Shown here: piece by piece, positions 1 through 64,000 of the stretch
Layout: each line of letters opens with the position of its first letter
Numbering within the stretch: the stretch's first letter is position 1
Origin: a virus
Length of the DNA stretch: 64,000 bases
IMG/VR virus record: IMGVR_UViG_3300017971_000023
Location: 1 to 64,000 of that record
Reading direction: 5' to 3' (one strand)
Program-made: the position numbers and the translations under genes
The notes under the pieces: model-generated
The model's input: the letters and a program-made list of their open reading frames with translations, nothing else
What the model was told of the DNA's origin: nothing
Databases searched by the model: none

Positions 1-32
1 AATGTAATACCATTTAAATTATTTTCTTTCAT
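1..32 (-). CDS. Start of a minus-strand gene cut by the window edge
   Basis: An ATG at 32-30 lies 6 bases after TAGGAGG, and only about ten codons (MKENNLNGIT) are present before the window ends. It continues the minus-strand operon, 10 bases after the stop of the radical SAM gene. Nothing can be said about its function. Confidence 0.6.
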   Translation of the reverse strand, partial: MKENNLNGIT

Positions 33-41
33 GACTACCTC

Positions 42-1469
42 CTATCGTTTTAAATTAATTCCCTCCTTAATCCAGCGATTTTCATATTCGCTTGGAACGT
101 ATTTATAAACATAGTTTCCGTCCTTGTCTATATTGATAGGTAGAAGTTTTCCATGGAAATAATTGGATGGATTGCTTGGACTTCGTAAGTTATTCCATAC
201 TTCACGTGCAATATTTGAATAAGTTACTTGGCTTCTTTCAGATGCAGTTAAATCAACCACTTTCGGATGGTCTTGAGCGAGAAAGTTATCAGTGAGATAA
301 GTATCATCATTTTTAACGAACACTTGATCAAACTTTATTCTATAGACGTGTCCGCTTTGGTGATACTTTCTTCTAAGTTCTTTTAGGTGATAAGTCAATT
401 GATTCTTTGTCCAGTTTTGCAATTCTTTATTATCCGGATATTCATCGGGCATTCCACAGCACGAACCTGACATATTTAGTTCTTTGTAGTCCGGATCACT
501 GCAAGCAAATAGAATATTTTTTTCAAGACAGAAAGTATAAATCTGTTTTACGAATCGTTCCTTGACGAGACGATTTAAACGCATATATCCACCACGTTCT
601 GATGGGCTGAGTTGTTTAAAATAGTCCATTACTTTACTTTCACCAATTCCAGTTAACTTCCCAACCCATTTATATCTCTTCATCAGTGCATCATTTGATC
701 TTGCGTCAAGGGCAAAGAATTCCAAACTGACAGCCTTTATACCTGCCTCGTAGCAACGATCAAGTAATTCACCCAAACCTTCGTCGCTAATGCCTATTAT
801 AAAAGGTCTAAGACGAAGGATTGTGTAATATCCCATTTCACTAAGCATTTTAATTGCCTTGATTCTTTTTGTTGTAACTGGAACGCCGATTTCTACTTTA
901 CGACTCATTTCGTCACTTGGGCTTACAATACTGATTTGAAAAGCAAAGTTTTTTTGACTGGCGTATTTCTCAAATAACTTTTTAAAATTTGGTCGAAAGA
1001 TGGCGGATCCTTTAAAGCTAAATAGAGTTGGATATGACTCATTGGCTAAAGTCTCTATAATATTGTAACCAATGTTATTTGCCTTTTCAAAATTACAGAA
1101 TGGATCTGCGAGACCGCCCCAATGTAGTAAGAATCGCTTTTTGAAGAAATGCTTGTGAAGTGCCCTTCCTCGCGTATCAATTGGTTTTCCCTTGAGTGCT
1201 TCAATAAGCTTATGATCATTTACGGAATGAAGTTTTTGATTGAAACTTGGATTGTTTGTTTTAAACATATATGCGAAGCAGTATGTACAGCCTAATGAAC
1301 AATGACTATACTGGTCGAAAGTCATCGGCATTGAGCAATCCATATACTCGCTTGATACTCTTGGGCTTAAGTAACCTTTTGACTTTTTACTTCTTGTATC
1401 CATCTTTAGACCTTTATTATCTTTAATAAAAGCCATTGATTCTTTGCGGATTTCATCTTCTATTTTCAT
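42..1469 (-). CDS. Radical SAM protein, spore photoproduct lyase-like
   Basis: 475 residues. The motif CSLGCTYC at residues 57-64 is a CxxxCxxC radical SAM cluster site (C57, C61, C64). The following region, including segments such as KGSAIFRPNF and SLEFFALD, resembles the SplB-like branch of radical SAM enzymes. That family uses a 4Fe-4S cluster and S-adenosylmethionine to make a deoxyadenosyl radical; the substrate here is unknown, and DNA repair is only a guess from the family. The start overlaps the stop of the upstream gene (ATGA), and its ribosome binding site GAGGAG lies inside that gene's last codons. It is last in the replication cluster visible here. Confidence 0.75.
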   Translation of the reverse strand: MKIEDEIRKESMAFIKDNKGLKMDTRSKKSKGYLSPRVSSEYMDCSMPMTFDQYSHCSLGCTYCFAYMFKTNNPSFNQKLHSVNDHKLIEALKGKPIDTRGRALHKHFFKKRFLLHWGGLADPFCNFEKANNIGYNIIETLANESYPTLFSFKGSAIFRPNFKKLFEKYASQKNFAFQISIVSPSDEMSRKVEIGVPVTTKRIKAIKMLSEMGYYTILRLRPFIIGISDEGLGELLDRCYEAGIKAVSLEFFALDARSNDALMKRYKWVGKLTGIGESKVMDYFKQLSPSERGGYMRLNRLVKERFVKQIYTFCLEKNILFACSDPDYKELNMSGSCCGMPDEYPDNKELQNWTKNQLTYHLKELRRKYHQSGHVYRIKFDQVFVKNDDTYLTDNFLAQDHPKVVDLTASERSQVTYSNIAREVWNNLRSPSNPSNYFHGKLLPINIDKDGNYVYKYVPSEYENRWIKEGINLKR

Positions 1470-1906
1470 TTATTTCTCCTCGTGATTTTTCTCTTCTTCT
1501 TTTTTGATGATGATTCATATTCATTTTTCTCACCGTGAAAGCAAAAGTCTTTTATTTCTGAATCCCATTTTACTTCACCGCTATTCATGAGTTGAAATAA
1601 TCTGATGAGAAATTGAACATCATAAGTATTATTTTCAATGTAACTATTAACTTTAAAATGTTTCGCCCACTGGTCAATGTACTTTGAAGATGGGAATGTA
1701 ACTTTCATTACCTTTCTTTTGTATTTCTGCAATCCTGGGCGTGGGCCTTTATACTGGTGAGAAATAGGCTTTGGTTTGAGCAATCGCATTTCCAGTTCAC
1801 GGATTTCCTTTTTGCTCTTCGCTGTTTTAACAAGTTTTTCAAATCTTGTCAAAAGATCTTGCTCGTGCGATTTCCTGCCTACGTATTGAGTTATATCTTT
1901 TGGCAT
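1466..1906 (-). CDS. Unknown basic protein with C-terminal KRKITRR tail
   Basis: 146 residues, not recognised. It is rich in Lys and Arg and ends in KKKKRKITRRNK. The same KRKITRR motif occurs in several other proteins of this phage, mostly at C-termini. The codons for ITRR (ATC ACG AGG AGA) also supply the ribosome binding site of the overlapping radical SAM gene. The start has a good site (AAGGAG, 6 bases). A role near nucleic acid is plausible from its charge only. Confidence 0.7.
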   Translation of the reverse strand: MPKDITQYVGRKSHEQDLLTRFEKLVKTAKSKKEIRELEMRLLKPKPISHQYKGPRPGLQKYKRKVMKVTFPSSKYIDQWAKHFKVNSYIENNTYDVQFLIRLFQLMNSGEVKWDSEIKDFCFHGEKNEYESSSKKKKRKITRRNK

Positions 1907-1934
1907 TTTTGCTCCTTAAGAAATTTTATCTACA

Positions 1935-2117
1935 TTATTCTATATTCAGTTTAACTTTGACTTTATCCGTTCCTAAATGATTTCCAGCTTCATCTGAATT
2001 ACTTTTGGATTGTTCAATTTCAAGTTCAATTGCGGCACCAGTTTCATAAAACATTTTTAAAAGAGGCATGATTTGAGCTATAATAATTTCTATACCTTCA
2101 AATTTTTGTTTAGTCAT
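1935..2117 (-). CDS. Unknown small protein, 60 residues
   Basis: I chose the ATG at 2117 (MTKQKFEG) because AGGTGAG is correctly spaced before it; a GTG 9 bases upstream would place the site inside the gene. The start sits directly after the stop of the clamp-loader small subunit gene, so the two are probably translationally coupled. The sequence has a hydrophobic stretch (GIEIIIAQIMPLLKMFYETG) and an acidic second half. No family recognised. Confidence 0.6.
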   Translation of the reverse strand: MTKQKFEGIEIIIAQIMPLLKMFYETGAAIELEIEQSKSNSDEAGNHLGTDKVKVKLNIE

Positions 2118-2118
2118 T

Positions 2119-2505
2119 TTACTCACCTTCTTTTAATCCAAAATAGGTTTCGGGTTTCCCCCCAATATCTTTTACGAGTTTAATGATCTCGTTTGCATGC
2201 CTTTCATTAACGTAAAAAGTTTGACATATTTTTCGACGTAATTTTTTGTCTTTGACTTTTGCCCGTTTCGCATATCGCAAGTATACTTTGGTTCTTTTTT
2301 TAGGGACACATATATTATAACATAAATCAACGGCCCATTCAGGAAGCCTTGTATTTAAACGATTCATACTAAGCGATAGATCAAACGTTTCTGGCAGAAA
2401 GCTGAGTATGCGGTTCACCATATACGGCGAATCTACATGTACTTCTTCTTCGCCCTTGAATAGTTTTTTAACGGTGTCAAAAGGATTTATGCGTGTAGCA
2501 TCCAT
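2119..2505 (-). CDS. Clamp loader small subunit (gp62-like)
   Basis: 128 residues. The segment DSPYMVNRILSFLPETFD (about residues 25-42) matches the pattern of phage clamp loader A subunits such as T4 gp62 (Phage_clamp_A family), which have an MVNR/LS helix near the N-terminus. It is followed by a basic segment, KRTKVYLRYAKRAKVKDKK. It lies one small gene downstream of the clamp-loader ATPase gene, as gp62 follows gp44 in T4-like phages. Its role would be to complete the loader that opens the sliding clamp. It is shorter than T4 gp62 (187 residues). The assignment rests on the pattern and the neighbours. Confidence 0.6.
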   Translation of the reverse strand: MDATRINPFDTVKKLFKGEEEVHVDSPYMVNRILSFLPETFDLSLSMNRLNTRLPEWAVDLCYNICVPKKRTKVYLRYAKRAKVKDKKLRRKICQTFYVNERHANEIIKLVKDIGGKPETYFGLKEGE

Positions 2506-2654
2506 TGAAGAAAGTCCTTATCTATAGTGAATATATAGTCACATTCCCAGCATGTCCAGTATTCAAAGTATTGATTATCTACCCATTGGAAACGGGTAGT
2601 ATTTATTGACCAACATACAGGGCAGTAGAATCTGATTTTTTTAGAAGGGTTCAT
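2487..2654 (-). CDS. Small zinc-ribbon protein between the clamp loader genes
   Basis: 55 residues. It contains CPVC (11-14) and CWEC (35-38), a typical two-knuckle zinc ribbon, in an aromatic-rich background. The ATG overlaps the last codons of the clamp-loader ATPase gene, and the stop overlaps the first codons of the small-subunit gene, so it bridges the two with no spacer. That packing and the intact CxxC pair argue that it is real. It may act with the clamp loader, but that is inferred from position only. Confidence 0.65.
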   Translation of the reverse strand: MNPSKKIRFYCPVCWSINTTRFQWVDNQYFEYWTCWECDYIFTIDKDFLQWMLHA

Positions 2655-3570
2655 CGAAGTCAACCTCCGTTTTATTTAGTGACATTAATTCAAGAAAACA
2701 AGCTGCAAGATTAATTTCTTTATCTACAACAGTTCGATCCCTCCATAAGTATTCAGCAACGATAAGACAAGCATCAGAACGATCTTGATTGTCCTTAAAA
2801 TTTTTAACGATATACTTGTTAAACAAGAACCTATATACCCACAGGAAATCTGCACTATTGTTAAACATATGTCGGAGTGCAAATATCTTACCCTTTTTTA
2901 AATACATGCTAATCATTTTTGTGTTGGCCGATAAAAGTTCTTTTGTATCAAGCTTTCCAGTAATAGAGCATGATTGAAGCGTGTTCATTATTGTTCTTAT
3001 GTCTGGATAGTACTGGTCAACTATTTTTATCAGCTTCTTTTGGGTAAACTCAACATTTTCTTTTACGAGTATTTTCCTGAGTGCTCTTATAAGGCTTTCT
3101 TTTGGAAACGAGTCAAACTGAAATACTTGACAGCGTGATAATATGGGTTCTGTTATTTTATGAATTTCGTTTGTTGCGAATATAAAGCGACAATTCTTTT
3201 GATATTTCTCGATGGTGTTTTTAAGTGCTTCTTGCGCATCGGAAGTTAAGCCATTCGCTTCATCGAAGAAAACTATATTTAATTTATTTCCCGGATGCTT
3301 TGCTGTAGCAAATTGCTTAACTCTTGTTTTAATAACTCCTATTCCGCGATCTTCGCTTGATGCATTTAGTATGAGATATCGCCCTGCACATGAAGATATA
3401 AGTATATGTGCAAGCGTAGTTTTTCCGCCACCGGGAGGGCCATAGAATAGTAGATGTGGAATCTCCTTTTCCTTAATAAATTTTTTGAAAACTTTTCTCA
3501 TTTGTGGGCTGAGTACGAGTTGTTTCAATTCAAGTGGGCGAAATTTCTCATACCATATAAGGTCTTTCAT
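2641..3570 (-). CDS. Clamp loader ATPase subunit (gp44/RFC-like)
   Basis: 309 residues, the usual size for phage gp44 or RFC small subunits. The N-terminus (WYEKFRPLELKQLV) is the RFC box; Walker A is GPPGGGKTT (44-52), Walker B with DEAN is at 101-106, and the SRC arginine-finger motif is at 145-147. The protein uses ATP to open the sliding clamp and load it at primer ends. It is preceded by a tiny membrane protein gene and followed by zinc-ribbon and small-subunit genes. High confidence from motifs in order and from context. Confidence 0.93.
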   Translation of the reverse strand: MKDLIWYEKFRPLELKQLVLSPQMRKVFKKFIKEKEIPHLLFYGPPGGGKTTLAHILISSCAGRYLILNASSEDRGIGVIKTRVKQFATAKHPGNKLNIVFFDEANGLTSDAQEALKNTIEKYQKNCRFIFATNEIHKITEPILSRCQVFQFDSFPKESLIRALRKILVKENVEFTQKKLIKIVDQYYPDIRTIMNTLQSCSITGKLDTKELLSANTKMISMYLKKGKIFALRHMFNNSADFLWVYRFLFNKYIVKNFKDNQDRSDACLIVAEYLWRDRTVVDKEINLAACFLELMSLNKTEVDFDEPF

Positions 3571-3572
3571 TT

Positions 3573-3701
3573 TTATCTCCTTAACTCATGATAAGGATAA
3601 ACTTTTTTAATTATTGTTTCGTGGACATTGTAATATTTCATTATACTCAAAAATGCGAGAAATATTAATAAGATCAGAAGGGTATTTATCTTCCAGACCA
3701 T
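3573..3701 (-). CDS. Small single-pass membrane protein, 42 residues
   Basis: The ATG at 3701 follows GGGAGGTGAAGAAA, a strong binding site. The product has one hydrophobic helix (about INTLLILLIFLAFLSI, residues 5-20) and a basic C-terminus. The stop lies 2 bases before the ATG of the clamp-loader gene, so translation is likely coupled. No family recognised. Confidence 0.6.
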   Translation of the reverse strand: MVWKINTLLILLIFLAFLSIMKYYNVHETIIKKVYPYHELRR

Positions 3702-3706
3702 TTTCT

Positions 3707-4003
3707 TCACCTCCCTTCTTCTAAACAGTCTTTCAATATTGTTTTTGTAAATGGTGATAGACCGTCATCTTCTCTAATGCAACCTTTTAAAACAGTTTCT
3801 TGTACCTTTGGATTTCCAGGACAAAGATCTTGGCATTGAACTTCAAGTGGTTGTTCTGATGACATAATTTTTTTACACCATAGGCAAACGTCTCTACCAT
3901 ATTTATCTGTGCCCCAATAATGACTTCTATAAACCCACATCATAAGCTCATGTCTTAATCTTTGGGATTCTGTCATTACTCTTTTTCTTCGTTCTGATTC
4001 CAT
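3707..4003 (-). CDS. Unknown Cys-containing protein, 98 residues
   Basis: It has CLWC (about residues 40-43) and further cysteines (CQDLC, CIRE) that could form a zinc site with HYW and related residues. The N-terminus is strongly basic (ESERRKRVMTESQRLR). The start follows GGAG by 9 bases, and the gene lies 3 bases after the stop of the sliding clamp gene. Function unknown. Confidence 0.6.
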   Translation of the reverse strand: MESERRKRVMTESQRLRHELMMWVYRSHYWGTDKYGRDVCLWCKKIMSSEQPLEVQCQDLCPGNPKVQETVLKGCIREDDGLSPFTKTILKDCLEEGR

Positions 4004-4006
4004 TAT

Positions 4007-4819
4007 TTAGTTCTCCATGTTTTCATCCATGCTTTCTTCATCTGTTTCGTATAGTGAAGACATCGCCCACATTGCAGAACCATGTTCTATAATGACTGGT
4101 CCGTCTTCGGACATCATTATAACTGGTGGGTCATCATCTTCAAAATCAATAGCACCAAGGACTTTCGCAAGGTGTTCACCGTTTATTCTACTTTCGGTTT
4201 CAATTTCTTCACCTTCTGTTTCAACATCGCTATCCAGGATGAGATTAAATTTATGGCTATCAGTACTACCACAAGTAAATGTAAGTTCGTTATTGTCGAA
4301 CTTAATGATCGTATCTTTTACTTTTAATATTCCTATATAACTCAGGAAGTCTTTGATGAAGGCATGATTCAGGTCGGCAGCAATCGTTGCTGTTTTTATA
4401 ATTTGTTCATAAACGTCTTTCTTCTTTTCCTGCTCATCATCGTATATAAGGGTTGATATTAACTCGGGTTGAGTTAATAGATATTCGAGCCGACGTCTTT
4501 CATCCTTGCGTTTTAAGGTAAGATAGAGGTCCGATGTTTGAATACTAACTTTTTCATCGATTGAATTTAGGAATTTAATGAGTAAATCCAAATTACCGAG
4601 ACCGAAATCTTGGTTAACTGATTTATGCATTATATTCCCATTTGTTGATACGATTAAGCTATTAGTCATATCAACTGCCTCAATTGTTCCATGTCCTGCT
4701 TCTACTGATAAAAGGCATTCCTCAATAACACCATTGAGATATACCTTTTTTAGCATGTCCGCAAACTTGCGACTCTTTATATGTTTACTCTTTTTCTTTG
4801 ATCTTCTTTTTAACGCCAT
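4007..4819 (-). CDS. Sliding clamp (gp45/PCNA-like)
   Basis: 270 residues from the ATG at 4819 (MALKRRSKKK). This start has GGAGG 8 bases upstream; a TTG five codons earlier would place the site inside the gene. After a basic leader, the pattern of short beta strands (FADMLKKVYLNGVIEECLLSV, IEAVDMTNSLIVST, KFNLILDSDVETE) and an acidic tail match T4 gp45-type processivity clamps. It would encircle DNA and tether the polymerase. The clamp-loader subunits are just downstream. The family is diverse, so the call rests on fold pattern plus context. Confidence 0.7.
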   Translation of the reverse strand: MALKRRSKKKSKHIKSRKFADMLKKVYLNGVIEECLLSVEAGHGTIEAVDMTNSLIVSTNGNIMHKSVNQDFGLGNLDLLIKFLNSIDEKVSIQTSDLYLTLKRKDERRRLEYLLTQPELISTLIYDDEQEKKKDVYEQIIKTATIAADLNHAFIKDFLSYIGILKVKDTIIKFDNNELTFTCGSTDSHKFNLILDSDVETEGEEIETESRINGEHLAKVLGAIDFEDDDPPVIMMSEDGPVIIEHGSAMWAMSSLYETDEESMDENMEN

Positions 4820-4843
4820 GTCTAATACCTCCAAGTGAAAAGA

Positions 4844-4873
4844 AAGGGCCGATAATAAATTACCGACCCTTTA
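4844..4873 (-). terminator. Hairpin terminator or attenuator before the sliding clamp gene
   Basis: Positions 4844-4857 and 4860-4873 are complementary over 14 pairs (two G-U) with a tiny loop, followed on the minus strand by TTTCTTTTC. It lies between the Asp/Lys-rich protein gene and the clamp gene, so it may reduce transcription into the clamp cluster. Confidence 0.5.
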
Positions 4874-4918
4874 TTATGAATCTAAGGCATAATTATACCT
4901 TGCGCCAATTATTATTGA

Positions 4919-5737
4919 CTATTCATCATCATCGTCGGCATCATCATCGTCAGCGACAGTTGAGAATATTACGCTTTCATCTTCACCGTTAAATGTTGCG
5001 GTGATTGGCATCGCTTTGGAGACTTTCCGGCTGATAGTGCGCATAACGAGATTGTAACACTTGTCGGCGTCTTTGTCTTTTTCTTCACCCGCGACTTCTG
5101 CGAGTTCAGACCAAGTAGCCGAACCATCTTTGGCAATGGCTTGATATAGGGCATGAGGAAGGGTCCCGGCGCGAAGTCCTTTGACGGTACTACCTTTTGA
5201 CTTCTTGGATTTCTTCGACTTCTTCGACTTTGATTTCTTTCCGGCTTTCTTTTTCTTGCGGGATTTTTTCGACTTGGGTTCATCGTCATCATCGTCGTCG
5301 TCATCATCATCGTCGGCTTTGGAGGCCTTCCGGGATTTGGACTTTGACTTCTTGGATTTCTTCGACTTTGACTTCTTGGATTTCTTCCGGCGAGACTTTT
5401 TCGACTTGGGTTCATCGTCATCATCGTCATCATCGGAGTCATCGTCATCGTCATCGTCGGCATCATCATCATCGTCATCATCGTCATCATCGTCATCATC
5501 GTCGTCATCATCAGCTTTTGTTTTGTCTGATGCAAGAAGTGACTCGTAGTAATCGACGATTTTGTCGGGTACTTCATCGATGTTATCATCATCATCGATT
5601 TCTTCGATGGCGGCAATAAAGTGTTCCTTTAGGTCTTCCGGGTCGACGCCTTTGATTTCGATTGGGTCTTCCGTAAGATCAAGCTTGTTGACTGCCTTTG
5701 CCATCTTGGTAAGTTTTTTCTTGTCTAACTTTGCCAT
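4919..5737 (-). CDS. Asp/Lys block protein with C-terminal folded domain
   Basis: 272 residues. A folded N-terminal part (about 1-75) is followed by long runs of Asp (about 76-110 and 143-152) alternating with Lys/Ser-rich blocks (SKKSKSKKSKKS type, about 111-140 and 155-180). A C-terminal domain (about 184-260, VKGLRAGTLPHALYQAIA...) looks winged-helix-like, and an acidic end follows. Asp codons GAT and GAC alternate freely, so the tract is kept at protein level. Such block polyelectrolytes are known from nucleolar and histone-chaperone proteins. A DNA-packing or condensate role is inference. Confidence 0.8.
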   Translation of the reverse strand: MAKLDKKKLTKMAKAVNKLDLTEDPIEIKGVDPEDLKEHFIAAIEEIDDDDNIDEVPDKIVDYYESLLASDKTKADDDDDDDDDDDDDDDDDADDDDDDDSDDDDDDDEPKSKKSRRKKSKKSKSKKSKKSKSKSRKASKADDDDDDDDDDDEPKSKKSRKKKKAGKKSKSKKSKKSKKSKGSTVKGLRAGTLPHALYQAIAKDGSATWSELAEVAGEEKDKDADKCYNLVMRTISRKVSKAMPITATFNGEDESVIFSTVADDDDADDDDE

Positions 5738-5874
5738 TTTGATTCCTCCTTCTTTAAGGATTTTTTAGTTGATAAAAATAAATGATAAAAACAGTAATAG
5801 AAACAATTAATAATCTTATTCCATAAAATACCTCCTTTGTTTTATTTTGACCATAATTATAAATTAATAACGAA

Positions 5875-6030
5875 TCCCACCCTATCCCGTCCGGCGGAGC
5901 ACCAGCAATGGAGTGTAAAGACGCGTGTTGACCAGGCACGTCGCCTTAGTGGCCGGACACCTTGATAATAGCAGACCGCAGAAAGAATGCCATTATCAAT
6001 CCTTGAAATTAAACTGTTTTATATATTATA
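5875..6030 (-). ncRNA. Structured leader or small RNA between helicase and Asp-rich genes
   Basis: On the minus strand, an extended -10 element (TGTTATAAT, 6033-6025) precedes two strong structures. The first hairpin pairs 5988-5999 with 5962-5973 (12 bp, one mismatch). The second is a branched domain closed by GTCCGGC/GCCGGAC (5952-5958 with 5889-5895), enclosing smaller CCA/TGG-closed hairpins. The domain is more GC-rich than its surroundings. It could be a small RNA or a regulatory leader of the Asp-rich gene. No known RNA family was recognised. Confidence 0.5.
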
Positions 6031-6033
6031 ACA
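6025..6033 (-). promoter_or_regulatory. Candidate extended -10 promoter
   Basis: The minus strand reads TGTTATAAT, an extended -10 (TGnTATAAT). No good -35 hexamer is seen 17 bases upstream. It would start transcription near 6018, just before the structured RNA domain and the Asp-rich gene. Confidence 0.4.
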
Positions 6034-6066
6034 TAAATAGAAACAAATCCCCAGTGAGATTTAATT

Positions 6067-7680
6067 TTATTGTGTAATTCTAAACTTTTTTCCACGATCC
6101 GGAAAGAACGCATTATCCAACATTGGTTGGGCTGTCGCTATTCGTTGTGTTAAGAGGACTTCGCGCCGGACATTAAATAACTCATGTCTATGGAAGACAA
6201 CATTAGAACGAATCAGCCCTAAGTCTTTCTCATCATCGGTATTACTGAATGCAATTCTAACATCAAGATGGCTATCTTTTGTTTTACTTTCGCTCGTTGA
6301 CATTTGATCAAGTGCATACTGAATCCTTCCGCCTTTCGTGGACTGGTCGGCTGTGAAAACAAGGCAATCTAATTCACCTGCAAGACCACTTGCTCTTTTC
6401 CAGACATCATCAACAGCGAAGCGACCTTCTAAGTTTCCTTCGGGCAAAAGAATATCAAGATAATCATAAATTATTATATCTGGTTTCCAACCTGTCTTAT
6501 CTATATATCTCATGATATAATCTTTTGTCTCGGTAAATGTAACTGTAAATCTTGGAAAGCACTTCATGCGAAAATTAGATAGATTACTGAACTTTTTATT
6601 TCTTATCGCATTTTTAACTCTTAGTTCTGTTATCTCCCTGACTTTAACTTTCTTGTACCATATCGCTGGAACGAATCTTTTATTTTTTGCTGCATTTTTT
6701 CGAGATGAGTTATCGTCTTTGCATTTTGTGCACACTTTCCACTTATGATTCTTAGTTATTGAATTAATAGATATCGTTTCATCTTGTGTACGGAATAATG
6801 GTTTTTTATTCATTCTTTTAATTTTTACTGAATCAGCCAAACACGTATGATATTGGTTATTCTGACAATCAAGTAAAGGTTTATGTGACCAGCCAGCGTA
6901 ACGTTTATTGGCTGTCTTACTTATTCTACGCCATAATCTATTTCTTGCGACTGGGGCTGATAACTCAATATTTATTACTAAGACTTTTTTCTTTTGATAA
7001 AGTGCTGCTTCATATCCGATTTCTTGAAGGATATAACTTTTTCCAGCCTTTTCTGTTCCGGCTATAGCAACCAACCAACTTGCACACAATGGCCCAACAA
7101 GTCTATGCATATCTCCGGAAAAGCGGAATGCTTCTTTTAGTTTATTTGCTGGGTCAAATCCATACGTGACATCTTCTAATGTATACGGAGTTATTGTTCC
7201 AAGTTCTGCATCTTCATCTTCAGACGGAACGACTTGATAGGTCGAAATAGTTCTTTCGGCTTTTGAGTAATCGCCTGAATCTAATTCCATCTGTGCTTTT
7301 TGTATTCTTTGGTCAAGTTCTCTTTCACGGATGAAATCAGGTAAAACTTCTTTTCTTATGTAATCCGGATTTGTTTCGGGTTCGTATTCTTCTGAAAGTC
7401 TTTCCAAATAATCTTTCACTATATCTTGTTTTTCCTTGGAAAGACTTACTTTTCTTTTCTCGTATATTTTTTGGATTGTTGATTTTGGAGCCTTCTGGTG
7501 TTCGTTGTAATATCGAACGAGCCATCGAAAGACAGGCTTGTAATGTTCCGTAAAATGCCGAGTTTTGAGGGCTCCAGATTTGTAACGACTATACGCTGAA
7601 GACATGACTTCATCGTTCATTATCATCATGCCGAGCAACGAATACTCGCTTTCTGGATTTACTACTTCACGTCTTATCAC
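6067..7680 (-). CDS. Replicative DNA helicase (DnaB/gp41-like) with zinc insertion
   Basis: 537 residues from a GTG at 7680, chosen because AAAGGAG lies 8 bases upstream and the GTG overlaps the previous stop (TAGTG). An ATG 8 codons earlier has no such site. The N-terminal helical domain (about 1-120) is DnaB-like. The RecA-like core has Walker A GTEKAGKS (208-215) and a later hydrophobic Walker B strand ending DYLDILLP. Between them is a Cys/His-rich insertion (CQNNQYHTC and KVCTKC), absent from typical DnaB. It unwinds DNA at the fork together with the nearby primase. Confidence 0.85.
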   Translation of the reverse strand: MIRREVVNPESEYSLLGMMIMNDEVMSSAYSRYKSGALKTRHFTEHYKPVFRWLVRYYNEHQKAPKSTIQKIYEKRKVSLSKEKQDIVKDYLERLSEEYEPETNPDYIRKEVLPDFIRERELDQRIQKAQMELDSGDYSKAERTISTYQVVPSEDEDAELGTITPYTLEDVTYGFDPANKLKEAFRFSGDMHRLVGPLCASWLVAIAGTEKAGKSYILQEIGYEAALYQKKKVLVINIELSAPVARNRLWRRISKTANKRYAGWSHKPLLDCQNNQYHTCLADSVKIKRMNKKPLFRTQDETISINSITKNHKWKVCTKCKDDNSSRKNAAKNKRFVPAIWYKKVKVREITELRVKNAIRNKKFSNLSNFRMKCFPRFTVTFTETKDYIMRYIDKTGWKPDIIIYDYLDILLPEGNLEGRFAVDDVWKRASGLAGELDCLVFTADQSTKGGRIQYALDQMSTSESKTKDSHLDVRIAFSNTDDEKDLGLIRSNVVFHRHELFNVRREVLLTQRIATAQPMLDNAFFPDRGKKFRITQ

Positions 7681-8555
7681 TATTCGATCTCCTTTAACTG
7701 ACATCGGTCATTGACAAGACCGTAGCGTTCTAATTCCTTTGGTAATTGTTCATTCCAAAAGATATCCGTTTGTAGATAACCAATATGCTTTGGCTTAAAA
7801 CTCTTCCATCCATTTAGCATACCACCAATGACGTCAACTATAGCTTGCGGATCGAAGTTATTAATTTTTGAGAATTTCTTGACGAGCTTTGATATTTTGA
7901 TTGAACCGGACTTTACGCGATTTGTTCTTTTTCCGCCATGATATTCAATCCAGTGGTCTTCTATTTTCGAGCTGATGGAAGGGTTCTTATCTTTCGGGAC
8001 TGCGCTGTAGGTATGTTCTAAGTAGTCAAATCCTTTGAAGCCCTCTTCTAACCAACTTCTCGGGCAGTCTTTGATTTTGATTCGGGCTTTACGAAGGCGT
8101 CTGGCATCGTAGTAAAAGAATTCTGGCAAGGTAAGTTTGACTTTTGCGAAGTAAAGGCGATATTTAAACCAATCCATTCCAAACAGCTTGTAAACACGAT
8201 CCATGGATTTTAGTATCTCTTGCTTAGTGTGATGCTTTGTGGATTTGTCGATTCTGTCGACTGCTCTGGCAGTTGTTTTGTTCCAGACATTTTTGTGTTG
8301 AACGAATGGATGCCCAAAACGGTTCCACTGAATGAAAATGAGTTTGATTACATCGTTTTGAAATTTAATTCTCTTCTTCGGCTTGTGGAATGTGGGTGAA
8401 ACAATAGGAAGTTGTTTTTTTCTAAACAACTCGTGATCTTTTGTCTGGATAAGTTTTCCACTATGATTCTTTCCTTTGCTTCTGTAGATTATGAAAACTC
8501 TTCGAGTTATCTTCCCTGACCCGATCTTCGGGTGCTTTATGATTTTGCTTTCCAT
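7680..8555 (-). CDS. Unknown basic protein upstream of the helicase
   Basis: 291 residues, not recognised. It is basic and aromatic-rich, and carries KITRR near its N-terminus (about residues 15-19), the motif seen at C-termini of other proteins here. Its stop overlaps the helicase GTG start (TAGTG), so the two are translationally coupled; that makes a helicase loader or assembly factor possible, but no loader motif is visible. The ATG at 8555 has GAGGG upstream. Confidence 0.6.
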   Translation of the reverse strand: MESKIIKHPKIGSGKITRRVFIIYRSKGKNHSGKLIQTKDHELFRKKQLPIVSPTFHKPKKRIKFQNDVIKLIFIQWNRFGHPFVQHKNVWNKTTARAVDRIDKSTKHHTKQEILKSMDRVYKLFGMDWFKYRLYFAKVKLTLPEFFYYDARRLRKARIKIKDCPRSWLEEGFKGFDYLEHTYSAVPKDKNPSISSKIEDHWIEYHGGKRTNRVKSGSIKISKLVKKFSKINNFDPQAIVDVIGGMLNGWKSFKPKHIGYLQTDIFWNEQLPKELERYGLVNDRCQLKEIE

Positions 8556-8766
8556 CTTCTACCCTCTTTGCTGTTGAAACCGAGAGCAATTGACAATCTC
8601 TCGAAATCCAATTTCTGTCTATAAGCTCACTTGTGAATCCTGCACAACAGGTAATAGTCGTTTTCACAATGAAATCCCCTTTTGGAAGCAACGGACAATA
8701 CTCACAAGTGAAATATCCTTTACCCGATTGCCTGTATGGAACAAAGAAATTTCTCTTGACTGTCAT
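8461..8766 (-). CDS. Unknown Cys-containing protein, 101 residues
   Basis: It starts at an ATG with CCGGAG upstream. It contains CEYC (about 21-24) and CC (about 40-41), possibly one zinc site. The last 95 bases overlap the next gene in another frame, and this C-terminal part is low-complexity and charged, so only the first two thirds look constrained. Function unknown. Confidence 0.55.
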   Translation of the reverse strand: MTVKRNFFVPYRQSGKGYFTCEYCPLLPKGDFIVKTTITCCAGFTSELIDRNWISRDCQLLSVSTAKRVEDGKQNHKAPEDRVREDNSKSFHNLQKQRKES

Positions 8767-8824
8767 TTTTTTCTCCGGAATAAAAAAACAAAAACAAAAA
8801 AATAAAAAAAAGTTTTCAGACTTT

Positions 8825-8880
8825 CAAAAAAAACAAATAAAAATAAAAATAAAAAATACTCTATTACTTCGTAATAGAGT
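8825..8880 (-). terminator. Strong intrinsic terminator
   Basis: On the minus strand, a 10-bp stem (8871-8880 with 8858-8867) with a three-base loop is followed by more than 30 bases of almost pure T and A. The stop codon of the zinc-ribbon gene at 8864 lies inside the stem. A second perfect 8-bp hairpin, CACGACGC/GCGTCGTG, precedes it. It would end transcripts from the primase side before the helicase cluster. Confidence 0.85.
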
Positions 8881-9169
8881 CACGACGCGTTATGCGTCGT
8901 GCAACGACACTCTTTTTTACTCGTCTTGAAATCCTTATACCGTAAGTGATTCGCTTTAATAAAGAGACGACTGTATATCCGGGTTCTTGCCATCCAGTAA
9001 TACAATATGGGCATTTGCCAGAACGGAGTAGTTTGTGATATCTTTTGTATGCTTCACATGGAGGCTTTCTTCCCCTGACAACATTATCAAACCACTCGGG
9101 ATGTCCAAGTGAAGCATAATAGCTTTCATTACATATCTTGCATTTGTCTCCAGCGAAAATTGCGCTCAT
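8864..9169 (-). CDS. Zinc-ribbon protein with ITRR tail
   Basis: 101 residues. CKIC (about 10-13) and CPYC (about 53-56) form a probable zinc ribbon. The C-terminus reads ARRITRRDSITK, another copy of the ITRR motif. The last codons overlap the terminator hairpin, so this coding end is also an RNA structure. The gene follows a large predicted pseudoknot in its 5' leader. Function unknown. Confidence 0.65.
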   Translation of the reverse strand: MSAIFAGDKCKICNESYYASLGHPEWFDNVVRGRKPPCEAYKRYHKLLRSGKCPYCITGWQEPGYTVVSLLKRITYGIRISRRVKKSVVARRITRRDSITK

Positions 9170-9211
9170 TTTACTATTCCTTTTGATGAAGGACTAAGAA
9201 ACCCCGTTCAC

Positions 9212-9321
9212 TTAAAGAAGATCACTGATCATTTTTGGGAAAAGAGCAATGTTGTTTTGAGGGTAGATAGGAGGCGACCAATGATCTTCCTTAAATAAAC
9301 GAGGGCAGGGAACCTCAAAAC
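9212..9321 (-). ncRNA. Large H-type pseudoknot in the leader of the zinc-ribbon gene
   Basis: Two long complementary pairs interlock: 9212-9224 with 9282-9294 (13 bp, one G-U), and 9254-9262 with 9313-9321 (9 bp). Because one strand of each lies inside the other pair, they form a pseudoknot. It fills the 210-base gap between the primase gene and the gene at 9169. It may be a regulatory leader (riboswitch or autoregulatory element) or a small RNA. The helices pair in either strand; minus is chosen from gene direction. Confidence 0.55.
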
Positions 9322-9378
9322 GCTTTAAATACTATTACATTTTATCAAATAACACAAGAAGTATTATTTGTAATGATT

Positions 9379-10311
9379 TTAAATAGTAAAGCCTAAATCT
9401 GCTTTGATTGCCCTCGCTTCTTCTATGGTTAACTCTCCAGGATCGAGAGCCTTTTCCAAAGTCAAAATTTCTACCCTCTTCTTTACGAGCGGAGCCAGTT
9501 GCGGACCCAGCCTTTTTGCTGCCCGTTTTCCAGCTCCCTTATCTTTCCTTGGATTATCGAATAAAATAAATAAGCGTCTAATATTTTTCTTTTTAAGAAG
9601 TAATATCTGACCGAGATTGACTTGTGTACCGAATGAGCAAATCGCGCCGTCGCCCATTTTCATTGCATCCATTGGGCCTTCTACGAGTATTGCATCGCCT
9701 CCAACATCAACTGTATCCAGATTAAATATCAGGTCTTTTCTGTCAAGTAAACATTCTTTTTTTGATGCCATCTTGTAAGGAGGTTCCTGCTGACCTGTGA
9801 TGTCACGTGCTGTGAAGCTTACAAGCCGACGATCTATAAATACAGGTATGATGATTCGAAATTTATACTTACCAAGATTATGTACAGCACGGAGTTTATA
9901 TTTTCGGATTGTCTTTCTTGGAGGGAAGCCACGCTTGCGAAGATATTCGATGTGAAATTTAGGAAAGTGAATTGTGGATTCTTGGGGAAGAGAGATAGAG
10001 ACGTTGCGTTTTACTTCTTCTGATGAGGTATTACTTAAAGGAGGTGCAAGATCAATATCCTCAACCCCAAGAGTTTTGATAACTCGTTTAGCTTCTTGTG
10101 TAGATATATCAGCTATTTTGGAAACTAAATGAGTTATAGAATGACCACCACAGCGCCAACAAAAGACTCTAAAGTCCTTTAACCTAATGCCGAGGTGGTT
10201 TGAGTTATCATCACAAAATAGACAAGTTATGTTTATCCATCCGTGTGAAACATTTTTACCTTCGGTCCAGTATTCTATACTGTATTCATCTAAGAAGTCA
10301 AGTATATCCAT
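9379..10311 (-). CDS. DNA primase (zinc finger plus TOPRIM)
   Basis: 310 residues. The N-terminal zinc-binding domain has C30, C33 and C51, C54 (CLFC...CWRCGG), as in DnaG and gp61-type primases. The TOPRIM core shows LVEGPMDAMKMG (about 205) and an acidic FILFDNP motif (about 250). It makes RNA primers at the fork, presumably with the helicase encoded nearby. Its start overlaps the stop of the upstream gene (TAATG). It is shorter than bacterial DnaG (about 600), as is usual for phage forms. Confidence 0.9.
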   Translation of the reverse strand: MDILDFLDEYSIEYWTEGKNVSHGWINITCLFCDDNSNHLGIRLKDFRVFCWRCGGHSITHLVSKIADISTQEAKRVIKTLGVEDIDLAPPLSNTSSEEVKRNVSISLPQESTIHFPKFHIEYLRKRGFPPRKTIRKYKLRAVHNLGKYKFRIIIPVFIDRRLVSFTARDITGQQEPPYKMASKKECLLDRKDLIFNLDTVDVGGDAILVEGPMDAMKMGDGAICSFGTQVNLGQILLLKKKNIRRLFILFDNPRKDKGAGKRAAKRLGPQLAPLVKKRVEILTLEKALDPGELTIEEARAIKADLGFTI

Positions 10312-10613
10312 TATACTAATTTATCGGGTCTTTGAAGGTTAACTTGAAAAAAGAATTTTAACTCATCAGAAATTTTTATTGGTCTCTTCTTTTTCTGAAA
10401 AGTTTTATGAAGAAATATTTCAATTAGAACTTTTTTGAATTCCTTCTTTATACTGTATGGAACGCGAAATAAGTGTTTATCAATATGTGACATTACAGGT
10501 TCTGGAATGAAGCAACCATCATCAAGCTTAATGACTTTTGTTATTGTCACAGGATTCGGCGATGTCTTCAATTTCATTTTTGCCTTTTTCTTCCGTCTTT
10601 TTGTTTTCCCCAT
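10311..10613 (-). CDS. Unknown basic protein, 100 residues
   Basis: I chose the ATG at 10613 (MGKTKRRKKKAKMK) because GGGAG lies 8 bases upstream; a GTG 9 bases earlier would overlap that site. The N-terminus is highly basic. The 3' end abuts the primase gene. It overlaps the next upstream gene by about 85 bases in another frame. Function unknown. Confidence 0.5.
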   Translation of the reverse strand: MGKTKRRKKKAKMKLKTSPNPVTITKVIKLDDGCFIPEPVMSHIDKHLFRVPYSIKKEFKKVLIEIFLHKTFQKKKRPIKISDELKFFFQVNLQRPDKLV

Positions 10614-10875
10614 TTGGAACACTCCCTCTATATTTTTTTACTTCAACAAATAATTCGAGACCAGTTTGTAACTCCCGACTATCTCTGAAAATGAATACTC
10701 TTGTACTTCTATTTTCAAGTTTTCCACCACCAAGTAAATCACCGATAAATGAATAAACGTTTTCATCAACTTGTTTCTGTGGATGTGTATAGACGTAGTT
10801 GAGCAATGCGTCTATAACTTGTGCATTAGATAGCATAAAGTTCATTCTTGTCGTTTCGTCAATTTCAATTTTCAT
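10528..10875 (-). CDS. Unknown acidic protein, 115 residues
   Basis: The start at 10875 (MKIEIDETTR) has AAAGGA 8 bases upstream. The middle is predicted alpha/beta (VIDALLNYVYTHP, TRVFIFRDSRELQTGLELF). The C-terminal quarter is charged, low in complexity and overlaps the next gene, so the folded part is about residues 1-85. No family recognised. Confidence 0.55.
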   Translation of the reverse strand: MKIEIDETTRMNFMLSNAQVIDALLNYVYTHPQKQVDENVYSFIGDLLGGGKLENRSTRVFIFRDSRELQTGLELFVEVKKYRGSVPNGENKKTEEKGKNEIEDIAESCDNNKSH

Positions 10876-12272
10876 TTTAACCATCCTTTCTTTATATATA
10901 TTGACATACGTAGAACAGAATGTTCAGCCAGAAACTTATACGGATCAAGAAAATCAGTTACATTGATAACTTTCTTATCGTCTGTAACCCTTGTCCCGCG
11001 CCCAATGGCCTGAAGTACTGCTTTTTCTTCCTTTAAACCAACAGCGTTAATGACGTGATTGAGTGAAGGTATATTGATTCCTTCTTTCCAAATTTTTGTA
11101 CAGATTGTTGCTTTGATTTTTCTACTTATTAATCCTTTTAAAACTTCTGATCTTTTTTCTTTCTTTGTATCACCGAAGACAAATGGAATTTCGAAACCCC
11201 TATATTTTAACATCTTTTGGATTAACTTTCCATGTTCTTTTCTTTCGATTATGACAAGAGTGGTTTTGTCGTTGTTTATACTATTTATGACTTCGTTGAC
11301 TATGAGTTTATTTCTTGCTCTATTTTTGACGATCCCGTATTTGTAGAAATTTCTAAAGAGTCCTTTTGCTCTTTTATTTACTTTTACTTCATAAGGAACG
11401 GGAATAATGTTCATTTTAGGCTTGGCAACGATACCAAGCCTAATTCCTTCATTAATGCCGAGTTCAGCAATGATTGGACCAAAAAAACCTTCATTTATAA
11501 GGATTTGTTTTTCTTCTGTTGGAACTGTTGCTGTAAGACCATATCTTCTTGGAGCAAGGTTTGTCCCCATTATTTGGCCATACTGACTATCAACTGAATT
11601 AACATGGTGTACTTCATCAACTATAAGTATATCAAAGAAGGTTGAATTATTGACATCCATATTGTTATAATAACTTTTATCAATTGAAATAAGGATTGGG
11701 CTTTTACATTCATAGATGTGATCCCAATTAACTTTATTTCCACCACCAAGGATAAAGACGTTTTTGAAGTATTTATTAAATTCTTCGGCAGATTGATATA
11801 ATAGATCCTTTGTATGACAAAGAAATAAAGTTCTTAGTTTTGGAAACATCGAAACAATTCCAGCAGCAATGATGGTTTTACCAGTGCCTGTAGGGAATAC
11901 TATTTTCCCCCTGTGTCGGCGTGAAACGATGTTTAAAGCCTTCTTTTGGTCGGGCCGGAAGGTTATCCCTTTTAAGTTTGGTTCGATGCTTGTTTTAATT
12001 TTTTCAGATTTATCTATAATCTTTATTTTGTGACCTTTTTTTCGACAATACTTCTTAACACGAGGGATAAGACCAGTAAGGAACTTTCCTGAAGTCCCGT
12101 CCCACCCTGTCATAAGACAGGACTTCTTAATAGTATATGTCCGTTCCCCAGTATAGTCATCGCGCTGCCAGACAACAGATTTATATAAAAGTGGCTTTAC
12201 GATAAGTTTTCGTGCATCCTTATCTGCAAGTGAGTTGATAGGATTAAGAATTGTTATAGTTGGTTTACCCAT
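10872..12272 (-). CDS. Superfamily 2 DNA helicase, UvsW-like
   Basis: 466 residues. Motif I is FPTGTGKT (126-133), motif II is VDEVHH (about 215), motif III is GLTATVP, and a C-terminal helicase domain ends with a QAIGRGTR-type motif VI. Domain order and length match T4 UvsW-type helicases, which remodel branched DNA and R-loops during replication and recombination. The N-terminus (about 1-100) would be the accessory DNA-binding part. It overlaps the upstream gene by 18 bases. Confidence 0.85.
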   Translation of the reverse strand: MGKPTITILNPINSLADKDARKLIVKPLLYKSVVWQRDDYTGERTYTIKKSCLMTGWDGTSGKFLTGLIPRVKKYCRKKGHKIKIIDKSEKIKTSIEPNLKGITFRPDQKKALNIVSRRHRGKIVFPTGTGKTIIAAGIVSMFPKLRTLFLCHTKDLLYQSAEEFNKYFKNVFILGGGNKVNWDHIYECKSPILISIDKSYYNNMDVNNSTFFDILIVDEVHHVNSVDSQYGQIMGTNLAPRRYGLTATVPTEEKQILINEGFFGPIIAELGINEGIRLGIVAKPKMNIIPVPYEVKVNKRAKGLFRNFYKYGIVKNRARNKLIVNEVINSINNDKTTLVIIERKEHGKLIQKMLKYRGFEIPFVFGDTKKEKRSEVLKGLISRKIKATICTKIWKEGINIPSLNHVINAVGLKEEKAVLQAIGRGTRVTDDKKVINVTDFLDPYKFLAEHSVLRMSIYIKKGWLK

Positions 12273-12625
12273 GATTTTATTTCTTTTATAGTTTGGTCAG
12301 TTATAAATTTGCTTTTCCAAATTTTGCGAAAGTATTTTCTTATACTTCTTTGGCTGAGCAATCCTCTTTCCGGAGTTGCAAGTAGATCGAAAACTTCCGA
12401 AGGTGAATACAGAATGGCTTCGATCATTTCTTTTGCTTCCTTGCTCAAGTTTTCATATTGGTTCTTTTTTATAACAAGCTTTTCCGGCGAAATTGAATTG
12501 GAATGTAGTGGGAATGATAGGTCAAGTGGTTCGTAAACATCGCATGGGTCTATGGAATAGATGCAGTCATTTAAGACGATTTCTAAGACGTTTAAATAGT
12601 CTATTGGCTTTAGTTTATTTCCCAT
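12254..12625 (-). CDS. Unknown protein, 123 residues
   Basis: The start is 2 bases after the stop of the KRKITRR-rich gene, and its ribosome binding site GAGGAGG is formed by that gene's last ITRR codons. The sequence is mostly helical (SKEAKEMIEAIL, SIRKYFRKIW) with no motif I recognise. It is coupled to the UvsW-like gene by an 18-base overlap. Confidence 0.55.
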   Translation of the reverse strand: MGNKLKPIDYLNVLEIVLNDCIYSIDPCDVYEPLDLSFPLHSNSISPEKLVIKKNQYENLSKEAKEMIEAILYSPSEVFDLLATPERGLLSQRSIRKYFRKIWKSKFITDQTIKEIKSWVNQL

Positions 12626-12626
12626 T

Positions 12627-13226
12627 TTACCTCCTCGTGATTTTCCTTTTTTCTTTTCTTCTTTTGATTATACGCTTTACAAGTTTATCAAAGTCATTGT
12701 CTTGTTTGGGTTTTCTTCTTGTAATAACTCGTTTCTTCTTTTGCTCATTGTGCTTATTGCGTCTTGTAATGACTCGTTTCTTTTTTGGATTTTCTTTGGG
12801 GCTTTCTTTTGGATTTCTGCGAGTAATCTTTCTTCGTGGTTTGGCGATTTCTTTTCCATTTACGTAGTAATCATTTATTATATCTGAAATACCTTTGGTA
12901 AACTGGCGGCATTTTGTTGTGCAGGATTCCCATGTTTTAAATCCTTTGTTATTCATCCTTCTATTTAGGCAGTTTAGAATGTGAATTGTGCAGTTGTGTT
13001 CATCGCATGAAACGAATTCTACTGGGTTGAGAAATTTACATGCTTGAGTATCTTCTCTTATTTTGTCACCTGTGATTGAACATATTCTTTCAGAATCATA
13101 TGACTTCTTTTTGCGCTTTCGTTTCTTTTTCTTTTCACTTTGCTCATCTTCTTCTCGTTCTTGTCTTTTAATAATCTTAGAAGATGCGAAATGCTTACAA
13201 AGATCACAGCGGATGTTTTCTAACAT
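12627..13226 (-). CDS. Cys-rich protein with repeated ITRR tail
   Basis: 199 residues. The N-terminal half holds many cysteines (CDLC at 6-9, then CSITG, CKF, CDEHNC, CLNR, CTTKC), suggesting one or two zinc sites. The C-terminal half is a disordered, basic tail with four ITRR copies (RRKITRRNP, KRVITRRNK, KRVITRRKP and a terminal KRKITRR). The codons differ between copies, so the motif is kept at protein level. The gene is first after a divergent promoter pair. Function unknown. Confidence 0.65.
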   Translation of the reverse strand: MLENIRCDLCKHFASSKIIKRQEREEDEQSEKKKKRKRKKKSYDSERICSITGDKIREDTQACKFLNPVEFVSCDEHNCTIHILNCLNRRMNNKGFKTWESCTTKCRQFTKGISDIINDYYVNGKEIAKPRRKITRRNPKESPKENPKKKRVITRRNKHNEQKKKRVITRRKPKQDNDFDKLVKRIIKRRKEKRKITRR

Positions 13227-13261
13227 TTTTCTACCCTCCTTAAATTCAAAAAAACAGTATA

Positions 13262-13290
13262 AATATACACTAACTATTTAATATTGACAA
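13262..13290 (-). promoter_or_regulatory. Minus-strand promoter for the 12.6-13.2 kb genes
   Basis: On the minus strand, TTGTCA (13290-13285) and TATATT (13267-13262) are separated by 17 bases. Transcription would start near 13255, just upstream of the gene at 13226. TTGTCA also appears as the -35 of two plus-strand promoters in this genome. Confidence 0.65.
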
Positions 13291-13313
13291 GTATTTTTTT
13301 ATTCCCCTATAAT
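13284..13313 (+). promoter_or_regulatory. Plus-strand sigma70-type promoter facing against the operon
   Basis: TTGACA (13284-13289) and a perfect TATAAT (13308-13313) are 18 bases apart. Its -35 overlaps that of the minus-strand promoter. No plus-strand gene lies downstream, only a structured 90-base segment and then antisense sequence. Confidence 0.65.
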
Positions 13314-13319
13314 AGAGGG

Positions 13320-13407
13320 ATTGAAGCTTTGACTCACGTGATTAACTGATTAATATAGTTTACATACAGCTTCGCCCGAACCATATATTTTAATGGCTCG
13401 GGCGATT
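13320..13407 (+). ncRNA. Candidate small RNA from the plus-strand promoter
   Basis: The segment starts at the predicted start site of the TTGACA/TATAAT promoter. It contains a GAAGCT/AGCTTC pair enclosing about 40 bases, then a strong hairpin (TCGCCCGAaCCAT paired with ATGGcTCGGGCGA) near 13371-13405. No U-tract follows, so the end is uncertain. The hairpin may instead belong to the end of the minus-strand gene at 13414. Confidence 0.4.
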
Positions 13408-13413
13408 GTGAGG

Positions 13414-14283
13414 CTATATGTCCAGTTTCCTTTTAAGCGTGAAATCTGGTACCTGATGAAGTTTTTTCATTATTGTTTCAAGTTGGGAACCTAAGTTCTC
13501 ACGGAACTCCTCGTTTCCTTTTAAACGATCAACGCTGGCGCCTTTCATTTCTTTCTTAAGACGCGCCATAACCATTTTAAGTTTTTTCTCGTCAACATTG
13601 TCGCGCCATAACTCGTCCCATCGTTTCATAAAAAGTTCGATGGAGTTAAAAGTTCCAGCATTAATTTTTCCACTTTCACATTGACTTGAAAGCTTTTTAA
13701 TTCTCTTGTGAAGCATGTTGCCGACAAGATTAATGGTCATTTCTTCCATCTGTTTTACCATGCCGCGAAGTTTTTCAGTTTCACGCTTATAAACTGATGG
13801 AGACAAAACTTTTGTGGATTTGTCCGGAATGCTGATTTGAAAGAAATTCCATCTGAAGTAATACTTCTTGCGAAGTTCATCTTTGGTGGGATAATTTTTT
13901 GAATTGTAAAATGTAGGATACTTTGATTTGAAGTCATTTTTCATTTTGTCATACTTCTTCAGAAATTCCTCGAGCCGTTTTGAATTCATTTCTTCAAATT
14001 TTTTAAATTCTTCATCGAGGTAATTGACATTTTCCTTGCTTACCCACCAAACACCATCAATTGGAAAAGGCAAAGAATTTCTTTGTAGCAATCCTTTTGC
14101 GCTTCGCCTTACAGTTGCAAGATCTTTAAGAAGCGTCTTGTCTTCAATAAGATCTTGCATTGCCCTGACGATTTCCTTTGGAAGTTCCTTCCCGAGTTTA
14201 CTTTTTGGCAAACGAATACTTGCATCCCATCGGCCAGCTCTAAGTTGGCATAGAACGCCTTCTTGTAGTTGTTCTGGTGTCAT
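13414..14283 (-). CDS. DUF3150-like protein
   Basis: 289 residues, helical. The N-terminus (WDASIRLPKSKLGKELPKEI) and the following SLPFPIDGVWWV segment resemble DUF3150 proteins, which in phages and bacteria occur near AAA ATPases. The middle (about 100-150) is a probable coiled coil. A Ycf46-like AAA ATPase is encoded two ribozyme units upstream. The start follows GGAGG by 9 bases. Family assignment is tentative and the function unknown. Confidence 0.55.
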   Translation of the reverse strand: MTPEQLQEGVLCQLRAGRWDASIRLPKSKLGKELPKEIVRAMQDLIEDKTLLKDLATVRRSAKGLLQRNSLPFPIDGVWWVSKENVNYLDEEFKKFEEMNSKRLEEFLKKYDKMKNDFKSKYPTFYNSKNYPTKDELRKKYYFRWNFFQISIPDKSTKVLSPSVYKRETEKLRGMVKQMEEMTINLVGNMLHKRIKKLSSQCESGKINAGTFNSIELFMKRWDELWRDNVDEKKLKMVMARLKKEMKGASVDRLKGNEEFRENLGSQLETIMKKLHQVPDFTLKRKLDI

Positions 14284-14317
14284 AGTAATATCCTCCTTGT
14301 GTTGTAATTATATTTCA

Positions 14318-14387
14318 TTGGCTACCTCATCAGTAAGCAAGAGCCAACCTTGCTTAGAATCCCCGGAGTCCGGGGAGTTTCGGATTA
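14318..14387 (-). ncRNA. Hammerhead ribozyme 1 (type II)
   Basis: In the transcribed direction, CC-GAAA (14383-14378) opens stem III, which has a GC-rich 7-bp core and one C-U mismatch next to the A-U pair. Then come H17 = C (14357), an 8-bp stem I UAAGCAAG/CUUGCUUA, CUGAUGA (14333-14327) and GG. Cleavage is predicted between 14357 and 14356. Loop I (GUUGGCU) pairs with GCCAA at 14322-14318. It sits between the gene at 14388 and the DUF3150-like gene. Confidence 0.93.
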
Positions 14388-14669
14388 TTATAAATCTTCT
14401 TTGTAACCTTCGGCGAGTAGTATTGCTTCTGATTCTTTTCTTTCTTCCCTTGCAGCGTCTCCAATGAGTGGTTTTCCTTCAAATAGTTCACCCAATTTCC
14501 AGTAATATAGTGGTTCTGTTATATCTTTAATTAAATTTTGCCACAAATCCCATGGAAAACGAACATGAAGTTTTCTACCCTTTTTGTCCGTAAGATGGAG
14601 GACAACTTTTTCTCCTCGCCGAGCCTTTAAACCACGGTATTTCAAGATGTTAATTCCCTTCGCTGACAT
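14388..14669 (-). CDS. Unknown protein, 93 residues
   Basis: Basic N-terminal part (ILKYRGLKARRGEKVVLHL) with beta character, then a helical acidic C-terminus. The stop codon abuts hammerhead 1. It shares a ribozyme unit with the 76-residue gene upstream (11-base gap). Not recognised. Confidence 0.6.
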   Translation of the reverse strand: MSAKGINILKYRGLKARRGEKVVLHLTDKKGRKLHVRFPWDLWQNLIKDITEPLYYWKLGELFEGKPLIGDAAREERKESEAILLAEGYKEDL

Positions 14670-14680
14670 TTATTATCTCC

Positions 14681-14911
14681 TTATGGCCAGAAATCACAGC
14701 CTTCTTCTACGAGTCCATGGATGTCAATTCCACCAATTCTATCTGTGGAAATTCCGTTAATGATTTTGATATTTCTCATTAACTTTTCCATTGTAAATAC
14801 TCGTGGGTTTTGGATTAGACAAATGACTGCAACTTTTCGATGTAGGTCACTTGCCCATTTTTCTCCAAGGTTTTCAATTGCAGAATCCACAAAGTTTTCC
14901 ATAATGTACAT
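14681..14911 (-). CDS. Unknown protein, 76 residues
   Basis: The start at 14911 follows the operon's standard site GGAGGATTAATT. The sequence is mixed helical (NFVDSAIENLGEKWASDL) with a possible winged-helix-like pattern. First gene of the unit released by hammerhead 2. Not recognised. Confidence 0.55.
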   Translation of the reverse strand: MYIMENFVDSAIENLGEKWASDLHRKVAVICLIQNPRVFTMEKLMRNIKIINGISTDRIGGIDIHGLVEEGCDFWP

Positions 14912-14943
14912 AATTAATCCTCCTATAATTTGAATTAATATTA

Positions 14944-15011
14944 TCAGGCTACCTCATCAGTGATGCTTGCCTAAGGCACCAGAATCCCCGCAGTGCGGGG
15001 AGTTTCGGATT
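14944..15011 (-). ncRNA. Hammerhead ribozyme 2 (type II)
   Basis: CC-GAAA at 15008-15003. Stem III is UCCCCGC/GCGGGGA with the same C-U mismatch as copy 1, and H17 = C (14982). Stem I is UGGUGC/GCAUCA, then CUGAUGA at 14960-14954. Predicted cut 14982/14981. Loop I UUAGGC pairs with GCCUGA (14949-14944). Confidence 0.93.
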
Positions 15012-16193
15012 TTAGTCATTGGTTACTGGTTCAACCTCGCGAAGGATGTAATGATCTTCATCTTCGTTTTTGGAAAGGACAACGATTACTTCAGCGCCGA
15101 ATTCCCTGGAAAGCTTATAGATAACTCTTTTTGCTTTCCGCTTCGCCCTTTTTTCTTCAAGGGAAAATTGGGACTTGAGCATATCCACAATTTCGCCGAA
15201 TTCGGCACCATCCGGACCAGTGATCATCTTTACTACTTCGGCAGGTTGCATTCCGGATTTAAAACCGAAACGGTCCTTTTCCACTTTCTCCCGTCGTTTG
15301 ATTTTCCGCTTTTCCTTGGAAGGCTTTTTATCTCGGCGAGTGATTTTGCGCTTTGACTTTTTGTCTTCCGTTTTCTTCTTCCGGCGAGTGATTTTGCGCT
15401 TGGGCTTTTTTGGTTCGGGCTTGTCTTCTTTCGGCTTCCAACTTTTGCCGTCATAAATATGGATAACTTCATTTATGACAAGTTCATCGCCTTTTTGAAA
15501 CTTTCTTGTCGAAGAGTTTTTCTCCACTTTTTTCTTCGAACCTTTTTTCTGTGGATCTTTTTCGGCAATGATTTGTGGAGGTACCAAGCCAGCCTCTTCG
15601 TAGGCAGCTGTTAATGCCTCCTTGCAAGAAGAGATAAATCCAACTGGAACGCTTTTGTTAACGTCCGTCCATCTAATTTCGAGGTCATTTAGGAAACCTA
15701 CTGCAAGATCGACAAGAGAACCTGGAATTGATTCGAAGAAGACGCGCCTGGAAGGTTTATGATAAATGTTAAAACCTTTCGCAGTTTCTTGGGAGACAAA
15801 ATCAAATTCAAATTCTGTTCCTTTTTCCTTCTTCTTTTTCTTCTTCTTGCTGTGTTGGGTTACTTTGTTATCAGTTTGCTTCTTTTCCAGATCCTTAATA
15901 CTACCCGGACCGACCTTTCCATTGTTCTGTTTTCCTTTTGCGACGGGTAAGCCGGAAGGTTTCGTATCGTCATCATCCTTAACTCCGGCATCCATAGGGA
16001 TTTTGGGTTGTTTCCCGGAATACTTGACTTCCTTGTGAGCCTTGCATTTTGCGCAAGTAACATCCATGGCGCCAAGGTCCATCGCGACATCAACATTTGT
16101 CATTCGCTTATCGCATAGAGCAATACCACCTTTCAAAATAGCGTGAATGACTTTTCCTTTTTTCGATTTTCCATAACCAATTACTGTACTCAT
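15012..16193 (-). CDS. Large basic protein with zinc site, ITRR repeats and C-terminal domain
   Basis: 393 residues. The N-terminus has a likely zinc site (ALCDKR and TCAKCKAH, about 25-55). The middle is a folded domain (about 125-215) followed by a long basic linker with KRKITRRKK, KRKITRRDK and KRKIKRRE (about 268-310). A C-terminal domain (about 315-390) has a winged-helix-like pattern. It probably binds nucleic acid, given its charge. It is followed at once by hammerhead 2 and preceded closely by the AAA ATPase gene. No family recognised. Confidence 0.65.
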   Translation of the reverse strand: MSTVIGYGKSKKGKVIHAILKGGIALCDKRMTNVDVAMDLGAMDVTCAKCKAHKEVKYSGKQPKIPMDAGVKDDDDTKPSGLPVAKGKQNNGKVGPGSIKDLEKKQTDNKVTQHSKKKKKKKEKGTEFEFDFVSQETAKGFNIYHKPSRRVFFESIPGSLVDLAVGFLNDLEIRWTDVNKSVPVGFISSCKEALTAAYEEAGLVPPQIIAEKDPQKKGSKKKVEKNSSTRKFQKGDELVINEVIHIYDGKSWKPKEDKPEPKKPKRKITRRKKKTEDKKSKRKITRRDKKPSKEKRKIKRREKVEKDRFGFKSGMQPAEVVKMITGPDGAEFGEIVDMLKSQFSLEEKRAKRKAKRVIYKLSREFGAEVIVVLSKNEDEDHYILREVEPVTND

Positions 16194-16218
16194 TTTTGAT
16201 CCTCCTTCGTTTTGGGTT

Positions 16219-17625
16219 TTAAACGTCTAACTTTCGTTTGCCGTTTATGGGTTGAAGTGTTTCTGCTGACAAGCAGCGAGTTTTAGCCCATTTTCTTAGC
16301 TCGGTGATTTCTTCCCCTTTTGTAATTATTTGTGGAATAATAAATTCCCGAGCCTTATTTAAACTCATACCGCGCATGTCGGCGAGTGTGACGAGTGCTT
16401 CTACTTCACCACCAGTAAAGTCTTTCATTTCGGGGTATTGTTCTTTCATCAGGTTTGGATTTAACTTATTACAGTAATGATCCATAATCTTTTTTCGCAC
16501 CTTGTCTGTTGGTAGATCGCAGAAGAATGGTGTAGTATCCCATCTTCCAGGCCGAAGATATGGAGCAGGGATGCCATTGAAGCTATTTGCTGTTCCGGCT
16601 ATATATACTCCTTTCGGTCTATTTTGAAAGAAATCCAACCACGCGCCAGTTGCTCTAACTGTTGTACCACTATCCAAGTCGCCCGATCCACCAGCACCAC
16701 TAAATTGCTTTTCAAATTCATCAAATAAAGCGTATACTTCACCAGCCGATCGAAGTACTTCTTGGACAGTTCTAATGTTTTGATCTGTTTCCCCTTGCCA
16801 CTTGGAGTAAAGAGCGCCCATTTCAATTTTAATACCAAATTTCTTGAACTCTCCAACTATCGCCATCTGTAGAACGGTCTTGCCACAGCCACCGGGACCT
16901 ATAAGCATATTTCCTTTTGCCTTTATGTTGTCAATCGACTCTGCCACGTGTTCTTTATAGCGTTGATATCCAACGATATCGGCGTACTTGTAGGTATGTG
17001 GAATGACTTCCATAAATCCAGTTTTCTTGATAGCCATGGCACGATAGTCATTAATAACTTCGACATCGTAGCAATTCTTTTCAATAACAGACAGCGCAAG
17101 CACTTGTCCAAGTTCTGTCCGAGTTAAACTTTTGCAGGATTTTACTACTCTATCCTTGTCTTTGCCCTCAGGCATTTTATACCCATTGGGAAGTTCGTGT
17201 TGCATAACCGATATTATCTCGTTATCGTCTGGAAGTGGCATATCCATAACAATAAAATCCTTGGACAACTCTTGAGGAATTTTCTGTTGTGAGCTAACGA
17301 CGACTATTGCAGATCCTTTACTGGAGACGATTGGCAACGCATCCTGTATAAGTTGTACGACCTGAGCCTTGTCGTGAAACCAATGAAAATTGTACATGAA
17401 TAGAACAGTACAATCTTCAGAAGTAATAAATTGCTCAAGCACTGGAATTGGATTTGCTGCCCTTGTAATACTCCATTCTTCTACTTTGTATTCTATTCCA
17501 TCTTTTCTACGGAAAGACTTTATCTCATCATAAATTTTTTGCCTTACACGGTTTGGTTCAAATGTATTGATCCAAAACGCAGGAAAACCAGCTCTTAATA
17601 GATTAATGAGTCTGTCAGTTTTCAT
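16219..17625 (-). CDS. AAA ATPase, Ycf46-like
   Basis: 468 residues from the ATG at 17625 (MKTDRLINLL), which follows GGAGGATTTATT. The open frame upstream is only the translated ribozyme. The N-terminal half is a degenerate AAA-like domain. The C-terminal half has Walker A GPGGCGKT (243-250), Walker B ALFDEFEK (about 293-300) and a sensor/arginine-finger region ending LRPGRWD. This arrangement matches Ycf46-type ATPases of cyanobacteria, plastids and phages. Ycf35-like and DUF2997-like genes lie just upstream in the operon, the classic neighbours of Ycf46. The biochemical role of the family is poorly known. Confidence 0.75.
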   Translation of the reverse strand: MKTDRLINLLRAGFPAFWINTFEPNRVRQKIYDEIKSFRRKDGIEYKVEEWSITRAANPIPVLEQFITSEDCTVLFMYNFHWFHDKAQVVQLIQDALPIVSSKGSAIVVVSSQQKIPQELSKDFIVMDMPLPDDNEIISVMQHELPNGYKMPEGKDKDRVVKSCKSLTRTELGQVLALSVIEKNCYDVEVINDYRAMAIKKTGFMEVIPHTYKYADIVGYQRYKEHVAESIDNIKAKGNMLIGPGGCGKTVLQMAIVGEFKKFGIKIEMGALYSKWQGETDQNIRTVQEVLRSAGEVYALFDEFEKQFSGAGGSGDLDSGTTVRATGAWLDFFQNRPKGVYIAGTANSFNGIPAPYLRPGRWDTTPFFCDLPTDKVRKKIMDHYCNKLNPNLMKEQYPEMKDFTGGEVEALVTLADMRGMSLNKAREFIIPQIITKGEEITELRKWAKTRCLSAETLQPINGKRKLDV

Positions 17626-17656
17626 AATAAATCCTCCTATAATTGAGTTAATGTTT

Positions 17657-17722
17657 TGGGTTACCTCATCAGTATACAAGTTCCCATCTTGCATAGATCC
17701 CCGCACTGCGGGGATTTCGGCT
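17657..17722 (-). ncRNA. Hammerhead ribozyme 3 (type II)
   Basis: GCC-GAAA at 17718-17715, stem III UCCCC-GC.../GGGGA with A15.1-U16.1, H17 = C (17696), perfect 8-bp stem I UAUGCAAG/CUUGUAUA with loop AUGGGAA, then CUGAUGA (17672-17666) and GGU. Predicted cut 17696/17695. Loop UGGG pairs with CCCA (17660-17657). The stop codon of the gene at 17721 overlaps the 5' strand of stem II. Confidence 0.95.
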
Positions 17723-18065
17723 ACTCACCATCATCATCATCGTCATCGTAGTCATCATCCAAGTCAATAAATTCGTTAATTGATTGTTTAGATTTTTCCA
17801 CTGGGTTTACTTCTACATTTTTACTTGCCCAGACGCAGACGACTTTTACTCCACTCGTATGTCTAATATCGGTATATGAAGTCAATGGATTTTTTTCGAC
17901 TGTTTTCAGTTTTCTACCTGACATGTAATTCCCCCACACTCTTGGTAGTGGAGTTTTGTCAGGTTCGTGTTCTGACCGATTTTTTTCAATGTAGTCAAGA
18001 ATCGCGTTCTTTGCTTCATTTGATGTTAGACGAAATTCTAAAATTTTCTTTTCTTTTTTGTACAT
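17721..18065 (-). CDS. Unknown protein, 114 residues
   Basis: The start is the ATG at 18065 (MYKKEKKILEF), after GGAGGATTTATT; upstream in-frame sequence is ribozyme. The core (LEFRLTSNEAKNAILDYIE) is alpha/beta and partly resembles the first half of the unknown protein at 10528-10875 (both have a helix, LPRVWGNYMSGRK or SFIGDLLGGGK, then a VKVVCVWAS or VFIFRDS strand). The C-terminus is an Asp run. Function unknown. Confidence 0.6.
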   Translation of the reverse strand: MYKKEKKILEFRLTSNEAKNAILDYIEKNRSEHEPDKTPLPRVWGNYMSGRKLKTVEKNPLTSYTDIRHTSGVKVVCVWASKNVEVNPVEKSKQSINEFIDLDDDYDDDDDDGE

Positions 18066-18096
18066 AATAAATCCTCCTTGTAAGTAGTTATAGATT

Positions 18097-18161
18097 TGAC
18101 TTGCCATCATCAGCGCACAAGTTGTCATCTTGTACGAATCCCCTCTATGAGGGGATTTCGG
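18097..18161 (-). ncRNA. Hammerhead ribozyme 4 (type II)
   Basis: GCC-GAAA at 18159-18156, stem III UCCCCUC/GAGGGGA, H17 = U (18137), 8-bp stem I CGUACAAG/CUUGUGCG, CUGAUGA (18113-18107), one extra U, then GGC pairing with GCC as stem II. Predicted cut 18137/18136. Loop UGAC pairs with GUCA (18100-18097). Confidence 0.93.
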
Positions 18162-18527
18162 CTACTCATATTCCATAATAAGTTTCTTGTCGCCGTTTGG
18201 GAGTGTTTCGATGAAGTAATTTTGGACTTCATCTAAAGGAATGATGTCGACAGTTCGTGCCAGATCATACGCTTGGAAAACTTCTCCAAGATGACCCATT
18301 GTTTCAGGCGCTGAACCCCAGTGATCGTAGTATACTTGACCTTCGGCTGAAATTGCGATTGGATACTTCCAGCCTTTAAGGTGAACGGCAAACGCACAAT
18401 CAACATAATTGTTGCCGTAAAGATGGACACGATTTGCTTCAATTACTTCATGTCCATACTTTCTGCATATGTTTCGAAATTTGTTCGGGTCATTAACCTT
18501 TTGACCGTATTCAGAATTATGACTCAT
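18162..18527 (-). CDS. Ycf35-like (DUF1257) protein
   Basis: 121 residues beginning MSHNSEYG. The pattern (short N-terminal helix, CAFAVHLKGWKYPIAI strands, VYYDHWGS, then a YxLA.. helix) resembles Ycf35/DUF1257 proteins, which also begin MSH. The assignment is strengthened by the DUF2997-like and Ycf46-like genes in the same operon. Function of the family unknown. The start overlaps the stop of the upstream gene. Confidence 0.55.
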   Translation of the reverse strand: MSHNSEYGQKVNDPNKFRNICRKYGHEVIEANRVHLYGNNYVDCAFAVHLKGWKYPIAISAEGQVYYDHWGSAPETMGHLGEVFQAYDLARTVDIIPLDEVQNYFIETLPNGDKKLIMEYE

Positions 18528-18717
18528 TTTCGATCTCCTTCCTTGGATTCCATTGGTCGCCGTAAAGTTTTTTTACGGCTTCGGAATCGGCGTTTACCGT
18601 CCAGTATGTAATGGTGCCGTTAATAAAGTCAAAGACTGGTGTAGTTATTTTGCGTGGAAAACCAGCCTCGCAGAAAGGGCAATCCTGGCCAAAACACTTG
18701 ATATATCTGTTCTTCAT
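18517..18717 (-). CDS. Unknown small Cys-containing protein, 66 residues
   Basis: CFGQDCPFC (about 8-16) suggests a metal site. The start follows AGGAGGCAATT. It lies between the DUF2997-like and Ycf35-like genes, overlaps the latter by 11 bases, and so is co-translated with them. Not recognised. Confidence 0.55.
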   Translation of the reverse strand: MKNRYIKCFGQDCPFCEAGFPRKITTPVFDFINGTITYWTVNADSEAVKKLYGDQWNPRKEIENES

Positions 18718-18726
18718 AATTGCCTC

Positions 18727-18933
18727 CTATCCGCAATGCCCTTCTGGCAGGCCATCTGAAAGTTTTACTACATCTCCAACTTCGTAATAGGAATCTTTCA
18801 GTCTTGTTTTCATTATGCCAAATTCTTTGGTAAGGAATCTTGTTTTTTCTTCACATGCGGGACCCTTGAATCCAAAGGCTTCGGCAGACTTCGAGCCATC
18901 TTTTCTGAAAATTACTTCTACTCGTTTTTTCAT
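18727..18933 (-). CDS. DUF2997-like protein
   Basis: 68 residues. The start MKKRVEVIFRKDGSKS followed by AFGFKGPACEEKTRFL is the characteristic pattern of DUF2997 proteins (strand, G-F-x-G-x-x-C, helix). In cyanobacteria such genes sit beside ycf35 and ycf46, as here. Function unknown. First gene of the unit released by hammerhead 5. Confidence 0.7.
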   Translation of the reverse strand: MKKRVEVIFRKDGSKSAEAFGFKGPACEEKTRFLTKEFGIMKTRLKDSYYEVGDVVKLSDGLPEGHCG

Positions 18934-18978
18934 AATTAATCCTCCTATAATTGAGTTAATAAATTTGAATTAATATTA

Positions 18979-19041
18979 TCAGGCTACCTCATCAGTAATA
19001 CTTGCCCAAGGTATTAGATGCCCTCTACGAGGGCATTTCGG
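18979..19041 (-). ncRNA. Hammerhead ribozyme 5 (type II)
   Basis: CC-GAAA at 19041-19036, perfect 8-bp stem III (UGCCCUC/GAGGGCA plus A-U), H17 = C (19017), 6-bp stem I UAAUAC/GUAUUA, CUGAUGA (18995-18989), GG. Predicted cut 19017/19016. Loop UUGGGC pairs with GCCUGA (18984-18979, with G-U pairs). Stem III bases differ from neighbouring copies but still pair. Confidence 0.93.
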
Positions 19042-19051
19042 ATTGTTGACT

Positions 19052-19504
19052 TTACTTTGACGGAAACTTATACTGGATAATATACTTTTGAACAAATTCC
19101 ACGGGAAGAGCAATGTTCTTTGGATCAGGACTGCCGAGAATTGTTTTTCTTATACTGTTTAACCATCTTTCAATAAGTGAATCCAATGCATCTTTAAGTG
19201 CTTTGTGGGCACTGTTACGGATATTTGCAGCAATCATAATTTGAAAGAAGCACCGAACATAATATGGAACATCTTTTTTTGTGTCGTTGAACAATCCTTT
19301 TTTACTCATGACGCCTGTTGCAGCATCATGAATCTTGTCTCCGCAAAGATCGGAAAGAAGATCAGAGTCGTTGTAGTTATCATCTCCTTTTGCTTCATTT
19401 CCATTTGCTATATCACCGCAAGCGCAGGGAATCCAGCTTAGAATTTCTCTTGCGTGCCATTCAATTTCCGTCTTGTCTTTTTCTGTTAAAAGTTCTTGAG
19501 TCAT
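19052..19504 (-). CDS. Unknown protein, 150 residues
   Basis: Mostly helical (LTEKDKTEIEWHAREILSW, AHKALKDALDSLIERWL) with a CACGD segment near residue 25. It is the sole gene between hammerheads 5 and 6. The start follows GGAGGATTAAAA. Not recognised. Confidence 0.55.
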   Translation of the reverse strand: MTQELLTEKDKTEIEWHAREILSWIPCACGDIANGNEAKGDDNYNDSDLLSDLCGDKIHDAATGVMSKKGLFNDTKKDVPYYVRCFFQIMIAANIRNSAHKALKDALDSLIERWLNSIRKTILGSPDPKNIALPVEFVQKYIIQYKFPSK

Positions 19505-19537
19505 TTTTAATCCTCCTATAAGTAGTAATTAATAAAA

Positions 19538-19598
19538 CAGCTACCTCGTCAGTATAGCTTGCTGAAGGCTATATACTGGGCCAAAGCCCAGTTTCGGA
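19538..19598 (-). ncRNA. Hammerhead ribozyme 6 (type II, CUGACGA core)
   Basis: CC-GAAA at 19597-19592, stem III CUGGGC/GCCCAG, H17 = A (19574), 6-bp stem I UAUAGC/GCUAUA, core CUGACGA (19552-19546). Position 7 of the core is known to vary, so C is tolerated. Predicted cut 19574/19573. Loop CAGC pairs with GCUG (19541-19538). Confidence 0.92.
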
Positions 19599-19880
19599 TT
19601 AGTATTCAAATACTTTGTGAGTCAAAACGTACCAGCCAAATGACGTCCATCTATCTTCTGTTGGCCTCCATCCTTTTGGACGGTCGAATGAGTTAAGAAC
19701 GATGTAGTTGTCGGGATATGCTTTGCTGAAGTCTTCTGTATATCTCATAGTAAAACCAATTTTTGCTGAATCCCTTTCACTTGCCGGATACAGACCATCC
19801 CATCTAAGCATATCAATTGCAAAAACGACTTCATTTCTTAAGGGTTTGACTGTAACAACGTGACGCCATCTTTTTGCCAT
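19599..19880 (-). CDS. Unknown protein, 93 residues
   Basis: Aromatic-rich with several Trp (RWRHVV, RWDGLYP, WTSFGWYV). Sole gene between hammerheads 6 and 7. The start follows GGAGGATATTACG. No family recognised. Confidence 0.55.
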   Translation of the reverse strand: MAKRWRHVVTVKPLRNEVVFAIDMLRWDGLYPASERDSAKIGFTMRYTEDFSKAYPDNYIVLNSFDRPKGWRPTEDRWTSFGWYVLTHKVFEY

Positions 19881-19911
19881 CGTAATATCCTCCTTGTAAT
19901 AAAGTTATTTT

Positions 19912-19977
19912 TTAGGCTACCTCATCAGCGGCACTTGCCTAAGGTACCGGAACTGCCCCAATGGGGCAGGTTTCGGA
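19912..19977 (-). ncRNA. Hammerhead ribozyme 7 (type II)
   Basis: CC-GAAA at 19976-19971, stem III with CUGCCCC/GGGGCAG and one C-U mismatch, H17 = C (19950), 6-bp stem I CGGUAC/GUGCCG, CUGAUGA (19928-19922). Predicted cut 19950/19949. Loop UUAGGC pairs perfectly with GCCUAA (19917-19912). The stop of the tiny gene at 19978 abuts the 5' end. Confidence 0.93.
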
Positions 19978-20094
19978 TTAGAATGGAAGTAATTCGATTC
20001 CACTTTGGACACACGAGTAGAGTTTGAAAAGCATTATCCAAAGAAGACAACTAATGGGAACGGAGATAATGATAGTGCGAAGTGAGAAAATCAT
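19978..20094 (-). CDS. Small membrane protein, 38 residues
   Basis: A start ATG at 20094 follows AAAGGAGTAAAAA. The peptide has one hydrophobic helix (TIIISVPISCLLWIMLFKLY, about 7-26). The stop TAA touches hammerhead 7. It follows the 147-residue gene by 24 bases. Likely an inner-membrane miniprotein; function unknown. Confidence 0.6.
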   Translation of the reverse strand: MIFSLRTIIISVPISCLLWIMLFKLYSCVQSGIELLPF

Positions 20095-20118
20095 TTTTTA
20101 CTCCTTTCTTTTTTTTAG

Positions 20119-20562
20119 CTATCTGTAGTTGATACCCATTTCTTCTTGACAGTAATCGGCGATCCAAAAATCTTTTTGTTCACCTTCCAGAAGTATTCTT
20201 TTAAATACTTCAAGAAAGTTTTCTGTTGTTCTATACCATACGCCTTTAGAACCAAACATTGGACGGCTCCAATAACCTTTTTCTATAGAGCCGGATGTAG
20301 TAATTTCAAATTCGATTCCCCATGTAACATCGTGCCAATTTATTTTGACATTTTCTGGTCCGGGACACCCACACATATCTTCTTCACCAGCTGTAAACCC
20401 GTACATGAAGCCGATTTCAGCTTCACCCTTTTCATAATGGGTTGGATCTGCTTTGTTGTATGTACCGGAATGACTGGAACCGTGGGATTTCATTTTTTCG
20501 ATAAAAAGATCGACAATGTTGTCCTGACTTAACTCTACTTTTGGTAATTCAATTTCATTCAT
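20119..20562 (-). CDS. Unknown protein, 147 residues
   Basis: Acidic alpha/beta protein with CGCPGPE (about 64-70) and several Trp. First gene of the unit released by hammerhead 8, with the standard GGAGGATTAATT site. Not recognised. Confidence 0.55.
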   Translation of the reverse strand: MNEIELPKVELSQDNIVDLFIEKMKSHGSSHSGTYNKADPTHYEKGEAEIGFMYGFTAGEEDMCGCPGPENVKINWHDVTWGIEFEITTSGSIEKGYWSRPMFGSKGVWYRTTENFLEVFKRILLEGEQKDFWIADYCQEEMGINYR

Positions 20563-20581
20563 AATTAATCCTCCTATAATT

Positions 20582-20646
20582 TAGGTTACCATCATCAGTG
20601 CGTAGATTCCTATTCTACGCAGACTGCCCCGAAGGGCAGTTTCGGC
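20582..20646 (-). ncRNA. Hammerhead ribozyme 8 (type II)
   Basis: GCC-GAAA at 20643-20640, stem III CUGCCC/GGGCAG capped by a UUCG tetraloop, H17 = C (20622), perfect 8-bp stem I UGCGUAGA/UCUACGCA, CUGAUGA (20598-20592), extra U, GGU. Predicted cut 20622/20621. Loop UAGG pairs with CCUA (20585-20582). Confidence 0.95.
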
Positions 20647-20823
20647 TTAACCCCATTGTCTTTTTCTGTGAGCGAGAACTCTTTCGCGGTGATGCTTATA
20701 ACAATATTTCGGTCGATTTTGTGGTTCTTTTCTGGTCACAAGATTTGACTTGATTGGTCGACCGCAGTCAAAGCACCTGACGTTTTTGTCTCGAACTGTA
20801 AAATGAAAAGGTTTCTTTGCCAT
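20647..20823 (-). CDS. Small zinc-finger protein, 58 residues
   Basis: CFDC (17-20) and CYKHH (41-45) give a C2-CH zinc finger. The ends are basic (HRKRQWG at the C-terminus). The ATG at 20823 follows AGGAGGTGAAGTAA. The stop overlaps the 5' strand of stem II of hammerhead 8. It may be a small nucleic-acid-binding or host-takeover protein. Confidence 0.65.
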   Translation of the reverse strand: MAKKPFHFTVRDKNVRCFDCGRPIKSNLVTRKEPQNRPKYCYKHHRERVLAHRKRQWG

Positions 20824-20839
20824 TTACTTCACCTCCTTT

Positions 20840-21241
20840 CTAATCTTCGTAAGCATAATCTTCCGGTGGATACATTGGCCCTTCGCCAAAGTTATCGTAA
20901 AAGATTTCTGCGACTGTATCCGAGATATAATCACGAAGAGCATATCGGCGTGCAAATTTTTGTGAATCTTTTCCATGAAACATGACGCGCCAGACTGATT
21001 GGTCAAATAAGTCAAACAAGATGGAGAAATCTGCCCAGCCGTCATACATACCGTTTTCATCCATGCAGTGAAATGAACTACTGGCACGAATTTTTGTTTG
21101 GCTTGTCATTTTGATATTCCAGTCATTGTCAAATCCAAGTCCGTGCGGTAGTATATCCCCAATATAGTGAAGTGTTTTTTTGGTTGTTTCCAAGTCCATA
21201 ACTTGATGAAGGGAATTGAAGTCAATCGTAAAGTTTTTCAT
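20840..21241 (-). CDS. Unknown protein, 133 residues
   Basis: Alpha/beta sequence (TIDFNSLHQVMDLETTKKTL, ADFSILFDLFDQSVWRV). First gene of the unit released by hammerhead 9. Standard GGAGGATTAATT start site. Not recognised. Confidence 0.55.
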   Translation of the reverse strand: MKNFTIDFNSLHQVMDLETTKKTLHYIGDILPHGLGFDNDWNIKMTSQTKIRASSSFHCMDENGMYDGWADFSILFDLFDQSVWRVMFHGKDSQKFARRYALRDYISDTVAEIFYDNFGEGPMYPPEDYAYED

Positions 21242-21284
21242 AATTAATCCTCCTTGTAATTGTAATTATTATAACATAGTTAAA

Positions 21285-21351
21285 CGGCTACCTCATCAGC
21301 GGTTGAGCGCCACCCCAACCGGACTCCCGCTATATCTGCGGGAGTTTCGGA
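21285..21351 (-). ncRNA. Hammerhead ribozyme 9 (type II)
   Basis: CC-GAAA at 21350-21345, perfect 8-bp stem III (CUCCCGC/GCGGGAG plus A-U), GUC cleavage triplet with H17 = C (21322), 6-bp stem I CGGUUG/CAACCG, CUGAUGA (21299-21293). Predicted cut 21322/21321. Loop UGGC pairs with GCCG (21288-21285). Confidence 0.95.
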
Positions 21352-22086
21352 TTACTTTTTACTAAATTTCTCCGGGTCTTTTCGAATATCTTCGATGATT
21401 TGTGGAACAGACAAGTTATAAGGATTTCCGTCATTGTTAGCCATATGACTAAGACTGTCGAGCAAATAGGCTTGCGTGTATAAATCGCCATTTACTACAT
21501 TGGAAATGATTTCATACGCTTCGTTTAATTTTTCAATTGCTTCTTCCAACTGATCGATATCATGTTCCTTATTTACTTCTTGTGTGAAGTTCTCATCCCA
21601 GTCTTCTTCGTCATCAGGCTCGTCACCTTCTTCTTCAATTTCTACAACATATCTCATATAATCATAACCTTGTGTGTTGACAAAGTACTCGGTTCCGTCC
21701 ACGCATTCATAGATAAAGAATTCGGGAGTTTCTTGCAGAAAACTTTTTGTAAATAAATATGTAGGGTCACTTTTCATATTAAAAAGTTTTTCGCAGTCGT
21801 ACTTGCACAGAAAAAATTCATCGGGAATATCAAACGAACTAACAGTAGCGGAAACATCTTCCCTTACAACAGCTTTTCTTGTGTAATTGAAGGTGTCAAA
21901 AAGATTAATATTCTCTTTACTTGCGAAATCACCTTCAATTACTTGGATGCAAAAGGGGCAATCAACGTCCCTTATGTCTGTTGACCATCGTGACTTCCGC
22001 GAGTTCAAACCAAGTAACAAGTTGTCACAAACAATTTCTTTTCGATCATCTTTAAGACGCATTAGATGTGTAAAAAGTTGAGTCAT
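21352..22086 (-). CDS. Unknown acidic protein, 244 residues
   Basis: DCPFC (about 44-48) lies in the N-terminal third. The rest is acidic, with an Asp/Glu-rich segment (about 155-180) and a C-terminal helix pair. Sole gene between hammerheads 9 and 10. Not recognised. Confidence 0.6.
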   Translation of the reverse strand: MTQLFTHLMRLKDDRKEIVCDNLLLGLNSRKSRWSTDIRDVDCPFCIQVIEGDFASKENINLFDTFNYTRKAVVREDVSATVSSFDIPDEFFLCKYDCEKLFNMKSDPTYLFTKSFLQETPEFFIYECVDGTEYFVNTQGYDYMRYVVEIEEEGDEPDDEEDWDENFTQEVNKEHDIDQLEEAIEKLNEAYEIISNVVNGDLYTQAYLLDSLSHMANNDGNPYNLSVPQIIEDIRKDPEKFSKK

Positions 22087-22118
22087 TTTTAATCCTCCTA
22101 TAATTTGAAGTTAATAAA

Positions 22119-22180
22119 CAGCTGCCTCATCAGTACGACTTGCTGAAGGTCGCAGATCCCCTCATAGAGGGGATTTCGGC
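22119..22180 (-). ncRNA. Hammerhead ribozyme 10 (type II)
   Basis: GCC-GAAA at 22177-22174, stem III UCCCCUC/GAGGGGA, H17 = C (22155), 6-bp stem I UGCGAC/GUCGUA, CUGAUGA (22133-22127), then GGC, which pairs with GCC as stem II. Predicted cut 22155/22154. Loop CAGC pairs with GCUG (22122-22119). Confidence 0.95.
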
Positions 22181-22420
22181 TTACCCGAGTGGCGGAATGA
22201 CAATAAAATCCGTTTCATCAATTTTCATTTTGTTCCATTCGCTGTAATAACGTACGAGATCATTTGAACCACGAACACGATCCTTTGTTATCCAAATTTC
22301 TATAACATCTTCATTTTGGACAAGCAGGATGAAGTCATCGTTCATTATCTCGCTTATGTTGGAAACATAAGTAATGAAACGAAATTCCACGCGCCGATTT
22401 CCAAATTCTACAGTATGCAT
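22181..22420 (-). CDS. Unknown protein, 79 residues
   Basis: Beta-rich (HTVEFGNRRVEFRFITYV, DFILLVQNEDVIEIWIT). It starts 9 bases after the upstream gene's stop, with AGGAGGTCATC before the ATG, so it forms a two-gene unit with that gene. Not recognised. Confidence 0.55.
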   Translation of the reverse strand: MHTVEFGNRRVEFRFITYVSNISEIMNDDFILLVQNEDVIEIWITKDRVRGSNDLVRYYSEWNKMKIDETDFIVIPPLG

Positions 22421-22429
22421 GATGACCTC

Positions 22430-22771
22430 CTATCCAATTTTTACAAAGTTTTTTGTTAACCACTCGTAAGAGTTAACTCTTGACATGTTAAGAGCAAAGG
22501 AGATTGCCTCTTCTGGGCAGCCGAGCGTTTTCGTAAAAGTTTTTTCATCATCTTCTTCCCAGTCACTTTGTGAAATAAATATTTGAATTACTGGACCATC
22601 GATGACGAGAATTCCGCCGTATGTGATTGTTCTTTTTACTGTAAGGTTCCATGGGCATGATTTTTGCCTAATGACTGTGATATCTTCCGTTGAAATAAAC
22701 GGATATTCTGAATTACATCCAGCGAAGCCGTCCCAGTCACCATGCTCTTTTGAAAAAGGCATAATTTGCAT
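22430..22771 (-). CDS. Unknown protein, 113 residues
   Basis: Beta-rich middle (TVKRTITYGGILVIDGPVIQ) and a helical C-terminus. First gene of the unit released by hammerhead 11, with GGAGGATTTAAAA before the ATG. Not recognised. Confidence 0.55.
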   Translation of the reverse strand: MQIMPFSKEHGDWDGFAGCNSEYPFISTEDITVIRQKSCPWNLTVKRTITYGGILVIDGPVIQIFISQSDWEEDDEKTFTKTLGCPEEAISFALNMSRVNSYEWLTKNFVKIG

Positions 22772-22801
22772 TTTTAAATCCTCCTTGAAGTTATAAGTTA
22801 T

Positions 22802-22868
22802 AAGGTTACCATCATCAGTATATAGGTTCCTATCCTATATAGATCCCCTCATAGAGGGGATTTCGGCT
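22802..22868 (-). ncRNA. Hammerhead ribozyme 11 (type II)
   Basis: GCC-GAAA at 22864-22861, stem III UCCCCUC/GAGGGGA, H17 = C (22842), perfect 8-bp stem I UAUAUAGG/CCUAUAUA, CUGAUGA (22818-22812), extra U, GGU. Predicted cut 22842/22841. Loop AGG pairs with CCU (three pairs, the weakest pseudoknot of the set). Confidence 0.93.
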
Positions 22869-22872
22869 TATC

Positions 22873-23121
22873 CTAATTGAAATAATTTGTTTCGAATTGA
22901 AATAACTCGTTTCGCCTTTTGCGAGCTAATCTTGCCAGCCTTTTTTCGTTGACGATCTTTGCCATCTGCCGAAAGGCTTCAAGCTTTTTCGCACTTTTGA
23001 TTTTGTTGATTCTTTTTTCAAGTGCATCAACGTCCATACTGCAGAATCGAAACAATTCGTGTTCCAACATTTTCTCAGTAACATTGAGAGCCAAAAGTTT
23101 TTGAATTTGTAATGAAGTCAT
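22873..23121 (-). CDS. Unknown helical protein, 82 residues
   Basis: Strongly helical and basic (VDALEKRINKIKSAKKLEAF, NEKRLARLARKRRNEL). Sole gene between hammerheads 11 and 12. GGAGGATTAAAA site. Not recognised. Confidence 0.55.
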   Translation of the reverse strand: MTSLQIQKLLALNVTEKMLEHELFRFCSMDVDALEKRINKIKSAKKLEAFRQMAKIVNEKRLARLARKRRNELFQFETNYFN

Positions 23122-23156
23122 TTTTAATCCTCCTTAGTTATAGGTTTACAAGTTAA

Positions 23157-23217
23157 TGATTTGCCATCATCAGTGCACAAGTTATCATCTTGTGCAGACG
23201 CTTTCACGTTTCGGCAA
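23157..23217 (-). ncRNA. Hammerhead ribozyme 12 (type II), directly after a terminator
   Basis: UUGCC-GAAA (23217-23209) pairs with GGCAA as a perfect 5-bp stem II, the longest of the set. Stem III is short, ACGU/GCGU with a GAAA tetraloop. H17 = C (23197), 8-bp stem I UGCACAAG/CUUGUGCA, CUGAUGA (23173-23167), extra U. Predicted cut 23197/23196. Loop UGAU pairs with AUCA (23160-23157). Confidence 0.94.
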
Positions 23218-23254
23218 TAAAAAAGCCCCACCGACGTATAATCGATGGGGCTTT
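23216..23254 (-). terminator. Intrinsic terminator inside the early operon
   Basis: On the minus strand, GAAAGCCCCA pairs with TGGGGCTTT (23254-23246 with 23230-23222), with a further CGA/TCG inside, and is followed by TTTTTTATT. The U-tract runs into stem II of hammerhead 12. It would set a step-down in expression between the gene at 23285 and the rest of the operon. Confidence 0.8.
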
Positions 23255-23284
23255 CAAATATGGCTTTTAAGCGAGGCGAATAAA

Positions 23285-23530
23285 TTAATTAGGTATTGTA
23301 TCCGGAAGCCCTTGGGCATTTTCAAGTAGTGCTTCCATGGCTTCTATAAATTTTTCACCAGAAATGTAGTAAAAGGAATTGCAGTTAAAATCATAAATAA
23401 ACTTTTTAAGATCATTGATGTAGTTATCTTCATCGACTGCTTCTATAAGTTTTTCAATCCTTTTGTCGAAATTCATAAAATAGGAACGTATTTCTTCAAG
23501 TTGTTCTATCTTTTTTCTTTTAGAAATCAT
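23285..23530 (-). CDS. Unknown protein, 81 residues
   Basis: Helical N-terminus (KRKKIEQLEEIRSYFMNF) and acidic middle. It is alone between hammerhead 13 and the terminator at 23254. The start follows AAAGGAGAATTATA. Not recognised. Confidence 0.55.
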   Translation of the reverse strand: MISKRKKIEQLEEIRSYFMNFDKRIEKLIEAVDEDNYINDLKKFIYDFNCNSFYYISGEKFIEAMEALLENAQGLPDTIPN

Positions 23531-23561
23531 TATAATTCTCCTTTAAATCAGCCTCGCTTTT

Positions 23562-23624
23562 TGACTGCCTCATCAGTACCCAGTTGTCAGGCTGGATAGA
23601 TCCCCTCATAGAGGGGATTTCGGC
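23562..23624 (-). ncRNA. Hammerhead ribozyme 13 (type II)
   Basis: GCC-GAAA at 23621-23618, stem III UCCCCUC/GAGGGGA, H17 = C (23599), 7-bp stem I UAUCCAG/CUGGGUA, CUGAUGA (23576-23570), GGC pairing with GCC as stem II. Predicted cut 23599/23598. Loop UGAC pairs with GUCA (23565-23562). It is the first ribozyme met by the early transcript. Confidence 0.95.
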
Positions 23625-23625
23625 T

Positions 23626-23886
23626 TTACAATCCTTCTTCATCTGGATCGTAGTAATCTTTTGGATTGTGTGTTGGATCATCGAAGAAGCAATCTTCTAT
23701 AACCTTTTTGGTTGTTTCTTCTTCCAACATTGAAATTTCAAGCTTTTCAACTGCTGCCTGAAGATGGAAGATAACTTTTTTTGCTTCTTTCAGGGATAGC
23801 CTAAGATACTGATCACCAAGATAAAGTTTTATGGGTCTTGCTTTCCTTACTTCCTTGATAATCGCGTGGATAATAGTGTTTTTCAT
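23626..23886 (-). CDS. Unknown protein, 86 residues
   Basis: Basic N-terminal half with strands and helices (IIKEVRKARPIKLYLGDQYL), acidic C-terminus. It follows the first operon gene by 27 bases, and its stop abuts hammerhead 13. Not recognised. Confidence 0.55.
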   Translation of the reverse strand: MKNTIIHAIIKEVRKARPIKLYLGDQYLRLSLKEAKKVIFHLQAAVEKLEISMLEEETTKKVIEDCFFDDPTHNPKDYYDPDEEGL

Positions 23887-23913
23887 TTTTGGTGCTCCTT
23901 AGTTATTTAAAGG

Positions 23914-24192
23914 TTAACAGTCATCTTCCCAAGAACACTTTTCCCAGTCAATGTTTTTCCAAGGTTTAACGAAAGTCATTACTGTCTGACCATTTAGAAA
24001 AAGCATTGTGGAATTAACAGAACCACATTTACAGATGAACAAAGTAACTTCTGGCAAGTCATCTTCGTTATCGTTGTTATGGCAATGTTCGCCTGAATCA
24101 ACAAACTTCCCGCTATCGGCGTAGCGGTAGTGATCTTGGCACCAATCCCAGACCCACGGTTCCATGCAGTTAGGACATTTAGCTGAATCCAT
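23914..24192 (-). CDS. Small zinc-binding protein, first early gene
   Basis: 92 residues. CPNC (6-9) near the start and CKCG later, with several His, suggest a zinc ribbon. The ATG at 24192 follows GGAGGTAGTAAA. It is the promoter-proximal gene of the minus-strand operon. Function unknown. Confidence 0.6.
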   Translation of the reverse strand: MDSAKCPNCMEPWVWDWCQDHYRYADSGKFVDSGEHCHNNDNEDDLPEVTLFICKCGSVNSTMLFLNGQTVMTFVKPWKNIDWEKCSWEDDC

Positions 24193-24229
24193 TTTACTAC
24201 CTCCTATGTATTTAAAGTTAAAAGTTTTA

Positions 24230-24285
24230 CTACCCTTTAAAGATTCACATTTTGTTAATACACAATGTAAACCCTTAAAGGGTAG
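24230..24285. repeat. 56-base imperfect dyad upstream of the early operon
   Basis: CTACCCTTTAA (24230-24240) is inverted at 24275-24285, and most of the inner bases also pair (ACATTTTG against CACAATGT), leaving a small AT-rich centre. It is 38 bases upstream of the first early gene. It could be an operator or a hairpin in the leader of the early transcript. Confidence 0.55.
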
Positions 24286-24337
24286 CCGGAACGCTTTTCG
24301 CCCACTGTATCTCGAGAGACTACTATCGGTTCCGGCT
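24284..24337. other. Long stem next to the dyad
   Basis: AGCCGGAAC (24284-24292) pairs with GTTCCGGCT (24329-24337) around a 36-base loop that contains the palindrome TCTCGAGA. It shares bases with the adjoining dyad, so the two could be alternative structures. Confidence 0.45.
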
Positions 24338-24917
24338 CCTTATAGGCTTTTTAACCAATTTAAAGGAGGAGGATTATTTTTTTTGCAATATCATTTTCAG
24401 AATTACTTGAATCTTCATTCCGATCTTCCAATGTTCCATCGCGGACTACTTAAAGCAATAACTCTCGCGATTAGCAGCCTGTTACCTGCTCCCCAGCTTG
24501 ATGTTTCCGCCAGAAAGAAAATGATCTCCATCCGCTGTTTATATAGACCAACATTGAACAGAGGGACACCGAGGCACGGAGCTGCGATTATTTATTCGTC
24601 CGGTTAACTTGATGGGAAATTTACAAAGGTTCGATATTGACTTTACTTCACATATTCGGGCGGTCTGAACGACCGGGATCCCTGACGGACTGAAAAACTT
24701 TAAACGACCAAAAATGCGAGCCGTTTTAAATTTAACTTGTCATGTTATTTTGTGTTCGCAAGCTGTTGACTTAGGAGCTCTCCCCATGGCGCCCGACCCC
24801 GAATATTCGATTTAACTTTGCCACCATCACCGCGAACTGAACACGAGCCGTTTTATGTTGGAGGGAATGACAGGTTTTTTTGTTTCCGAGGCACCGACCG
24901 TCGTGGGAGGCGACCCG

Positions 24918-24943
24918 AGGGGGACGCTGTCACTCGTCCCCCT
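24918..24943. other. GC-rich hairpin in the divergence region
   Basis: AGGGGGAC and GTCCCCCT pair over 8 bp with a 10-base loop, in an otherwise AT-rich area. A small GTCG/CGAC hairpin precedes it. It may be part of a structured RNA or a terminator; no clear U-tract follows. Confidence 0.4.
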
Positions 24944-25056
24944 ATGTTCATATTATCATATCTGTTGATAAACACAAGAAAAAAATCGGTTTTAATATAA
25001 AAATCCATGTCCATCCTTCCCATTTTAACGTTCACCCCTCTAATCCCCCGCAGTCC

Positions 25057-25474
25057 GAGGGATAGCGGTCGGAAAAATCGGGAATTTTGGACGTAAAAAA
25101 AATCGGAAAAATTCTGTTTTTTTGACCCTGCGACATGAAAAAAGCATAGATCCTTATATTCGTAGGAACTGCACGTGGTAAAATCAGACGCTATTCTGGA
25201 CTATTTGCGGAATTACAAAATCGGCTTTCAGCAAAAAAATTTTTGGAGGTTTTTTGGTTTTTACGAAAACGCTTAAAAACCACCGCTGGGGTCCTTATCA
25301 ATAGAGGGATTCAAATAGAAAGTGTCCACTATTTACGAGGGATACAAGAACGGTTTTTTACCAAATTCACCGCTGCAATCGTATGGTGGTAGAGGGATAA
25401 CAGAGTCGGGAACAATCGTTAATTATTTTAATCAGTTATACGTGAAAAACAGTCCACGGATACCGAGGGATACA
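25057..25474 (+). repeat. Five direct GAGGGAT repeats (candidate iterons)
   Basis: GAGGGATA/T occurs at 25057, 25304, 25337, 25392 and 25465, all in the same orientation; two copies extend to GAGGGATACA. Four lie within 170 bases. They could bind an initiator or a transcription factor. One further copy lies at the start of the candidate small RNA near 13315. Confidence 0.5.
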
Positions 25475-25661
25475 GGGCGATATATAACCATCTGGAATGA
25501 CATACAATAATAAAGCCTTAATGGCTAAATAAGGTATTTAAACGGCTTTTAACATAGATCACATGTGGTGGACGGTTATAGGTTAAAAAGGCTATATAAA
25601 AAAAGCTTTGTGTCAGGTCATTTCCTTTTTGTGGATAAAACGACGGGAATAGGTTTTTTAC

Positions 25662-25691
25662 TTGTCATTCCATTGTTTTATAAATTATAAT
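25662..25691 (+). promoter_or_regulatory. Late-operon promoter
   Basis: TTGTCA (25662-25667) and TATAAT (25686-25691) with an 18-base spacer lie 43 bases upstream of the terminase small subunit gene. The same TTGTCA -35 is used at 54702 and on the minus strand at 13290. Confidence 0.7.
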
Positions 25692-25733
25692 ATTTCATTA
25701 TTTAAAATATACTTATTCTTGGAATGTTGATAT

Positions 25734-26360
25734 ATGAGGAAAAGATCAAAGCGAAGAAAAATACAGAGGAGACATCCTGACAAAGTACCACCTCAATTAC
25801 CGAAAGCAAAAGGTAGAATAATTCGTCGACGTCCGGATACGTTAACTAACAGAAGAAAGTTTACCCGTAGTCGTCGTCGTGTTCTAATTGAAGCTTTGTC
25901 GGCTGGAATAAGTATTACTCGTGCATGTGGATTAGCTGGTATTTCCCCGGATACTTATCGCAAGTGGTTAGAATTAGGAAAAGATAAGTCTCGCCCCACC
26001 TACAATTACTTCCGTAGAAAAGTCAAACAAATTGAACATAAAAAAGAACTGGAAGCCTTGGAAACTATTCGTAAAGCTTATCAGGGTGGAAAGCGCATTA
26101 CCGAACGAAAGATTACTATCGGCCCGAAAGGAATAGAAACTACTGTTACGACAAAAGAGTTAATGCCTCAGTGGACGGCTGCGGCTTGGCGCTTGGAAAG
26201 GCTTTATCCGGAGGAGTATGGTCGAAATAAACAAGGAACAGACAATGAGAAAACAGTGGAAGAGACAGCCCGAGATATCAAGGCTGCCGCTGATATACTG
26301 TTTAACACAGTTCCAAACGTTCACAATGGCATGAAGCCACCCGAAGATATGCCGGATTAG
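25734..26360 (+). CDS. terS: Terminase small subunit
   Basis: 208 residues. A very basic N-terminus (RKRSKRRKIQRR, with RIIRRR later) is followed by a helix-turn-helix, GISITRACGLAGISPDTYRK (about 61-80), as in small terminase DNA-binding domains, then long helices for oligomer formation. It would recognise the packaging site. The large subunit is encoded 3.7 kb downstream, with a set of small genes in between. First late gene after the promoter. Confidence 0.8.
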   Translation: MRKRSKRRKIQRRHPDKVPPQLPKAKGRIIRRRPDTLTNRRKFTRSRRRVLIEALSAGISITRACGLAGISPDTYRKWLELGKDKSRPTYNYFRRKVKQIEHKKELEALETIRKAYQGGKRITERKITIGPKGIETTVTTKELMPQWTAAAWRLERLYPEEYGRNKQGTDNEKTVEETARDIKAAADILFNTVPNVHNGMKPPEDMPD

Positions 26361-26364
26361 AAAA

Positions 26365-26520
26365 ATGAAGAAAACTTTTTTAACAGAATATGAAAAAGAC
26401 GGGAAGAAGTTCTGTGGAGATAATGTTGAAGCGGAATCATGGGCCGAAGCTGAATTCTTAGCTTATCCTAATAAAGTGGTTGGAATACTTCAAATGGAAA
26501 TTACTGTCCACGATAACTAA
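26365..26520 (+). CDS. Unknown protein, 51 residues
   Basis: ATG 4 bases after the terminase small subunit stop, no strong binding site of its own, so probably coupled. The sequence (FLTEYEKDGKKFCGDNVEAE then a helix) resembles short phage proteins that pair with the preceding gene. Not recognised. Confidence 0.5.
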   Translation: MKKTFLTEYEKDGKKFCGDNVEAESWAEAEFLAYPNKVVGILQMEITVHDN

Positions 26521-26543
26521 ATGAAAGGAGGAGAAAAAAGTAA

Positions 26544-27122
26544 ATGAAGTACGACATAAGGCTCTATAGAGCGTTCTCGGAGTGGATGAAAACTTGTGAC
26601 CTTATCGAGTGGAGGAGTTATACTTCACCTATTTCTTTTATGATAAGAATGTTCACAGGAGCAAATGTTAACCACAGTTCAATTCTTATCCGTCCGATAA
26701 TGTATGCTGGTTTAAAGGATAGAAGGTTTCTTTTGGAAGCTTTGGCAAAGGGAGTAGTTCCGCGTCTGTTAAGTCTTCGGTTGGAGGAGTATAATGGCCA
26801 AGTGTTCTGGTCCCCGTTGAAAGAGAGTATTACTGACCCACAGCGCAACAAAATGATTGAGCAAGTTTTTTTGGAAGTATCAAAAGGACGCCCATACGAT
26901 TATGGTAATCTCTTTAGAAATATTGCTGGGCGCGTCAGTGTAGATGCCGATGCTTGGTTCTGTAGTGAGATATATACTTGGATGCTAATGAAGGGAGGGC
27001 TTATCTCTGCGGATACCAAGGCATTGCGACCGGGAGAGTTCCAGGAGCTCGGACTTCATGAGAAGCCTGTTCTTATCCATGATTCTAAATTGGATTGGGG
27101 GGCAAATGATGAAAATAATTAA
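26544..27122 (+). CDS. Permuted NlpC/P60-type peptidase-like protein
   Basis: 192 residues. NHSSI (H44) and WFCSE (C140, E142) with an intervening PYDYGNLF motif match the permuted papain fold of YiiX/YaeF-like NlpC/P60 proteins, in which His precedes Cys. Members cleave or transfer peptide or acyl bonds, often on cell-wall or lipid substrates. A role in lysis or host entry is possible. Binding site AAAGGAGGAG. Good motif match, substrate unknown. Confidence 0.65.
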   Translation: MKYDIRLYRAFSEWMKTCDLIEWRSYTSPISFMIRMFTGANVNHSSILIRPIMYAGLKDRRFLLEALAKGVVPRLLSLRLEEYNGQVFWSPLKESITDPQRNKMIEQVFLEVSKGRPYDYGNLFRNIAGRVSVDADAWFCSEIYTWMLMKGGLISADTKALRPGEFQELGLHEKPVLIHDSKLDWGANDENN

Positions 27123-27513
27123 TCTTAACGACATGAAGTCAAAGCCGAAATTTGAACTACTTTCTTATCTTCGTTACCTTCGAAGTAATAAGTGGACAGT
27201 TCTTTCAAAAGATATAAAGTCAATGGAAAGGGCTCTTTCAAAGTTGGAAGATGAGATTGCTTCCCTATTGGAATTTAAGGATGAGCATGTTGTAACTGGT
27301 TATCGTGACTACAATAAAGTTATCTATCATTGTGCGGTATGTAGCATGAAGCTTGTGTTGGAGACAAAAACTTGTCGCTTTTACTATGAGCGACAAGGTG
27401 AATTTTATGCTCGTCATATTCTAATTCCTTGCAAGGTTGAAAAGGAAGAGATTGAAGAATCATTAAAGGAGCAAGGTTTAATTCCTAAAACTGAAGATGG
27501 CTCGTTTAACTAA
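27109..27513 (+). CDS. Unknown protein with a Cys pair, 134 residues
   Basis: The start is one of two adjacent ATGs (27106 or 27109) after GGGGGG, overlapping the previous gene's end. An N-terminal coiled-coil helix (MERALSKLEDEIASLLEF) is followed by a beta part with CAVC (about 74-77) and another Cys. Not recognised. Confidence 0.55.
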   Translation: MKIINLNDMKSKPKFELLSYLRYLRSNKWTVLSKDIKSMERALSKLEDEIASLLEFKDEHVVTGYRDYNKVIYHCAVCSMKLVLETKTCRFYYERQGEFYARHILIPCKVEKEEIEESLKEQGLIPKTEDGSFN

Positions 27514-27772
27514 ATATTGTTCCGCTTGTCATGCTGAATGCCCATATGTTTATGTCGAAACGAATATAGGAGTTTTATGCATAGACTGTTATTCGCCCAA
27601 GGAGGAGGAGATTCAAGCCCCATTGGAAAGTGAGTTTACTGCCGAAGAAATAATTGAAATTGCTGAATCAGCTATGTGTTCGTGTAACGATCTTGAGTTA
27701 AGGGATTACTTCACATTAAACTTTAAGAAGGGAGTTTCAAAATGGGAGTTAACAAATTATCAGACGAGATGA
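27497..27772 (+). CDS. Zinc-ribbon protein, 91 residues
   Basis: CSACHAEC (8-15) and CIDC (28-32) form a probable zinc ribbon, and a further CSCN is found later. The C-terminus is acidic. It overlaps the previous gene by 17 bases and the next by 31. Function unknown. Confidence 0.55.
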   Translation: MARLTKYCSACHAECPYVYVETNIGVLCIDCYSPKEEEIQAPLESEFTAEEIIEIAESAMCSCNDLELRDYFTLNFKKGVSKWELTNYQTR

Positions 27773-28521
27773 TTATTTCAGGTGCCCGGAACGCCCAGTT
27801 TTTCGATGGTGACAGCGTTCCTAAAGTTAACCTTTTACTCATTGGTAGGCAGCTGATGCGAAAGAAAGTTAGAAAAGACTTTCGTCTTGCACAGCGGCAC
27901 TACGCTTCAATGACAATGTTGTTCAAGAGTGTTTTCTGCATTGATTTAATTAACGGAAAGCCAACTGATGGCGAGTACTTCCTCCGATTAGATCTTGGTG
28001 AAGAACAAAAGAATCTATGGAGGCAGTATGAGTTGATCTTTAACGGTGGAACCGCTGAGTATGTAGAAAACCAGCGTGAGTTCTGGCGAAATGCTCATTA
28101 CTTCCTTGCAACAGGTGGAATAGCAATTCATGTCTGTCCAATCGGAAAAGAATGGAAAAATCATTCTCCTTATCTTTACTCTCCGGAGTTCTTCGATCTT
28201 CTAATTTCCAAAAACAAGTACGACCTTATGAAGCAAAAAATTGTGGAACATAAAAAAAGCTCTGCGATCTATGTTATGTTCCGCAAGCTTAATGACAACC
28301 CATTTCAATGGAAAGGGCTTGATGAATATATTATTGGATATGAAGATGAACCTGAGAAGATGACGGTAGATGAGGAGGAGCCACAAGATGAACGGGGAGA
28401 AGATGACGAAGTGCAAATGCCCGAAGTGCCGGAGGTTGCACAAGACGATGATATACTGGACGGGGACGGGGACTCCGTGGAAGATGTGCATGAAATGCAA
28501 AATAAATCAGAACCTGTCTGA
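27742..28521 (+). CDS. Unknown protein, possibly a degenerate methyltransferase fold
   Basis: 259 residues. The alternating strand/helix pattern (KVNLLLIGRQLM, MTMLFKSVFCIDLI, EFWRNAHYFLATGGIAIHV) recalls a Rossmann-type methyltransferase without the glycine loop. The last 50 residues are acidic and low in complexity, because that stretch also encodes a zinc-ribbon protein in another frame. Function unknown. Confidence 0.5.
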   Translation: MGVNKLSDEMIISGARNAQFFDGDSVPKVNLLLIGRQLMRKKVRKDFRLAQRHYASMTMLFKSVFCIDLINGKPTDGEYFLRLDLGEEQKNLWRQYELIFNGGTAEYVENQREFWRNAHYFLATGGIAIHVCPIGKEWKNHSPYLYSPEFFDLLISKNKYDLMKQKIVEHKKSSAIYVMFRKLNDNPFQWKGLDEYIIGYEDEPEKMTVDEEEPQDERGEDDEVQMPEVPEVAQDDDILDGDGDSVEDVHEMQNKSEPV

Positions 28522-28579
28522 TGAAGCTATATGGGAGATTCCTAAGGTTAAAGGAGATATTCGGTTATGCTTGAGTTAG
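28388..28579 (+). CDS. Zinc-ribbon protein overlapping the previous gene
   Basis: 63 residues from the ATG at 28388, which follows AGGAGGAG by 7 bases. CKCPKC (9-14) and CMKC (34-37) form a clear zinc ribbon. Two thirds lie inside the upstream gene in another frame, and the end overlaps the sulfotransferase-like gene. The intact motif and binding site favour it as a real dual-coded gene. Confidence 0.6.
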   Translation: MNGEKMTKCKCPKCRRLHKTMIYWTGTGTPWKMCMKCKINQNLSDEAIWEIPKVKGDIRLCLS

Positions 28580-29190
28580 GAAATGGAAACTTTTTCTTCC
28601 ACATCCCCCGGACAGGCGGAAACTATACTATTCGAACCTGCCGTGGGCTTAGACGTAATGGAGTAAAACCATCGATGAGACATTTCGGTCATAAACATGG
28701 TGGACCTCTAAATGCATGTCTGCGTGGGGATGTGGAACGTTCCTTTACTATACTTCGGCCTCCCATTGACTGGTATCGTTCCTTTTATCGTTTTAGAATT
28801 TATAAACATTACGGAAAAGGGGGAATGAAGCCCGGACATCCGTTAGACTTCTTTATCTGGAAAGAAGCTGGCGGAAAAGTATTTTCTTTTAATCATTTTT
28901 TGACTCGGGTGGTAAAGTGGTATCCATTTGGATACGTTACTTCTTTGTACTGTAGGTTCTTTCCTTTCGTAACCGATTTACTTTGGTTACCTAATTTAAC
29001 ACAGCAACTCCCGGAACTGCTTGGTTCATGGGGATATGATGGACCAATTACTTTACCACCAAAGCCAAAGAATGAAAGCCCAAAGGATATACCTGCGGAA
29101 TGTAGTAAATCTGTGGAAGAGAAAGTAAATAACGCCGAAATGCAAATAATAAATTACTTAATTAAAAATCACTTCATGGAGTATAGATAA
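28567..29190 (+). CDS. Sulfotransferase-like protein
   Basis: 207 residues. FFFHIPRTGGNYT (about 6-18) matches the 5'-phosphosulfate loop of PAPS-dependent sulfotransferases, and ILRPPIDWYRSFYRF (about 59-73) the 3'-phosphate motif. It would transfer sulfate from PAPS to a carbohydrate or other acceptor. It is one of two such genes in the window, here placed in the packaging region. Its start overlaps the zinc-ribbon gene by 13 bases. Confidence 0.65.
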   Translation: MLELGNGNFFFHIPRTGGNYTIRTCRGLRRNGVKPSMRHFGHKHGGPLNACLRGDVERSFTILRPPIDWYRSFYRFRIYKHYGKGGMKPGHPLDFFIWKEAGGKVFSFNHFLTRVVKWYPFGYVTSLYCRFFPFVTDLLWLPNLTQQLPELLGSWGYDGPITLPPKPKNESPKDIPAECSKSVEEKVNNAEMQIINYLIKNHFMEYR

Positions 29191-29495
29191 TGAAAAATAC
29201 AAAAGAACAACAGGAGATATGCGTCAAATGTCAAGAATGTTGTAAATGGGTTACTTTTACTTTAAGTCCATCTGATGGTTATAGAAATAAGATGAGAGAT
29301 TATTACTCACATCGTGGATTTGATGTTGTTAGTTCTGTGGATAGGTTTATGCCTGTCATGATTCCGAGCCCTTGTCCGCATCTGACAAAGGATGGATGTA
29401 ATGTGTATGAAAATCGCCCGGATTACTGCAAGGAATACGATGGGCGAGAAGATCCTTTTCTTCGAGACAAATGTAAATTGCCAAGTTGGATTTGA
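29190..29495 (+). CDS. YkgJ-type cysteine cluster protein
   Basis: 101 residues. CVKCQECC (about 11-18), CPHL (about 63), GCNVY and PDYCKEY reproduce the spaced cysteines of the YkgJ/UPF0153 family, thought to bind zinc or an iron-sulfur cluster. The start is fused to the sulfotransferase stop (TAATG). In bacteria the family is linked to modification enzymes; the role here is unknown. Confidence 0.75.
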   Translation: MKNTKEQQEICVKCQECCKWVTFTLSPSDGYRNKMRDYYSHRGFDVVSSVDRFMPVMIPSPCPHLTKDGCNVYENRPDYCKEYDGREDPFLRDKCKLPSWI

Positions 29496-29498
29496 AAA

Positions 29499-29741
29499 AT
29501 GAAAGATGATGAAAAGTTTTATCGTGTACATAAAGTACTTGAATTTGAAGGCGAAACTGTTTTAGATCTTTCCGCTGACAAAGTCCTAAAGAATAATGTT
29601 GGTCATTTTAGTAAAGTCATTCTTATAGGAATTGATGCGAACGGGGAGTTCTGTTGTGCGTCCAGTATGGGTTCCGTGGCTGAACAGAACCTATTAGTGG
29701 ATCGATGGAAACGTTATATGATAAATAGTTTGGAGGATTGA
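29499..29741 (+). CDS. Unknown protein, 80 residues
   Basis: Beta-rich (KVLEFEGETVLDLSADKVL, KVILIGIDANGEFCCAS). It lies 3 bases after the YkgJ-like gene. No recognised domain. Confidence 0.5.
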   Translation: MKDDEKFYRVHKVLEFEGETVLDLSADKVLKNNVGHFSKVILIGIDANGEFCCASSMGSVAEQNLLVDRWKRYMINSLED

Positions 29742-29744
29742 ACC

Positions 29745-30050
29745 ATGGCAAGAAAAAGTATTATTAAAAAGAAAATTACTTCAAAACAGAAGTCCGCTCG
29801 TCGTAAGAATATAGCGGTAGCAAGGGCAGCAAAGAAGAAGGGTGGAAAGTCAAAGGCTGAACGCAAAGCTGCTTATATAGCAAAATTAGAGAAAAAAGCA
29901 GCGAAAATGAAGTCTGCCCATAAAGAAAAAATGGCATCGAGAAAGAAAGCTGTTCGTTCTTCTATAAATAAACAACAGAAGGAGATGTGGGGCGGATTTA
30001 AAAAGAAGCGGTCCCCTACGCTGAGAAATACTTTTGGAAATATTGGATAA
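29745..30050 (+). CDS. Lys-rich basic protein, 101 residues
   Basis: Nearly half Lys, Arg and Ala (KKKITSKQKSARRK, KKGGKSKAERKA), resembling histone H1-like tails. It ends directly before the large terminase ATG. A good site, GGAGGATTGAACC, precedes it. It may bind DNA during packaging; this is inferred from composition. Confidence 0.6.
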   Translation: MARKSIIKKKITSKQKSARRKNIAVARAAKKKGGKSKAERKAAYIAKLEKKAAKMKSAHKEKMASRKKAVRSSINKQQKEMWGGFKKKRSPTLRNTFGNIG

Positions 30051-31442
30051 ATGCTACAACCCATAGAAATATCCAACGATCTTAAAGAAGCTATTCGTAA
30101 GGCCAATTGGTATCCCCTGAGGCCTCACAATGAACAGGCACGCCTATGGCTTGCCCAGAGCCGATTTAACGTCGTCCCCGCAGGGCGAAGAAGTGGGAAA
30201 ACTGAGTTATGCGGAAAGCGCAGACTTATACTTCGCGCCCTCCGGGGAACTTCTTTTCCAGATCCTAAGTTCTTTGCTGCCGCACCAACAAGGGATCAAG
30301 CGAAGCGGATTTACTGGAAAGATTTAAAGCGTATGATTCCTAAGACTTTTGTTAAACCAAATGGAATCAGCGAAAGTCATTTAACTATATCTCTAATCAA
30401 TAATGCTGAGATACATGTTCTCGGGATGGATAAACCGGAGCGTGTTGAGGGAACACCGTGGGATGGAGGAGTACTTGACGAATATGCCAATATGAAAAAG
30501 GACACATGGTATGAGCATGTTCGCGCTGCCCTGAGTGATAGAAAAGGATGGTGTGATTTTATAGGTGTTCCTGAGGGAAGAAATCATTACTACGATATAT
30601 ATAAGGACGCACAAGCTCAACTGATGTGGGCGATTAAAAATGGTACTGTGCCTGAGTGGAACGCCTTCTGGTGGAAAAGCGCTGATATACTACCTCCCGA
30701 AGAAATTGAAAGTGCGAAGCGGGATTTAGATGAGTTAACTTATCAGCAGGAGTATGAAGCGTCTTTTGTTAACTTCAGTGGCCGAGCATATTATAACTTT
30801 TTAGATAGAACTCATTGTGGAAAACTTGAATATAATCCTAAAGGCCATCTTGACTTCTGTTTTGACTTTAATGTTAATCCAGGCGTGGCGGTGGTTGTGC
30901 AAGAGCAGTGGTTGCCGACAAGTCAAGAAGAAGAGACATATGGTGACGGGATCATTGGTGAAGTATATATAAAACAGAATTCAAACACGATTCGTGTCTG
31001 TGATAAACTTATTCAGGATTGGGGAAAACACAAAGGAAAGATTTTCTGTTATGGAGATTTTACTGGTGGTTCACGCGGTAGTGCTGCGGTACAGGGGTCA
31101 GATTGGCAATTGGTAAAGCAAAAGTTATGGAGTCATTTTGGTTCTGATCGAGTTTTCTTTCGTGTGAAAGTAAATCCAAGGGAGCGAGACCGAATAAATA
31201 GTGTTAATAGTAGATTGCTAACATTAACTGGTTACATTAATTGCATGGTCGATCCCAGTAAAGCACCATACACAGTAAAGGACTTCGAAGGTGTAACGCT
31301 TATAGAAGGGGGAGCAGGAGAAATTGATAAAAACACCAATCCGGAATTGACCCATCTTACAGATGCATATGGATACCGGACTTGGGTGAAGTATCCTGTA
31401 AAAAAGCGTTACGTTTCATCTGGACAGAAATACTGGAAATAG
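30051..31442 (+). CDS. terL: Terminase large subunit
   Basis: 463 residues. The ATPase has Walker A PAGRRSGKT (43-51) and Walker B GGVLDEYA (139-146) with catalytic E144. The RNase H-like nuclease shows FCFDFNVNPG (about 268) and a second acidic motif, CYGDFTGG. It powers genome packaging and cuts concatemers. The portal gene follows 10 bases after its stop. Confidence 0.93.
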   Translation: MLQPIEISNDLKEAIRKANWYPLRPHNEQARLWLAQSRFNVVPAGRRSGKTELCGKRRLILRALRGTSFPDPKFFAAAPTRDQAKRIYWKDLKRMIPKTFVKPNGISESHLTISLINNAEIHVLGMDKPERVEGTPWDGGVLDEYANMKKDTWYEHVRAALSDRKGWCDFIGVPEGRNHYYDIYKDAQAQLMWAIKNGTVPEWNAFWWKSADILPPEEIESAKRDLDELTYQQEYEASFVNFSGRAYYNFLDRTHCGKLEYNPKGHLDFCFDFNVNPGVAVVVQEQWLPTSQEEETYGDGIIGEVYIKQNSNTIRVCDKLIQDWGKHKGKIFCYGDFTGGSRGSAAVQGSDWQLVKQKLWSHFGSDRVFFRVKVNPRERDRINSVNSRLLTLTGYINCMVDPSKAPYTVKDFEGVTLIEGGAGEIDKNTNPELTHLTDAYGYRTWVKYPVKKRYVSSGQKYWK

Positions 31443-31452
31443 GAGATAACTC

Positions 31453-33039
31453 ATGGCAAAGTATCCCATTGAAAACATGGATGACGAACTTCTAAAGTCA
31501 ACGCACGAGCTGTATGACAAGTACTATGACGAATGGAAGTTCTTAAATGCGGCGTATGAAGGAGTTCGTGCACTCATAGCGTGGGGTGCTTTTGAACAGC
31601 ATGAACGCGAGAGTTATGCTAACTTCCAACGCCGACAGGCCGAGGCATACGGCTTTACTTATAGCCGTTCTATCGTTGATCTATTAAATAGCTACCTTTT
31701 TAAGAAGGACTATCCTCGAACAATCCCTGACAAATTAGGGGATGACCCGGAATGGCAAATGTTTCAAGAAGATTGTAATCATGAAGGGGACGAGTTTGAC
31801 GAATTCTTCATTGAGCAATCGCGTCAGGCTTCTATACAAGGGCTCGTTGGAATCCTTATAGATAAACCACGTGTAAGTACTGAAAATAGAGCTGATAGAG
31901 TGGGAAGAAAACTTTATCCGTATCTTGCCGCATATAAACCAACCAATATATTGGATTGGGAATATGAAGTAGATGTGGAAGGCAAAAAGCATTTGGTTTA
32001 TCTAAAATTATTGGATGATGACGAGTACTACCGTATTTGGACTCCGGACAAATGGGAGATATGGGAAATCATTGAAGAAGAGTCAGCTGATCTAAAAAGG
32101 ATAGCAAAAGAACGCGGTAGTAAAATGGAAAAGGTTGGTCAAACTGCAGTAAGAGTAGCGGAAGGTGAACACAATTTGGGCGAGATACCCTTCGTTTGGC
32201 TCTATAACCAGCGAAGTACAATTGACAGAGATGTTGGTCTTAGTGATATAGCGGATGTCAGCCGTATTGACGTTTCCATTATGCGCAATTTAAGTCAAAT
32301 TGAAGAAATTGTTAATTACAGCGCATTTCCGATGATGAGAAAGCCTAAAAGGGAAGCTGGTTCACCGGAAGCCAGCGCGGATCAGAAGGATGAAGTTGGA
32401 ATCACTGCTATACTTGAGTTCGATCCTGAAAATCCCGAAGGAACGAAGGCTGACTGGTTAAGTGCCGAATGTCAGGGTCCGGTCACGGCTATACTGGAAG
32501 TCATTGGAAAGAAAGTTAGTGAGATATATCGGGCCAGTAATGTTGGGGGTATGGCTGCAACCGAGATACAAACAGAAGCAAGAAGTGGAGTTGCTTTAAA
32601 AGCCGAATTTCAATTACTCAATTCCAAGTTAGTAAAGAAAGGAAAGAATGTAGTAAAAGCGAAGAGGAATGTTGTTCGTTATTGGCTGATGTGGCAACAG
32701 GAACTTGAGAAGTATGAGGGGGAACTTCGATTTGACTACGTTAAAACCTTTGAGGTGGAAGATTTAATGACAGACCTTGAAAACTTATTAACATCCAAAG
32801 TTATTATAACAGACAGCCCAACATATAATCAGGAAGTACAAAAGATGGCTGTCCGTATGATGATTCCGTCGGCTGAAGATGAATTACTTGCCGACATTGA
32901 TTCTGAAATAGAGGAAGGTCCTGTCTTTACTTTACTGCCGCCTGATGAAGCATTTGAAAACGAAGGAGGTGAAGTAAATGCCGAAGGGAACGAGGGTTCA
33001 CAGGTGAGTAGAAGACAAAGTGCGCAAGGGAATGCGTAA
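31453..33039 (+). CDS. Portal protein
   Basis: 528 residues, normal portal size, immediately after the large terminase. The long helical/beta arrangement with FTYSRSIVDLLNSYLF, FVWLYNQR and a helical stem region (ALKAEFQLLNSKLVKKGKN) fits portals of the DUF4055 type. The C-terminal 25 residues are low in complexity, where another gene starts in a different frame. It forms the dodecameric DNA gate of the head. Confidence 0.8.
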   Translation: MAKYPIENMDDELLKSTHELYDKYYDEWKFLNAAYEGVRALIAWGAFEQHERESYANFQRRQAEAYGFTYSRSIVDLLNSYLFKKDYPRTIPDKLGDDPEWQMFQEDCNHEGDEFDEFFIEQSRQASIQGLVGILIDKPRVSTENRADRVGRKLYPYLAAYKPTNILDWEYEVDVEGKKHLVYLKLLDDDEYYRIWTPDKWEIWEIIEEESADLKRIAKERGSKMEKVGQTAVRVAEGEHNLGEIPFVWLYNQRSTIDRDVGLSDIADVSRIDVSIMRNLSQIEEIVNYSAFPMMRKPKREAGSPEASADQKDEVGITAILEFDPENPEGTKADWLSAECQGPVTAILEVIGKKVSEIYRASNVGGMAATEIQTEARSGVALKAEFQLLNSKLVKKGKNVVKAKRNVVRYWLMWQQELEKYEGELRFDYVKTFEVEDLMTDLENLLTSKVIITDSPTYNQEVQKMAVRMMIPSAEDELLADIDSEIEEGPVFTLLPPDEAFENEGGEVNAEGNEGSQVSRRQSAQGNA

Positions 33040-33124
33040 AAAGAATGCGATTAAACTTTGTCAATGGTCAACCAAGCAATCTTACATGACTGGAAGGAAA
33101 CCAAAGAAAAAGAGTAGGAGGTGA
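32978..33124 (+). pseudogene. Small basic protein gene with an in-frame TGA at codon 10
   Basis: An ATG with a perfect site (AAGGAGGTGAAGTAA) begins MPKGTRVHR, then TGA (33005-33007), then 38 codons in the same frame (VEDKVRKGMRKKNAIKLC..., ending KKKSRR) to TGA at 33122. The joined product matches a common small phage protein pattern (PKGTKVHRCVEKV..., then a SAIxICQxSTGxSYKTGK-type end), in which I recall Cys at the TGA position. This is either a broken gene, a TGC-to-TGA change, or recoding (Sec or readthrough). Other genes here stop normally at TGA. Confidence 0.55.
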
Positions 33125-33129
33125 TATCA

Positions 33130-33180
33130 GTGGCATGTAAGAAGAAAAAGAAAAAGAAGAAGAAGAAAAGGAGAAAGTAA
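33130..33180 (+). CDS. Oligolysine peptide, 16 residues
   Basis: A GTG follows AGGAGGTGATATCA and encodes MACKKKKKKKKKKRRK before TAA. The binding site is among the best in the region and overlaps the previous stop. It may be a polycation acting on DNA or membranes, or only a relic. Too short to judge firmly. Confidence 0.4.
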   Translation: MACKKKKKKKKKKRRK

Positions 33181-33181
33181 A

Positions 33182-33394
33182 ATGGCAAAGCAAGTTTTAA
33201 AAAAACGTTTGTTAAAGGATATTGTTATTCCAGCCGGAACAGTGTTTGATGAAGCACCTATGAGAATTGAGCATTTTGAAAGTGGGCACTACCACTGTAC
33301 TGTTGGATTGACGAATGATACTTCGGGTGATTTTACTTATCATATTGATCCATTGGATAGTGATATAGATGAGTGGTTCGAAGATATCAAATAA
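33182..33394 (+). CDS. Unknown protein, 70 residues
   Basis: Basic start, then beta-rich (LLKDIVIPAGTVFDEAP, HYHCTVGLTNDTSGDF). The pattern is like small phage head-decoration or stabilising proteins, but no match was recognised. Start after AAAGGAGAAAGTAAA. Confidence 0.55.
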   Translation: MAKQVLKKRLLKDIVIPAGTVFDEAPMRIEHFESGHYHCTVGLTNDTSGDFTYHIDPLDSDIDEWFEDIK

Positions 33395-33566
33395 AAATCT
33401 CATCTGTCCATTCTGTGGAAAACTTGGACAAAGAATGCGGGGAAGGGTAGCTTATACTTTCTTCTCGTGTGAGCATTGCAAAGTTATATTTGGAGGTGAA
33501 GCAAATGGAAGAGAAAAAACAAATAAATCAACCAGCAACAAAGGAAAGCGAAAAAAGAAAAATTAA
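33369..33566 (+). CDS. Zinc-ribbon protein, 65 residues
   Basis: CPFC (13-16) and CEHC (34-37) form a typical zinc ribbon, followed by a basic Lys/Asn tail. It overlaps genes at both ends, which is common in this cluster. Function unknown. Confidence 0.6.
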   Translation: MSGSKISNKNLICPFCGKLGQRMRGRVAYTFFSCEHCKVIFGGEANGREKTNKSTSNKGKRKKKN

Positions 33567-33711
33567 CCAACCACCGGTAGTAATACCGACAGTCGGTTCG
33601 GGCGATCTTAAAATTCCACATATCGGAAAGAAACCTTTTAAAGAGCATAATTTGTTTAAAGATGGACCAAGCCGAGGTGGCTCTTTAGGCAACTTTCCAA
33701 AAAAGAAATGA
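33505..33711 (+). CDS. Unknown Lys/Pro-rich protein, 68 residues
   Basis: The ATG at 33505 (MEEKKQINQP) follows TTTGGAGGTGAAGCAA. The product is probably disordered, with a repeated INQP motif. It overlaps the zinc-ribbon gene. Function unknown. Confidence 0.5.
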   Translation: MEEKKQINQPATKESEKRKINQPPVVIPTVGSGDLKIPHIGKKPFKEHNLFKDGPSRGGSLGNFPKKK

Positions 33712-33947
33712 ATTGTGATTACTACCGCTTTTCAATATCTTTTGAAGATTATGAAGTAATTAAGGGAATACTCTATCAATGTGCTTTGGCTGGAATTACT
33801 TTGACTCGTATTCCATATGTTTCGGAGGATATTGAAAATGTTGGTAAAGTAATAAGCGAAACGTGCCTTGATGGTTTATTACGGCTTGAAAACGGAAGGC
33901 ATATAAAGCGACCTGGAAGGAAGGTTAAAGATGGCAAAGAAACCTGA
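33708..33947 (+). CDS. Unknown protein, 79 residues
   Basis: Alpha/beta (YYRFSISFEDYEVIKGILYQ) with a basic C-terminus. The start overlaps the previous stop (ATGA). Not recognised. Confidence 0.5.
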   Translation: MNCDYYRFSISFEDYEVIKGILYQCALAGITLTRIPYVSEDIENVGKVISETCLDGLLRLENGRHIKRPGRKVKDGKET

Positions 33948-34533
33948 AATAAGATATCCAAAAAGACCTGCGCATGGGCAGAAGCAAAGACTTCTCGGTA
34001 ATAGGGAAGGTTCCTGGAGATATGCTTGGCAGGTAGTAGTAGATCCTGGAACTGATAATAACTCGTCCGAACGTGAAGGGGAAAAGTATACTTGGTTTAC
34101 AGACAAGTGGAGTCTTCACGTTAATGAAGTCACTGATGTTGGTGCAGCAGTTATTACTTTTGATTTCAAGCCCGTTCCTAAGGGCAATCGTCTTCGGGCA
34201 CGATTTGTTGGTTATTATACTGGAAACCATGGGACTCCTAATGCCCCAAGGATAGAGGCATACGATTATAACTTAACTGATTGGGTTGCCGTATCGGGTG
34301 GCGCTTTATCACAGCAGCAAAGTGCTGATGAAATAATAGACGTGGAATTGGCTGGCGACGGTGATTGGTGGGCAAGTGGAACGGATAATGTTCGCCTTCG
34401 TGTAGCCCATCCAGATATAGGTGGAAACGAGAACCACGAGTTCTTTATCAATGAGCTATCTTTAATGCAACTTCCTGTTTCTACCACAACGACAACTACC
34501 ACAACGACAACCAGTACTACAACGACAACATAA
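33931..34533 (+). CDS. Beta-rich virion-type protein with poly-Thr tail
   Basis: 200 residues. After a basic N-terminus, the body (about 25-180) is a jelly-roll-like beta domain (AAVITFDFKPVPKGNRL, RIEAYDYNLTDWVAV, ADNVRLRV-type strands). The last 19 residues are almost pure Thr with two Ser. The Thr codons are mixed (ACA, ACC, ACG, ACT). It is probably a head-surface or decoration protein. This is one of eight late proteins with such Thr tracts. Confidence 0.6.
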   Translation: MAKKPEIRYPKRPAHGQKQRLLGNREGSWRYAWQVVVDPGTDNNSSEREGEKYTWFTDKWSLHVNEVTDVGAAVITFDFKPVPKGNRLRARFVGYYTGNHGTPNAPRIEAYDYNLTDWVAVSGGALSQQQSADEIIDVELAGDGDWWASGTDNVRLRVAHPDIGGNENHEFFINELSLMQLPVSTTTTTTTTTTSTTTTT

Positions 34534-34751
34534 TGGGCGAAGTAATAAACATAAGTAATTCGTTGCAAGTAGTTGCGGCTTGCCCTGAATGTGGGTGTCA
34601 AGTTTGGTATATCCATGTTGACAGGATTGGTTCTTGGAATAACATACTTGAATTTGAGTGTGGAAATGCGAATTGCGCGTTTATTATTCGTATGGGAAAA
34701 GTAAAAGTAATTGACGTTGGAGAGATAGATGAATCGAAGGAAAGTTCTTAA
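34533..34751 (+). CDS. Zinc-ribbon protein, 72 residues
   Basis: CPECGC (about 14-19) and CGNANC (about 44-49) with aromatic residues between make a zinc ribbon. Its start is fused to the stop of the poly-Thr gene (TAATG). Function unknown. Confidence 0.6.
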   Translation: MGEVINISNSLQVVAACPECGCQVWYIHVDRIGSWNNILEFECGNANCAFIIRMGKVKVIDVGEIDESKESS

Positions 34752-35352
34752 ACTGAGTGGCTTTAAGATAGATTATTCTAAAAATACTGGTCTTAATGAA
34801 TTTATTAATAATCCAAATTGCACTTTCCTTGGAACGCAATGCGATCAGTCTTTTACTGCTTTTTTTATATGGGAGAAGTTTTTCCAGTCGAATGGTGATA
34901 TAAAACGGTTCTTGGAATTAGGCTGTGACTTTGGTGGAACCAGTGTTTTCTTTGCTCTTTGGTGTTATAATATTGAAGCCGATTATCATGGGTTTGATTT
35001 TAGGCCGAAGAGGAGATATCGGTCTAAGCCAGTAATGCGATTGATTCAATTAGCAAAGAAAATGAATACTGGAAATCTATACAATGAGAAAATGACAAAT
35101 AAAGTTATTGAACTCATTAAACAGCCTGGAAGATCAGTTCTATTTTGTGATTGTATAGACAAGCCATGGGAGTTTAAAACTTTCGGCCCTTATTTAAAGA
35201 AGAATGACGTAGTGGCTGTCCACGACTGGGACAGGGCAATTAAAGATAAATGGGTTCAAAAAACGATTCTTCAAATTTCTCCTGTGAAGTTATTGTATGA
35301 AGATGAACGTTTAAAATTAAATACTCTTACTCGCTTTTTTCTTAAGGAATAA
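34729..35352 (+). CDS. SAM-dependent methyltransferase-like protein
   Basis: 207 residues. FLELGCDFGGTSVFFAL (about 62-78) is the glycine-rich SAM loop, with an acidic DYHGFDF strand end (about 86-92) and FCDCIDKPWEF and VAVHDWDRA later. This resembles the cephalosporin hydroxylase/rhamnosyl O-methyltransferase group. The substrate may be a sugar or a virion protein. It sits between head genes. Confidence 0.65.
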   Translation: MNRRKVLKLSGFKIDYSKNTGLNEFINNPNCTFLGTQCDQSFTAFFIWEKFFQSNGDIKRFLELGCDFGGTSVFFALWCYNIEADYHGFDFRPKRRYRSKPVMRLIQLAKKMNTGNLYNEKMTNKVIELIKQPGRSVLFCDCIDKPWEFKTFGPYLKKNDVVAVHDWDRAIKDKWVQKTILQISPVKLLYEDERLKLNTLTRFFLKE

Positions 35353-35354
35353 TT

Positions 35355-37739
35355 ATGGCTAAAGACTATGTTAAATTAGTCTTAGAACAGGCTCAGGAGA
35401 CTAATGAGGCGCTTGAAAATAAAATAGGTATGGATCAACGGAGGCTAAGAAAATCAATAACAAATTTAGAGAAAAAAATTGTTTCAGAATTTTCTCAACT
35501 TAGCACAAGCGACCTTGGAAATCTACTCGGCCCGAAAGTAAATCTAAAAAAGGCTCAACATCTTCAAAAAAGATTAGTTAAACTTTTTGAAGAAGAGTAT
35601 GGAAAGACTGTCCGTTCCAGTGTTGAAGGCTACAGTGAAATATCTGGATGGATAGATGATAACTTTAAAGAGCTGGACGTTATAGCAAAATTTACTGATG
35701 TTGATAAAACAATGATGAATCAACTCGCGAAGCAAAATTTGCTTGAATTTACTAATATCGGGGTTCAGGCGCAGACAAGGATCTCTCAAGCAATGTATAA
35801 TCTTGTTTCTTCAGGCGCGATGTTTGATGATCTTGTTAAAGAAATCCGTGGAGCATTGACTGGGCATAAAGATGCGCGTGGACAGCCACTTTCTAAATAC
35901 GCTGAGCTATATGCGAATGATGGAATAATGAATTATTATAATTCTGTTCATGTGGAAAAAGGAAGAGAAGCTGGTCTTCGACATATGCTATACGTTGGAG
36001 ATATTATAGCTACAACTCGTGATTTCTGCACGAAGAGAGCCATGAAAGTTTATACTGTAACGCAAATCAATTCGTGGACACATAACTGGCAAGGAAAGCG
36101 TGGACCTGCTCTGACTTATCGTGGAGGTTGGAATTGTAGACATCATTGGAAAGCAGTAAAGAAAGAATGGATAGATGATCTTCGCCAGAGATATGGGGAG
36201 CCAGTTGCCTATGTTGAAGCTATTGAAGCACCGAAAGGATTTGTCAAACCGGAAGGTGGCAGGGGATGGAATGAGTTCTCTAAGTCAGATAGAAGTAAAT
36301 TATCCAGAATGAGAACAAAAATGATGGGCGGATATACTTTTGAAGCAAACTCAGCCCGAGTTAAGTTTTGGTGGGGAGAGTTAAATGACGCTGAAAGAAA
36401 TGCATTTGTGCAAGCTTGGCAATCGGAGGGGATAGATGTATCACCTGCATTTCTTAAAAAGGGTGAAAAAGTAATAAAACCAGTAGTAAAACCAAAACCC
36501 GAACCCAAACCAGTAGTAAAACCAAAACCTGAACCTGACTTAGAAGGTGGTTCGGTTGTTGAACCAGTAAAACCAAAGGAGGTAGTAAAACCGACACCAT
36601 CAAAGGGTTCACCGGAGGAGTTGAAAGAAAAGTACTTGGCTCTTGAGGCTAAATATAAGGAAACATCAAGCTTGTGGTGGAAGAAGGGGATAAGCTTTGA
36701 TGAAATTGAAAAACTCGGCGACGAAGTATTTGATGCTAAAGTTGATTGGGTCAATACGCTATCTGGTAAGGAATTGCAGAAAGAAAGAAAAAAAATTGTC
36801 GAAAGTTTGCTTAGAATGGATAGCAGTTATCCAAGCAGTGTTCGTAGACAAGCAATAAAATATATTGAACTTGGAACGGAACATATTCCATATCGTCTTC
36901 TTGCTGATATGGAACGAAGAGGATTGTATATTAATTATACTAATAGCACAGGAAGGGCACACTTTATAAGTCGAGCTGAAGGAGAAATAAATATTTTTGG
37001 AAAGGCACCAGATATACCTGCAACAGTTGCACACGAGATGGGGCATGCAATTGACTGGTTCTTGTCTTCGAATGCAAGAGGGTTTGGTGGATTTGCAGGT
37101 CGTTGGTCTAACACGATTTACGCGACAGCGAAAGAAGCTGATCAGTATAATGGATGGTTCCAAAAACAATTACTTCCAAGTAAAGTGACAAAAGATTATG
37201 GAAATGGGGATGGAAAATATTGGGTTGGAAAGTTTATTAATAACTATGAAGCCCGGATATATAAAGGACAAGGCAAACATCCGCAGTTCTTTTCTATGGC
37301 TTGTGAAAGATATCACAACGCATTTAGAAATTATATGAGTAATAGATTTGACAATCAAATTGAAAACATTAAAAAAGGTTTAAAGCTTAGTACAGATGCA
37401 TTGAAAGAATTTAAACCCAGCGATTCACAGTATAGGCATACTCTTTCGCTTATTAAAATAAGAAGAGAAGAGCTTAGAGGCTTGTTTCCAGCAGGTAAAA
37501 GTTATGAGCAAGCAAAATGGGATTGGGCTTTTAATTATGGCAAGTGGAAGAAGCAAAAGAAATTTTATCCAGAGTATGCTGGGTGGATGGAAGGCTTCTT
37601 CGAAAGAATTAATAAAATGTCCGGTCGTTCAAAGTATAATTATGGATTTGTTCATAAACAAAAGGAATATACTCTTTCGAATATTAAAGAGATAAATAAA
37701 ATGGAATCGCAAATTCAATCATTCGTGGAGAAGATTTAA
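35355..37739 (+). CDS. MuF-like minor head protein fused to an HExxH metalloprotease
   Basis: 794 residues. The N-terminal part (about 1-290) is a phage MuF-type minor head domain, ending in the family's Cys/His segment with GWNCRHHW (about 257-264). Next is a Lys/Pro linker with KPVVKPKPEP repeats (about 373-400). The C-terminal half has HEMGH at 560-564, a zinc metalloprotease motif, in a domain reminiscent of toxin-like or MuF-fused peptidases. Minor head proteins are packaged in the capsid and may be injected, so the protease may act in the host or in head maturation. Confidence 0.8.
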   Translation: MAKDYVKLVLEQAQETNEALENKIGMDQRRLRKSITNLEKKIVSEFSQLSTSDLGNLLGPKVNLKKAQHLQKRLVKLFEEEYGKTVRSSVEGYSEISGWIDDNFKELDVIAKFTDVDKTMMNQLAKQNLLEFTNIGVQAQTRISQAMYNLVSSGAMFDDLVKEIRGALTGHKDARGQPLSKYAELYANDGIMNYYNSVHVEKGREAGLRHMLYVGDIIATTRDFCTKRAMKVYTVTQINSWTHNWQGKRGPALTYRGGWNCRHHWKAVKKEWIDDLRQRYGEPVAYVEAIEAPKGFVKPEGGRGWNEFSKSDRSKLSRMRTKMMGGYTFEANSARVKFWWGELNDAERNAFVQAWQSEGIDVSPAFLKKGEKVIKPVVKPKPEPKPVVKPKPEPDLEGGSVVEPVKPKEVVKPTPSKGSPEELKEKYLALEAKYKETSSLWWKKGISFDEIEKLGDEVFDAKVDWVNTLSGKELQKERKKIVESLLRMDSSYPSSVRRQAIKYIELGTEHIPYRLLADMERRGLYINYTNSTGRAHFISRAEGEINIFGKAPDIPATVAHEMGHAIDWFLSSNARGFGGFAGRWSNTIYATAKEADQYNGWFQKQLLPSKVTKDYGNGDGKYWVGKFINNYEARIYKGQGKHPQFFSMACERYHNAFRNYMSNRFDNQIENIKKGLKLSTDALKEFKPSDSQYRHTLSLIKIRREELRGLFPAGKSYEQAKWDWAFNYGKWKKQKKFYPEYAGWMEGFFERINKMSGRSKYNYGFVHKQKEYTLSNIKEINKMESQIQSFVEKI

Positions 37740-37740
37740 A

Positions 37741-38031
37741 ATGACAATTGAATATAAATTAGAAGATGAAGAGACTGGAGCAAAAGGAAGTCTTATTTAT
37801 GATGATAATCCTGATGCGAAACCTGTCAGCTTTGCTGTATTATCTGATGATATGAAGTTGGTTAATAAGCTTGAGAAGTATTTCAACAGGAAGCGAGAGT
37901 TTTATATTCCGGAATCACAACTTATCGATGATTATAGAAAAGATTATGCTCGGCCTGTTGATGAGTTAACTTATTTTGAAATATCCATAACTGAATTGTC
38001 AAGCAGAATAGGGGTTGATTTTAACGAGTGA
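37741..38031 (+). CDS. Unknown protein, 96 residues
   Basis: Acidic alpha/beta (IEYKLEDEETGAKGSLIYDD, PVSFAVLSDDMKLVNKLEKY). It follows the MuF-like gene by one base and overlaps the next start (GTGA). Not recognised. Confidence 0.55.
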   Translation: MTIEYKLEDEETGAKGSLIYDDNPDAKPVSFAVLSDDMKLVNKLEKYFNRKREFYIPESQLIDDYRKDYARPVDELTYFEISITELSSRIGVDFNE

Positions 38032-38171
38032 TATTCATTATTAACTATACGGATTACTTTCAATATACTATACTTCATTTAGCTCATGAAGTATTTCCAT
38101 TAACGAGCAAGATGTGGATTGTTACCTTCGATTCAGGTCCACAAATTACTTTTAATGATGTATTAAATTAA
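38028..38171 (+). CDS. Unknown small protein, 47 residues
   Basis: A GTG start overlaps the previous TGA stop (GTGA), suggesting coupling. Sequence begins MIFIINYTDYFQYTI and ends FNDVLN. Not recognised. Confidence 0.4.
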   Translation: MIFIINYTDYFQYTILHLAHEVFPLTSKMWIVTFDSGPQITFNDVLN

Positions 38172-38185
38172 AAAGGAGGTGATTT

Positions 38186-38272
38186 TTGGAGAAAAAGGAA
38201 AGCAAAGAATTTATTTCTTGTGGAAAGTTGTTTGTGAAGTTAAAATTAATTGTAATTTATTATTATTATTAA
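38186..38272 (+). CDS. Possible 28-residue peptide
   Basis: A TTG start 6 bases after AAGGAGGTGA encodes MEKKESKEFISCGK and a hydrophobic end with four Tyr. The strong site supports translation, but the peptide is short and the 3' part is AT-rich. A TGTCCCggacGGGACA hairpin follows before the scaffold gene. Confidence 0.35.
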   Translation: MEKKESKEFISCGKLFVKLKLIVIYYYY

Positions 38273-38302
38273 TGTTTAATATGTCCCGGACGGGACAGAA
38301 AG

Positions 38303-39193
38303 GTGGAAACCATGTTTGTGAAACTTGCTTTGGAAGAGGATGGTAAGACCCCAAAGGTGTCGGAAGACGGAAAGCCTATTTTCATCGATGACAAAAACAG
38401 TGAAGTTCCTGTCGACGTTCCATCAATGTACCAGAAAATAATTGATCTCGGCAAAGAGAACAAAGGTCATCGTGAGTCAAACGAAAAGTTGAAGACGAAG
38501 TTCTCCATCTTCGATGATATTGAAGATATTGAAGCCTGGAAAGCGGAAGCTGTTAAGGCTTTGGAGACTGTGTCAAACTTTAACGAAAAGGATTGGCTCA
38601 AAGCTGAAAAGGTGGAGTCAATGAAACGTCAGATGAACGAAGCGCATAAAACCGAGATTGATGAAGTAAAAGCTTCTGTTCAAAAAACAATTGAGGATTA
38701 CAAGTCAACAGTGGCAAGAAAAGATTCTCAAATTTTCAAGCTGACGATTCTGTCTGAATTTTCAAAATCACCGCTCTTTACTGGAGAAAATCGAAAAACA
38801 ACTATGACACCCGACGCAGCGGAAGCCATCTTCGGGAAGAATTTTAAAGTTGAAGAAAGCCCAACCGATCCCGACAAACTTTTAACCAGAGTCTACTATG
38901 ACAATGGTGAGTTAATATATAGTGCTGCACGTCCGGGGGAGCCTGCCGATTTCCATGAAGGTATGGCTTCACTGTGGGAACAGTATCCACAAAAGGATAA
39001 CTACATTCGTGGCGACAGAGGCGGTTCGGGAGCACAAGGTGGGCAAGGCGGTGGTCGTGAGAAAGAAGATACGTCCGATATTGCAACTCTCCAGAAGCAG
39101 TACCAGGAAGCTGTGGCTGCCAAGAAGACAACACTTGCAATCTCTCTAAAGAACAAAATTTGGGATTTGAAGAGAAAGCAACAGGCAGCCTGA
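38303..39193 (+). CDS. Scaffold protein
   Basis: 296 residues, charged and mostly helical (ENKGHRESNEKLKTKFS, VESMKRQMNEAHKTEIDEVK), with Lys-rich C-terminal helices (KKTTLAISLKNKIWDLKRK) as in capsid-binding ends of scaffolds. It lies directly before the major capsid gene, the usual scaffold position. It would guide capsid assembly and then leave the head. Confidence 0.75.
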   Translation: METMFVKLALEEDGKTPKVSEDGKPIFIDDKNSEVPVDVPSMYQKIIDLGKENKGHRESNEKLKTKFSIFDDIEDIEAWKAEAVKALETVSNFNEKDWLKAEKVESMKRQMNEAHKTEIDEVKASVQKTIEDYKSTVARKDSQIFKLTILSEFSKSPLFTGENRKTTMTPDAAEAIFGKNFKVEESPTDPDKLLTRVYYDNGELIYSAARPGEPADFHEGMASLWEQYPQKDNYIRGDRGGSGAQGGQGGGREKEDTSDIATLQKQYQEAVAAKKTTLAISLKNKIWDLKRKQQAA

Positions 39194-39229
39194 TTACTCA
39201 ATTAAAAAACTTTTCAAGGAGAGTTTAAA

Positions 39230-40192
39230 ATGGCGAATGTAAACGCTGCTGCAACTGTTTGGAACTGCCCGAACTATACGGGTGAACTTTACTTGATCGG
39301 TGCAAACAGAACACCGTTCCTTAACATGATTGGTGGGCTCCAAGGTACCGGAGTCCGGACAGTCGCCGACTTTCAGTTTCCCTTGGCCCAGCCTTGGGCG
39401 CTTGAAAGTGCTTCCCAACCGGCAATCACAGAGACTGCTTCTTTGACTGCCCCCACACCTTGGACTTATGTCCGTGGGCAGGATGTTAATACTTGTCAAA
39501 TCTGGCAGCGACAAGTATCCGTGAGTTATGCAAAGCAGTCCGTTATTGGTCAGGTCGTGGCCGACGCGACAACTGGTTTGATTGATGTTACAGATGGTCA
39601 GCCCGTTACCAATGAGCGTGATTTTCAGATTAATGCCCATATGCGTCAGTTGGCTGTTGACATTGACTACACCTTCCTTAATGGCGCCTATCAACAGGCA
39701 ACTTCAGCTGCCGTTGCAGCGAAGACAAGAGGCGTTATTACTGGTTGCTCCACAAATGCCGTGGATGCTTCAAGTGCAGCTTTGAGTAAAGCTTTGATTG
39801 ATCAATTGCTGAGAACCATGGCGGATGCAGGAGCAGAGTTCTTGCAGCCTGTAGTATTTTGCGGTGCCTTCCAGAAACAACAGTTTTCAAATGTCTATGG
39901 ATATGCCCCCGAGGATAGAAACATCGGTGGAACAAATATCAAGATGATTGAGACTGACTTCGCCGAACTCGGCATTGTTTGGGCACCCAATGTTCCGGCG
40001 GCAACGCTATTGGTTGCCGACCTTGCATTCTGTTCACCAGTATTCCTTCCCGTTCCTGAGAAAGGAGTTCTTTTTTACGAAGAACTGAGTAAGACTGGTG
40101 CAAGTGAAAAGGGTCAAATCTATGGTCATATAGGCATTGACTATGGTCCGGAAGAAATGCACGGAAAGATTACGAACCTCGCTACTTCCTAA
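39230..40192 (+). CDS. Major capsid protein
   Basis: 320 residues. Position after the scaffold, a strong binding site (AAGGAGAGTTTAAA) and GC-richer codon use than its neighbours fit a highly expressed capsid gene. The start with TPFLNMIGG (about 24-32) and the long central helices resemble SU10/DUF5309-type HK97-fold capsid proteins. Confidence 0.8.
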   Translation: MANVNAAATVWNCPNYTGELYLIGANRTPFLNMIGGLQGTGVRTVADFQFPLAQPWALESASQPAITETASLTAPTPWTYVRGQDVNTCQIWQRQVSVSYAKQSVIGQVVADATTGLIDVTDGQPVTNERDFQINAHMRQLAVDIDYTFLNGAYQQATSAAVAAKTRGVITGCSTNAVDASSAALSKALIDQLLRTMADAGAEFLQPVVFCGAFQKQQFSNVYGYAPEDRNIGGTNIKMIETDFAELGIVWAPNVPAATLLVADLAFCSPVFLPVPEKGVLFYEELSKTGASEKGQIYGHIGIDYGPEEMHGKITNLATS

Positions 40193-40246
40193 TCGGTCGG
40201 ACGGCTTTTAAGTAGTAATTTCGATTGGGAGATAAGGAGATAACTC

Positions 40247-40426
40247 ATGGCGAAAAAATCAACCGCAATTAGACGACGTCGTCTTGCTAACAATCCGGGC
40301 GTCCATCCGGAGATGCGGTGGTTCATTGGTTTACTTAACTCGAAGGGTGCTGGAAATGTTCTTTGGGGAACAACCAGCACCACTACAACCACAACCACTA
40401 CAACGACGACAACAACCACTTCTTAA
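40247..40426 (+). CDS. Small capsid-region protein with poly-Thr tail, 59 residues
   Basis: The ATG follows GGAGATAACTC. The N-terminus is basic (KKSTAIRRRRLANN), the middle aromatic (EMRWFIGLLN), and the end is TTS followed by 14 Thr and a final Ser. It lies between the capsid gene and the ITRR-tailed gene. It may be a capsid cement or surface peptide. Another member of the poly-Thr set. Confidence 0.65.
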   Translation: MAKKSTAIRRRRLANNPGVHPEMRWFIGLLNSKGAGNVLWGTTSTTTTTTTTTTTTTTS

Positions 40427-40452
40427 TTGAAGTAAAGTAAAAGGAGGCTTTT

Positions 40453-40881
40453 ATGAAATTCTATCAAGGTCTGCTACCCAGAATCATATGGGATCCGTCG
40501 AAAAACACTTCTCTTGTTGAGTTTGACAGGAACGGTGAATTCGAGACTGATGATGAGGATTTGATCAAATTACTTGCTGGGAAGGGCTATCCAACATATT
40601 CAGAAATGATGACACTTGAAATGACTGGACGGCTTCCCCATGGTGGATTTGAAAAAGTCGATGATGACACTTTGCCCTCCGGGCGTCCATCAGTCGAAGA
40701 AGAAGGCGATCTTCATACACCAAAGGTGAAAACACGCAAGAGAATTGACCTGCCTGCAACGGAGGCACAAGAGCTTGCGAGAAAAAAGGAAGAGCTAAAA
40801 AGTAATATCGATGATTTGGAACCTCCCGGAAAAACTAAAGACAAAAAGCCCAAACGCAAAATTACGCGTCGTAAGAAGTAA
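40453..40881 (+). CDS. Unknown head-region protein with KRKITRR tail
   Basis: 142 residues. The folded N-terminal part (about 1-65, FYQGLLPRIIWDPSKNT...) is followed by a charged disordered tail ending KPKRKITRRKK. Here ITRR is written ATT ACG CGT CGT, different codons from the early genes, so selection is on the peptide. The only clear late-gene copy at a C-terminus. Possibly a connector-associated protein. Confidence 0.65.
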   Translation: MKFYQGLLPRIIWDPSKNTSLVEFDRNGEFETDDEDLIKLLAGKGYPTYSEMMTLEMTGRLPHGGFEKVDDDTLPSGRPSVEEEGDLHTPKVKTRKRIDLPATEAQELARKKEELKSNIDDLEPPGKTKDKKPKRKITRRKK

Positions 40882-40895
40882 TCTTGGAGGTAGTT

Positions 40896-41342
40896 ATGGC
40901 GTTAGTATTTCACGACGATGATGATCTTATAGCTATCAGGTCAGATATTTTTAATTATGGCGAGACTGATTTTGAAGATCAGATGACAGAAGCGGAAAGG
41001 GTAGTAATCCGTTCTCTTGACTCACGGTGGTATAGGGCAAATGCGGAAAACTTTGGAATTGATTGGAGGGATACCCCTTTTGATTCTTCGAAAGTTCTCA
41101 ATGTGGATCAAGTAAAAAAGGCATGTTCGTATAAGTCTTTGCAATTTATTTATCTGTTTCTTGCCAAGGAATCCCCTGAGCCTGATGGTTTTGAAAGGAA
41201 TAGTAAAAACTTTCAAAAACTGTACGCCGAAGAAATGAATGAACTCCTGACTGCCGGGATTGACTACGATTGGGACGATAGTGGTGATTTATCTGCGGAT
41301 GAAATAAAAATACCGCAGGTGCGGCGATTATATAGGGTGTAG
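40896..41342 (+). CDS. Head-tail connector-like protein
   Basis: 148 residues from the ATG at 40896, after TTGGAGGTAGTT. Helical (EDQMTEAERVVIRSLDSRWY, CSYKSLQFIYLFLAKE), matching the size and position of head completion/adaptor proteins that follow the capsid genes. Assignment is mainly by synteny. Confidence 0.5.
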   Translation: MALVFHDDDDLIAIRSDIFNYGETDFEDQMTEAERVVIRSLDSRWYRANAENFGIDWRDTPFDSSKVLNVDQVKKACSYKSLQFIYLFLAKESPEPDGFERNSKNFQKLYAEEMNELLTAGIDYDWDDSGDLSADEIKIPQVRRLYRV

Positions 41343-41345
41343 TAA

Positions 41346-41813
41346 ATGGCTGATGATTCTGTTCAAATAGTAGGGATAGATCGACTTATAAGAAGGTTCG
41401 GCCGAGCCGGAAGACTTCTCATTTCATATGAAGTACTTAATGAAATGGGAGAATACTTGACAACTGCGATTCGTTATAGAACGTTGGCAGGTAAGGAAAT
41501 TGGAGGTCAACCTTTTGCTCCCTACACCGAGCGATATAGAAAGTTTCGCTTGGCATCGGGTCGTTCTGGAACCCCGAATCTTTTCTTTACAGGTTCCATG
41601 CTTAACTCTATGACTTATGTATCATCGCTTGCTCGTGATGAAGTAAAAGTGTTTTTTATGGAAGGCACTGATCGTAGTGGTATGAGTAATCCAGCGAAGG
41701 CTTTTTATTTACAGAACAAAAGACCGTTCTTTGGGGCAAGTGCCGAAGATATTTCTAAGATCAATGAAATTTATCGTGAACACGTAAGGGAATTGATCGG
41801 TGGCCGAAAATAG
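41346..41813 (+). CDS. Virion morphogenesis protein, Mu gpG-like
   Basis: 155 residues. The pattern IRRFGRAGRLLISYEVLNEMGEY, then IGGQPFAPYTERYRKFR, then NLFFTGSMLNSMTY is typical of the gpG/phage virion morphogenesis (tail completion) family, which joins tails and heads. Between connector and tail genes, as expected. Confidence 0.75.
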   Translation: MADDSVQIVGIDRLIRRFGRAGRLLISYEVLNEMGEYLTTAIRYRTLAGKEIGGQPFAPYTERYRKFRLASGRSGTPNLFFTGSMLNSMTYVSSLARDEVKVFFMEGTDRSGMSNPAKAFYLQNKRPFFGASAEDISKINEIYREHVRELIGGRK

Positions 41814-42258
41814 TATTAGAGAACGATTACTTTCAGCGTTGGAAATAAGTGTTGGTAATCTTAGCTCCGTCAAAACTGTCATAAGGCGCCAGCCGTCTGA
41901 CATTGAGGAGTTGAAGACTTACGCCGCAACGCAATTGCCGCTTGTTTCGATTGTCGGAAGTCTTCCAGTTCCATTGGAGAAAAGAACTACGAGATTGAAA
42001 GGAAACATTGTAGATAAATTTGTTTCTGAACTCCGAGTGGAAAATTATTTTTACTTTATGAATCGTGTTAATCCTGACACGCAGATTTCTAATATATTGG
42101 ACGACTTCTGGGTATTGATGTATGGAGATCAAACAAGAAGCGGACTTGCTATATCCACCGATCTCGAGCCGAAAGTTGAAGTAGTAGTATGGGACCCTTA
42201 TGTTGCTTTTTCTGTTATAGCAAAAATTATTTACATTCACGGCACGGGAGGAATTTAA
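41800..42258 (+). CDS. Tail terminator-like protein
   Basis: 152 residues from a GTG that overlaps the end of the gpG-like gene. Alpha/beta pattern with TQLPLVSIVGSLP and YFYFMNRVNPDTQISNIL. The position just before the tail tube gene fits a tail terminator. Called by synteny and size. Confidence 0.5.
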   Translation: MAENSIRERLLSALEISVGNLSSVKTVIRRQPSDIEELKTYAATQLPLVSIVGSLPVPLEKRTTRLKGNIVDKFVSELRVENYFYFMNRVNPDTQISNILDDFWVLMYGDQTRSGLAISTDLEPKVEVVVWDPYVAFSVIAKIIYIHGTGGI

Positions 42259-42259
42259 T

Positions 42260-42832
42260 ATGCAACCGCATTCAACTAAAAATTACACAATCCTGAAAGG
42301 GATTTTCTACATCGCTGAATTTTCGGGCGGAGCTCCTGGGGCCTATTTTGATATGGGTAATGCAGTAAGGGCGGAATATGAGCCACAGATTGAAAGGCTT
42401 CCGCATTATTCCAATCGAAGTGGTTTCAGGGTAAAGGATGCAAATCCGGTTATCAGTGCGGAATATATGTTGAGAATAACTTTGGACGAGCATGCCGCAA
42501 TCAACCTGAAAAAGTTTTTGATGGCCGAGCAAGCCGGATTGAATCTTTATATGATGGACACGGAAGAGATGGAAAAGGAGTATGCCGTCCGCTTCATTGA
42601 AGACAATCCACATGGCCCAAATAAAACTTGGAACTTTTGGAAAGGCACAATTGGCCCGAATGGCCCAATCCAGTTAGTTGGTGATGGAACGGCTTGGGCG
42701 GAAATGGAATATCTCTTTACTGGGTTATCCGATACGGCCAACCATCCTGAATCGCCATACGGCACTGTACTATATAGTTCAAGCGAAACTTCAACCACTA
42801 CTACTACCACATCCACAACGACTACTTCTTAA
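42260..42832 (+). CDS. Tail tube-like protein with poly-Thr tail
   Basis: 190 residues. Beta-rich body with GGAPGAYFDMGNA and EYMLRITLDEHAAINLKKF, in the place of the major tail protein (before the chaperone and tape measure). The last 17 residues are Thr with three Ser. If this is the tube subunit, the tails would cover the outside of the tail in many copies. Confidence 0.6.
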   Translation: MQPHSTKNYTILKGIFYIAEFSGGAPGAYFDMGNAVRAEYEPQIERLPHYSNRSGFRVKDANPVISAEYMLRITLDEHAAINLKKFLMAEQAGLNLYMMDTEEMEKEYAVRFIEDNPHGPNKTWNFWKGTIGPNGPIQLVGDGTAWAEMEYLFTGLSDTANHPESPYGTVLYSSSETSTTTTTTSTTTTS

Positions 42833-42867
42833 TCGTTTGGCTTGGTAGGTAATCTGCGGAGGTAGTT

Positions 42868-43233
42868 ATGCCAAGGCTACATAAGTCGAGTGAAATCGAC
42901 GGTAAGAAAATCACTGTGTATGAGCTGACTGTAGAAGAGATAATTAATATAGGAGAAGAACAAAAAAGATTAAACGATCCTTCGCTGGATCAATTTAAAG
43001 TTCTTCTTGAAGAATATCTTGGAAAGGCAGTAACAGGAATAACTTTGGATGATCTTATTAAAATGGCTCCTTCCGATATCAAAGTTATCTATGATGACTT
43101 CCTTGAGGTGAACAAAACTTTTTTCGGGGTGGCTCGGTCCTTGGGGCTGGCCGAGCTACTGGAGACATTGAAACAGGCAGTACAGAAGGACTTTTTGAAA
43201 CTGCTTGTCGCCTCATTACCTTCGGGTTCGTAG
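42868..43233 (+). CDS. Tail assembly chaperone, short form
   Basis: 121 residues. Helical protein (VEEIINIGEEQKRLNDPSL, ALGLAELLETLKQAVQ-like) between the tube and tape measure genes, the standard place of the gpG/gpGT chaperone pair. A TTTTTTC slippery heptamer at 43119-43125 gives access to a longer -1 product. Start after GGAGGTAGTT. Confidence 0.7.
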   Translation: MPRLHKSSEIDGKKITVYELTVEEIINIGEEQKRLNDPSLDQFKVLLEEYLGKAVTGITLDDLIKMAPSDIKVIYDDFLEVNKTFFGVARSLGLAELLETLKQAVQKDFLKLLVASLPSGS

Positions 43234-43364
43234 ATATTTTGAACTGGGGATATAGCTACTTTATTACCGCATTGAATGTTCATCTAAAAGTAAAGTATGA
43301 AGAAGAACGTTCTCGTGCTTTATCTTTTAGATTAGCTCGCTTTTTACCTGACAAAGAGTTTTAG
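42868..43364 (+). CDS. Tail assembly chaperone, -1 frameshift long form
   Basis: At 43119-43125 the zero-frame codons are xxT TTT TTC, a canonical -1 slippery site. A GCTCGG/CCGAGC hairpin starts 6 bases downstream (43132-43137 with 43151-43156). The -1 frame is open from 43125 to the TAG at 43362 and encodes 79 further residues (including ITFGFVDILNWGYSYF and a basic end, RLARFLPDKEF). The joined product is 165 residues. It lies between the tube and tape measure genes, as in lambda G/GT. Confidence 0.75.
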
Positions 43365-43390
43365 TTATATGTTAGAGGCGGGAGGTAGTT

Positions 43391-45928
43391 ATGGCGACTC
43401 AGTCCGAAACACTTCAAATCATTATAAGACTCCGGGATCAAGCAACTCGTGGACTAAGACAGCTTACTCGTGTCACCGACTATGTTAAAAGAGGCATGGC
43501 AGGATTGACAGGTGCTGTCTTTAGTTTACAGGGAGCAATTGCAGGTCTTGGAATCGGCCTTCTTAGTAGACAATTCATAAATACAGCAGCCAGTTTTGAA
43601 GCTATGGAAACAAAGCTGGATGCTCTCACCAAAGGCAAAGGAACGCAGACGCTTGAAGCATTGAATGAATGGGCTCTGCGAATGCCTGTCAATACCCAGA
43701 AAACAGTTCAAGCTTTTACTATGATGCAAGCAATGGGTCTGGACCCGACACTTAAGAAGATGGAGACCCTTGTGGATGTTGCTGTGTTGTTTGGGGAAGA
43801 TGCTATGCCTCGTGTTGCAAGAGCATTAGGACAGATGCAAACACTTGGAAAGCTTGCCGGAGAAGAGTTAAACCAGTTATCCGAAATTGGTATTAATGCC
43901 AGGAAATACTTGACTCAAGAACTTGGAATGACTGTTGAACAGTTACAAAGAACCAAAACGGATGTTAACAAAATTGTCAAAGCTATATTAACTGGTATGG
44001 AAAAAGAGTTCGGCGGTTCAGCAAGAAAAATGATGAACTCTTGGTCTGGTTTGACTTCCACTCTTGCTTCATACTGGACAGAATTCCAGCGACGAGTAAT
44101 GAAGACTGGGGTTTTTGAACATATTAAATTTCAGCTTGCTGAATTGAATAAATATATTGATAAGATGATTGCCAGTGGAGAGTTCGATCTATGGGCAGCC
44201 CGAGTTGCAGTCACTGTTATTACTTCGTTTCAATTAATGACACGTGCAGTAAAGTTTTTTCTTGATGCAGCAATGGGAGCTGAATGGTCTCTTAATAGAA
44301 TTGCTGTTGAAGCAAAGAAATTTCGATTGACTGCAATGAGAATGGAATTTAATCGTTTATTTAAAGCTTTAGATGAAGGTGGAAAGGAAGCTGAGTACTA
44401 TCAAAGGATATGGGGTGAGGATTGGCAAACTCGTGCAGCTGAGAGAGTTCGAATGTTGCAAAAAGAAATTGATGAGTTAACAAATTCTGCTACATATTCT
44501 GCTGAGGAGTTATACCAAACAGAAGAAGCACTGGAAGGCTTTTCAAAGTTGATTGAGAAAGCACTTGAGACTTTAGCTGAAGCAAGAAGGAAAGCTTTTG
44601 AACCACGAAAAAAACCTGAAGACTTTGAAATAACTCCACCACCAAGACCGAAACCACCACCGAAGCCAATAGAACCTGGATTACTCGCTGCACGAGCAAG
44701 CGCCGAAGCTAAAAAAGCAATGGAAATAAATAAGACGCTTGTTTCGGCTTTGGAACAGCAATGGGAACAGCATAATGTTAGTCTTGACGAGTACTTTAGA
44801 AGAAGGGAGCAATTGCTTAATGAGCAATTTGAAATTCAGCAGAAATCCCTTCAGAAAAGACTTGGGCTTGCCGCAAAGGAAGGGCAAAGGGAACAAATAA
44901 GGGCGGAGATGTTTTCGCTTCGCCAGGAGCAAATAAGACAGTCTATAAGTCTTGAGCAAGAGTACAGAAAAGCAATTGAAGAAAGAAACCAAGTTGAAAA
45001 AGAATCTCAAGAAATTATAACTGAGATTAAAGAACGGATTCTTAGTCTTCAAGTTCAGCAAGGGCCGAACCTTTCTAAGCGATTTGAATTAGAAAATAAG
45101 CAAATGATGAGAAGGCAACAGCAAGAAATTGATGCTCTTCTTGAAATGCAAAAGAAAGGATATGAAGTTGAAGAACAACTAAACGAAGCAAAGAATCAAC
45201 ATATTCTTGAGCAAGAACAGGTTGCGGCTAATCAGAGAAAAGTAATATGGGAAACATATATTAGCAGTATTCAAAGTACTTTGACGGATATGACTGATAT
45301 GTTTCTTGATTGGTATAAAGCTTCTGGTGAAAAGAGTAAAGAATTATTTACTCTTTTTAAAGCTGCATCAATTGCTCGTGCCCTAATTGCTACATATGAA
45401 TCAGCTACAAAGGCTTACAATGCTATGGTTGGAATTCCAATTGTTGGTCCATCATTGGCAACTACTGCTGCTGCAGTTGCTATTGCTGCCGGATTGGCGA
45501 AAGTTCAGTTAATACGTCAACAACAGATGGCAGGTGGAGGATTGGTTGAAGGTAAAAGCCCACATCCAAAGGCTGATAATATTAATATAAAAGCAACAGC
45601 TGGGGAGTTCATGCAACCAGTTGATGTTGTGAGACATTATACAGAGCGAGGTATGGAAGTAATTAGGCAGAAGAAAATCCCACGTGAAGTATTACTACAA
45701 TTTGCAAGTTCTTCTTTCAGCATTCCCAGGAGTACTTACCTTGCTGGTGGTGGAAGTGTTTCAAATGTAATTAATAGATCAGGTGATATTAGGAATGTTG
45801 AAGGAAATCAAATTAGCATTAGACCAAAAATTGTACTTCCAGAGAATTTATCTTTTATTGGAAGACGACTCGAAGCTGAAATAGAACCAGTGGTTCTTCG
45901 AGTTATTGAAGAGGAGTTAAACTACTAA
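43391..45928 (+). CDS. Tail tape measure protein
   Basis: 845 residues. The N-terminal part has the tape measure pattern (AGLTGAVFSLQGAIAGLGIG, then ETKLDALTKGKGTQTLEALN). A Pro-rich hinge (PPPRPKPPPKP, about 418-428) leads to long coiled coils (about 430-620). Hydrophobic Ala/Ile segments follow (about 655-710). It sets tail length. At roughly 0.15 nm per residue it suggests a tail of about 125 nm, an inference from the family rule. Confidence 0.88.
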   Translation: MATQSETLQIIIRLRDQATRGLRQLTRVTDYVKRGMAGLTGAVFSLQGAIAGLGIGLLSRQFINTAASFEAMETKLDALTKGKGTQTLEALNEWALRMPVNTQKTVQAFTMMQAMGLDPTLKKMETLVDVAVLFGEDAMPRVARALGQMQTLGKLAGEELNQLSEIGINARKYLTQELGMTVEQLQRTKTDVNKIVKAILTGMEKEFGGSARKMMNSWSGLTSTLASYWTEFQRRVMKTGVFEHIKFQLAELNKYIDKMIASGEFDLWAARVAVTVITSFQLMTRAVKFFLDAAMGAEWSLNRIAVEAKKFRLTAMRMEFNRLFKALDEGGKEAEYYQRIWGEDWQTRAAERVRMLQKEIDELTNSATYSAEELYQTEEALEGFSKLIEKALETLAEARRKAFEPRKKPEDFEITPPPRPKPPPKPIEPGLLAARASAEAKKAMEINKTLVSALEQQWEQHNVSLDEYFRRREQLLNEQFEIQQKSLQKRLGLAAKEGQREQIRAEMFSLRQEQIRQSISLEQEYRKAIEERNQVEKESQEIITEIKERILSLQVQQGPNLSKRFELENKQMMRRQQQEIDALLEMQKKGYEVEEQLNEAKNQHILEQEQVAANQRKVIWETYISSIQSTLTDMTDMFLDWYKASGEKSKELFTLFKAASIARALIATYESATKAYNAMVGIPIVGPSLATTAAAVAIAAGLAKVQLIRQQQMAGGGLVEGKSPHPKADNINIKATAGEFMQPVDVVRHYTERGMEVIRQKKIPREVLLQFASSSFSIPRSTYLAGGGSVSNVINRSGDIRNVEGNQISIRPKIVLPENLSFIGRRLEAEIEPVVLRVIEEELNY

Positions 45929-46341
45929 TGCAAACTTTAGGCGGATATACATTCTACTGGAATCCAGATGTAATGAGCATTCCAGAAAAGCAAAAGACCG
46001 TAGCAATTACTGCAACCTATGGAGGTTCGGCGATCTTTGAATGGAGTGCAATACTTCAAGGAACGAAAGTTGTTCTTGAATGGGAGTTTATGCCAAGAGG
46101 GATGTATAAGCAGTTGAGAATAATGTATCTTCAAGTTGGAACAACATTTATTTGGAATCCCGAAGTTGGGGGGAATACATATAATGTTAAAATTGCAAAC
46201 CTTGAAGGAGAATATTTTCAAAATACTTTCTACGATAGTAAGTGGAGAAGAAATGTAAAGATGACTTTTGATGTCAGAAGTCTATCTGCAGTACTTCAAT
46301 CAACGTCAACAACTACAACCAGTACTACCACGACGGTTTGA
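45928..46341 (+). CDS. Distal tail-like protein with poly-Thr tail
   Basis: 137 residues, beta-rich (YTFYWNPDVMSIPEKQKTVA, FIWNPEVGGNTYNVKI), with an ATG four bases before the end of the tape measure gene. The C-terminus is STSTTTTSTTTTV. Size and position suggest a distal tail or tail-hub partner. Confidence 0.55.
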   Translation: MQTLGGYTFYWNPDVMSIPEKQKTVAITATYGGSAIFEWSAILQGTKVVLEWEFMPRGMYKQLRIMYLQVGTTFIWNPEVGGNTYNVKIANLEGEYFQNTFYDSKWRRNVKMTFDVRSLSAVLQSTSTTTTSTTTTV

Positions 46342-46344
46342 TCT

Positions 46345-49300
46345 ATGGCTTTAACTTTAGACAGCACACTTCAGACCCGTTTAGACGGAATAGAACGGCA
46401 ACCTGAAATTGAAATATTAAGTAGCGAGTTTGCCGAAAGTATTCCATTTCAGGGAAATAGTTTTGGAATAGCTGGAAGCGATGTATTTAATCCACAAATA
46501 ATAAATCATAGTAGCGGTCGTCTTGGACAATTATATATAGAAAGTGACGGAAGTTTCATTTGGATGTACACAGATGAGACAAGAAGTCAATGGACGACTG
46601 TTGATTTGTCGGCAATAATAAATGAACACGTCGAGTACGCTTCAGCCGTTGAATTAGCGAATGGAAATATTGGAGTAATTGCAATTACTGGACAAACTGA
46701 TAGAAGGCTGAAGCAATTTACAATATCAATTATTGGTTCTGTTATAAGTGGCTTGAGTCAAATAGAAGACTTAAGTGATACATATGATTGGAGTTCTCCA
46801 TATGTAGTTCTTTTATCTTCGGGTGATTATTATATGGTTTATGTTCGTAAGGATGAAACCACACCAGCATATACTATATATTCGCGTACAGCCAGTACTT
46901 GGGGAAGTTGGGGTTCGGCCTCTGACATAACTCCAAGTGGTGTTAATACTTCTCGTGAAATTGATAATCCAAGTTTATTTGAAACCGATGATGGAGATTT
47001 ATTTCTTCTATTTGATCACGTAACTGCTATTCAAGATGCAGTTACAATTAAAAATATTTTTAGTTCTATAAGCACAGATGATGGTTCATCTTTTGGGACG
47101 GCTTCGGCACGAACGAGTTATACTTCCTACGGTTCAAATGGACTTGATCCAATAATGGTTCAAAGATCAAATGGAACAATTTGGCTCATTTTCTATGAGA
47201 ATCGTAGAGTACTTCATATGGATGAAACAGCAACGGGATTTCTCAGTAGTTGTTCTTCGGGGCTTGGGTATGGAATGGGAAATAAAGAGCTTGGATATGA
47301 CTATGCTACTGGGAAGATAATTGTTGCATTTGGAAATACTTCATTTGGGGTGAAGAGCTTATGTGGAATTGCAATAGTTGATAAAGATACATGGAGTATT
47401 GATAAGGTTTATTATAGTGGTTCTTCGCCACAGATTAATAATATTTTTAGAGATAATCAAATATTTCAATTGCATTCTGATGGAAAGTATATGGCTGCAA
47501 ATGTTGGCAATGGTTATGGGGAACATAGTGTTGTAATGGTTCTCAATCATTCATCAGATACAATAGTCAATTATGTAATTGATGATATTAGTATTAGTGG
47601 AATATCTGATGGAATTCCTTCATATAATCTTCCGAGAAATATAGAATTTGAAAGTGGTGATGCAACTGGCTTAACTACTCCAAAGGTTCATCGTGTTTTA
47701 ATAGATGCTTCGCAAGATAGATTATATTTAGCTTTTAGAAGTGGATTTGTTGGAGGGTTTAAAGTTAGCTTTGCATATATTGATTTAACCGAATCCCCCG
47801 ATGGCGAGGGAATGTATACTTTAAATTGGTTAACTCCTATAAGTGGTGTTTCTTGGACAAGTCTTACCCGATGGCAAACTGAATTAGATGCATGGAATTT
47901 TGTTCGTGACCCAGATCGTGGATATATTATCTTTCATAGTGGAAATGAATACTCTACGATAAGGCAAGCTGTAGTAATCATGGATGAAGATAATAACTGT
48001 GCGGTAGTTAAGGAAACAACTTATGACACAAATAATTCATTTCCAATTAATGGAATCGAAAGATGCATCCAGTATAACGGTGTGCTGTACGGACATTTTA
48101 ATTATAGAGCAGATTATCCAGATACGGATAAGCGTGGGCTCATAGAGTATAATTATGTAACAGAAACAATTTCATATCATAGGCCACCGTTTTGGACAAA
48201 GGATCAATATTACTTCAATGACTTCACAGTTGATGAAGATACTGGTATAATTTATATTGCTTCAGGTGAAGGTGTTCTTGCGTTTGACACAAATACAAAG
48301 CTGTTTACTCGTTATGATAGCGAGACATTGCCAGGATTTGTTAGGAGTGGTGAGCAAGATGCTATGACTCAGATTGCATTCGATCCAGTGAGTGAAGACA
48401 TTATTGCTGGAAGCGTTAATGGAGGGAATTATCTTGAAGGGATTTTAATGTTCAATGCGAGTGGATATTACAATCAACTTCAATATATAACTGCCGATAA
48501 GCAAGTTACTTGGCAATGGGATAGTCAATTTGATTTAAGTTATTATAATTCAGAAATTGGGCCTTCTGCAGCTATAGATGAAGACAATGTTTTGTGGGTT
48601 ACATGGAGTCATGATGATTGGCAGAATAATCAAAAGGTTTTATATTGGGATAATGACTTAGGCGATATAGATGTAACAAATGATATAACTGGTTCGGTTT
48701 CTTTAAGTTGGGAACTTAAAAGAATTAATCAATTATCATTTAGTCTTGGAAATGCCCATCTCTACGACCCTCAAAATTTATTAAGTACAAAAAATGTTGT
48801 CGGGCAAAAGGGTAGAAAAGTTCAAGTTAGAATAGGGGAAAAAATTGGAGAATATACATATTGGGTTAATCAAGGAATTTTTCTTGTTGATTCTTCTAAA
48901 ATAAATTATTCTCGCGGAAAAGAAATGGTCTTAAACCTTGACTGCAAGGGGAAGACTTCTTTGTGGAAACAGAAGCAAATAAGTGTAACTGCATTATATA
49001 GTGGAAGTATGCCAGATACAGTCATTACTGATTTAATAGATGACTTCACTCAATTTCTTTCTACTGAATATAACTTACCTACTTTTGACGATGAGCATGG
49101 AATTTACTATCAATGGCTTGATAAAACACTTTATGAAATTATTGAAGAGTTAGTTGATCACTTTTTTTATGCAATGTTCGAAGATGCTGATGGAATTTTT
49201 ACTTGTCGTCGTGTTGATCTTGAGCAAGATGTTGATCACGAATATTCAGATCAAATGCAAGTAATTGATTTTACTCCTGACGATAGTTATAGTGATTATA

Positions 49301-50121
49301 CAAATCGCGTTCGAGTGATTGGTGAAACAAATGATTATACTGAAGTTGTTCATGATGAAGAAATGATTACTTCCCGTGCTGGAACTGTTGGTTGGTGGGT
49401 AAAGGAAAAAGAAGAGACCATATATTTTAGTGAAGATCAGGAAAGGCATTGTAGAAATCCAAGGCTCGAAGTAAAGCATTCACCGAAAGAATACGGATTA
49501 CTTTTAGACCAGCTATCAACAGGTGAAGGCGGAATTAGAATTAGCTATATTGACCCTTATGAATCATATATCGAAGTGGAAATAAGAGTTGCCGATTTAA
49601 CTGCCGCATTAATTGGGGCAATAGTTGCAATGATTGCCTTGGGTGCTGCCGCAATTACTTGTGATTATGGAAAGGTATGTGGAGCTTATATGTGGGGCTT
49701 GGCGATAGCTATAAGTCTCATCTTGTATATCCTTGCCGCTGTTGCACAATATCAATACGAGGTTTGGGCAAGACCTCTTGGGCGAGTTAAAACAACTATC
49801 CAGTATGAAGCAAATGATGAAGAACTTCAAAGAAAGTTAAATGGTGAAATTGTAACAAGAGAGTTCACCGATCCGCTTTGTAACAGTGTTACGGAGTGTA
49901 GACGTGTTGCAGAGGGAAATTTGGAAATGTTAAAGGCGCAACGTCGCAGAGTTTCATTCCAGAAGATAACCCATCTTCAAGATGAGTTATTAGATAAAAT
50001 AAAAGTATACCATCCATACAGTGGGGAAGGTATGGAAATATTAATTGTCAATTTGAAAAGAACTTATGAAAAAGGAAAAGGTGTCTTTGATAAAATAGAA
50101 GGCTGGAGATATATTCCTTGA
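46345..50121 (+). CDS. Large tail hub or fibre protein with internal membrane-like helices
   Basis: 1258 residues. The first two thirds (about 30-780) contain repeated SxDGGxxW-like beta segments of a propeller type, as in sialidase-like tail proteins. About 790-1080 resembles a phage tail hub domain (WVNQGIFLVDSSKI, then LYEIIEELVDHFFYAMFED). Two hydrophobic helices follow (about 1090-1110 and 1118-1138), unusual in a tail protein, and then a hub-like C-terminal domain. It probably forms the tail tip and may insert into the host membrane. Confidence 0.6.
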   Translation: MALTLDSTLQTRLDGIERQPEIEILSSEFAESIPFQGNSFGIAGSDVFNPQIINHSSGRLGQLYIESDGSFIWMYTDETRSQWTTVDLSAIINEHVEYASAVELANGNIGVIAITGQTDRRLKQFTISIIGSVISGLSQIEDLSDTYDWSSPYVVLLSSGDYYMVYVRKDETTPAYTIYSRTASTWGSWGSASDITPSGVNTSREIDNPSLFETDDGDLFLLFDHVTAIQDAVTIKNIFSSISTDDGSSFGTASARTSYTSYGSNGLDPIMVQRSNGTIWLIFYENRRVLHMDETATGFLSSCSSGLGYGMGNKELGYDYATGKIIVAFGNTSFGVKSLCGIAIVDKDTWSIDKVYYSGSSPQINNIFRDNQIFQLHSDGKYMAANVGNGYGEHSVVMVLNHSSDTIVNYVIDDISISGISDGIPSYNLPRNIEFESGDATGLTTPKVHRVLIDASQDRLYLAFRSGFVGGFKVSFAYIDLTESPDGEGMYTLNWLTPISGVSWTSLTRWQTELDAWNFVRDPDRGYIIFHSGNEYSTIRQAVVIMDEDNNCAVVKETTYDTNNSFPINGIERCIQYNGVLYGHFNYRADYPDTDKRGLIEYNYVTETISYHRPPFWTKDQYYFNDFTVDEDTGIIYIASGEGVLAFDTNTKLFTRYDSETLPGFVRSGEQDAMTQIAFDPVSEDIIAGSVNGGNYLEGILMFNASGYYNQLQYITADKQVTWQWDSQFDLSYYNSEIGPSAAIDEDNVLWVTWSHDDWQNNQKVLYWDNDLGDIDVTNDITGSVSLSWELKRINQLSFSLGNAHLYDPQNLLSTKNVVGQKGRKVQVRIGEKIGEYTYWVNQGIFLVDSSKINYSRGKEMVLNLDCKGKTSLWKQKQISVTALYSGSMPDTVITDLIDDFTQFLSTEYNLPTFDDEHGIYYQWLDKTLYEIIEELVDHFFYAMFEDADGIFTCRRVDLEQDVDHEYSDQMQVIDFTPDDSYSDYTNRVRVIGETNDYTEVVHDEEMITSRAGTVGWWVKEKEETIYFSEDQERHCRNPRLEVKHSPKEYGLLLDQLSTGEGGIRISYIDPYESYIEVEIRVADLTAALIGAIVAMIALGAAAITCDYGKVCGAYMWGLAIAISLILYILAAVAQYQYEVWARPLGRVKTTIQYEANDEELQRKLNGEIVTREFTDPLCNSVTECRRVAEGNLEMLKAQRRRVSFQKITHLQDELLDKIKVYHPYSGEGMEILIVNLKRTYEKGKGVFDKIEGWRYIP

Positions 50122-51248
50122 GACTATATAATAAAAATATCGTTACCAAGCGTCTTAGAGAGGCTCAAAGATATTCGGTTGTTGATCGTGACGCAATTAT
50201 ATGGAATGTTGATACTGGGAATTACTACGCCTTAGTTAAAATTCAAGGTAGTAATACACAGATAAAAGCCCATTATCCTCGTAATTGGAAAAAGATACCG
50301 ACTTGGTTAAAAAAAGGGAATGCTGTCAGAATAAGACATCGTTCAGGTGTTCCGGGGTTTATTGAAGTAGTTGGTCATGGAAGAGCAATACCTTCACCAG
50401 TTGAAGGAGATTTACTTCCAACAGCATCGGAGCTTGAAAATGGAATAGTTAGTGGAATGGAGATATTGGAATATTCCGGCGGTGGAATGAACGTCATAGT
50501 AAATGATGGAACATATAGAATTGATGGCACTCTTTATACATATAGTATAGCGGCAACTGGTTATATAGTGATGGATGATCCAGCCCCAATGACTATGGGT
50601 TCAGGTTTTACTATGGGGTTTTATGATACGGCAACTTCGATATCTATATCTGCTGCCCCAGCTGGAACATCTGCTCGGTATGATGCTCTTGTTATAGGAA
50701 TAAATGGTGTTGTTGATGTTGTTGAAGGTACTTCAAGAAGTATTACTGCAGGTGCACCAACGAAGCCATCTATACCTGCTGATCATATTTTAATTGGTTA
50801 TCTTTTTATTTATTCTGGAATGACTTCTATATCTTCAGCTGATATAGGGGTTGAATGGACTGAACCAAAGGCAAATACGGTTTCCATTACGAGTGCTATT
50901 AAGCAAGGTGATGGAAGTTTTGAGATGGAATGGGATGGAGGTACAAATTATCCAACAGCTTCTTTTACATTTAGTATAAAGGATCAATATGATTTTTCTC
51001 GTCCGATAAGTGTAACTGCAACATTCAGTGTTATTAATGGAACTGGGTTGGTGAGTAATACTGATTCTGGTGGTTGGGCTTCAAGTGCAACAAAAGTATG
51101 TGGAAGTAGTGTTACTTTTTACTACCAGCGTGATCAAACAGAAACCCCGGAGATACCCCCATTTCTAAAGATAGAGTTTGAAGATTATACTCCTTTGACA
51201 ACATTAATTGTAATTCGTTTACTTGATTCAGGTGGAGACCCGATATGA
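50118..51248 (+). CDS. Tail tip or baseplate protein
   Basis: 376 residues from a TTG that overlaps the previous stop, with GGAGA 10 bases upstream. An N-terminal part with NYYALVKIQGSNTQIKAHYP (OB-fold-like) is followed by DUF-like beta domains rich in Gly, Ser and Thr. The order after a hub protein suggests a tail tip component. Not recognised in detail. Confidence 0.5.
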   Translation: MRLYNKNIVTKRLREAQRYSVVDRDAIIWNVDTGNYYALVKIQGSNTQIKAHYPRNWKKIPTWLKKGNAVRIRHRSGVPGFIEVVGHGRAIPSPVEGDLLPTASELENGIVSGMEILEYSGGGMNVIVNDGTYRIDGTLYTYSIAATGYIVMDDPAPMTMGSGFTMGFYDTATSISISAAPAGTSARYDALVIGINGVVDVVEGTSRSITAGAPTKPSIPADHILIGYLFIYSGMTSISSADIGVEWTEPKANTVSITSAIKQGDGSFEMEWDGGTNYPTASFTFSIKDQYDFSRPISVTATFSVINGTGLVSNTDSGGWASSATKVCGSSVTFYYQRDQTETPEIPPFLKIEFEDYTPLTTLIVIRLLDSGGDPI

Positions 51249-51457
51249 GTAATTTTGAAGAAAAGTTTTTGGAAATTGACAAGAAGCTTGATTACATTAC
51301 TTCACTTTTGGAATTGATAATTGATAATTTTCCTTCTTCGAAAAGAATCAATTTCTCAGAAGCAGTAAATCCAATCCTCGAAAGCCCAGTGATAAAACAA
51401 AATCCGATGGTTAAGGATATGCTGGAGACTTTTGTAGAAAAACTTGGAGGTTCGTGA
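51245..51457 (+). CDS. Unknown small helical protein, 70 residues
   Basis: Amphipathic helices (FEEKFLEIDKKLDYITSLLE, KDMLETFVEKLGGS) with a likely coiled coil at residues 1-25. The start overlaps the previous stop (ATGA). Possibly a trimerising or chaperone peptide for the appendage genes around it. Confidence 0.5.
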   Translation: MSNFEEKFLEIDKKLDYITSLLELIIDNFPSSKRINFSEAVNPILESPVIKQNPMVKDMLETFVEKLGGS

Positions 51458-51990
51458 TGAGTGAATTCTATCATACAGCATATGTTGATGGAACAACAGA
51501 ATTTAAGGAAGCTGATATGGGTGCACCACTTGGTGAGCTTGATGCTGCAATTAAAGCACTTCATCTTCCAAAGTACTATGATTATTCCGGTCAATATCTT
51601 GGAGATACGCCGAATAGTAATGGCCTTATAATGAGGGCAGTTATTGGTCGTTATATGGTTTTAAAAGCTAATGCGCCGGGAAGTAAATTGTATATTGGAA
51701 CGCCTCCAGGTGATGGGCCGAAGACTTTTACCCTAAAGAGAAATGGGTCATCGATAGGTACAATATTAACAAATCCTGGGCACAACTTTGGTGCATTTAC
51801 TGTATCGTCAGATGTGACATTTTATAATGGCGATTTACTTGAATTGTATGCACCAAATCCGGCTGATTCTGTTTTACAGGATATAAGTTGGAATATTATT
51901 ATGTATCGTCCAGATGCTGAAGGTATGAGTACTTCGACAACTACAACCACCACAACCACTACAACCACTACCACTACAACGACGGTGTAA
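51457..51990 (+). CDS. Appendage protein with poly-Thr tail
   Basis: 177 residues from the ATG at 51457, after TTGGAGGTTCGTG. Helical N-terminus, then a beta sandwich (AVIGRYMVLKANAPGSKLYI, GAFTVSSDVTFYNGDLLELY). The end is MSTS, 16 Thr and Val. Probably a surface-exposed tail appendage. Confidence 0.6.
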   Translation: MSEFYHTAYVDGTTEFKEADMGAPLGELDAAIKALHLPKYYDYSGQYLGDTPNSNGLIMRAVIGRYMVLKANAPGSKLYIGTPPGDGPKTFTLKRNGSSIGTILTNPGHNFGAFTVSSDVTFYNGDLLELYAPNPADSVLQDISWNIIMYRPDAEGMSTSTTTTTTTTTTTTTTTTV

Positions 51991-52001
51991 GGAGTTTAAA
52001 G

Positions 52002-53060
52002 ATGGCAAGAATATTTATAGAAGGCGGTGAACATGGGAATGTAAATACTCTATTATTTACTTCCCAGAGTGGCCTTCAAGTAAATGCCGGTGCTATGGCT
52101 GGATTCAGTGGAGCCTATGATATGAAATTTAATTCTGGATATGCTTATGGCGATATAACACTGGATCAAACATATAGCGAATTATATGTTGCATTAAAAA
52201 TTTATCCGGTAGTTCGAAGTGGAAATGGACCCGGAACCATATGTTTTTATGATTCAGCACTTACTGCAATAGGTTCTTTGTTTTTTTACTATGATGGCTC
52301 AACATATTTTTATGTTCGGCTTATGCTTGGGGCGCAAAATTCAGGAACCATTCTTGAAACTGGGGCAACTGAAATTACACCTGGAACTGTTCATTTACTT
52401 CAAGTACGTTATAAACCATTAAATACTGGTGGAATATTTCAAGTAAAGCTGGATAATCAGACACCACTGGAATGTGATTATAGTGGGGATACTACGGCGG
52501 GACTTGAGAATATTAAAAAGGTAAGAATTGGCGCCAATGGTGTTGATAACTATCAAAGTGAGTTTGATGATGTAGTCATTGATGATAGCGAATGGCCGGG
52601 AAATACTCGTATACAAAAACTTCAAATAAGTGGGGCTGGAACTACTGGTGAATGGGATGCAAGTGCTGGAGACCCATATGCGTGTGTTGATGAAATACCA
52701 TATAGTGATTCTGATTATATATCAACAAATGTTCCGGGGGAATTAGCTACATTCGCTTGTGCTGATATGACTGGAAATGTTGGAAAAGTAAAAGCGTTAC
52801 AGCTTCAAGGAAGATTACTATACGAAGGTGACCCAGCCCCAAATAAACAAAAGTTGGCGATTAGAGTAAATGGATCTAATTATTATAGTGGGCGATTTAC
52901 TCCAGGAATTGCGGTTGCAAATTTTAGAAAGATATGGGCTGTAAACCCCGATGATTCCGAGGCTTGGCAAGAGGCAGATATAAATGCGATTGAAATTGGA
53001 ACCCGTGCAATTCAAATGACAAGTACTTCGTCAACCACAACAACTACAACGACTACTTAA
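52002..53060 (+). CDS. LamG-like appendage protein with poly-Thr tail
   Basis: 352 residues. About 1-195 looks like a concanavalin/LamG-type beta sandwich (LYVALKIYPVVRSGNGPGTI, HLLQVRYKPL, FDDVVIDDSEW), and 200-335 is a second beta domain. The C-terminus is TSTSSTTTTTTTT. Such proteins often bind host glycans. Confidence 0.6.
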   Translation: MARIFIEGGEHGNVNTLLFTSQSGLQVNAGAMAGFSGAYDMKFNSGYAYGDITLDQTYSELYVALKIYPVVRSGNGPGTICFYDSALTAIGSLFFYYDGSTYFYVRLMLGAQNSGTILETGATEITPGTVHLLQVRYKPLNTGGIFQVKLDNQTPLECDYSGDTTAGLENIKKVRIGANGVDNYQSEFDDVVIDDSEWPGNTRIQKLQISGAGTTGEWDASAGDPYACVDEIPYSDSDYISTNVPGELATFACADMTGNVGKVKALQLQGRLLYEGDPAPNKQKLAIRVNGSNYYSGRFTPGIAVANFRKIWAVNPDDSEAWQEADINAIEIGTRAIQMTSTSSTTTTTTTT

Positions 53061-53077
53061 AATAAAAAGATTGATTA

Positions 53078-54694
53078 ATGGCTGATATCCAAAAAGCTAC
53101 ACAAATTCTTGGTCAGGTTGAGTATGAGGAAGGTCCTTTTCAGGAAGCTACACAAATTCTTGGTCAGGTTGAGTTCCAGACTTCTTCTACGACCACCACT
53201 ACGACCACCACTACGACCACCACTACTACACATGAATGGGAAGAAGATTTTAGTGGGATGGGAACTGGTAGTCCTCCATCTGGCTGGACTGAAAGCTGGG
53301 ATACAGTAAATGTTGATACTACTGTTGAAGCTGTCGGTAAGGATAAAAGTCTCAGTCTTGATATATCCAGTAATGCAAAAGTGGCTGTCATCAATGATGT
53401 GATAAGTAAGAAAGATATTGAAGTACTTGCCCTCGTCCAGGCAAAGAATTCTTTTGCTACACTGGCTGGTGGTGTTGGGTGCAGAATAAGCGGTGCTGGA
53501 GGTAGTGAAACCGGATATGTTGCACATCTTGATGTTGCCAATGATGATATTATTTTGCGAAGATATAATAATGGAGTAAATACTGGACTGACAAGTGCTT
53601 CAAAAACAATAACAGCGGATCGTTGGTATTGGGTGAGGCTTCGTGCACAAGGGTCCGTTATAAAAATTCGTGTTTGGGGAAAACAAGATTCCGAACCTGG
53701 AACATGGGATATTGATTATACTGATGGCTCCCCAATTACTTCTTCTGGTGAAGTTGGGGTTATTACTTTTAATGCGGATACTTTCTGTGATCATTTTCTT
53801 GCTGAAAGCAATTCAGATGATTGGCCTATACTTGTTCCATCTGGTTATATAACAACCACTACAACAACCAGTACAACCACTACAACTACATTTACCACAA
53901 CAACTATTACTGGAACAACTACATCTACGACAACCGAAGAAGATTACTGGACTAACTTTAATGAATATACTGCTGATCAGTCGCCCTCTGATTGGACAGA
54001 ATTATGGGAGTCACCTGTTTCAAGTATAACAGTTAAAGATGATGGAGGCCAGTATGGTGGAAAATATCTTCTTATTGATCATAGTACTTATGGACACTAT
54101 TATGCAAGATGGAATGATATAGGTGTTGCAGAAAATGTAGATATACTTGCTAAAGTTCAATTTGGTGATCTTTATCCAATTGCTGGGCAGGATTATTTTA
54201 AAATAGTTGTTCGTGAAGTAGGTGGTAATAGTAACAAAAATGCATATGAGTTAAGATTATATCCAAGTAATGATAATTTCAAAATTTATAAATGGGTAAG
54301 TAATTCAGCAAGTCAAATAGGTGCGACTGGTAGTAAAACTTTTGAAAACTATTGGTATTGGGTTCGGTTTCAAGTACGTGGAAATAATTTAAAAGCAAAA
54401 GTTTGGCAAGGGCAACCAAGTGATGAACCTGGAACATGGGGGATTCAAGTAACAGATTCTGCTCATTCCGGTGTCAGCGGTAATGTTGGATTAGGTAGTT
54501 ATAATGGTGATGCGACAAGTGTTGATTACTTTTCTATTGGTGTTGGTTTAACTAATGATGCCCCAGCGCCAGCTGATTACCAAACAACCACTACAACCAC
54601 TACCACTACGACTGCAACCACTACAACTGGAACGACTGAAACACCAATGGAACCTCCTTGGTATATTGCAAGTGGTTCGTTAAACACAAGTTAA
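53078..54694 (+). CDS. Modular LamG-like protein with three poly-Thr linkers
   Basis: 538 residues. A 30-base exact direct repeat near the start (53094-53123 and 53145-53174) duplicates ATQILGQVE. Thr-rich tracts near residues 37-50, 258-288 and 505-525 separate two related beta-sandwich domains (about 52-255, starting EEDFSG, and about 289-500). The domains appear to be internal duplicates. Probably a glycan-binding appendage. Confidence 0.6.
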   Translation: MADIQKATQILGQVEYEEGPFQEATQILGQVEFQTSSTTTTTTTTTTTTTTHEWEEDFSGMGTGSPPSGWTESWDTVNVDTTVEAVGKDKSLSLDISSNAKVAVINDVISKKDIEVLALVQAKNSFATLAGGVGCRISGAGGSETGYVAHLDVANDDIILRRYNNGVNTGLTSASKTITADRWYWVRLRAQGSVIKIRVWGKQDSEPGTWDIDYTDGSPITSSGEVGVITFNADTFCDHFLAESNSDDWPILVPSGYITTTTTTSTTTTTTFTTTTITGTTTSTTTEEDYWTNFNEYTADQSPSDWTELWESPVSSITVKDDGGQYGGKYLLIDHSTYGHYYARWNDIGVAENVDILAKVQFGDLYPIAGQDYFKIVVREVGGNSNKNAYELRLYPSNDNFKIYKWVSNSASQIGATGSKTFENYWYWVRFQVRGNNLKAKVWQGQPSDEPGTWGIQVTDSAHSGVSGNVGLGSYNGDATSVDYFSIGVGLTNDAPAPADYQTTTTTTTTTTATTTTGTTETPMEPPWYIASGSLNTS

Positions 54695-54701
54695 AGATGT
54701 A

Positions 54702-54730
54702 TTGTCATTACTTATTTAAAGTGTTATAAT
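54702..54730 (+). promoter_or_regulatory. Promoter of the sugar-modification cassette
   Basis: TTGTCA (54702-54707) and TATAAT (54725-54730) are 17 bases apart in the only sizeable gap of the tail region. A TACGG/CCGTA hairpin lies between the start site and the glycosyltransferase gene. Confidence 0.75.
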
Positions 54731-54801
54731 AACTCAACATTTGTTTTTATTTTGTACGGTTCATTAAGTTCCGTAACTATAAAAGATGAAAGGAGAAAAA
54801 A

Positions 54802-56085
54802 ATGAAGGTAGCAATCTTATCACATTTTCAAAGTTTCGCCCCGAGCTATGCACTTGCAGTTGGATGGCACGAACGTGCAGTCATGATGAAGTACTTCGGA
54901 ATTGACTTCACTTTTTTTACTGCCAAAAATTGTCCGGACGGGTTGTATCCAAACCAATATTCAATACTGAAGACAATCCCCGGAAGCCGTCCGTTTGAAT
55001 TTAAGGTTGAGCAATTTACAGAACAGTATATTGAATTACTTCATGACTTTGATGTTGTGTTGACTGCCGATCTTATCTATCAACGGAAAGGGAACTTTCT
55101 TGCTTATAACCAAGCAATGAGAAATGCCGCAAAGGAGATCAAAGCATGGTGGTGTCATTGGATTCATTCATCGTGGACACAAAGACCTGGAACACTTCGT
55201 CATCCAGAATCACTTCGTTATACTATGATGGATAGAAGTTTTCTTGTCTATCTTAATGAGGCCGAGGCACCGAACCTTCAGCAAATGTACGAGACAACGA
55301 TGGATAATATAAGGGTCGTTCATAATCCAAAGGATCCACGTGTCTTTTTTGATATGCATCCATTTAGTGTGAAGATTATTCACAACCTTCAATTATGGAA
55401 TAAGGAAGCCGTTTGTATCTTCCCCCATTGTAGTACTCGCATGGACGCGAAGGGAATAGACGGTGTAATCAATGTAATGTCGGCACTTAAAAGAATTGGA
55501 ATTTCTGTCGGAATTGTTTTCGCGAATGCGAATGCAAGAAAAGTTCAGATGGAGATCAAAGAAAAAAAGGCTTTCATGGAAAGTAAAGGCTTAATTGAAA
55601 ACGAAGACTATATGTTCACGCACGATATTGATACTTATAAACCGATGCCGAGAAAAGTTATTCGTGATCTTTTAAAGATATCAAATATCTTCGTTTTCTC
55701 CAGCTGGCGTGAGACAACTGGCAATGCTTTTCAGGAGGCTCAAATAACGGATAATCTCCTTATCCTTAATAAGAACTTGCCTTGTTTACAGGAATTAGCA
55801 CGTAAAGATTACAGGGCTATCTATGTTGATTTTAGCTTCAAGACTCCTGGAAGAGAAGACGGAAAAACTGGTGACTTTCAAATGGTTAACTATCATCCGG
55901 ATGAAAATATCTATTTTGATTTACTTGCATCGCGGGAAATAGTTCCGCGACTTCCTGATGTTAGACATCGTTGGGCATTTAGCTTTGAAAGGATATGGTT
56001 TACTCAATTTAAACCACTTCTTGAAGAAGCATCAAGGCTTGCTAACACAGTTCCACTTCAGCCTGTGGAAAAGGAGGTGGAATAG
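54802..56085 (+). CDS. Glycosyltransferase (GT4-like)
   Basis: 427 residues. A GT-B arrangement is suggested by ILSHFQSFAPSYALAVGWHE at the start and by a C-terminal half with FPHCSTRMDAKG, NIFVFSSWRETTGNAFQEA (about 298-316) and an Ex7E-like pattern. It would transfer a sugar from a nucleotide donor to a phage or host acceptor. First gene of the cassette, after its own promoter and an AAAGGAGAAAAAA site. Confidence 0.65.
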   Translation: MKVAILSHFQSFAPSYALAVGWHERAVMMKYFGIDFTFFTAKNCPDGLYPNQYSILKTIPGSRPFEFKVEQFTEQYIELLHDFDVVLTADLIYQRKGNFLAYNQAMRNAAKEIKAWWCHWIHSSWTQRPGTLRHPESLRYTMMDRSFLVYLNEAEAPNLQQMYETTMDNIRVVHNPKDPRVFFDMHPFSVKIIHNLQLWNKEAVCIFPHCSTRMDAKGIDGVINVMSALKRIGISVGIVFANANARKVQMEIKEKKAFMESKGLIENEDYMFTHDIDTYKPMPRKVIRDLLKISNIFVFSSWRETTGNAFQEAQITDNLLILNKNLPCLQELARKDYRAIYVDFSFKTPGREDGKTGDFQMVNYHPDENIYFDLLASREIVPRLPDVRHRWAFSFERIWFTQFKPLLEEASRLANTVPLQPVEKEVE

Positions 56086-56906
56086 TGTTAGTACATTCTT
56101 ATTTAACAAACGGATTTGTTAAGATGGGTGAAGTATTTCTCAAAAGTCTTCGCATGGTATCAGCCCCTTACTATTTACCTGTCTGGCTGGAGGGTAGGAG
56201 TTTATCTTTTGAAGATATGGAATTATTGTATTCCAGTTATCCGCGAGAATTACTTCACATCAATAACCAGCCTTTAAATATGAAACGATTAGCTTTAAAG
56301 GCTGGGGTAACATTAAAACAGCTTCAAACGTTTAAAAAACAATGCGAGGGGAGGTATGTGAGTAATAAAAATAAGGTATGGAAGCTAATGATAGCTGGTG
56401 ATGATAGAGTAAAATCGTTAAATAAGTTATTGTACTCTTGGAAAATACCGGAGAATGAGTCACCGAAGTGGGCGGGATTTAATTTGGAATATATTGCCCA
56501 TTTTGATATAGATACCTTATTTAGGAAACCACTCGACATGGTTCCAAAAATGTTGGAAGATGTTAATATTTATTTGAAACTTCGTCCGGGACATAATATA
56601 GTAAAAGCCCGAATAACAATTGACTGTATTTTGATTAAACCAGCAAATGATGTTCGACTTTTCTTTGATCGATGGATTCACTACATTGATAAAGTTCCGC
56701 CATTAGAAAGACCTATTGGTTATGGCCAAGCAAGCTGTTGGCTTGCTTTTAAGGAGGTTGAGCGAAAGCTAAATTATGGAACATTACCCTTGTCTTTTGG
56801 ATTGCCTGGAAGAAATAAGAAGGGTGATATTATTTGGACTGGAAACGTTCATAAACTTGCAAAAGATGATTGTGTCGAAAAGTTTAAAAAGGAGGCAGGA
56901 TTATGA
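56085..56906 (+). CDS. GT-A-type glycosyltransferase-like protein
   Basis: 273 residues from a GTG after AAGGAGGTGGAATA. HFDIDTLFRKPL (about 139-150) contains a DxD metal-binding motif typical of GT-A sugar transferases, preceded by a YSSYPREL-type N-terminal region. It lies between the GT4-like gene and the sulfoquinovose synthase gene, overlapping the latter by 4 bases. Confidence 0.55.
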   Translation: MLVHSYLTNGFVKMGEVFLKSLRMVSAPYYLPVWLEGRSLSFEDMELLYSSYPRELLHINNQPLNMKRLALKAGVTLKQLQTFKKQCEGRYVSNKNKVWKLMIAGDDRVKSLNKLLYSWKIPENESPKWAGFNLEYIAHFDIDTLFRKPLDMVPKMLEDVNIYLKLRPGHNIVKARITIDCILIKPANDVRLFFDRWIHYIDKVPPLERPIGYGQASCWLAFKEVERKLNYGTLPLSFGLPGRNKKGDIIWTGNVHKLAKDDCVEKFKKEAGL

Positions 56907-58141
56907 AGATAATGGTTCTTGGCGGTGACGGATATTGTGGATGGCCTACAAGCCTGTATTTCAGCGCTCGTGACTACACTGTCGTCATCGTGGATAATTT
57001 TAGTCGAAGAACGATTGAGGCCGAACTTGAATGCCCGAGTTTAACACCAATACAGACGATGGAAAAAAGGGTTAAAAGGTGGCGTCGCTTGACTCATAGT
57101 AATTTCACCTTCAAACGTGTAGATATCGCTTCAAATTATAATGGATTGAAGGATGTTCTTAGAAAAGAAAAACCCGAAATAATTATTCACTTCGCAAAGC
57201 AAAGAGCTGCGCCTTATAGTATGAAAGATGCGGCTCACAAGCTGTATACTGTGCGCAATAATATTCTTTCAACGCACAATGTTTTATGTGCTCTTGTTTC
57301 ACTTGGACTTGATTCACATCTTATTCACCTCGGTTCTACTGGAGTTTATGGATATGGTGGGAATGAAGACTTTCTTATTCCAGAAGGTTACATTGATGCT
57401 GTAATGGCGGATAGAAATAAAAATGAGATAACAAGGAAGATAATGTTTCCGCCCCAGCCTGGAAGTATTTATCATATGACAAAAGTAATTGATGGAATAA
57501 TGTTTCAATATTACAGTAAAAATGATTTACTTCGTATAACCGATTTGCATCAGGGGATTGTTTGGGGTCTTGAAACTGAAGAAACGAGTATGCATAATGA
57601 TCTTATAAATCGATTTGACTATGATGGTGATTTTGGAACGGTGTTGAATCGGTTTATGGTTCAATCTATTGCAGGTCATCCGCTTACAGTATATGGGACT
57701 GGTGGACAGACTCGTGCTTTTATACATATCCGTGACACCTTAAGATGCATAGATAAAGCAGTTAATAACCCACCTGAAAAGGGTGAAGGAGTAAAGATAT
57801 TTAATCAAACAACAGAGCAATTGAACTTGAAACAACTTGCCGAAAGAGTATCTTCTATAAACGGAACGGAGATAAGATATTATAAGAATCCAAGATTAGA
57901 AATGGCAGAAAATATTCTTTCGCTGGATAATAAAAAATTTTTGGAATTAGGGCTTAATCCAATTCTTGTAGATGAAAAGGAACTTTCTTCAATTATGGAA
58001 TCAATTATTCCATATAAAGATTCAATCATTATGGATAAAATATTGACTACGAGTACTTGGAGAAAAGATATTAAGCCTGATTTTGAAGGGAGGCAAGATG
58101 TCGAGGAACGGCAAGATATTAAAAAGGCTGTTGGAGAATAG
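56903..58141 (+). CDS. sqdB: UDP-sulfoquinovose synthase (SQD1/SqdB-like)
   Basis: 412 residues. The start GGDGYCGWPTSLYFS (7-21) has the GGDGYCGW form specific to SQD1/SqdB, followed by DNFSRR (31-36), SLTPIQTM, QRAAPYS (100-106), GQTRAF and FNQTTEQ, all matching plant SQD1 (QRSAPYS, GQTRGYL, FNQFTEQ) almost in register. Catalytic Thr, Tyr and Lys are seen as T146 and Y190-xxx-K194. The enzyme makes UDP-sulfoquinovose from UDP-glucose and sulfite with NAD. It is co-transcribed with glycosyltransferases. Confidence 0.9.
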   Translation: MKIMVLGGDGYCGWPTSLYFSARDYTVVIVDNFSRRTIEAELECPSLTPIQTMEKRVKRWRRLTHSNFTFKRVDIASNYNGLKDVLRKEKPEIIIHFAKQRAAPYSMKDAAHKLYTVRNNILSTHNVLCALVSLGLDSHLIHLGSTGVYGYGGNEDFLIPEGYIDAVMADRNKNEITRKIMFPPQPGSIYHMTKVIDGIMFQYYSKNDLLRITDLHQGIVWGLETEETSMHNDLINRFDYDGDFGTVLNRFMVQSIAGHPLTVYGTGGQTRAFIHIRDTLRCIDKAVNNPPEKGEGVKIFNQTTEQLNLKQLAERVSSINGTEIRYYKNPRLEMAENILSLDNKKFLELGLNPILVDEKELSSIMESIIPYKDSIIMDKILTTSTWRKDIKPDFEGRQDVEERQDIKKAVGE

Positions 58142-58646
58142 ATCGCACCATAATGGGGCTGAGATTGGTGTATTTGAAGGTGATACCTCCAAAGTTTTAT
58201 TAGAATCATTTCCACTTCTTAAGGGTTTGGTTTGCGTGGATATTTGGGAAGATAATGAAGAATTTAAATCGCATTCACCAAATAAGAAAGGAAAGATATA
58301 TAACGCTGATTGGAATAAAGTAAGAAGAAGATTTGATGAAAATATAAAATCTTTTGGTGAACGAGTAATAACTTTACAAATGAAAAGTGAGGATGCGGCT
58401 GAGTTATTTTCTGATTATGAATTTGACTTTATATTTATTGACGCTAATCATGGTTATGAATTCGTTAAACGAGATATTGAAGTTTGGTGGCCGAAACTAA
58501 AAGTGAATGGCCTTTTTTGTGGTGATGATTATACTAATAAACCAAGTTATGGTGTCATTGAAGCAGTAGATGAGAAGTTTGGTGATCGGGTTAAAATTAC
58601 TGGCCCGATATGGCATATAACTAAAATTACGCGGGAGTTATTATGA
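58098..58646 (+). CDS. Class I SAM-dependent methyltransferase
   Basis: 182 residues from the ATG at 58098, after GGGAGGCAAG; an upstream TTG would put that site inside the gene. GAEIGVFEGDTSKVL (about 20-34) is the SAM loop, followed by VCVDIW (about 46-51) and DFIFIDANHGYEFVKRDIE. This matches Methyltransferase_24-type enzymes, often sugar O-methyltransferases. It overlaps the synthase gene by 44 bases. Confidence 0.75.
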   Translation: MSRNGKILKRLLENRSHHNGAEIGVFEGDTSKVLLESFPLLKGLVCVDIWEDNEEFKSHSPNKKGKIYNADWNKVRRRFDENIKSFGERVITLQMKSEDAAELFSDYEFDFIFIDANHGYEFVKRDIEVWWPKLKVNGLFCGDDYTNKPSYGVIEAVDEKFGDRVKITGPIWHITKITRELL

Positions 58647-59326
58647 TAGTCGTAGTTCTTGGGATGCACAGAAGCGGGACATCGGCGATGTCTGGGCTTT
58701 TACATAAAAATGGTATTGTTATGGGTCGAGAAGAGAAAAAGGAATTCTATCCCCCACCGATAAAAGAAAATCCAAAAGGATTTTGGGAGAATGTCCGTTT
58801 CAGAAGAATAAATGATAGGATTCTTAAAATGCACGGTTATAGAGTTAAATCATTTTCTCCAGCAATACCAATGATATACCCATTGAACGGAAGTGAAGCA
58901 GATAATAAAGTTCTCGAAATTATGCGTGGACTTATTATTGAATATAACTCGGAATTTAAAAATTGGGGCTGGAAAGACCCAAGAACTTCTTTGACTCTTT
59001 ATCCTTGGATGGAAGTTATCAAAGAGCTTAATTTATTAAATGATTTGAGAATCATTTGGATGAGAAGAAATGCGGATGATATTGCGCATTCAATGAGAAA
59101 GAGGGGTAATCAAGAAAAGTACAAAGACCACTTTGTTGAATTGTCTATGAAGTATTATGGAAAGAGTCATTACTACCTTTATTATGTTGGTTATTATAAT
59201 AGACTAAAAATTCTTCAGGTTGATTTCAGGGATGATCTTCTCGGCAGAACTGGAAGAACTTGCAAACGCCTGTCGGAATTTTTAAACTATCCAATTAAGG
59301 ATAGTTCACATATTGAAAGGAGATAA
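58643..59326 (+). CDS. Sulfotransferase
   Basis: 227 residues. VVLGMHRSGTSAMSGLL (4-20) is the phosphosulfate-binding loop and WMRRNADDIAHSMRKR (about 142-157) the 3'-phosphate motif. It uses PAPS to sulfate an alcohol or amine, here probably a sugar. With the sulfoquinovose synthase and glycosyltransferases it suggests a sulfur-rich glycan. It overlaps the methyltransferase gene by 4 bases. Confidence 0.85.
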   Translation: MIVVVLGMHRSGTSAMSGLLHKNGIVMGREEKKEFYPPPIKENPKGFWENVRFRRINDRILKMHGYRVKSFSPAIPMIYPLNGSEADNKVLEIMRGLIIEYNSEFKNWGWKDPRTSLTLYPWMEVIKELNLLNDLRIIWMRRNADDIAHSMRKRGNQEKYKDHFVELSMKYYGKSHYYLYYVGYYNRLKILQVDFRDDLLGRTGRTCKRLSEFLNYPIKDSSHIERR

Positions 59327-59328
59327 GG

Positions 59329-59901
59329 ATGGAAAATTACAACAAATTTTATTCTGTTTCTTCAATTCGTGAACCAATTCAAGTACAGATACCATATGAC
59401 TTGAATGGTCAGCTTGCATGCGCTTATAATAGAGCAATGGAAAGAGCGACAACGGAATGGGTTCTGTTTATTGATCATGACTTGTTTCTTGTTAATAAGC
59501 ATTGGTATACAATGTGCTGTTCGGCTGTTCAACAACTCAAGGGTGAACCTGTCGGCTGGATATCGGCTGTTACAAACAGAATAGGGAACCCAGCACAAAA
59601 AGCAAAAGATGCACCAAAGTCAAATAATCTTGAAGACCATTTCTCTTTTGCAAGAAAACTTTACGAAGAGTACGGCAGTAAAGTTGAAAGATGTAAAGGA
59701 GCAATGTCGGGTTTCTGGATTTTAACTAACAAAACTGCATGGAGAAAAAGCGGTGGGTTTGATGAAAATAGGAAAAGACTTCTCGGTGTAGATAATAAAT
59801 ATAGCCAAGCTCTTAATCGGGCTGGTTATAGGCATTACAGGATGCCCGGACTTTATGTTTATCATATTTGGAGACAGAAAAAACTTTTTATGAGGTGGTG
59901 A
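59329..59901 (+). CDS. GT2-like glycosyltransferase, short
   Basis: 190 residues. LACAYNRAMERATTEWVLFI followed by DHD (about 46-48) matches the donor-site DxD region of GT2-type transferases, with GFWILTNKTAWRKSGGFDE later as in the acceptor motif. It is shorter than most GT2 enzymes. Last clear enzyme of the cassette. Confidence 0.7.
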   Translation: MENYNKFYSVSSIREPIQVQIPYDLNGQLACAYNRAMERATTEWVLFIDHDLFLVNKHWYTMCCSAVQQLKGEPVGWISAVTNRIGNPAQKAKDAPKSNNLEDHFSFARKLYEEYGSKVERCKGAMSGFWILTNKTAWRKSGGFDENRKRLLGVDNKYSQALNRAGYRHYRMPGLYVYHIWRQKKLFMRW

Positions 59902-59902
59902 G

Positions 59903-60121
59903 ATGCCTGTCAGTAACCAATTGGATCAGATGCTGAATAAAATGTACGAAGTTCTAAGGGAGCATAAAAAAGGACTTATAATGGTTAACTTGCTCATTTA
60001 TACGGAAGGTTCTGATGAGCATTCAGGTTTTTGGGCAACAAAGAAATTTGACTTCGGAAAACATAGGCTTACAGTTGGAACAATTAGCAAGAGTAAAATG
60101 ACTACTGGAGAAAAAGAATGA
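59903..60121 (+). CDS. Unknown protein, 72 residues
   Basis: Helical N-terminus (NQLDQMLNKMYEVLREHKKG) and a beta end. It follows the glycosyltransferase by one base after GAGGTG. Not recognised. Confidence 0.5.
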   Translation: MPVSNQLDQMLNKMYEVLREHKKGLIMVNLLIYTEGSDEHSGFWATKKFDFGKHRLTVGTISKSKMTTGEKE

Positions 60122-60309
60122 AAGTTAAAATAACTGAACAGGTAATGAAAAAATTAAAAGCCGAACGGATTCCATTTAATGCTCTTGCTGAAGCACTTGA
60201 TATGTCTTCTATAAATGTGAGTAAATGTATGCGTGGAGAAAAAGAATTTGCTCCTGAAAAACTTGAAATTCTTAAAAAAGAATTTAAAATCAAGATAAAG
60301 GATAAGTAA
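60118..60309 (+). CDS. Cro/CI-type helix-turn-helix protein, 63 residues
   Basis: The segment IPFNALAEALDMSSINVSKC (about 18-37) fits an XRE-type helix-turn-helix, with a second helix pair after it. It may regulate the promoter at 54702 or other phage promoters; that is inference. It overlaps genes on both sides. Confidence 0.65.
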   Translation: MKVKITEQVMKKLKAERIPFNALAEALDMSSINVSKCMRGEKEFAPEKLEILKKEFKIKIKDK

Positions 60310-62612
60310 TGGCTATAGCCAATCCATTAGATTGTACTACATATGCTAAAGACAGTACTGGTGAAGCATTACCAAGTCAAGCTTCTGCCGCAGCGGATGA
60401 AATAATTTTTTCAAATCCGATGGGCACTAATAATAATGGGAATGTTGTTGGGCCTCCGACAGATGGAACTGCAAGTTATGTCGGGAGGCTTGTCCATGTT
60501 CGCAAGGGTGATGCAGATGAAGAAGTTCGTTACATTATTGCTGAAAGTGGAAGTGGGCCTGTTACATGTACTGTTCATGAAGATTGGGATGTTCAACCAT
60601 CTTCAACTGATACTTATCATATTCCATATGGAACAACGGACTTGGATAGTAAAGGAAATGCCTTCAAGGAACTTTTGAAAAGAGTTACTGATTGGGCTGC
60701 CTCTGATATTATTGAAGTTAGTAGTGGTGGTGGATTAGCTTTACTTGACGGCCATAGTATTGAGACTGCAGATAATAGTAGTACTACCGTAGCTGATATT
60801 ATTGTTTACAGCGGTGGAACACTGTATGTTGGATTTCTATCGGGTGGAAAACCTGTTTCTGGTGGTTATATAGTCCCGACACCAGCAGTTGATGGAGAGT
60901 TCGCTTTTGATATTCAAAGTGGTGGATTGGCTTATTTGTATGACTTCTTTATGTCGTGCGTAAAAAATAATAAAACGGAATTTAATGGGACTGTAGTATT
61001 TCGTAGAGCGAAGATATTTAAAGGGCTCTATACTTGTGATATGACTGGAGTTATTGAAATATATGATAGTCTATTACAAGGAATAGGAACTTCGAATGAT
61101 TATTTATTGGTTGATGGAAGTACTGATATTCAGGAATTAAATATTGTTGATTGTTATGGTTTTACTACTTCTGATGACGATGTGGATGACACTATAACTA
61201 TCAAGAATGTTTCGTTTATTAATTTGCAAAGATATATTCAGGTTTATAATAATAAGAAATGGAAAGTAGTAAATCCAACTTGGAATCCTGATATTTCTTC
61301 ACAAAATGATATACTTTTTTCTGCATCTCTTGCAAGTACGACAACTACAACGACTTCTGGCGGTGTTGATGCTAAAAAGGAATATGTTCATGAGTTATTT
61401 TCATTTGACACAATAGTGACAACCCCAGCTGGTGCAGCAATACAAACAGCAAGAATCCATATATACGAGGGAACGAGAAATAAAAATGTTCCGCATTATG
61501 GAGCCACTGATTCAAATGGAGAATGGAGTGTAGATATTCTAAAGAGAATATTTAATGACGGTGGTGTTGGTCTTGATGTCAAGACAAGTGGTGACTTTGC
61601 TCTTCATATTTATAAACACGCTTATTCCCCATTCCTTGGCGCCTTAACTGTAACCGAAGCTATAGATCAGCCGATAGGGCTTACAACAGATACTGGGGTT
61701 TCTGAAACAACTCAAGCAACTGCTTTGAGCAATGGAAGTGGAATAACTATGACTCGCCATGCGACAGGTGAAACCGATCCACGTCCATTAAAAGTTCTTA
61801 AGTACGATCAAGGAACGGGTAGTGTTCCAAGTGCTGGCGAGACTATAACTCAAAGTACAACTGGTGCGAATGGTGTTGTAGTAGAATATCTTGGTGATGC
61901 TACTTCTGGAACTCTTGTTTTAAAGGCCTGGAATGGAACTGAATTTGTTGATAATGATAGTTATACTTTGACTGGAAGTGTATCTTCATTTTCAGCGAAG
62001 GCTGATGTAACAGGCTTTTACGAAGAATATACTTGGCTTGTTGACTGTGATAATAAATCGTTACAAACTGTTTATGATTATTTAGCTGCTTTTATGGCGA
62101 GTGATCCAGATACCTATAGTCAAATATTTGATATAGTCATTTGGGGTGAGGATGAGCAATCACAATTACTATATTCTGGTGCGGCTGGATATTATACGGA
62201 AAGAAATGTCAACTTGACGGAAGGTGTTTGGTTGGCAAAAAGAGGTTCTGGTACTGTTGAATACTTTACTGCGGATGATGGTACACAATATATTCCGGCA
62301 GTACAGAGAACTCATACTTTAACAGGCTTGAAACCCGGAACTGAAGTAACTTATATGGAAGGAAGCGTTGAGATATTTCATGTTGAGGATGTAGGTTCCA
62401 ATGGCGAAACTAACTATTCATATATTTACGGTGGTCCAGTAACAGTTGATATCCATATTCATCATGTGTGTTATGAGTTCATAGCATACGAAGATGAAAT
62501 ACTCGGGAATCAAGATGCTTCAATTCCTGTACAACAAAGAAAGGATGCCAATGTTACTTATGCTTGTACAACGACGTCGACTACAACGACTACTACAACC
62601 ACTACCACGTAA
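60309..62612 (+). CDS. Large appendage protein with poly-Thr linker and tail
   Basis: 767 residues. About 1-340 is beta-rich with a parallel beta-helix-like region (about 150-330: repeated ...GGxLxLxDG...-type strands). A short Thr linker (about 341-346) precedes a carboxypeptidase-like/Ig-like domain (about 370-455) and further beta domains. The last residues are TSTTTTTTTTTT. Probably a tail spike or fibre that binds or degrades host glycans. Confidence 0.6.
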   Translation: MAIANPLDCTTYAKDSTGEALPSQASAAADEIIFSNPMGTNNNGNVVGPPTDGTASYVGRLVHVRKGDADEEVRYIIAESGSGPVTCTVHEDWDVQPSSTDTYHIPYGTTDLDSKGNAFKELLKRVTDWAASDIIEVSSGGGLALLDGHSIETADNSSTTVADIIVYSGGTLYVGFLSGGKPVSGGYIVPTPAVDGEFAFDIQSGGLAYLYDFFMSCVKNNKTEFNGTVVFRRAKIFKGLYTCDMTGVIEIYDSLLQGIGTSNDYLLVDGSTDIQELNIVDCYGFTTSDDDVDDTITIKNVSFINLQRYIQVYNNKKWKVVNPTWNPDISSQNDILFSASLASTTTTTTSGGVDAKKEYVHELFSFDTIVTTPAGAAIQTARIHIYEGTRNKNVPHYGATDSNGEWSVDILKRIFNDGGVGLDVKTSGDFALHIYKHAYSPFLGALTVTEAIDQPIGLTTDTGVSETTQATALSNGSGITMTRHATGETDPRPLKVLKYDQGTGSVPSAGETITQSTTGANGVVVEYLGDATSGTLVLKAWNGTEFVDNDSYTLTGSVSSFSAKADVTGFYEEYTWLVDCDNKSLQTVYDYLAAFMASDPDTYSQIFDIVIWGEDEQSQLLYSGAAGYYTERNVNLTEGVWLAKRGSGTVEYFTADDGTQYIPAVQRTHTLTGLKPGTEVTYMEGSVEIFHVEDVGSNGETNYSYIYGGPVTVDIHIHHVCYEFIAYEDEILGNQDASIPVQQRKDANVTYACTTTSTTTTTTTTTT

Positions 62613-62658
62613 TATTGAATTACAACTTTTATTATTATTATTTTTTGGAGGTAGTTAA

Positions 62659-64000
62659 ATGGCTAAAATAGTCGATCCTGATCAATTGACATTGGATGTG
62701 GATGGTACACCAACAACCGAAGAAGTCGCGATTGTTACAGCAGCGAAAACTGTAGAACTACGTGTTGCTGGAAACTTGAACGATAACAATCCGGGTTCTG
62801 AAAGTGGTGTTACTATGCAGTGCCTCTATTCTTTTCTCAAAGAAGAATGGAAGTCGAATTCAACTCTTAATAAGTTCAAGTTTCCAATAAAGGCAATTTA
62901 TGAGGCAAAGTTTATTTGGCAATATGGTTGGGGTCCGGCGAATTCTCAAACTCGTGATCTTGTGCGTGATGCAGGCTGGCAGGAAACAGATGGTGCCGAG
63001 CATGCTTGTATTATTTCGCTTGGTGGTCAATACGATGATAATCAACAGGCGAATTATCAACAGACACAAGGCTTTGATCAAAACACAACAGATTTTGATA
63101 AAACTGGGCCTCTGGATGAAGCAATTCAAATCTTTGATGGCGGAAGCAATGACTTCCGCGATTTCTTGAAATGTTATCTCCGGATGTGGCAACGCACTTA
63201 CGATGACTATAACTTGTTGACAGAGCAAGGTTATTCGGCATTGACTTATATTGCCTATAGGCTTCCACTTTCAAATGAAGATGATATTAAAAATACTGGA
63301 ACAACGGAAGCTTACATCGACGGTGCAAATGATCCTTATCAAGATATGGAGCTCCAGTACTACAAGGGTCAATTGTTTGCTCCTGCTGCAGTTCAAAGTT
63401 ATGTTACTAATGATGTTGTCCAGGACGGTGATGGTCGTTGGGCTCGTTGTACTGGAGACGGAACGATTACTGGTGGAGAAAGTGGTCCATGGGCTTCGTT
63501 TAGTGGAACAGCAACGTGGGAAGCCTATCCTGGTGAACGGCAGATAGGTAGTAATTACTACGCGTTTAACCGTGCAGTGCAGTACAATGGCGTGGCTACT
63601 GGGCCCGACAGAGATGAGATATATAAGTTCTGTCAACAGCGACTTCGTAAATCCACTAATATTAACGACGATCCAGAAACCGATGGTTACGGGACAGTAT
63701 ACGGTGAGGTTGCAGTTCGGCTTTGTTACTATGTTGGTGATACGCTTCATAGCTGGCCTGGAGTTTGCTTTGATGACTTTGATACAAACATTACAAACGA
63801 CATTGCTCTTCATGATATTACAGTTGGTGTTGGGGCATCTTATGGTTTGGATAGTGAAGACGTTCCAAATACTTCGACTGAAAGAACATATCCGTTTGTT
63901 GCAGCTGGATCCATGATTTTCAGTGATAATCTTGTTGACGAGAAAAATGCAAACACTCTTTATCGAATGTATTTTAGGAATGTTCGAGCTTATTCGTCTG
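62659..64000 (+). CDS. Large late protein, cut by the window end
   Basis: Open from the ATG at 62659 (after TTGGAGGTAGTTAA) to the end of the window, at least 447 residues. The composition (Asp, Asn, Gly, Tyr, Thr) and predicted beta strands fit a virion surface protein. There is a Gln/Asn-rich stretch (NQQANYQQTQGFDQ) near residue 136. Not recognised; it continues the appendage gene series. Confidence 0.75.
   Translation, partial: MAKIVDPDQLTLDVDGTPTTEEVAIVTAAKTVELRVAGNLNDNNPGSESGVTMQCLYSFLKEEWKSNSTLNKFKFPIKAIYEAKFIWQYGWGPANSQTRDLVRDAGWQETDGAEHACIISLGGQYDDNQQANYQQTQGFDQNTTDFDKTGPLDEAIQIFDGGSNDFRDFLKCYLRMWQRTYDDYNLLTEQGYSALTYIAYRLPLSNEDDIKNTGTTEAYIDGANDPYQDMELQYYKGQLFAPAAVQSYVTNDVVQDGDGRWARCTGDGTITGGESGPWASFSGTATWEAYPGERQIGSNYYAFNRAVQYNGVATGPDRDEIYKFCQQRLRKSTNINDDPETDGYGTVYGEVAVRLCYYVGDTLHSWPGVCFDDFDTNITNDIALHDITVGVGASYGLDSEDVPNTSTERTYPFVAAGSMIFSDNLVDEKNANTLYRMYFRNVRAYSS

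Follow-up and report, generated by a model that had tools for sequence, protein, structure and literature searches.

A block of small genes in an uncultivated phage raises the question of why a type II hammerhead ribozyme should stand in front of almost every gene unit. To address it, we present here an analysis of the first 64,000 nucleotides (the window, meaning the whole stretch analysed) of IMG/VR record IMGVR_UViG_3300017971_000023. The best explanation, which we consider probable, is that the array processes a polycistronic transcript into about 14 short mRNAs.

The window phage has an 87-kb genome record (87,217 bases), and a 52-bp direct repeat at the ends of the record suggests that it may be complete. 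The block consists mostly of small ORFs without known function, with an AAA ATPase gene at 16219-17625 and a DUF3150 protein (Pfam/PHROGs). It begins a leftward run of small genes of unknown function that leads to the replication genes, and it diverges from the structural genes. Thirteen type II hammerheads within 9.3 kb split it into units of one to three ORFs, so that, as originally predicted, a ribozyme separates nearly every cistron group. The features are as follows; all cut sites are predicted, after H17, RF02276 is the Rfam Hammerhead_II model, and R1 is our own model, built from these copies, so its scores are not independent.

13414..24192, minus strand, leftward gene block (ORF and ribozyme map, Pfam/PHROGs)
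14313..14384, minus strand, type II hammerhead, cut after 14357 (RF02276 41.1 bits; R1 59.8; C.U mismatch at 15.2-16.2)
14940..15009, minus strand, type II hammerhead, cut after 14982 (RF02276 31.1; R1 64.8; C.U mismatch at 15.2-16.2)
17652..17721, minus strand, type II hammerhead, cut after 17696 (RF02276 38.6; R1 78.5)
18093..18162, minus strand, type II hammerhead, cut after 18137, stem II preceded by an extra U (RF02276 31.6; R1 71.5)
18975..19042, minus strand, type II hammerhead, cut after 19017 (RF02276 38.1; R1 74.8)
19532..19598, minus strand, type II hammerhead, cut after 19574 (GUA) (regex; R1 54.8; no Rfam match at E<=1)
19908..19977, minus strand, type II hammerhead, cut after 19950 (RF02276 34.1; R1 64.3; C.U mismatch at 15.2-16.2)
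20578..20646, minus strand, type II hammerhead, cut after 20622, stem II preceded by an extra U (RF02276 48.6; R1 66.5)
21279..21351, minus strand, type II hammerhead, cut after 21322 (RF02276 44; R1 64)
22113..22180, minus strand, type II hammerhead, cut after 22155 (RF02276 38.3; R1 71.3)
22798..22867, minus strand, type II hammerhead, cut after 22842, stem II preceded by an extra U (regex; R1 76.8; no Rfam match at E<=1)
23153..23215, minus strand, type II hammerhead, cut after 23197, stem III of 4 bp, immediately preceded by an intrinsic terminator (RF02276 26.1, E=0.09; R1 58)
23218..23255, minus strand, intrinsic terminator, 15-bp hairpin followed by a U tract (MFE -24.1 kcal/mol, z -7.6)
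23556..23624, minus strand, type II hammerhead, cut after 23599, the first array member (RF02276 53.6; R1 71.5)

The original prediction spoke of one early operon. The position of the block, at the start of the leftward genes and divergent from the structural genes, agrees with "early", and position is the whole basis for that word. The shared strand and short gaps fit co-transcription of the units, but an uninterrupted operon is not assured: the strong terminator at 23218-23255 interrupts the units, and because it lies inside the block, the block is not simply one transcript. Consensus matches to internal sigma-70 promoters in the block were as frequent as in shuffled sequences. A single weak plus-strand hammerhead match at 9954 was taken as chance, and the last 23 kb of the record contained no hammerheads by Rfam or R1.

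All 13 copies lie on the transcribed strand with an intact core (C3 U4 G5 A6 N7 G8 A9, G12 A13 A14, A15.1-U16.1, and H17), as had been claimed. The elements run in the order GAAA-III-UH-I-CUGANGA in every copy; loops cap stems I and III, and stem II is open. Stem I has 6 to 9 bp, stem II 2 to 3 bp (CC/GG), and stem III 4 to 8 bp. A structural scan returned these 13 minus-strand copies where 0.1 is expected per 64 kb of Markov-shuffled sequence. The regex search pattern alone is unspecific: only 9 of its 118 matches in bacterial genomes pass the structural scan, each of them single. The Infernal check proposed with the original prediction recovered most of the copies. In a sensitive search RF02276 found 11 of 13 copies at E<0.1, 7 of them at or above the 37-bit gathering score; 5 copies exceeded that score when the whole window was searched. 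The two copies missed by Rfam, 19532-19598 and 22798-22867, have perfect cores and stems and score 55 and 77 bits with R1. The cut originally placed at 21322/21321 is correct.

Stem sequences differ from copy to copy and remain complementary within each, as first noted. Across the 13 copies, stem I pairs over 7.2 bp with its own partner vs 1.9 bp with those of other copies, and stem III over 6.1 vs 2.3 bp. Each copy also has a covarying pseudoknot of 4 to 6 bp between loop I and the 3' tail, an element that type II hammerheads often have but do not require, with pairs that differ by copy (UUGGC/GCCAA, UUAGGC/GCCUGA, UGGG/CCCA, UGAC/GUCA, CAGC/GCUG, UAGG/CCUA, and AUGAU/AUCAU). Its score is 11.5 for own vs 7.8 for other copies' partners, a value reached in 0 of 20,000 permutations; over 126 ribozymes from fetched records it is 10.7 vs 8.2 (sd 0.18) with tails shuffled, and 0 of 300 shuffles were as high. 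Among 83 distinct array ribozymes, in an alignment that leans towards structure as it was fitted to a model, 96.4% of cells are standard pairs vs 60.9% in shuffles, two-sided changes number 427 vs 110, and sliding the partner by 1 to 3 columns lowers pairing to 38-47%. The loss of pairing in relatives that would have counted against ribozymes was thus not seen: stems diverge and stay paired.

Several deviations qualify this picture. Copies 14313, 14940, and 19908 have a C.U mismatch in stem III one pair from the core, beside A15.1-U16.1, and copies 18093, 20578, 22798, and 23153 have one additional U separating A9 from stem II; some of these may be slow or inactive. The six copies that fall below the RF02276 gathering score include some that carry the extra U or the mismatch. 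Some copies share near-identical stretches of stem III or leader, so the 13 are not fully independent. RNAfold minimum-energy structures recover stem III in 13/13 copies and stem I in about half, and where stem I is missed alternative pairing wins, mostly that of the pseudoknot strands. That the elements are type II hammerheads probably able to process polycistronic phage RNA is well supported by comparative evidence.

The array was compared with that of a divergent relative, G113 (IMGVR_UViG_3300009788_000096, 95,402 bp), which has 15 ribozymes in its first 14.3 kb. The two phages have about 55 proteins in common, most of them 30-58% identical, with 82% identity in the major capsid protein. 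Array gene order is shuffled between them, and the unit at 14388-14911 with its ribozyme occupies one site in the window phage and is absent there in G113. At the flanks of 12 orthologous ORFs, the presence or absence of a ribozyme agrees at 19 of 24 (Fisher p=0.012), and in sequence the orthologous ribozymes resemble each other no more than randomly paired ones do (0.658 vs 0.657). Position and structure are therefore kept, while sequence is free. Searches for other relatives gave 11 terminase loci in IMG/VR, on contigs of 5-39 kb without hammerheads, and no relative with the AAA ATPase as query. Arrays also occur in phages without clear protein relation to the window phage (12 ribozymes in G083, 8 in the G020 group), and in two others whose proteins were not compared (5-6 in G059, 5 in G039).

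Ribozymes and genes are arranged in a regular cassette. Of 28 cassettes from the window phage and G113, 26 have a gap of 2-13 nt (median 3) between the end of the upstream stop codon and G12 of the core. In copies 17652 and 18093 the final base of the stop codon falls at the edge of stem II, and the UAG stop of ORF 17721-18065 is overlapped by the 5' arm of ribozyme 17652..17721. In the window phage the cut is followed after 59-83 nt by the next start codon, and the leader behind the ribozyme is A/U-rich with a strong Shine-Dalgarno sequence. A bacterial ribosome protects about a dozen nucleotides beyond the stop codon. The close fusion to the stop suggests that terminating ribosomes compete with ribozyme folding, and cutting could be gated by them: a terminating ribosome would cover GAAA and part of stem III, cleavage would be confined to the intervals between ribosomes, and how much mRNA is cut relative to uncut would report translation of the upstream gene. 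We regard such gating as rather unlikely, since in a compact phage genome a ribozyme would be expected directly behind the stop in any case, and since gaps of 8-48 nt, frequent in other arrays (L118, L052, L119, and the R4 family), indicate that no fixed overlap is required. That each gene's own translation decides when its mRNA is cut from the next one is doubtful.

Other readings fare less well against the same evidence. The ribozymes may be mostly decayed or idle and retained as recombination landmarks for cassette shuffling, as the shuffled order around ribozyme boundaries and the unit missing from G113 would allow; landmarks should be conserved in sequence, whereas these stems diverge yet stay paired around a core intact in all 13 copies, and we find this reading very improbable. 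Still more improbable is the joining of 5'-OH and 2',3'-cyclic phosphate ends, by the ribozyme or by RtcB, into circular or recombined mRNAs. The half-ribozymes are compatible with such exchange: the 3' half holds all of stem I, loop I, and the pseudoknot, the 5' half holds stem III, and the two are joined only by the core and the CC/GG stem II common to all. Against it, searches of the array phages for RtcB, RNA ligase, and AAA_33 kinase families gave nothing above the cut-off, and Perreault et al. sought spliced or circular products and detected none (PMC3088659). Finally, GC-rich stem III hairpins just past stop codons could be ordinary terminators or protein-binding repeats, but no U tract follows them, the core is invariant and unpaired, stem I and the pseudoknot covary, and Rfam matches the elements, so that this reading is close to untenable.

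A true terminator is found at only one of the 13 sites, where it separates ORF 23285-23530 from ribozyme 23153; a counterpart in relative L124 lies just upstream of 14262. Both exceptions among the 28 cassettes have an intrinsic terminator in the gap between stop and ribozyme, and only 2 of 146 ribozymes follow a terminator. Stem III behind these terminators is short and GC-poor, with 2 GC pairs vs a mean of 5.1 in the others. It may have degenerated because the terminator hairpin already protects the 3' end of the upstream mRNA. These two related cases are suggestive of a role for stem III, elsewhere in the arrays, as the protective 3' hairpin of the upstream mRNA.

Processing by the array would proceed as follows. 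As the block is transcribed, the ribozymes in the leader of almost every unit would fold and cut themselves after H17. Each upstream mRNA would then end just past its stop codon in the GC-rich stem III hairpin with a 2',3'-cyclic phosphate, and each downstream mRNA would carry a 5'-OH at its start, with the hairpin of stem I and the pseudoknot ahead of its leader and Shine-Dalgarno sequence. The outcome would be some 14 short mRNAs whose ends are protected and whose 5' leaders are uniform, with the stability and translation of each gene insulated from its neighbours, so that cassettes can be gained, lost, or moved. Synthetic insulators of the RiboJ type use a self-cleaving hammerhead in the 5' leader to standardise the 5' end of an mRNA; unlike these, the window copies are natural, of type II, and repeated, and would also supply the 3' hairpin of the upstream mRNA. 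From sequence, structure, covariation, geometry, and conserved position, which are seen directly, we infer cleavage in the cell, end protection, and insulation. The end hairpins also fit the proposal that separately stable mRNAs may arise without host RNase. We favor processing because of the covariation, the cassette geometry, the terminator exceptions, and the conserved flanks, because arrays recur in phages without clear protein homology to the window phage, and because tandem phage hammerheads cleave in vitro and in Escherichia coli (PMC3088659).

The array was originally presented as an RNA-level processing system, which remains the best explanation and has comparative support but is not new in kind (Perreault 2011). 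The accompanying statement that hammerheads occur singly in phages does not hold, since a 2011 paper had already reported clusters around single genes or short gene blocks (PMC3088659). That work found type II hammerheads in clusters around prophage genes, proposed that they split transcripts, showed cleavage of tandem arrays from Clostridium scindens, Azorhizobium, and Agrobacterium in vitro (and from Agrobacterium in E. coli), and left the role of natural bacterial and phage hammerheads without proof (PMC3088659). Self-cleaving ribozymes of bacteria are also enriched close to Mu-like phage genes and to one another (PMC10085705). Already known, therefore, are type II hammerheads and their pseudoknot, the clusters at prophage genes, and the hypothesis that they split mRNAs (PMC3088659). 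The window array resembles the Perreault clusters (the Agrobacterium tumefaciens ardA triple, Azorhizobium caulinodans, and Clostridium scindens) in that several same-strand copies, here 13 around units of one to three ORFs, flank single genes or short blocks. Those clusters include type II ribozymes with the pseudoknot between loop I and the 3' tail and led to the same processing hypothesis. Core, stem order, and consensus are those of RF02276. In the text of that paper, the tested sets are in fragments of about 2 kb, with three copies in Agrobacterium; in the window, by contrast, 9.3 kb hold 13 copies, every one joined to a stop codon and a leader. Theta (HDV-like) ribozymes of gut phages are likewise self-cleaving and linked to phage RNAs, and in the available part of their description they form another class, tied to phage tRNAs, where those of the window are tied to protein-gene leaders (PMC10879173).

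Of the claim that an operon-splitting array had not been described, the scale survives, as no array this large and regular was found in the open-licence literature searched, while the idea and the clusters date from 2011. What appears new is the scale (13 copies in the window, 15 in G113, and 9-12 in Streptomyces phages) and the strict cassette. In the text, without figures, of open-licence literature, we found no description of arrays of this scale or of those in R4-like phages, nor of the fixed cassette of stop, ribozyme, and leader, its preservation in phages with rearranged gene order, or the exception at terminators; larger arrays may exist elsewhere. Arrays of 9-15 copies with fixed geometry, in phages without clear mutual protein homology, argue for RNA processing of gene blocks as their function.

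Through the G020 group we reached cultured Streptomyces phages with arrays: about 10 ribozymes each in Caelum and Spernnie, 9-10 in R4, 9 in Amethyst, and 12 in TrvxScott. The predicted R4 sites lie near 41817, 44185, 45787, 46494, 47137, 48021, 48255, 48938, and 49440 in NC_019414. No arrays were present in the scanned parts of phiScoe2 and phiHau3, of the same subfamily as the R4 group. The scanned parts of phiC31, considered as another carrier, gave no match with Rfam or our model; its early region reportedly contains terminators without U tracts. R4 grows on Streptomyces coelicolor and Caelum on Streptomyces lividans, which makes the processing idea directly testable, and array ribozymes provide natural RNA parts for separating genes in an operon. 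Ribozyme annotation is absent from the feature tables inspected for the Streptomyces array phages, and several annotated ORFs or start codons overlie ribozymes, whose positions correct these gene calls.

A UAAC motif, mostly in the form UAACU or UAACC, is present in 20 of the 28 ribozyme leaders of the window (14284-23555) and L124, the array locus of the divergent relative IMGVR_UViG_3300009788_000096 (2016-14197), versus 4 expected from shuffles. In these leaders, it is placed after the pseudoknot and before the Shine-Dalgarno sequence. The motif is less frequent in leaders other than these 28 (21/159).

Four window copies, named by start coordinate (18093, 20578, 22798, and 23153), all have one additional U following A9 and preceding stem II, and also contain a distinct loop I (AUAGGAA, AUGACAA, or AUGAUAA). 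Streptomyces phage R4 (NC_019414) contains a similar GAUGAUGGCAGCC. A U4C core change (CCGAUGA) was found in two ribozymes, at L124 2048-2126 and at 12412-12470 of a further locus, L117. The U4C hammerhead variant is weak in vitro yet sufficient in vivo for viroid infectivity (cited in Perreault et al. 2011, PMC3088659).

In the R4 locus (L252), annotated genes gp60.1, gp67.1, and gp75.1 (4763-4846, 7126-7218, and 10074-10175) overlie ribozymes, and the annotated starts of gp72 (8303-8833) and gp76 (10178-11074) seem to be too far upstream. Phage TrvxScott contains two ribozymes in direct tandem with no gene between them (L256 12969-13103), and a similar pair is located in Spernnie (L251 5135-5263). 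In L124, the leftward array is separated from the rightward structural genes by a long region without clear genes (14600-16440), rich in short repeated motifs, which is perhaps a divergent promoter or origin region.
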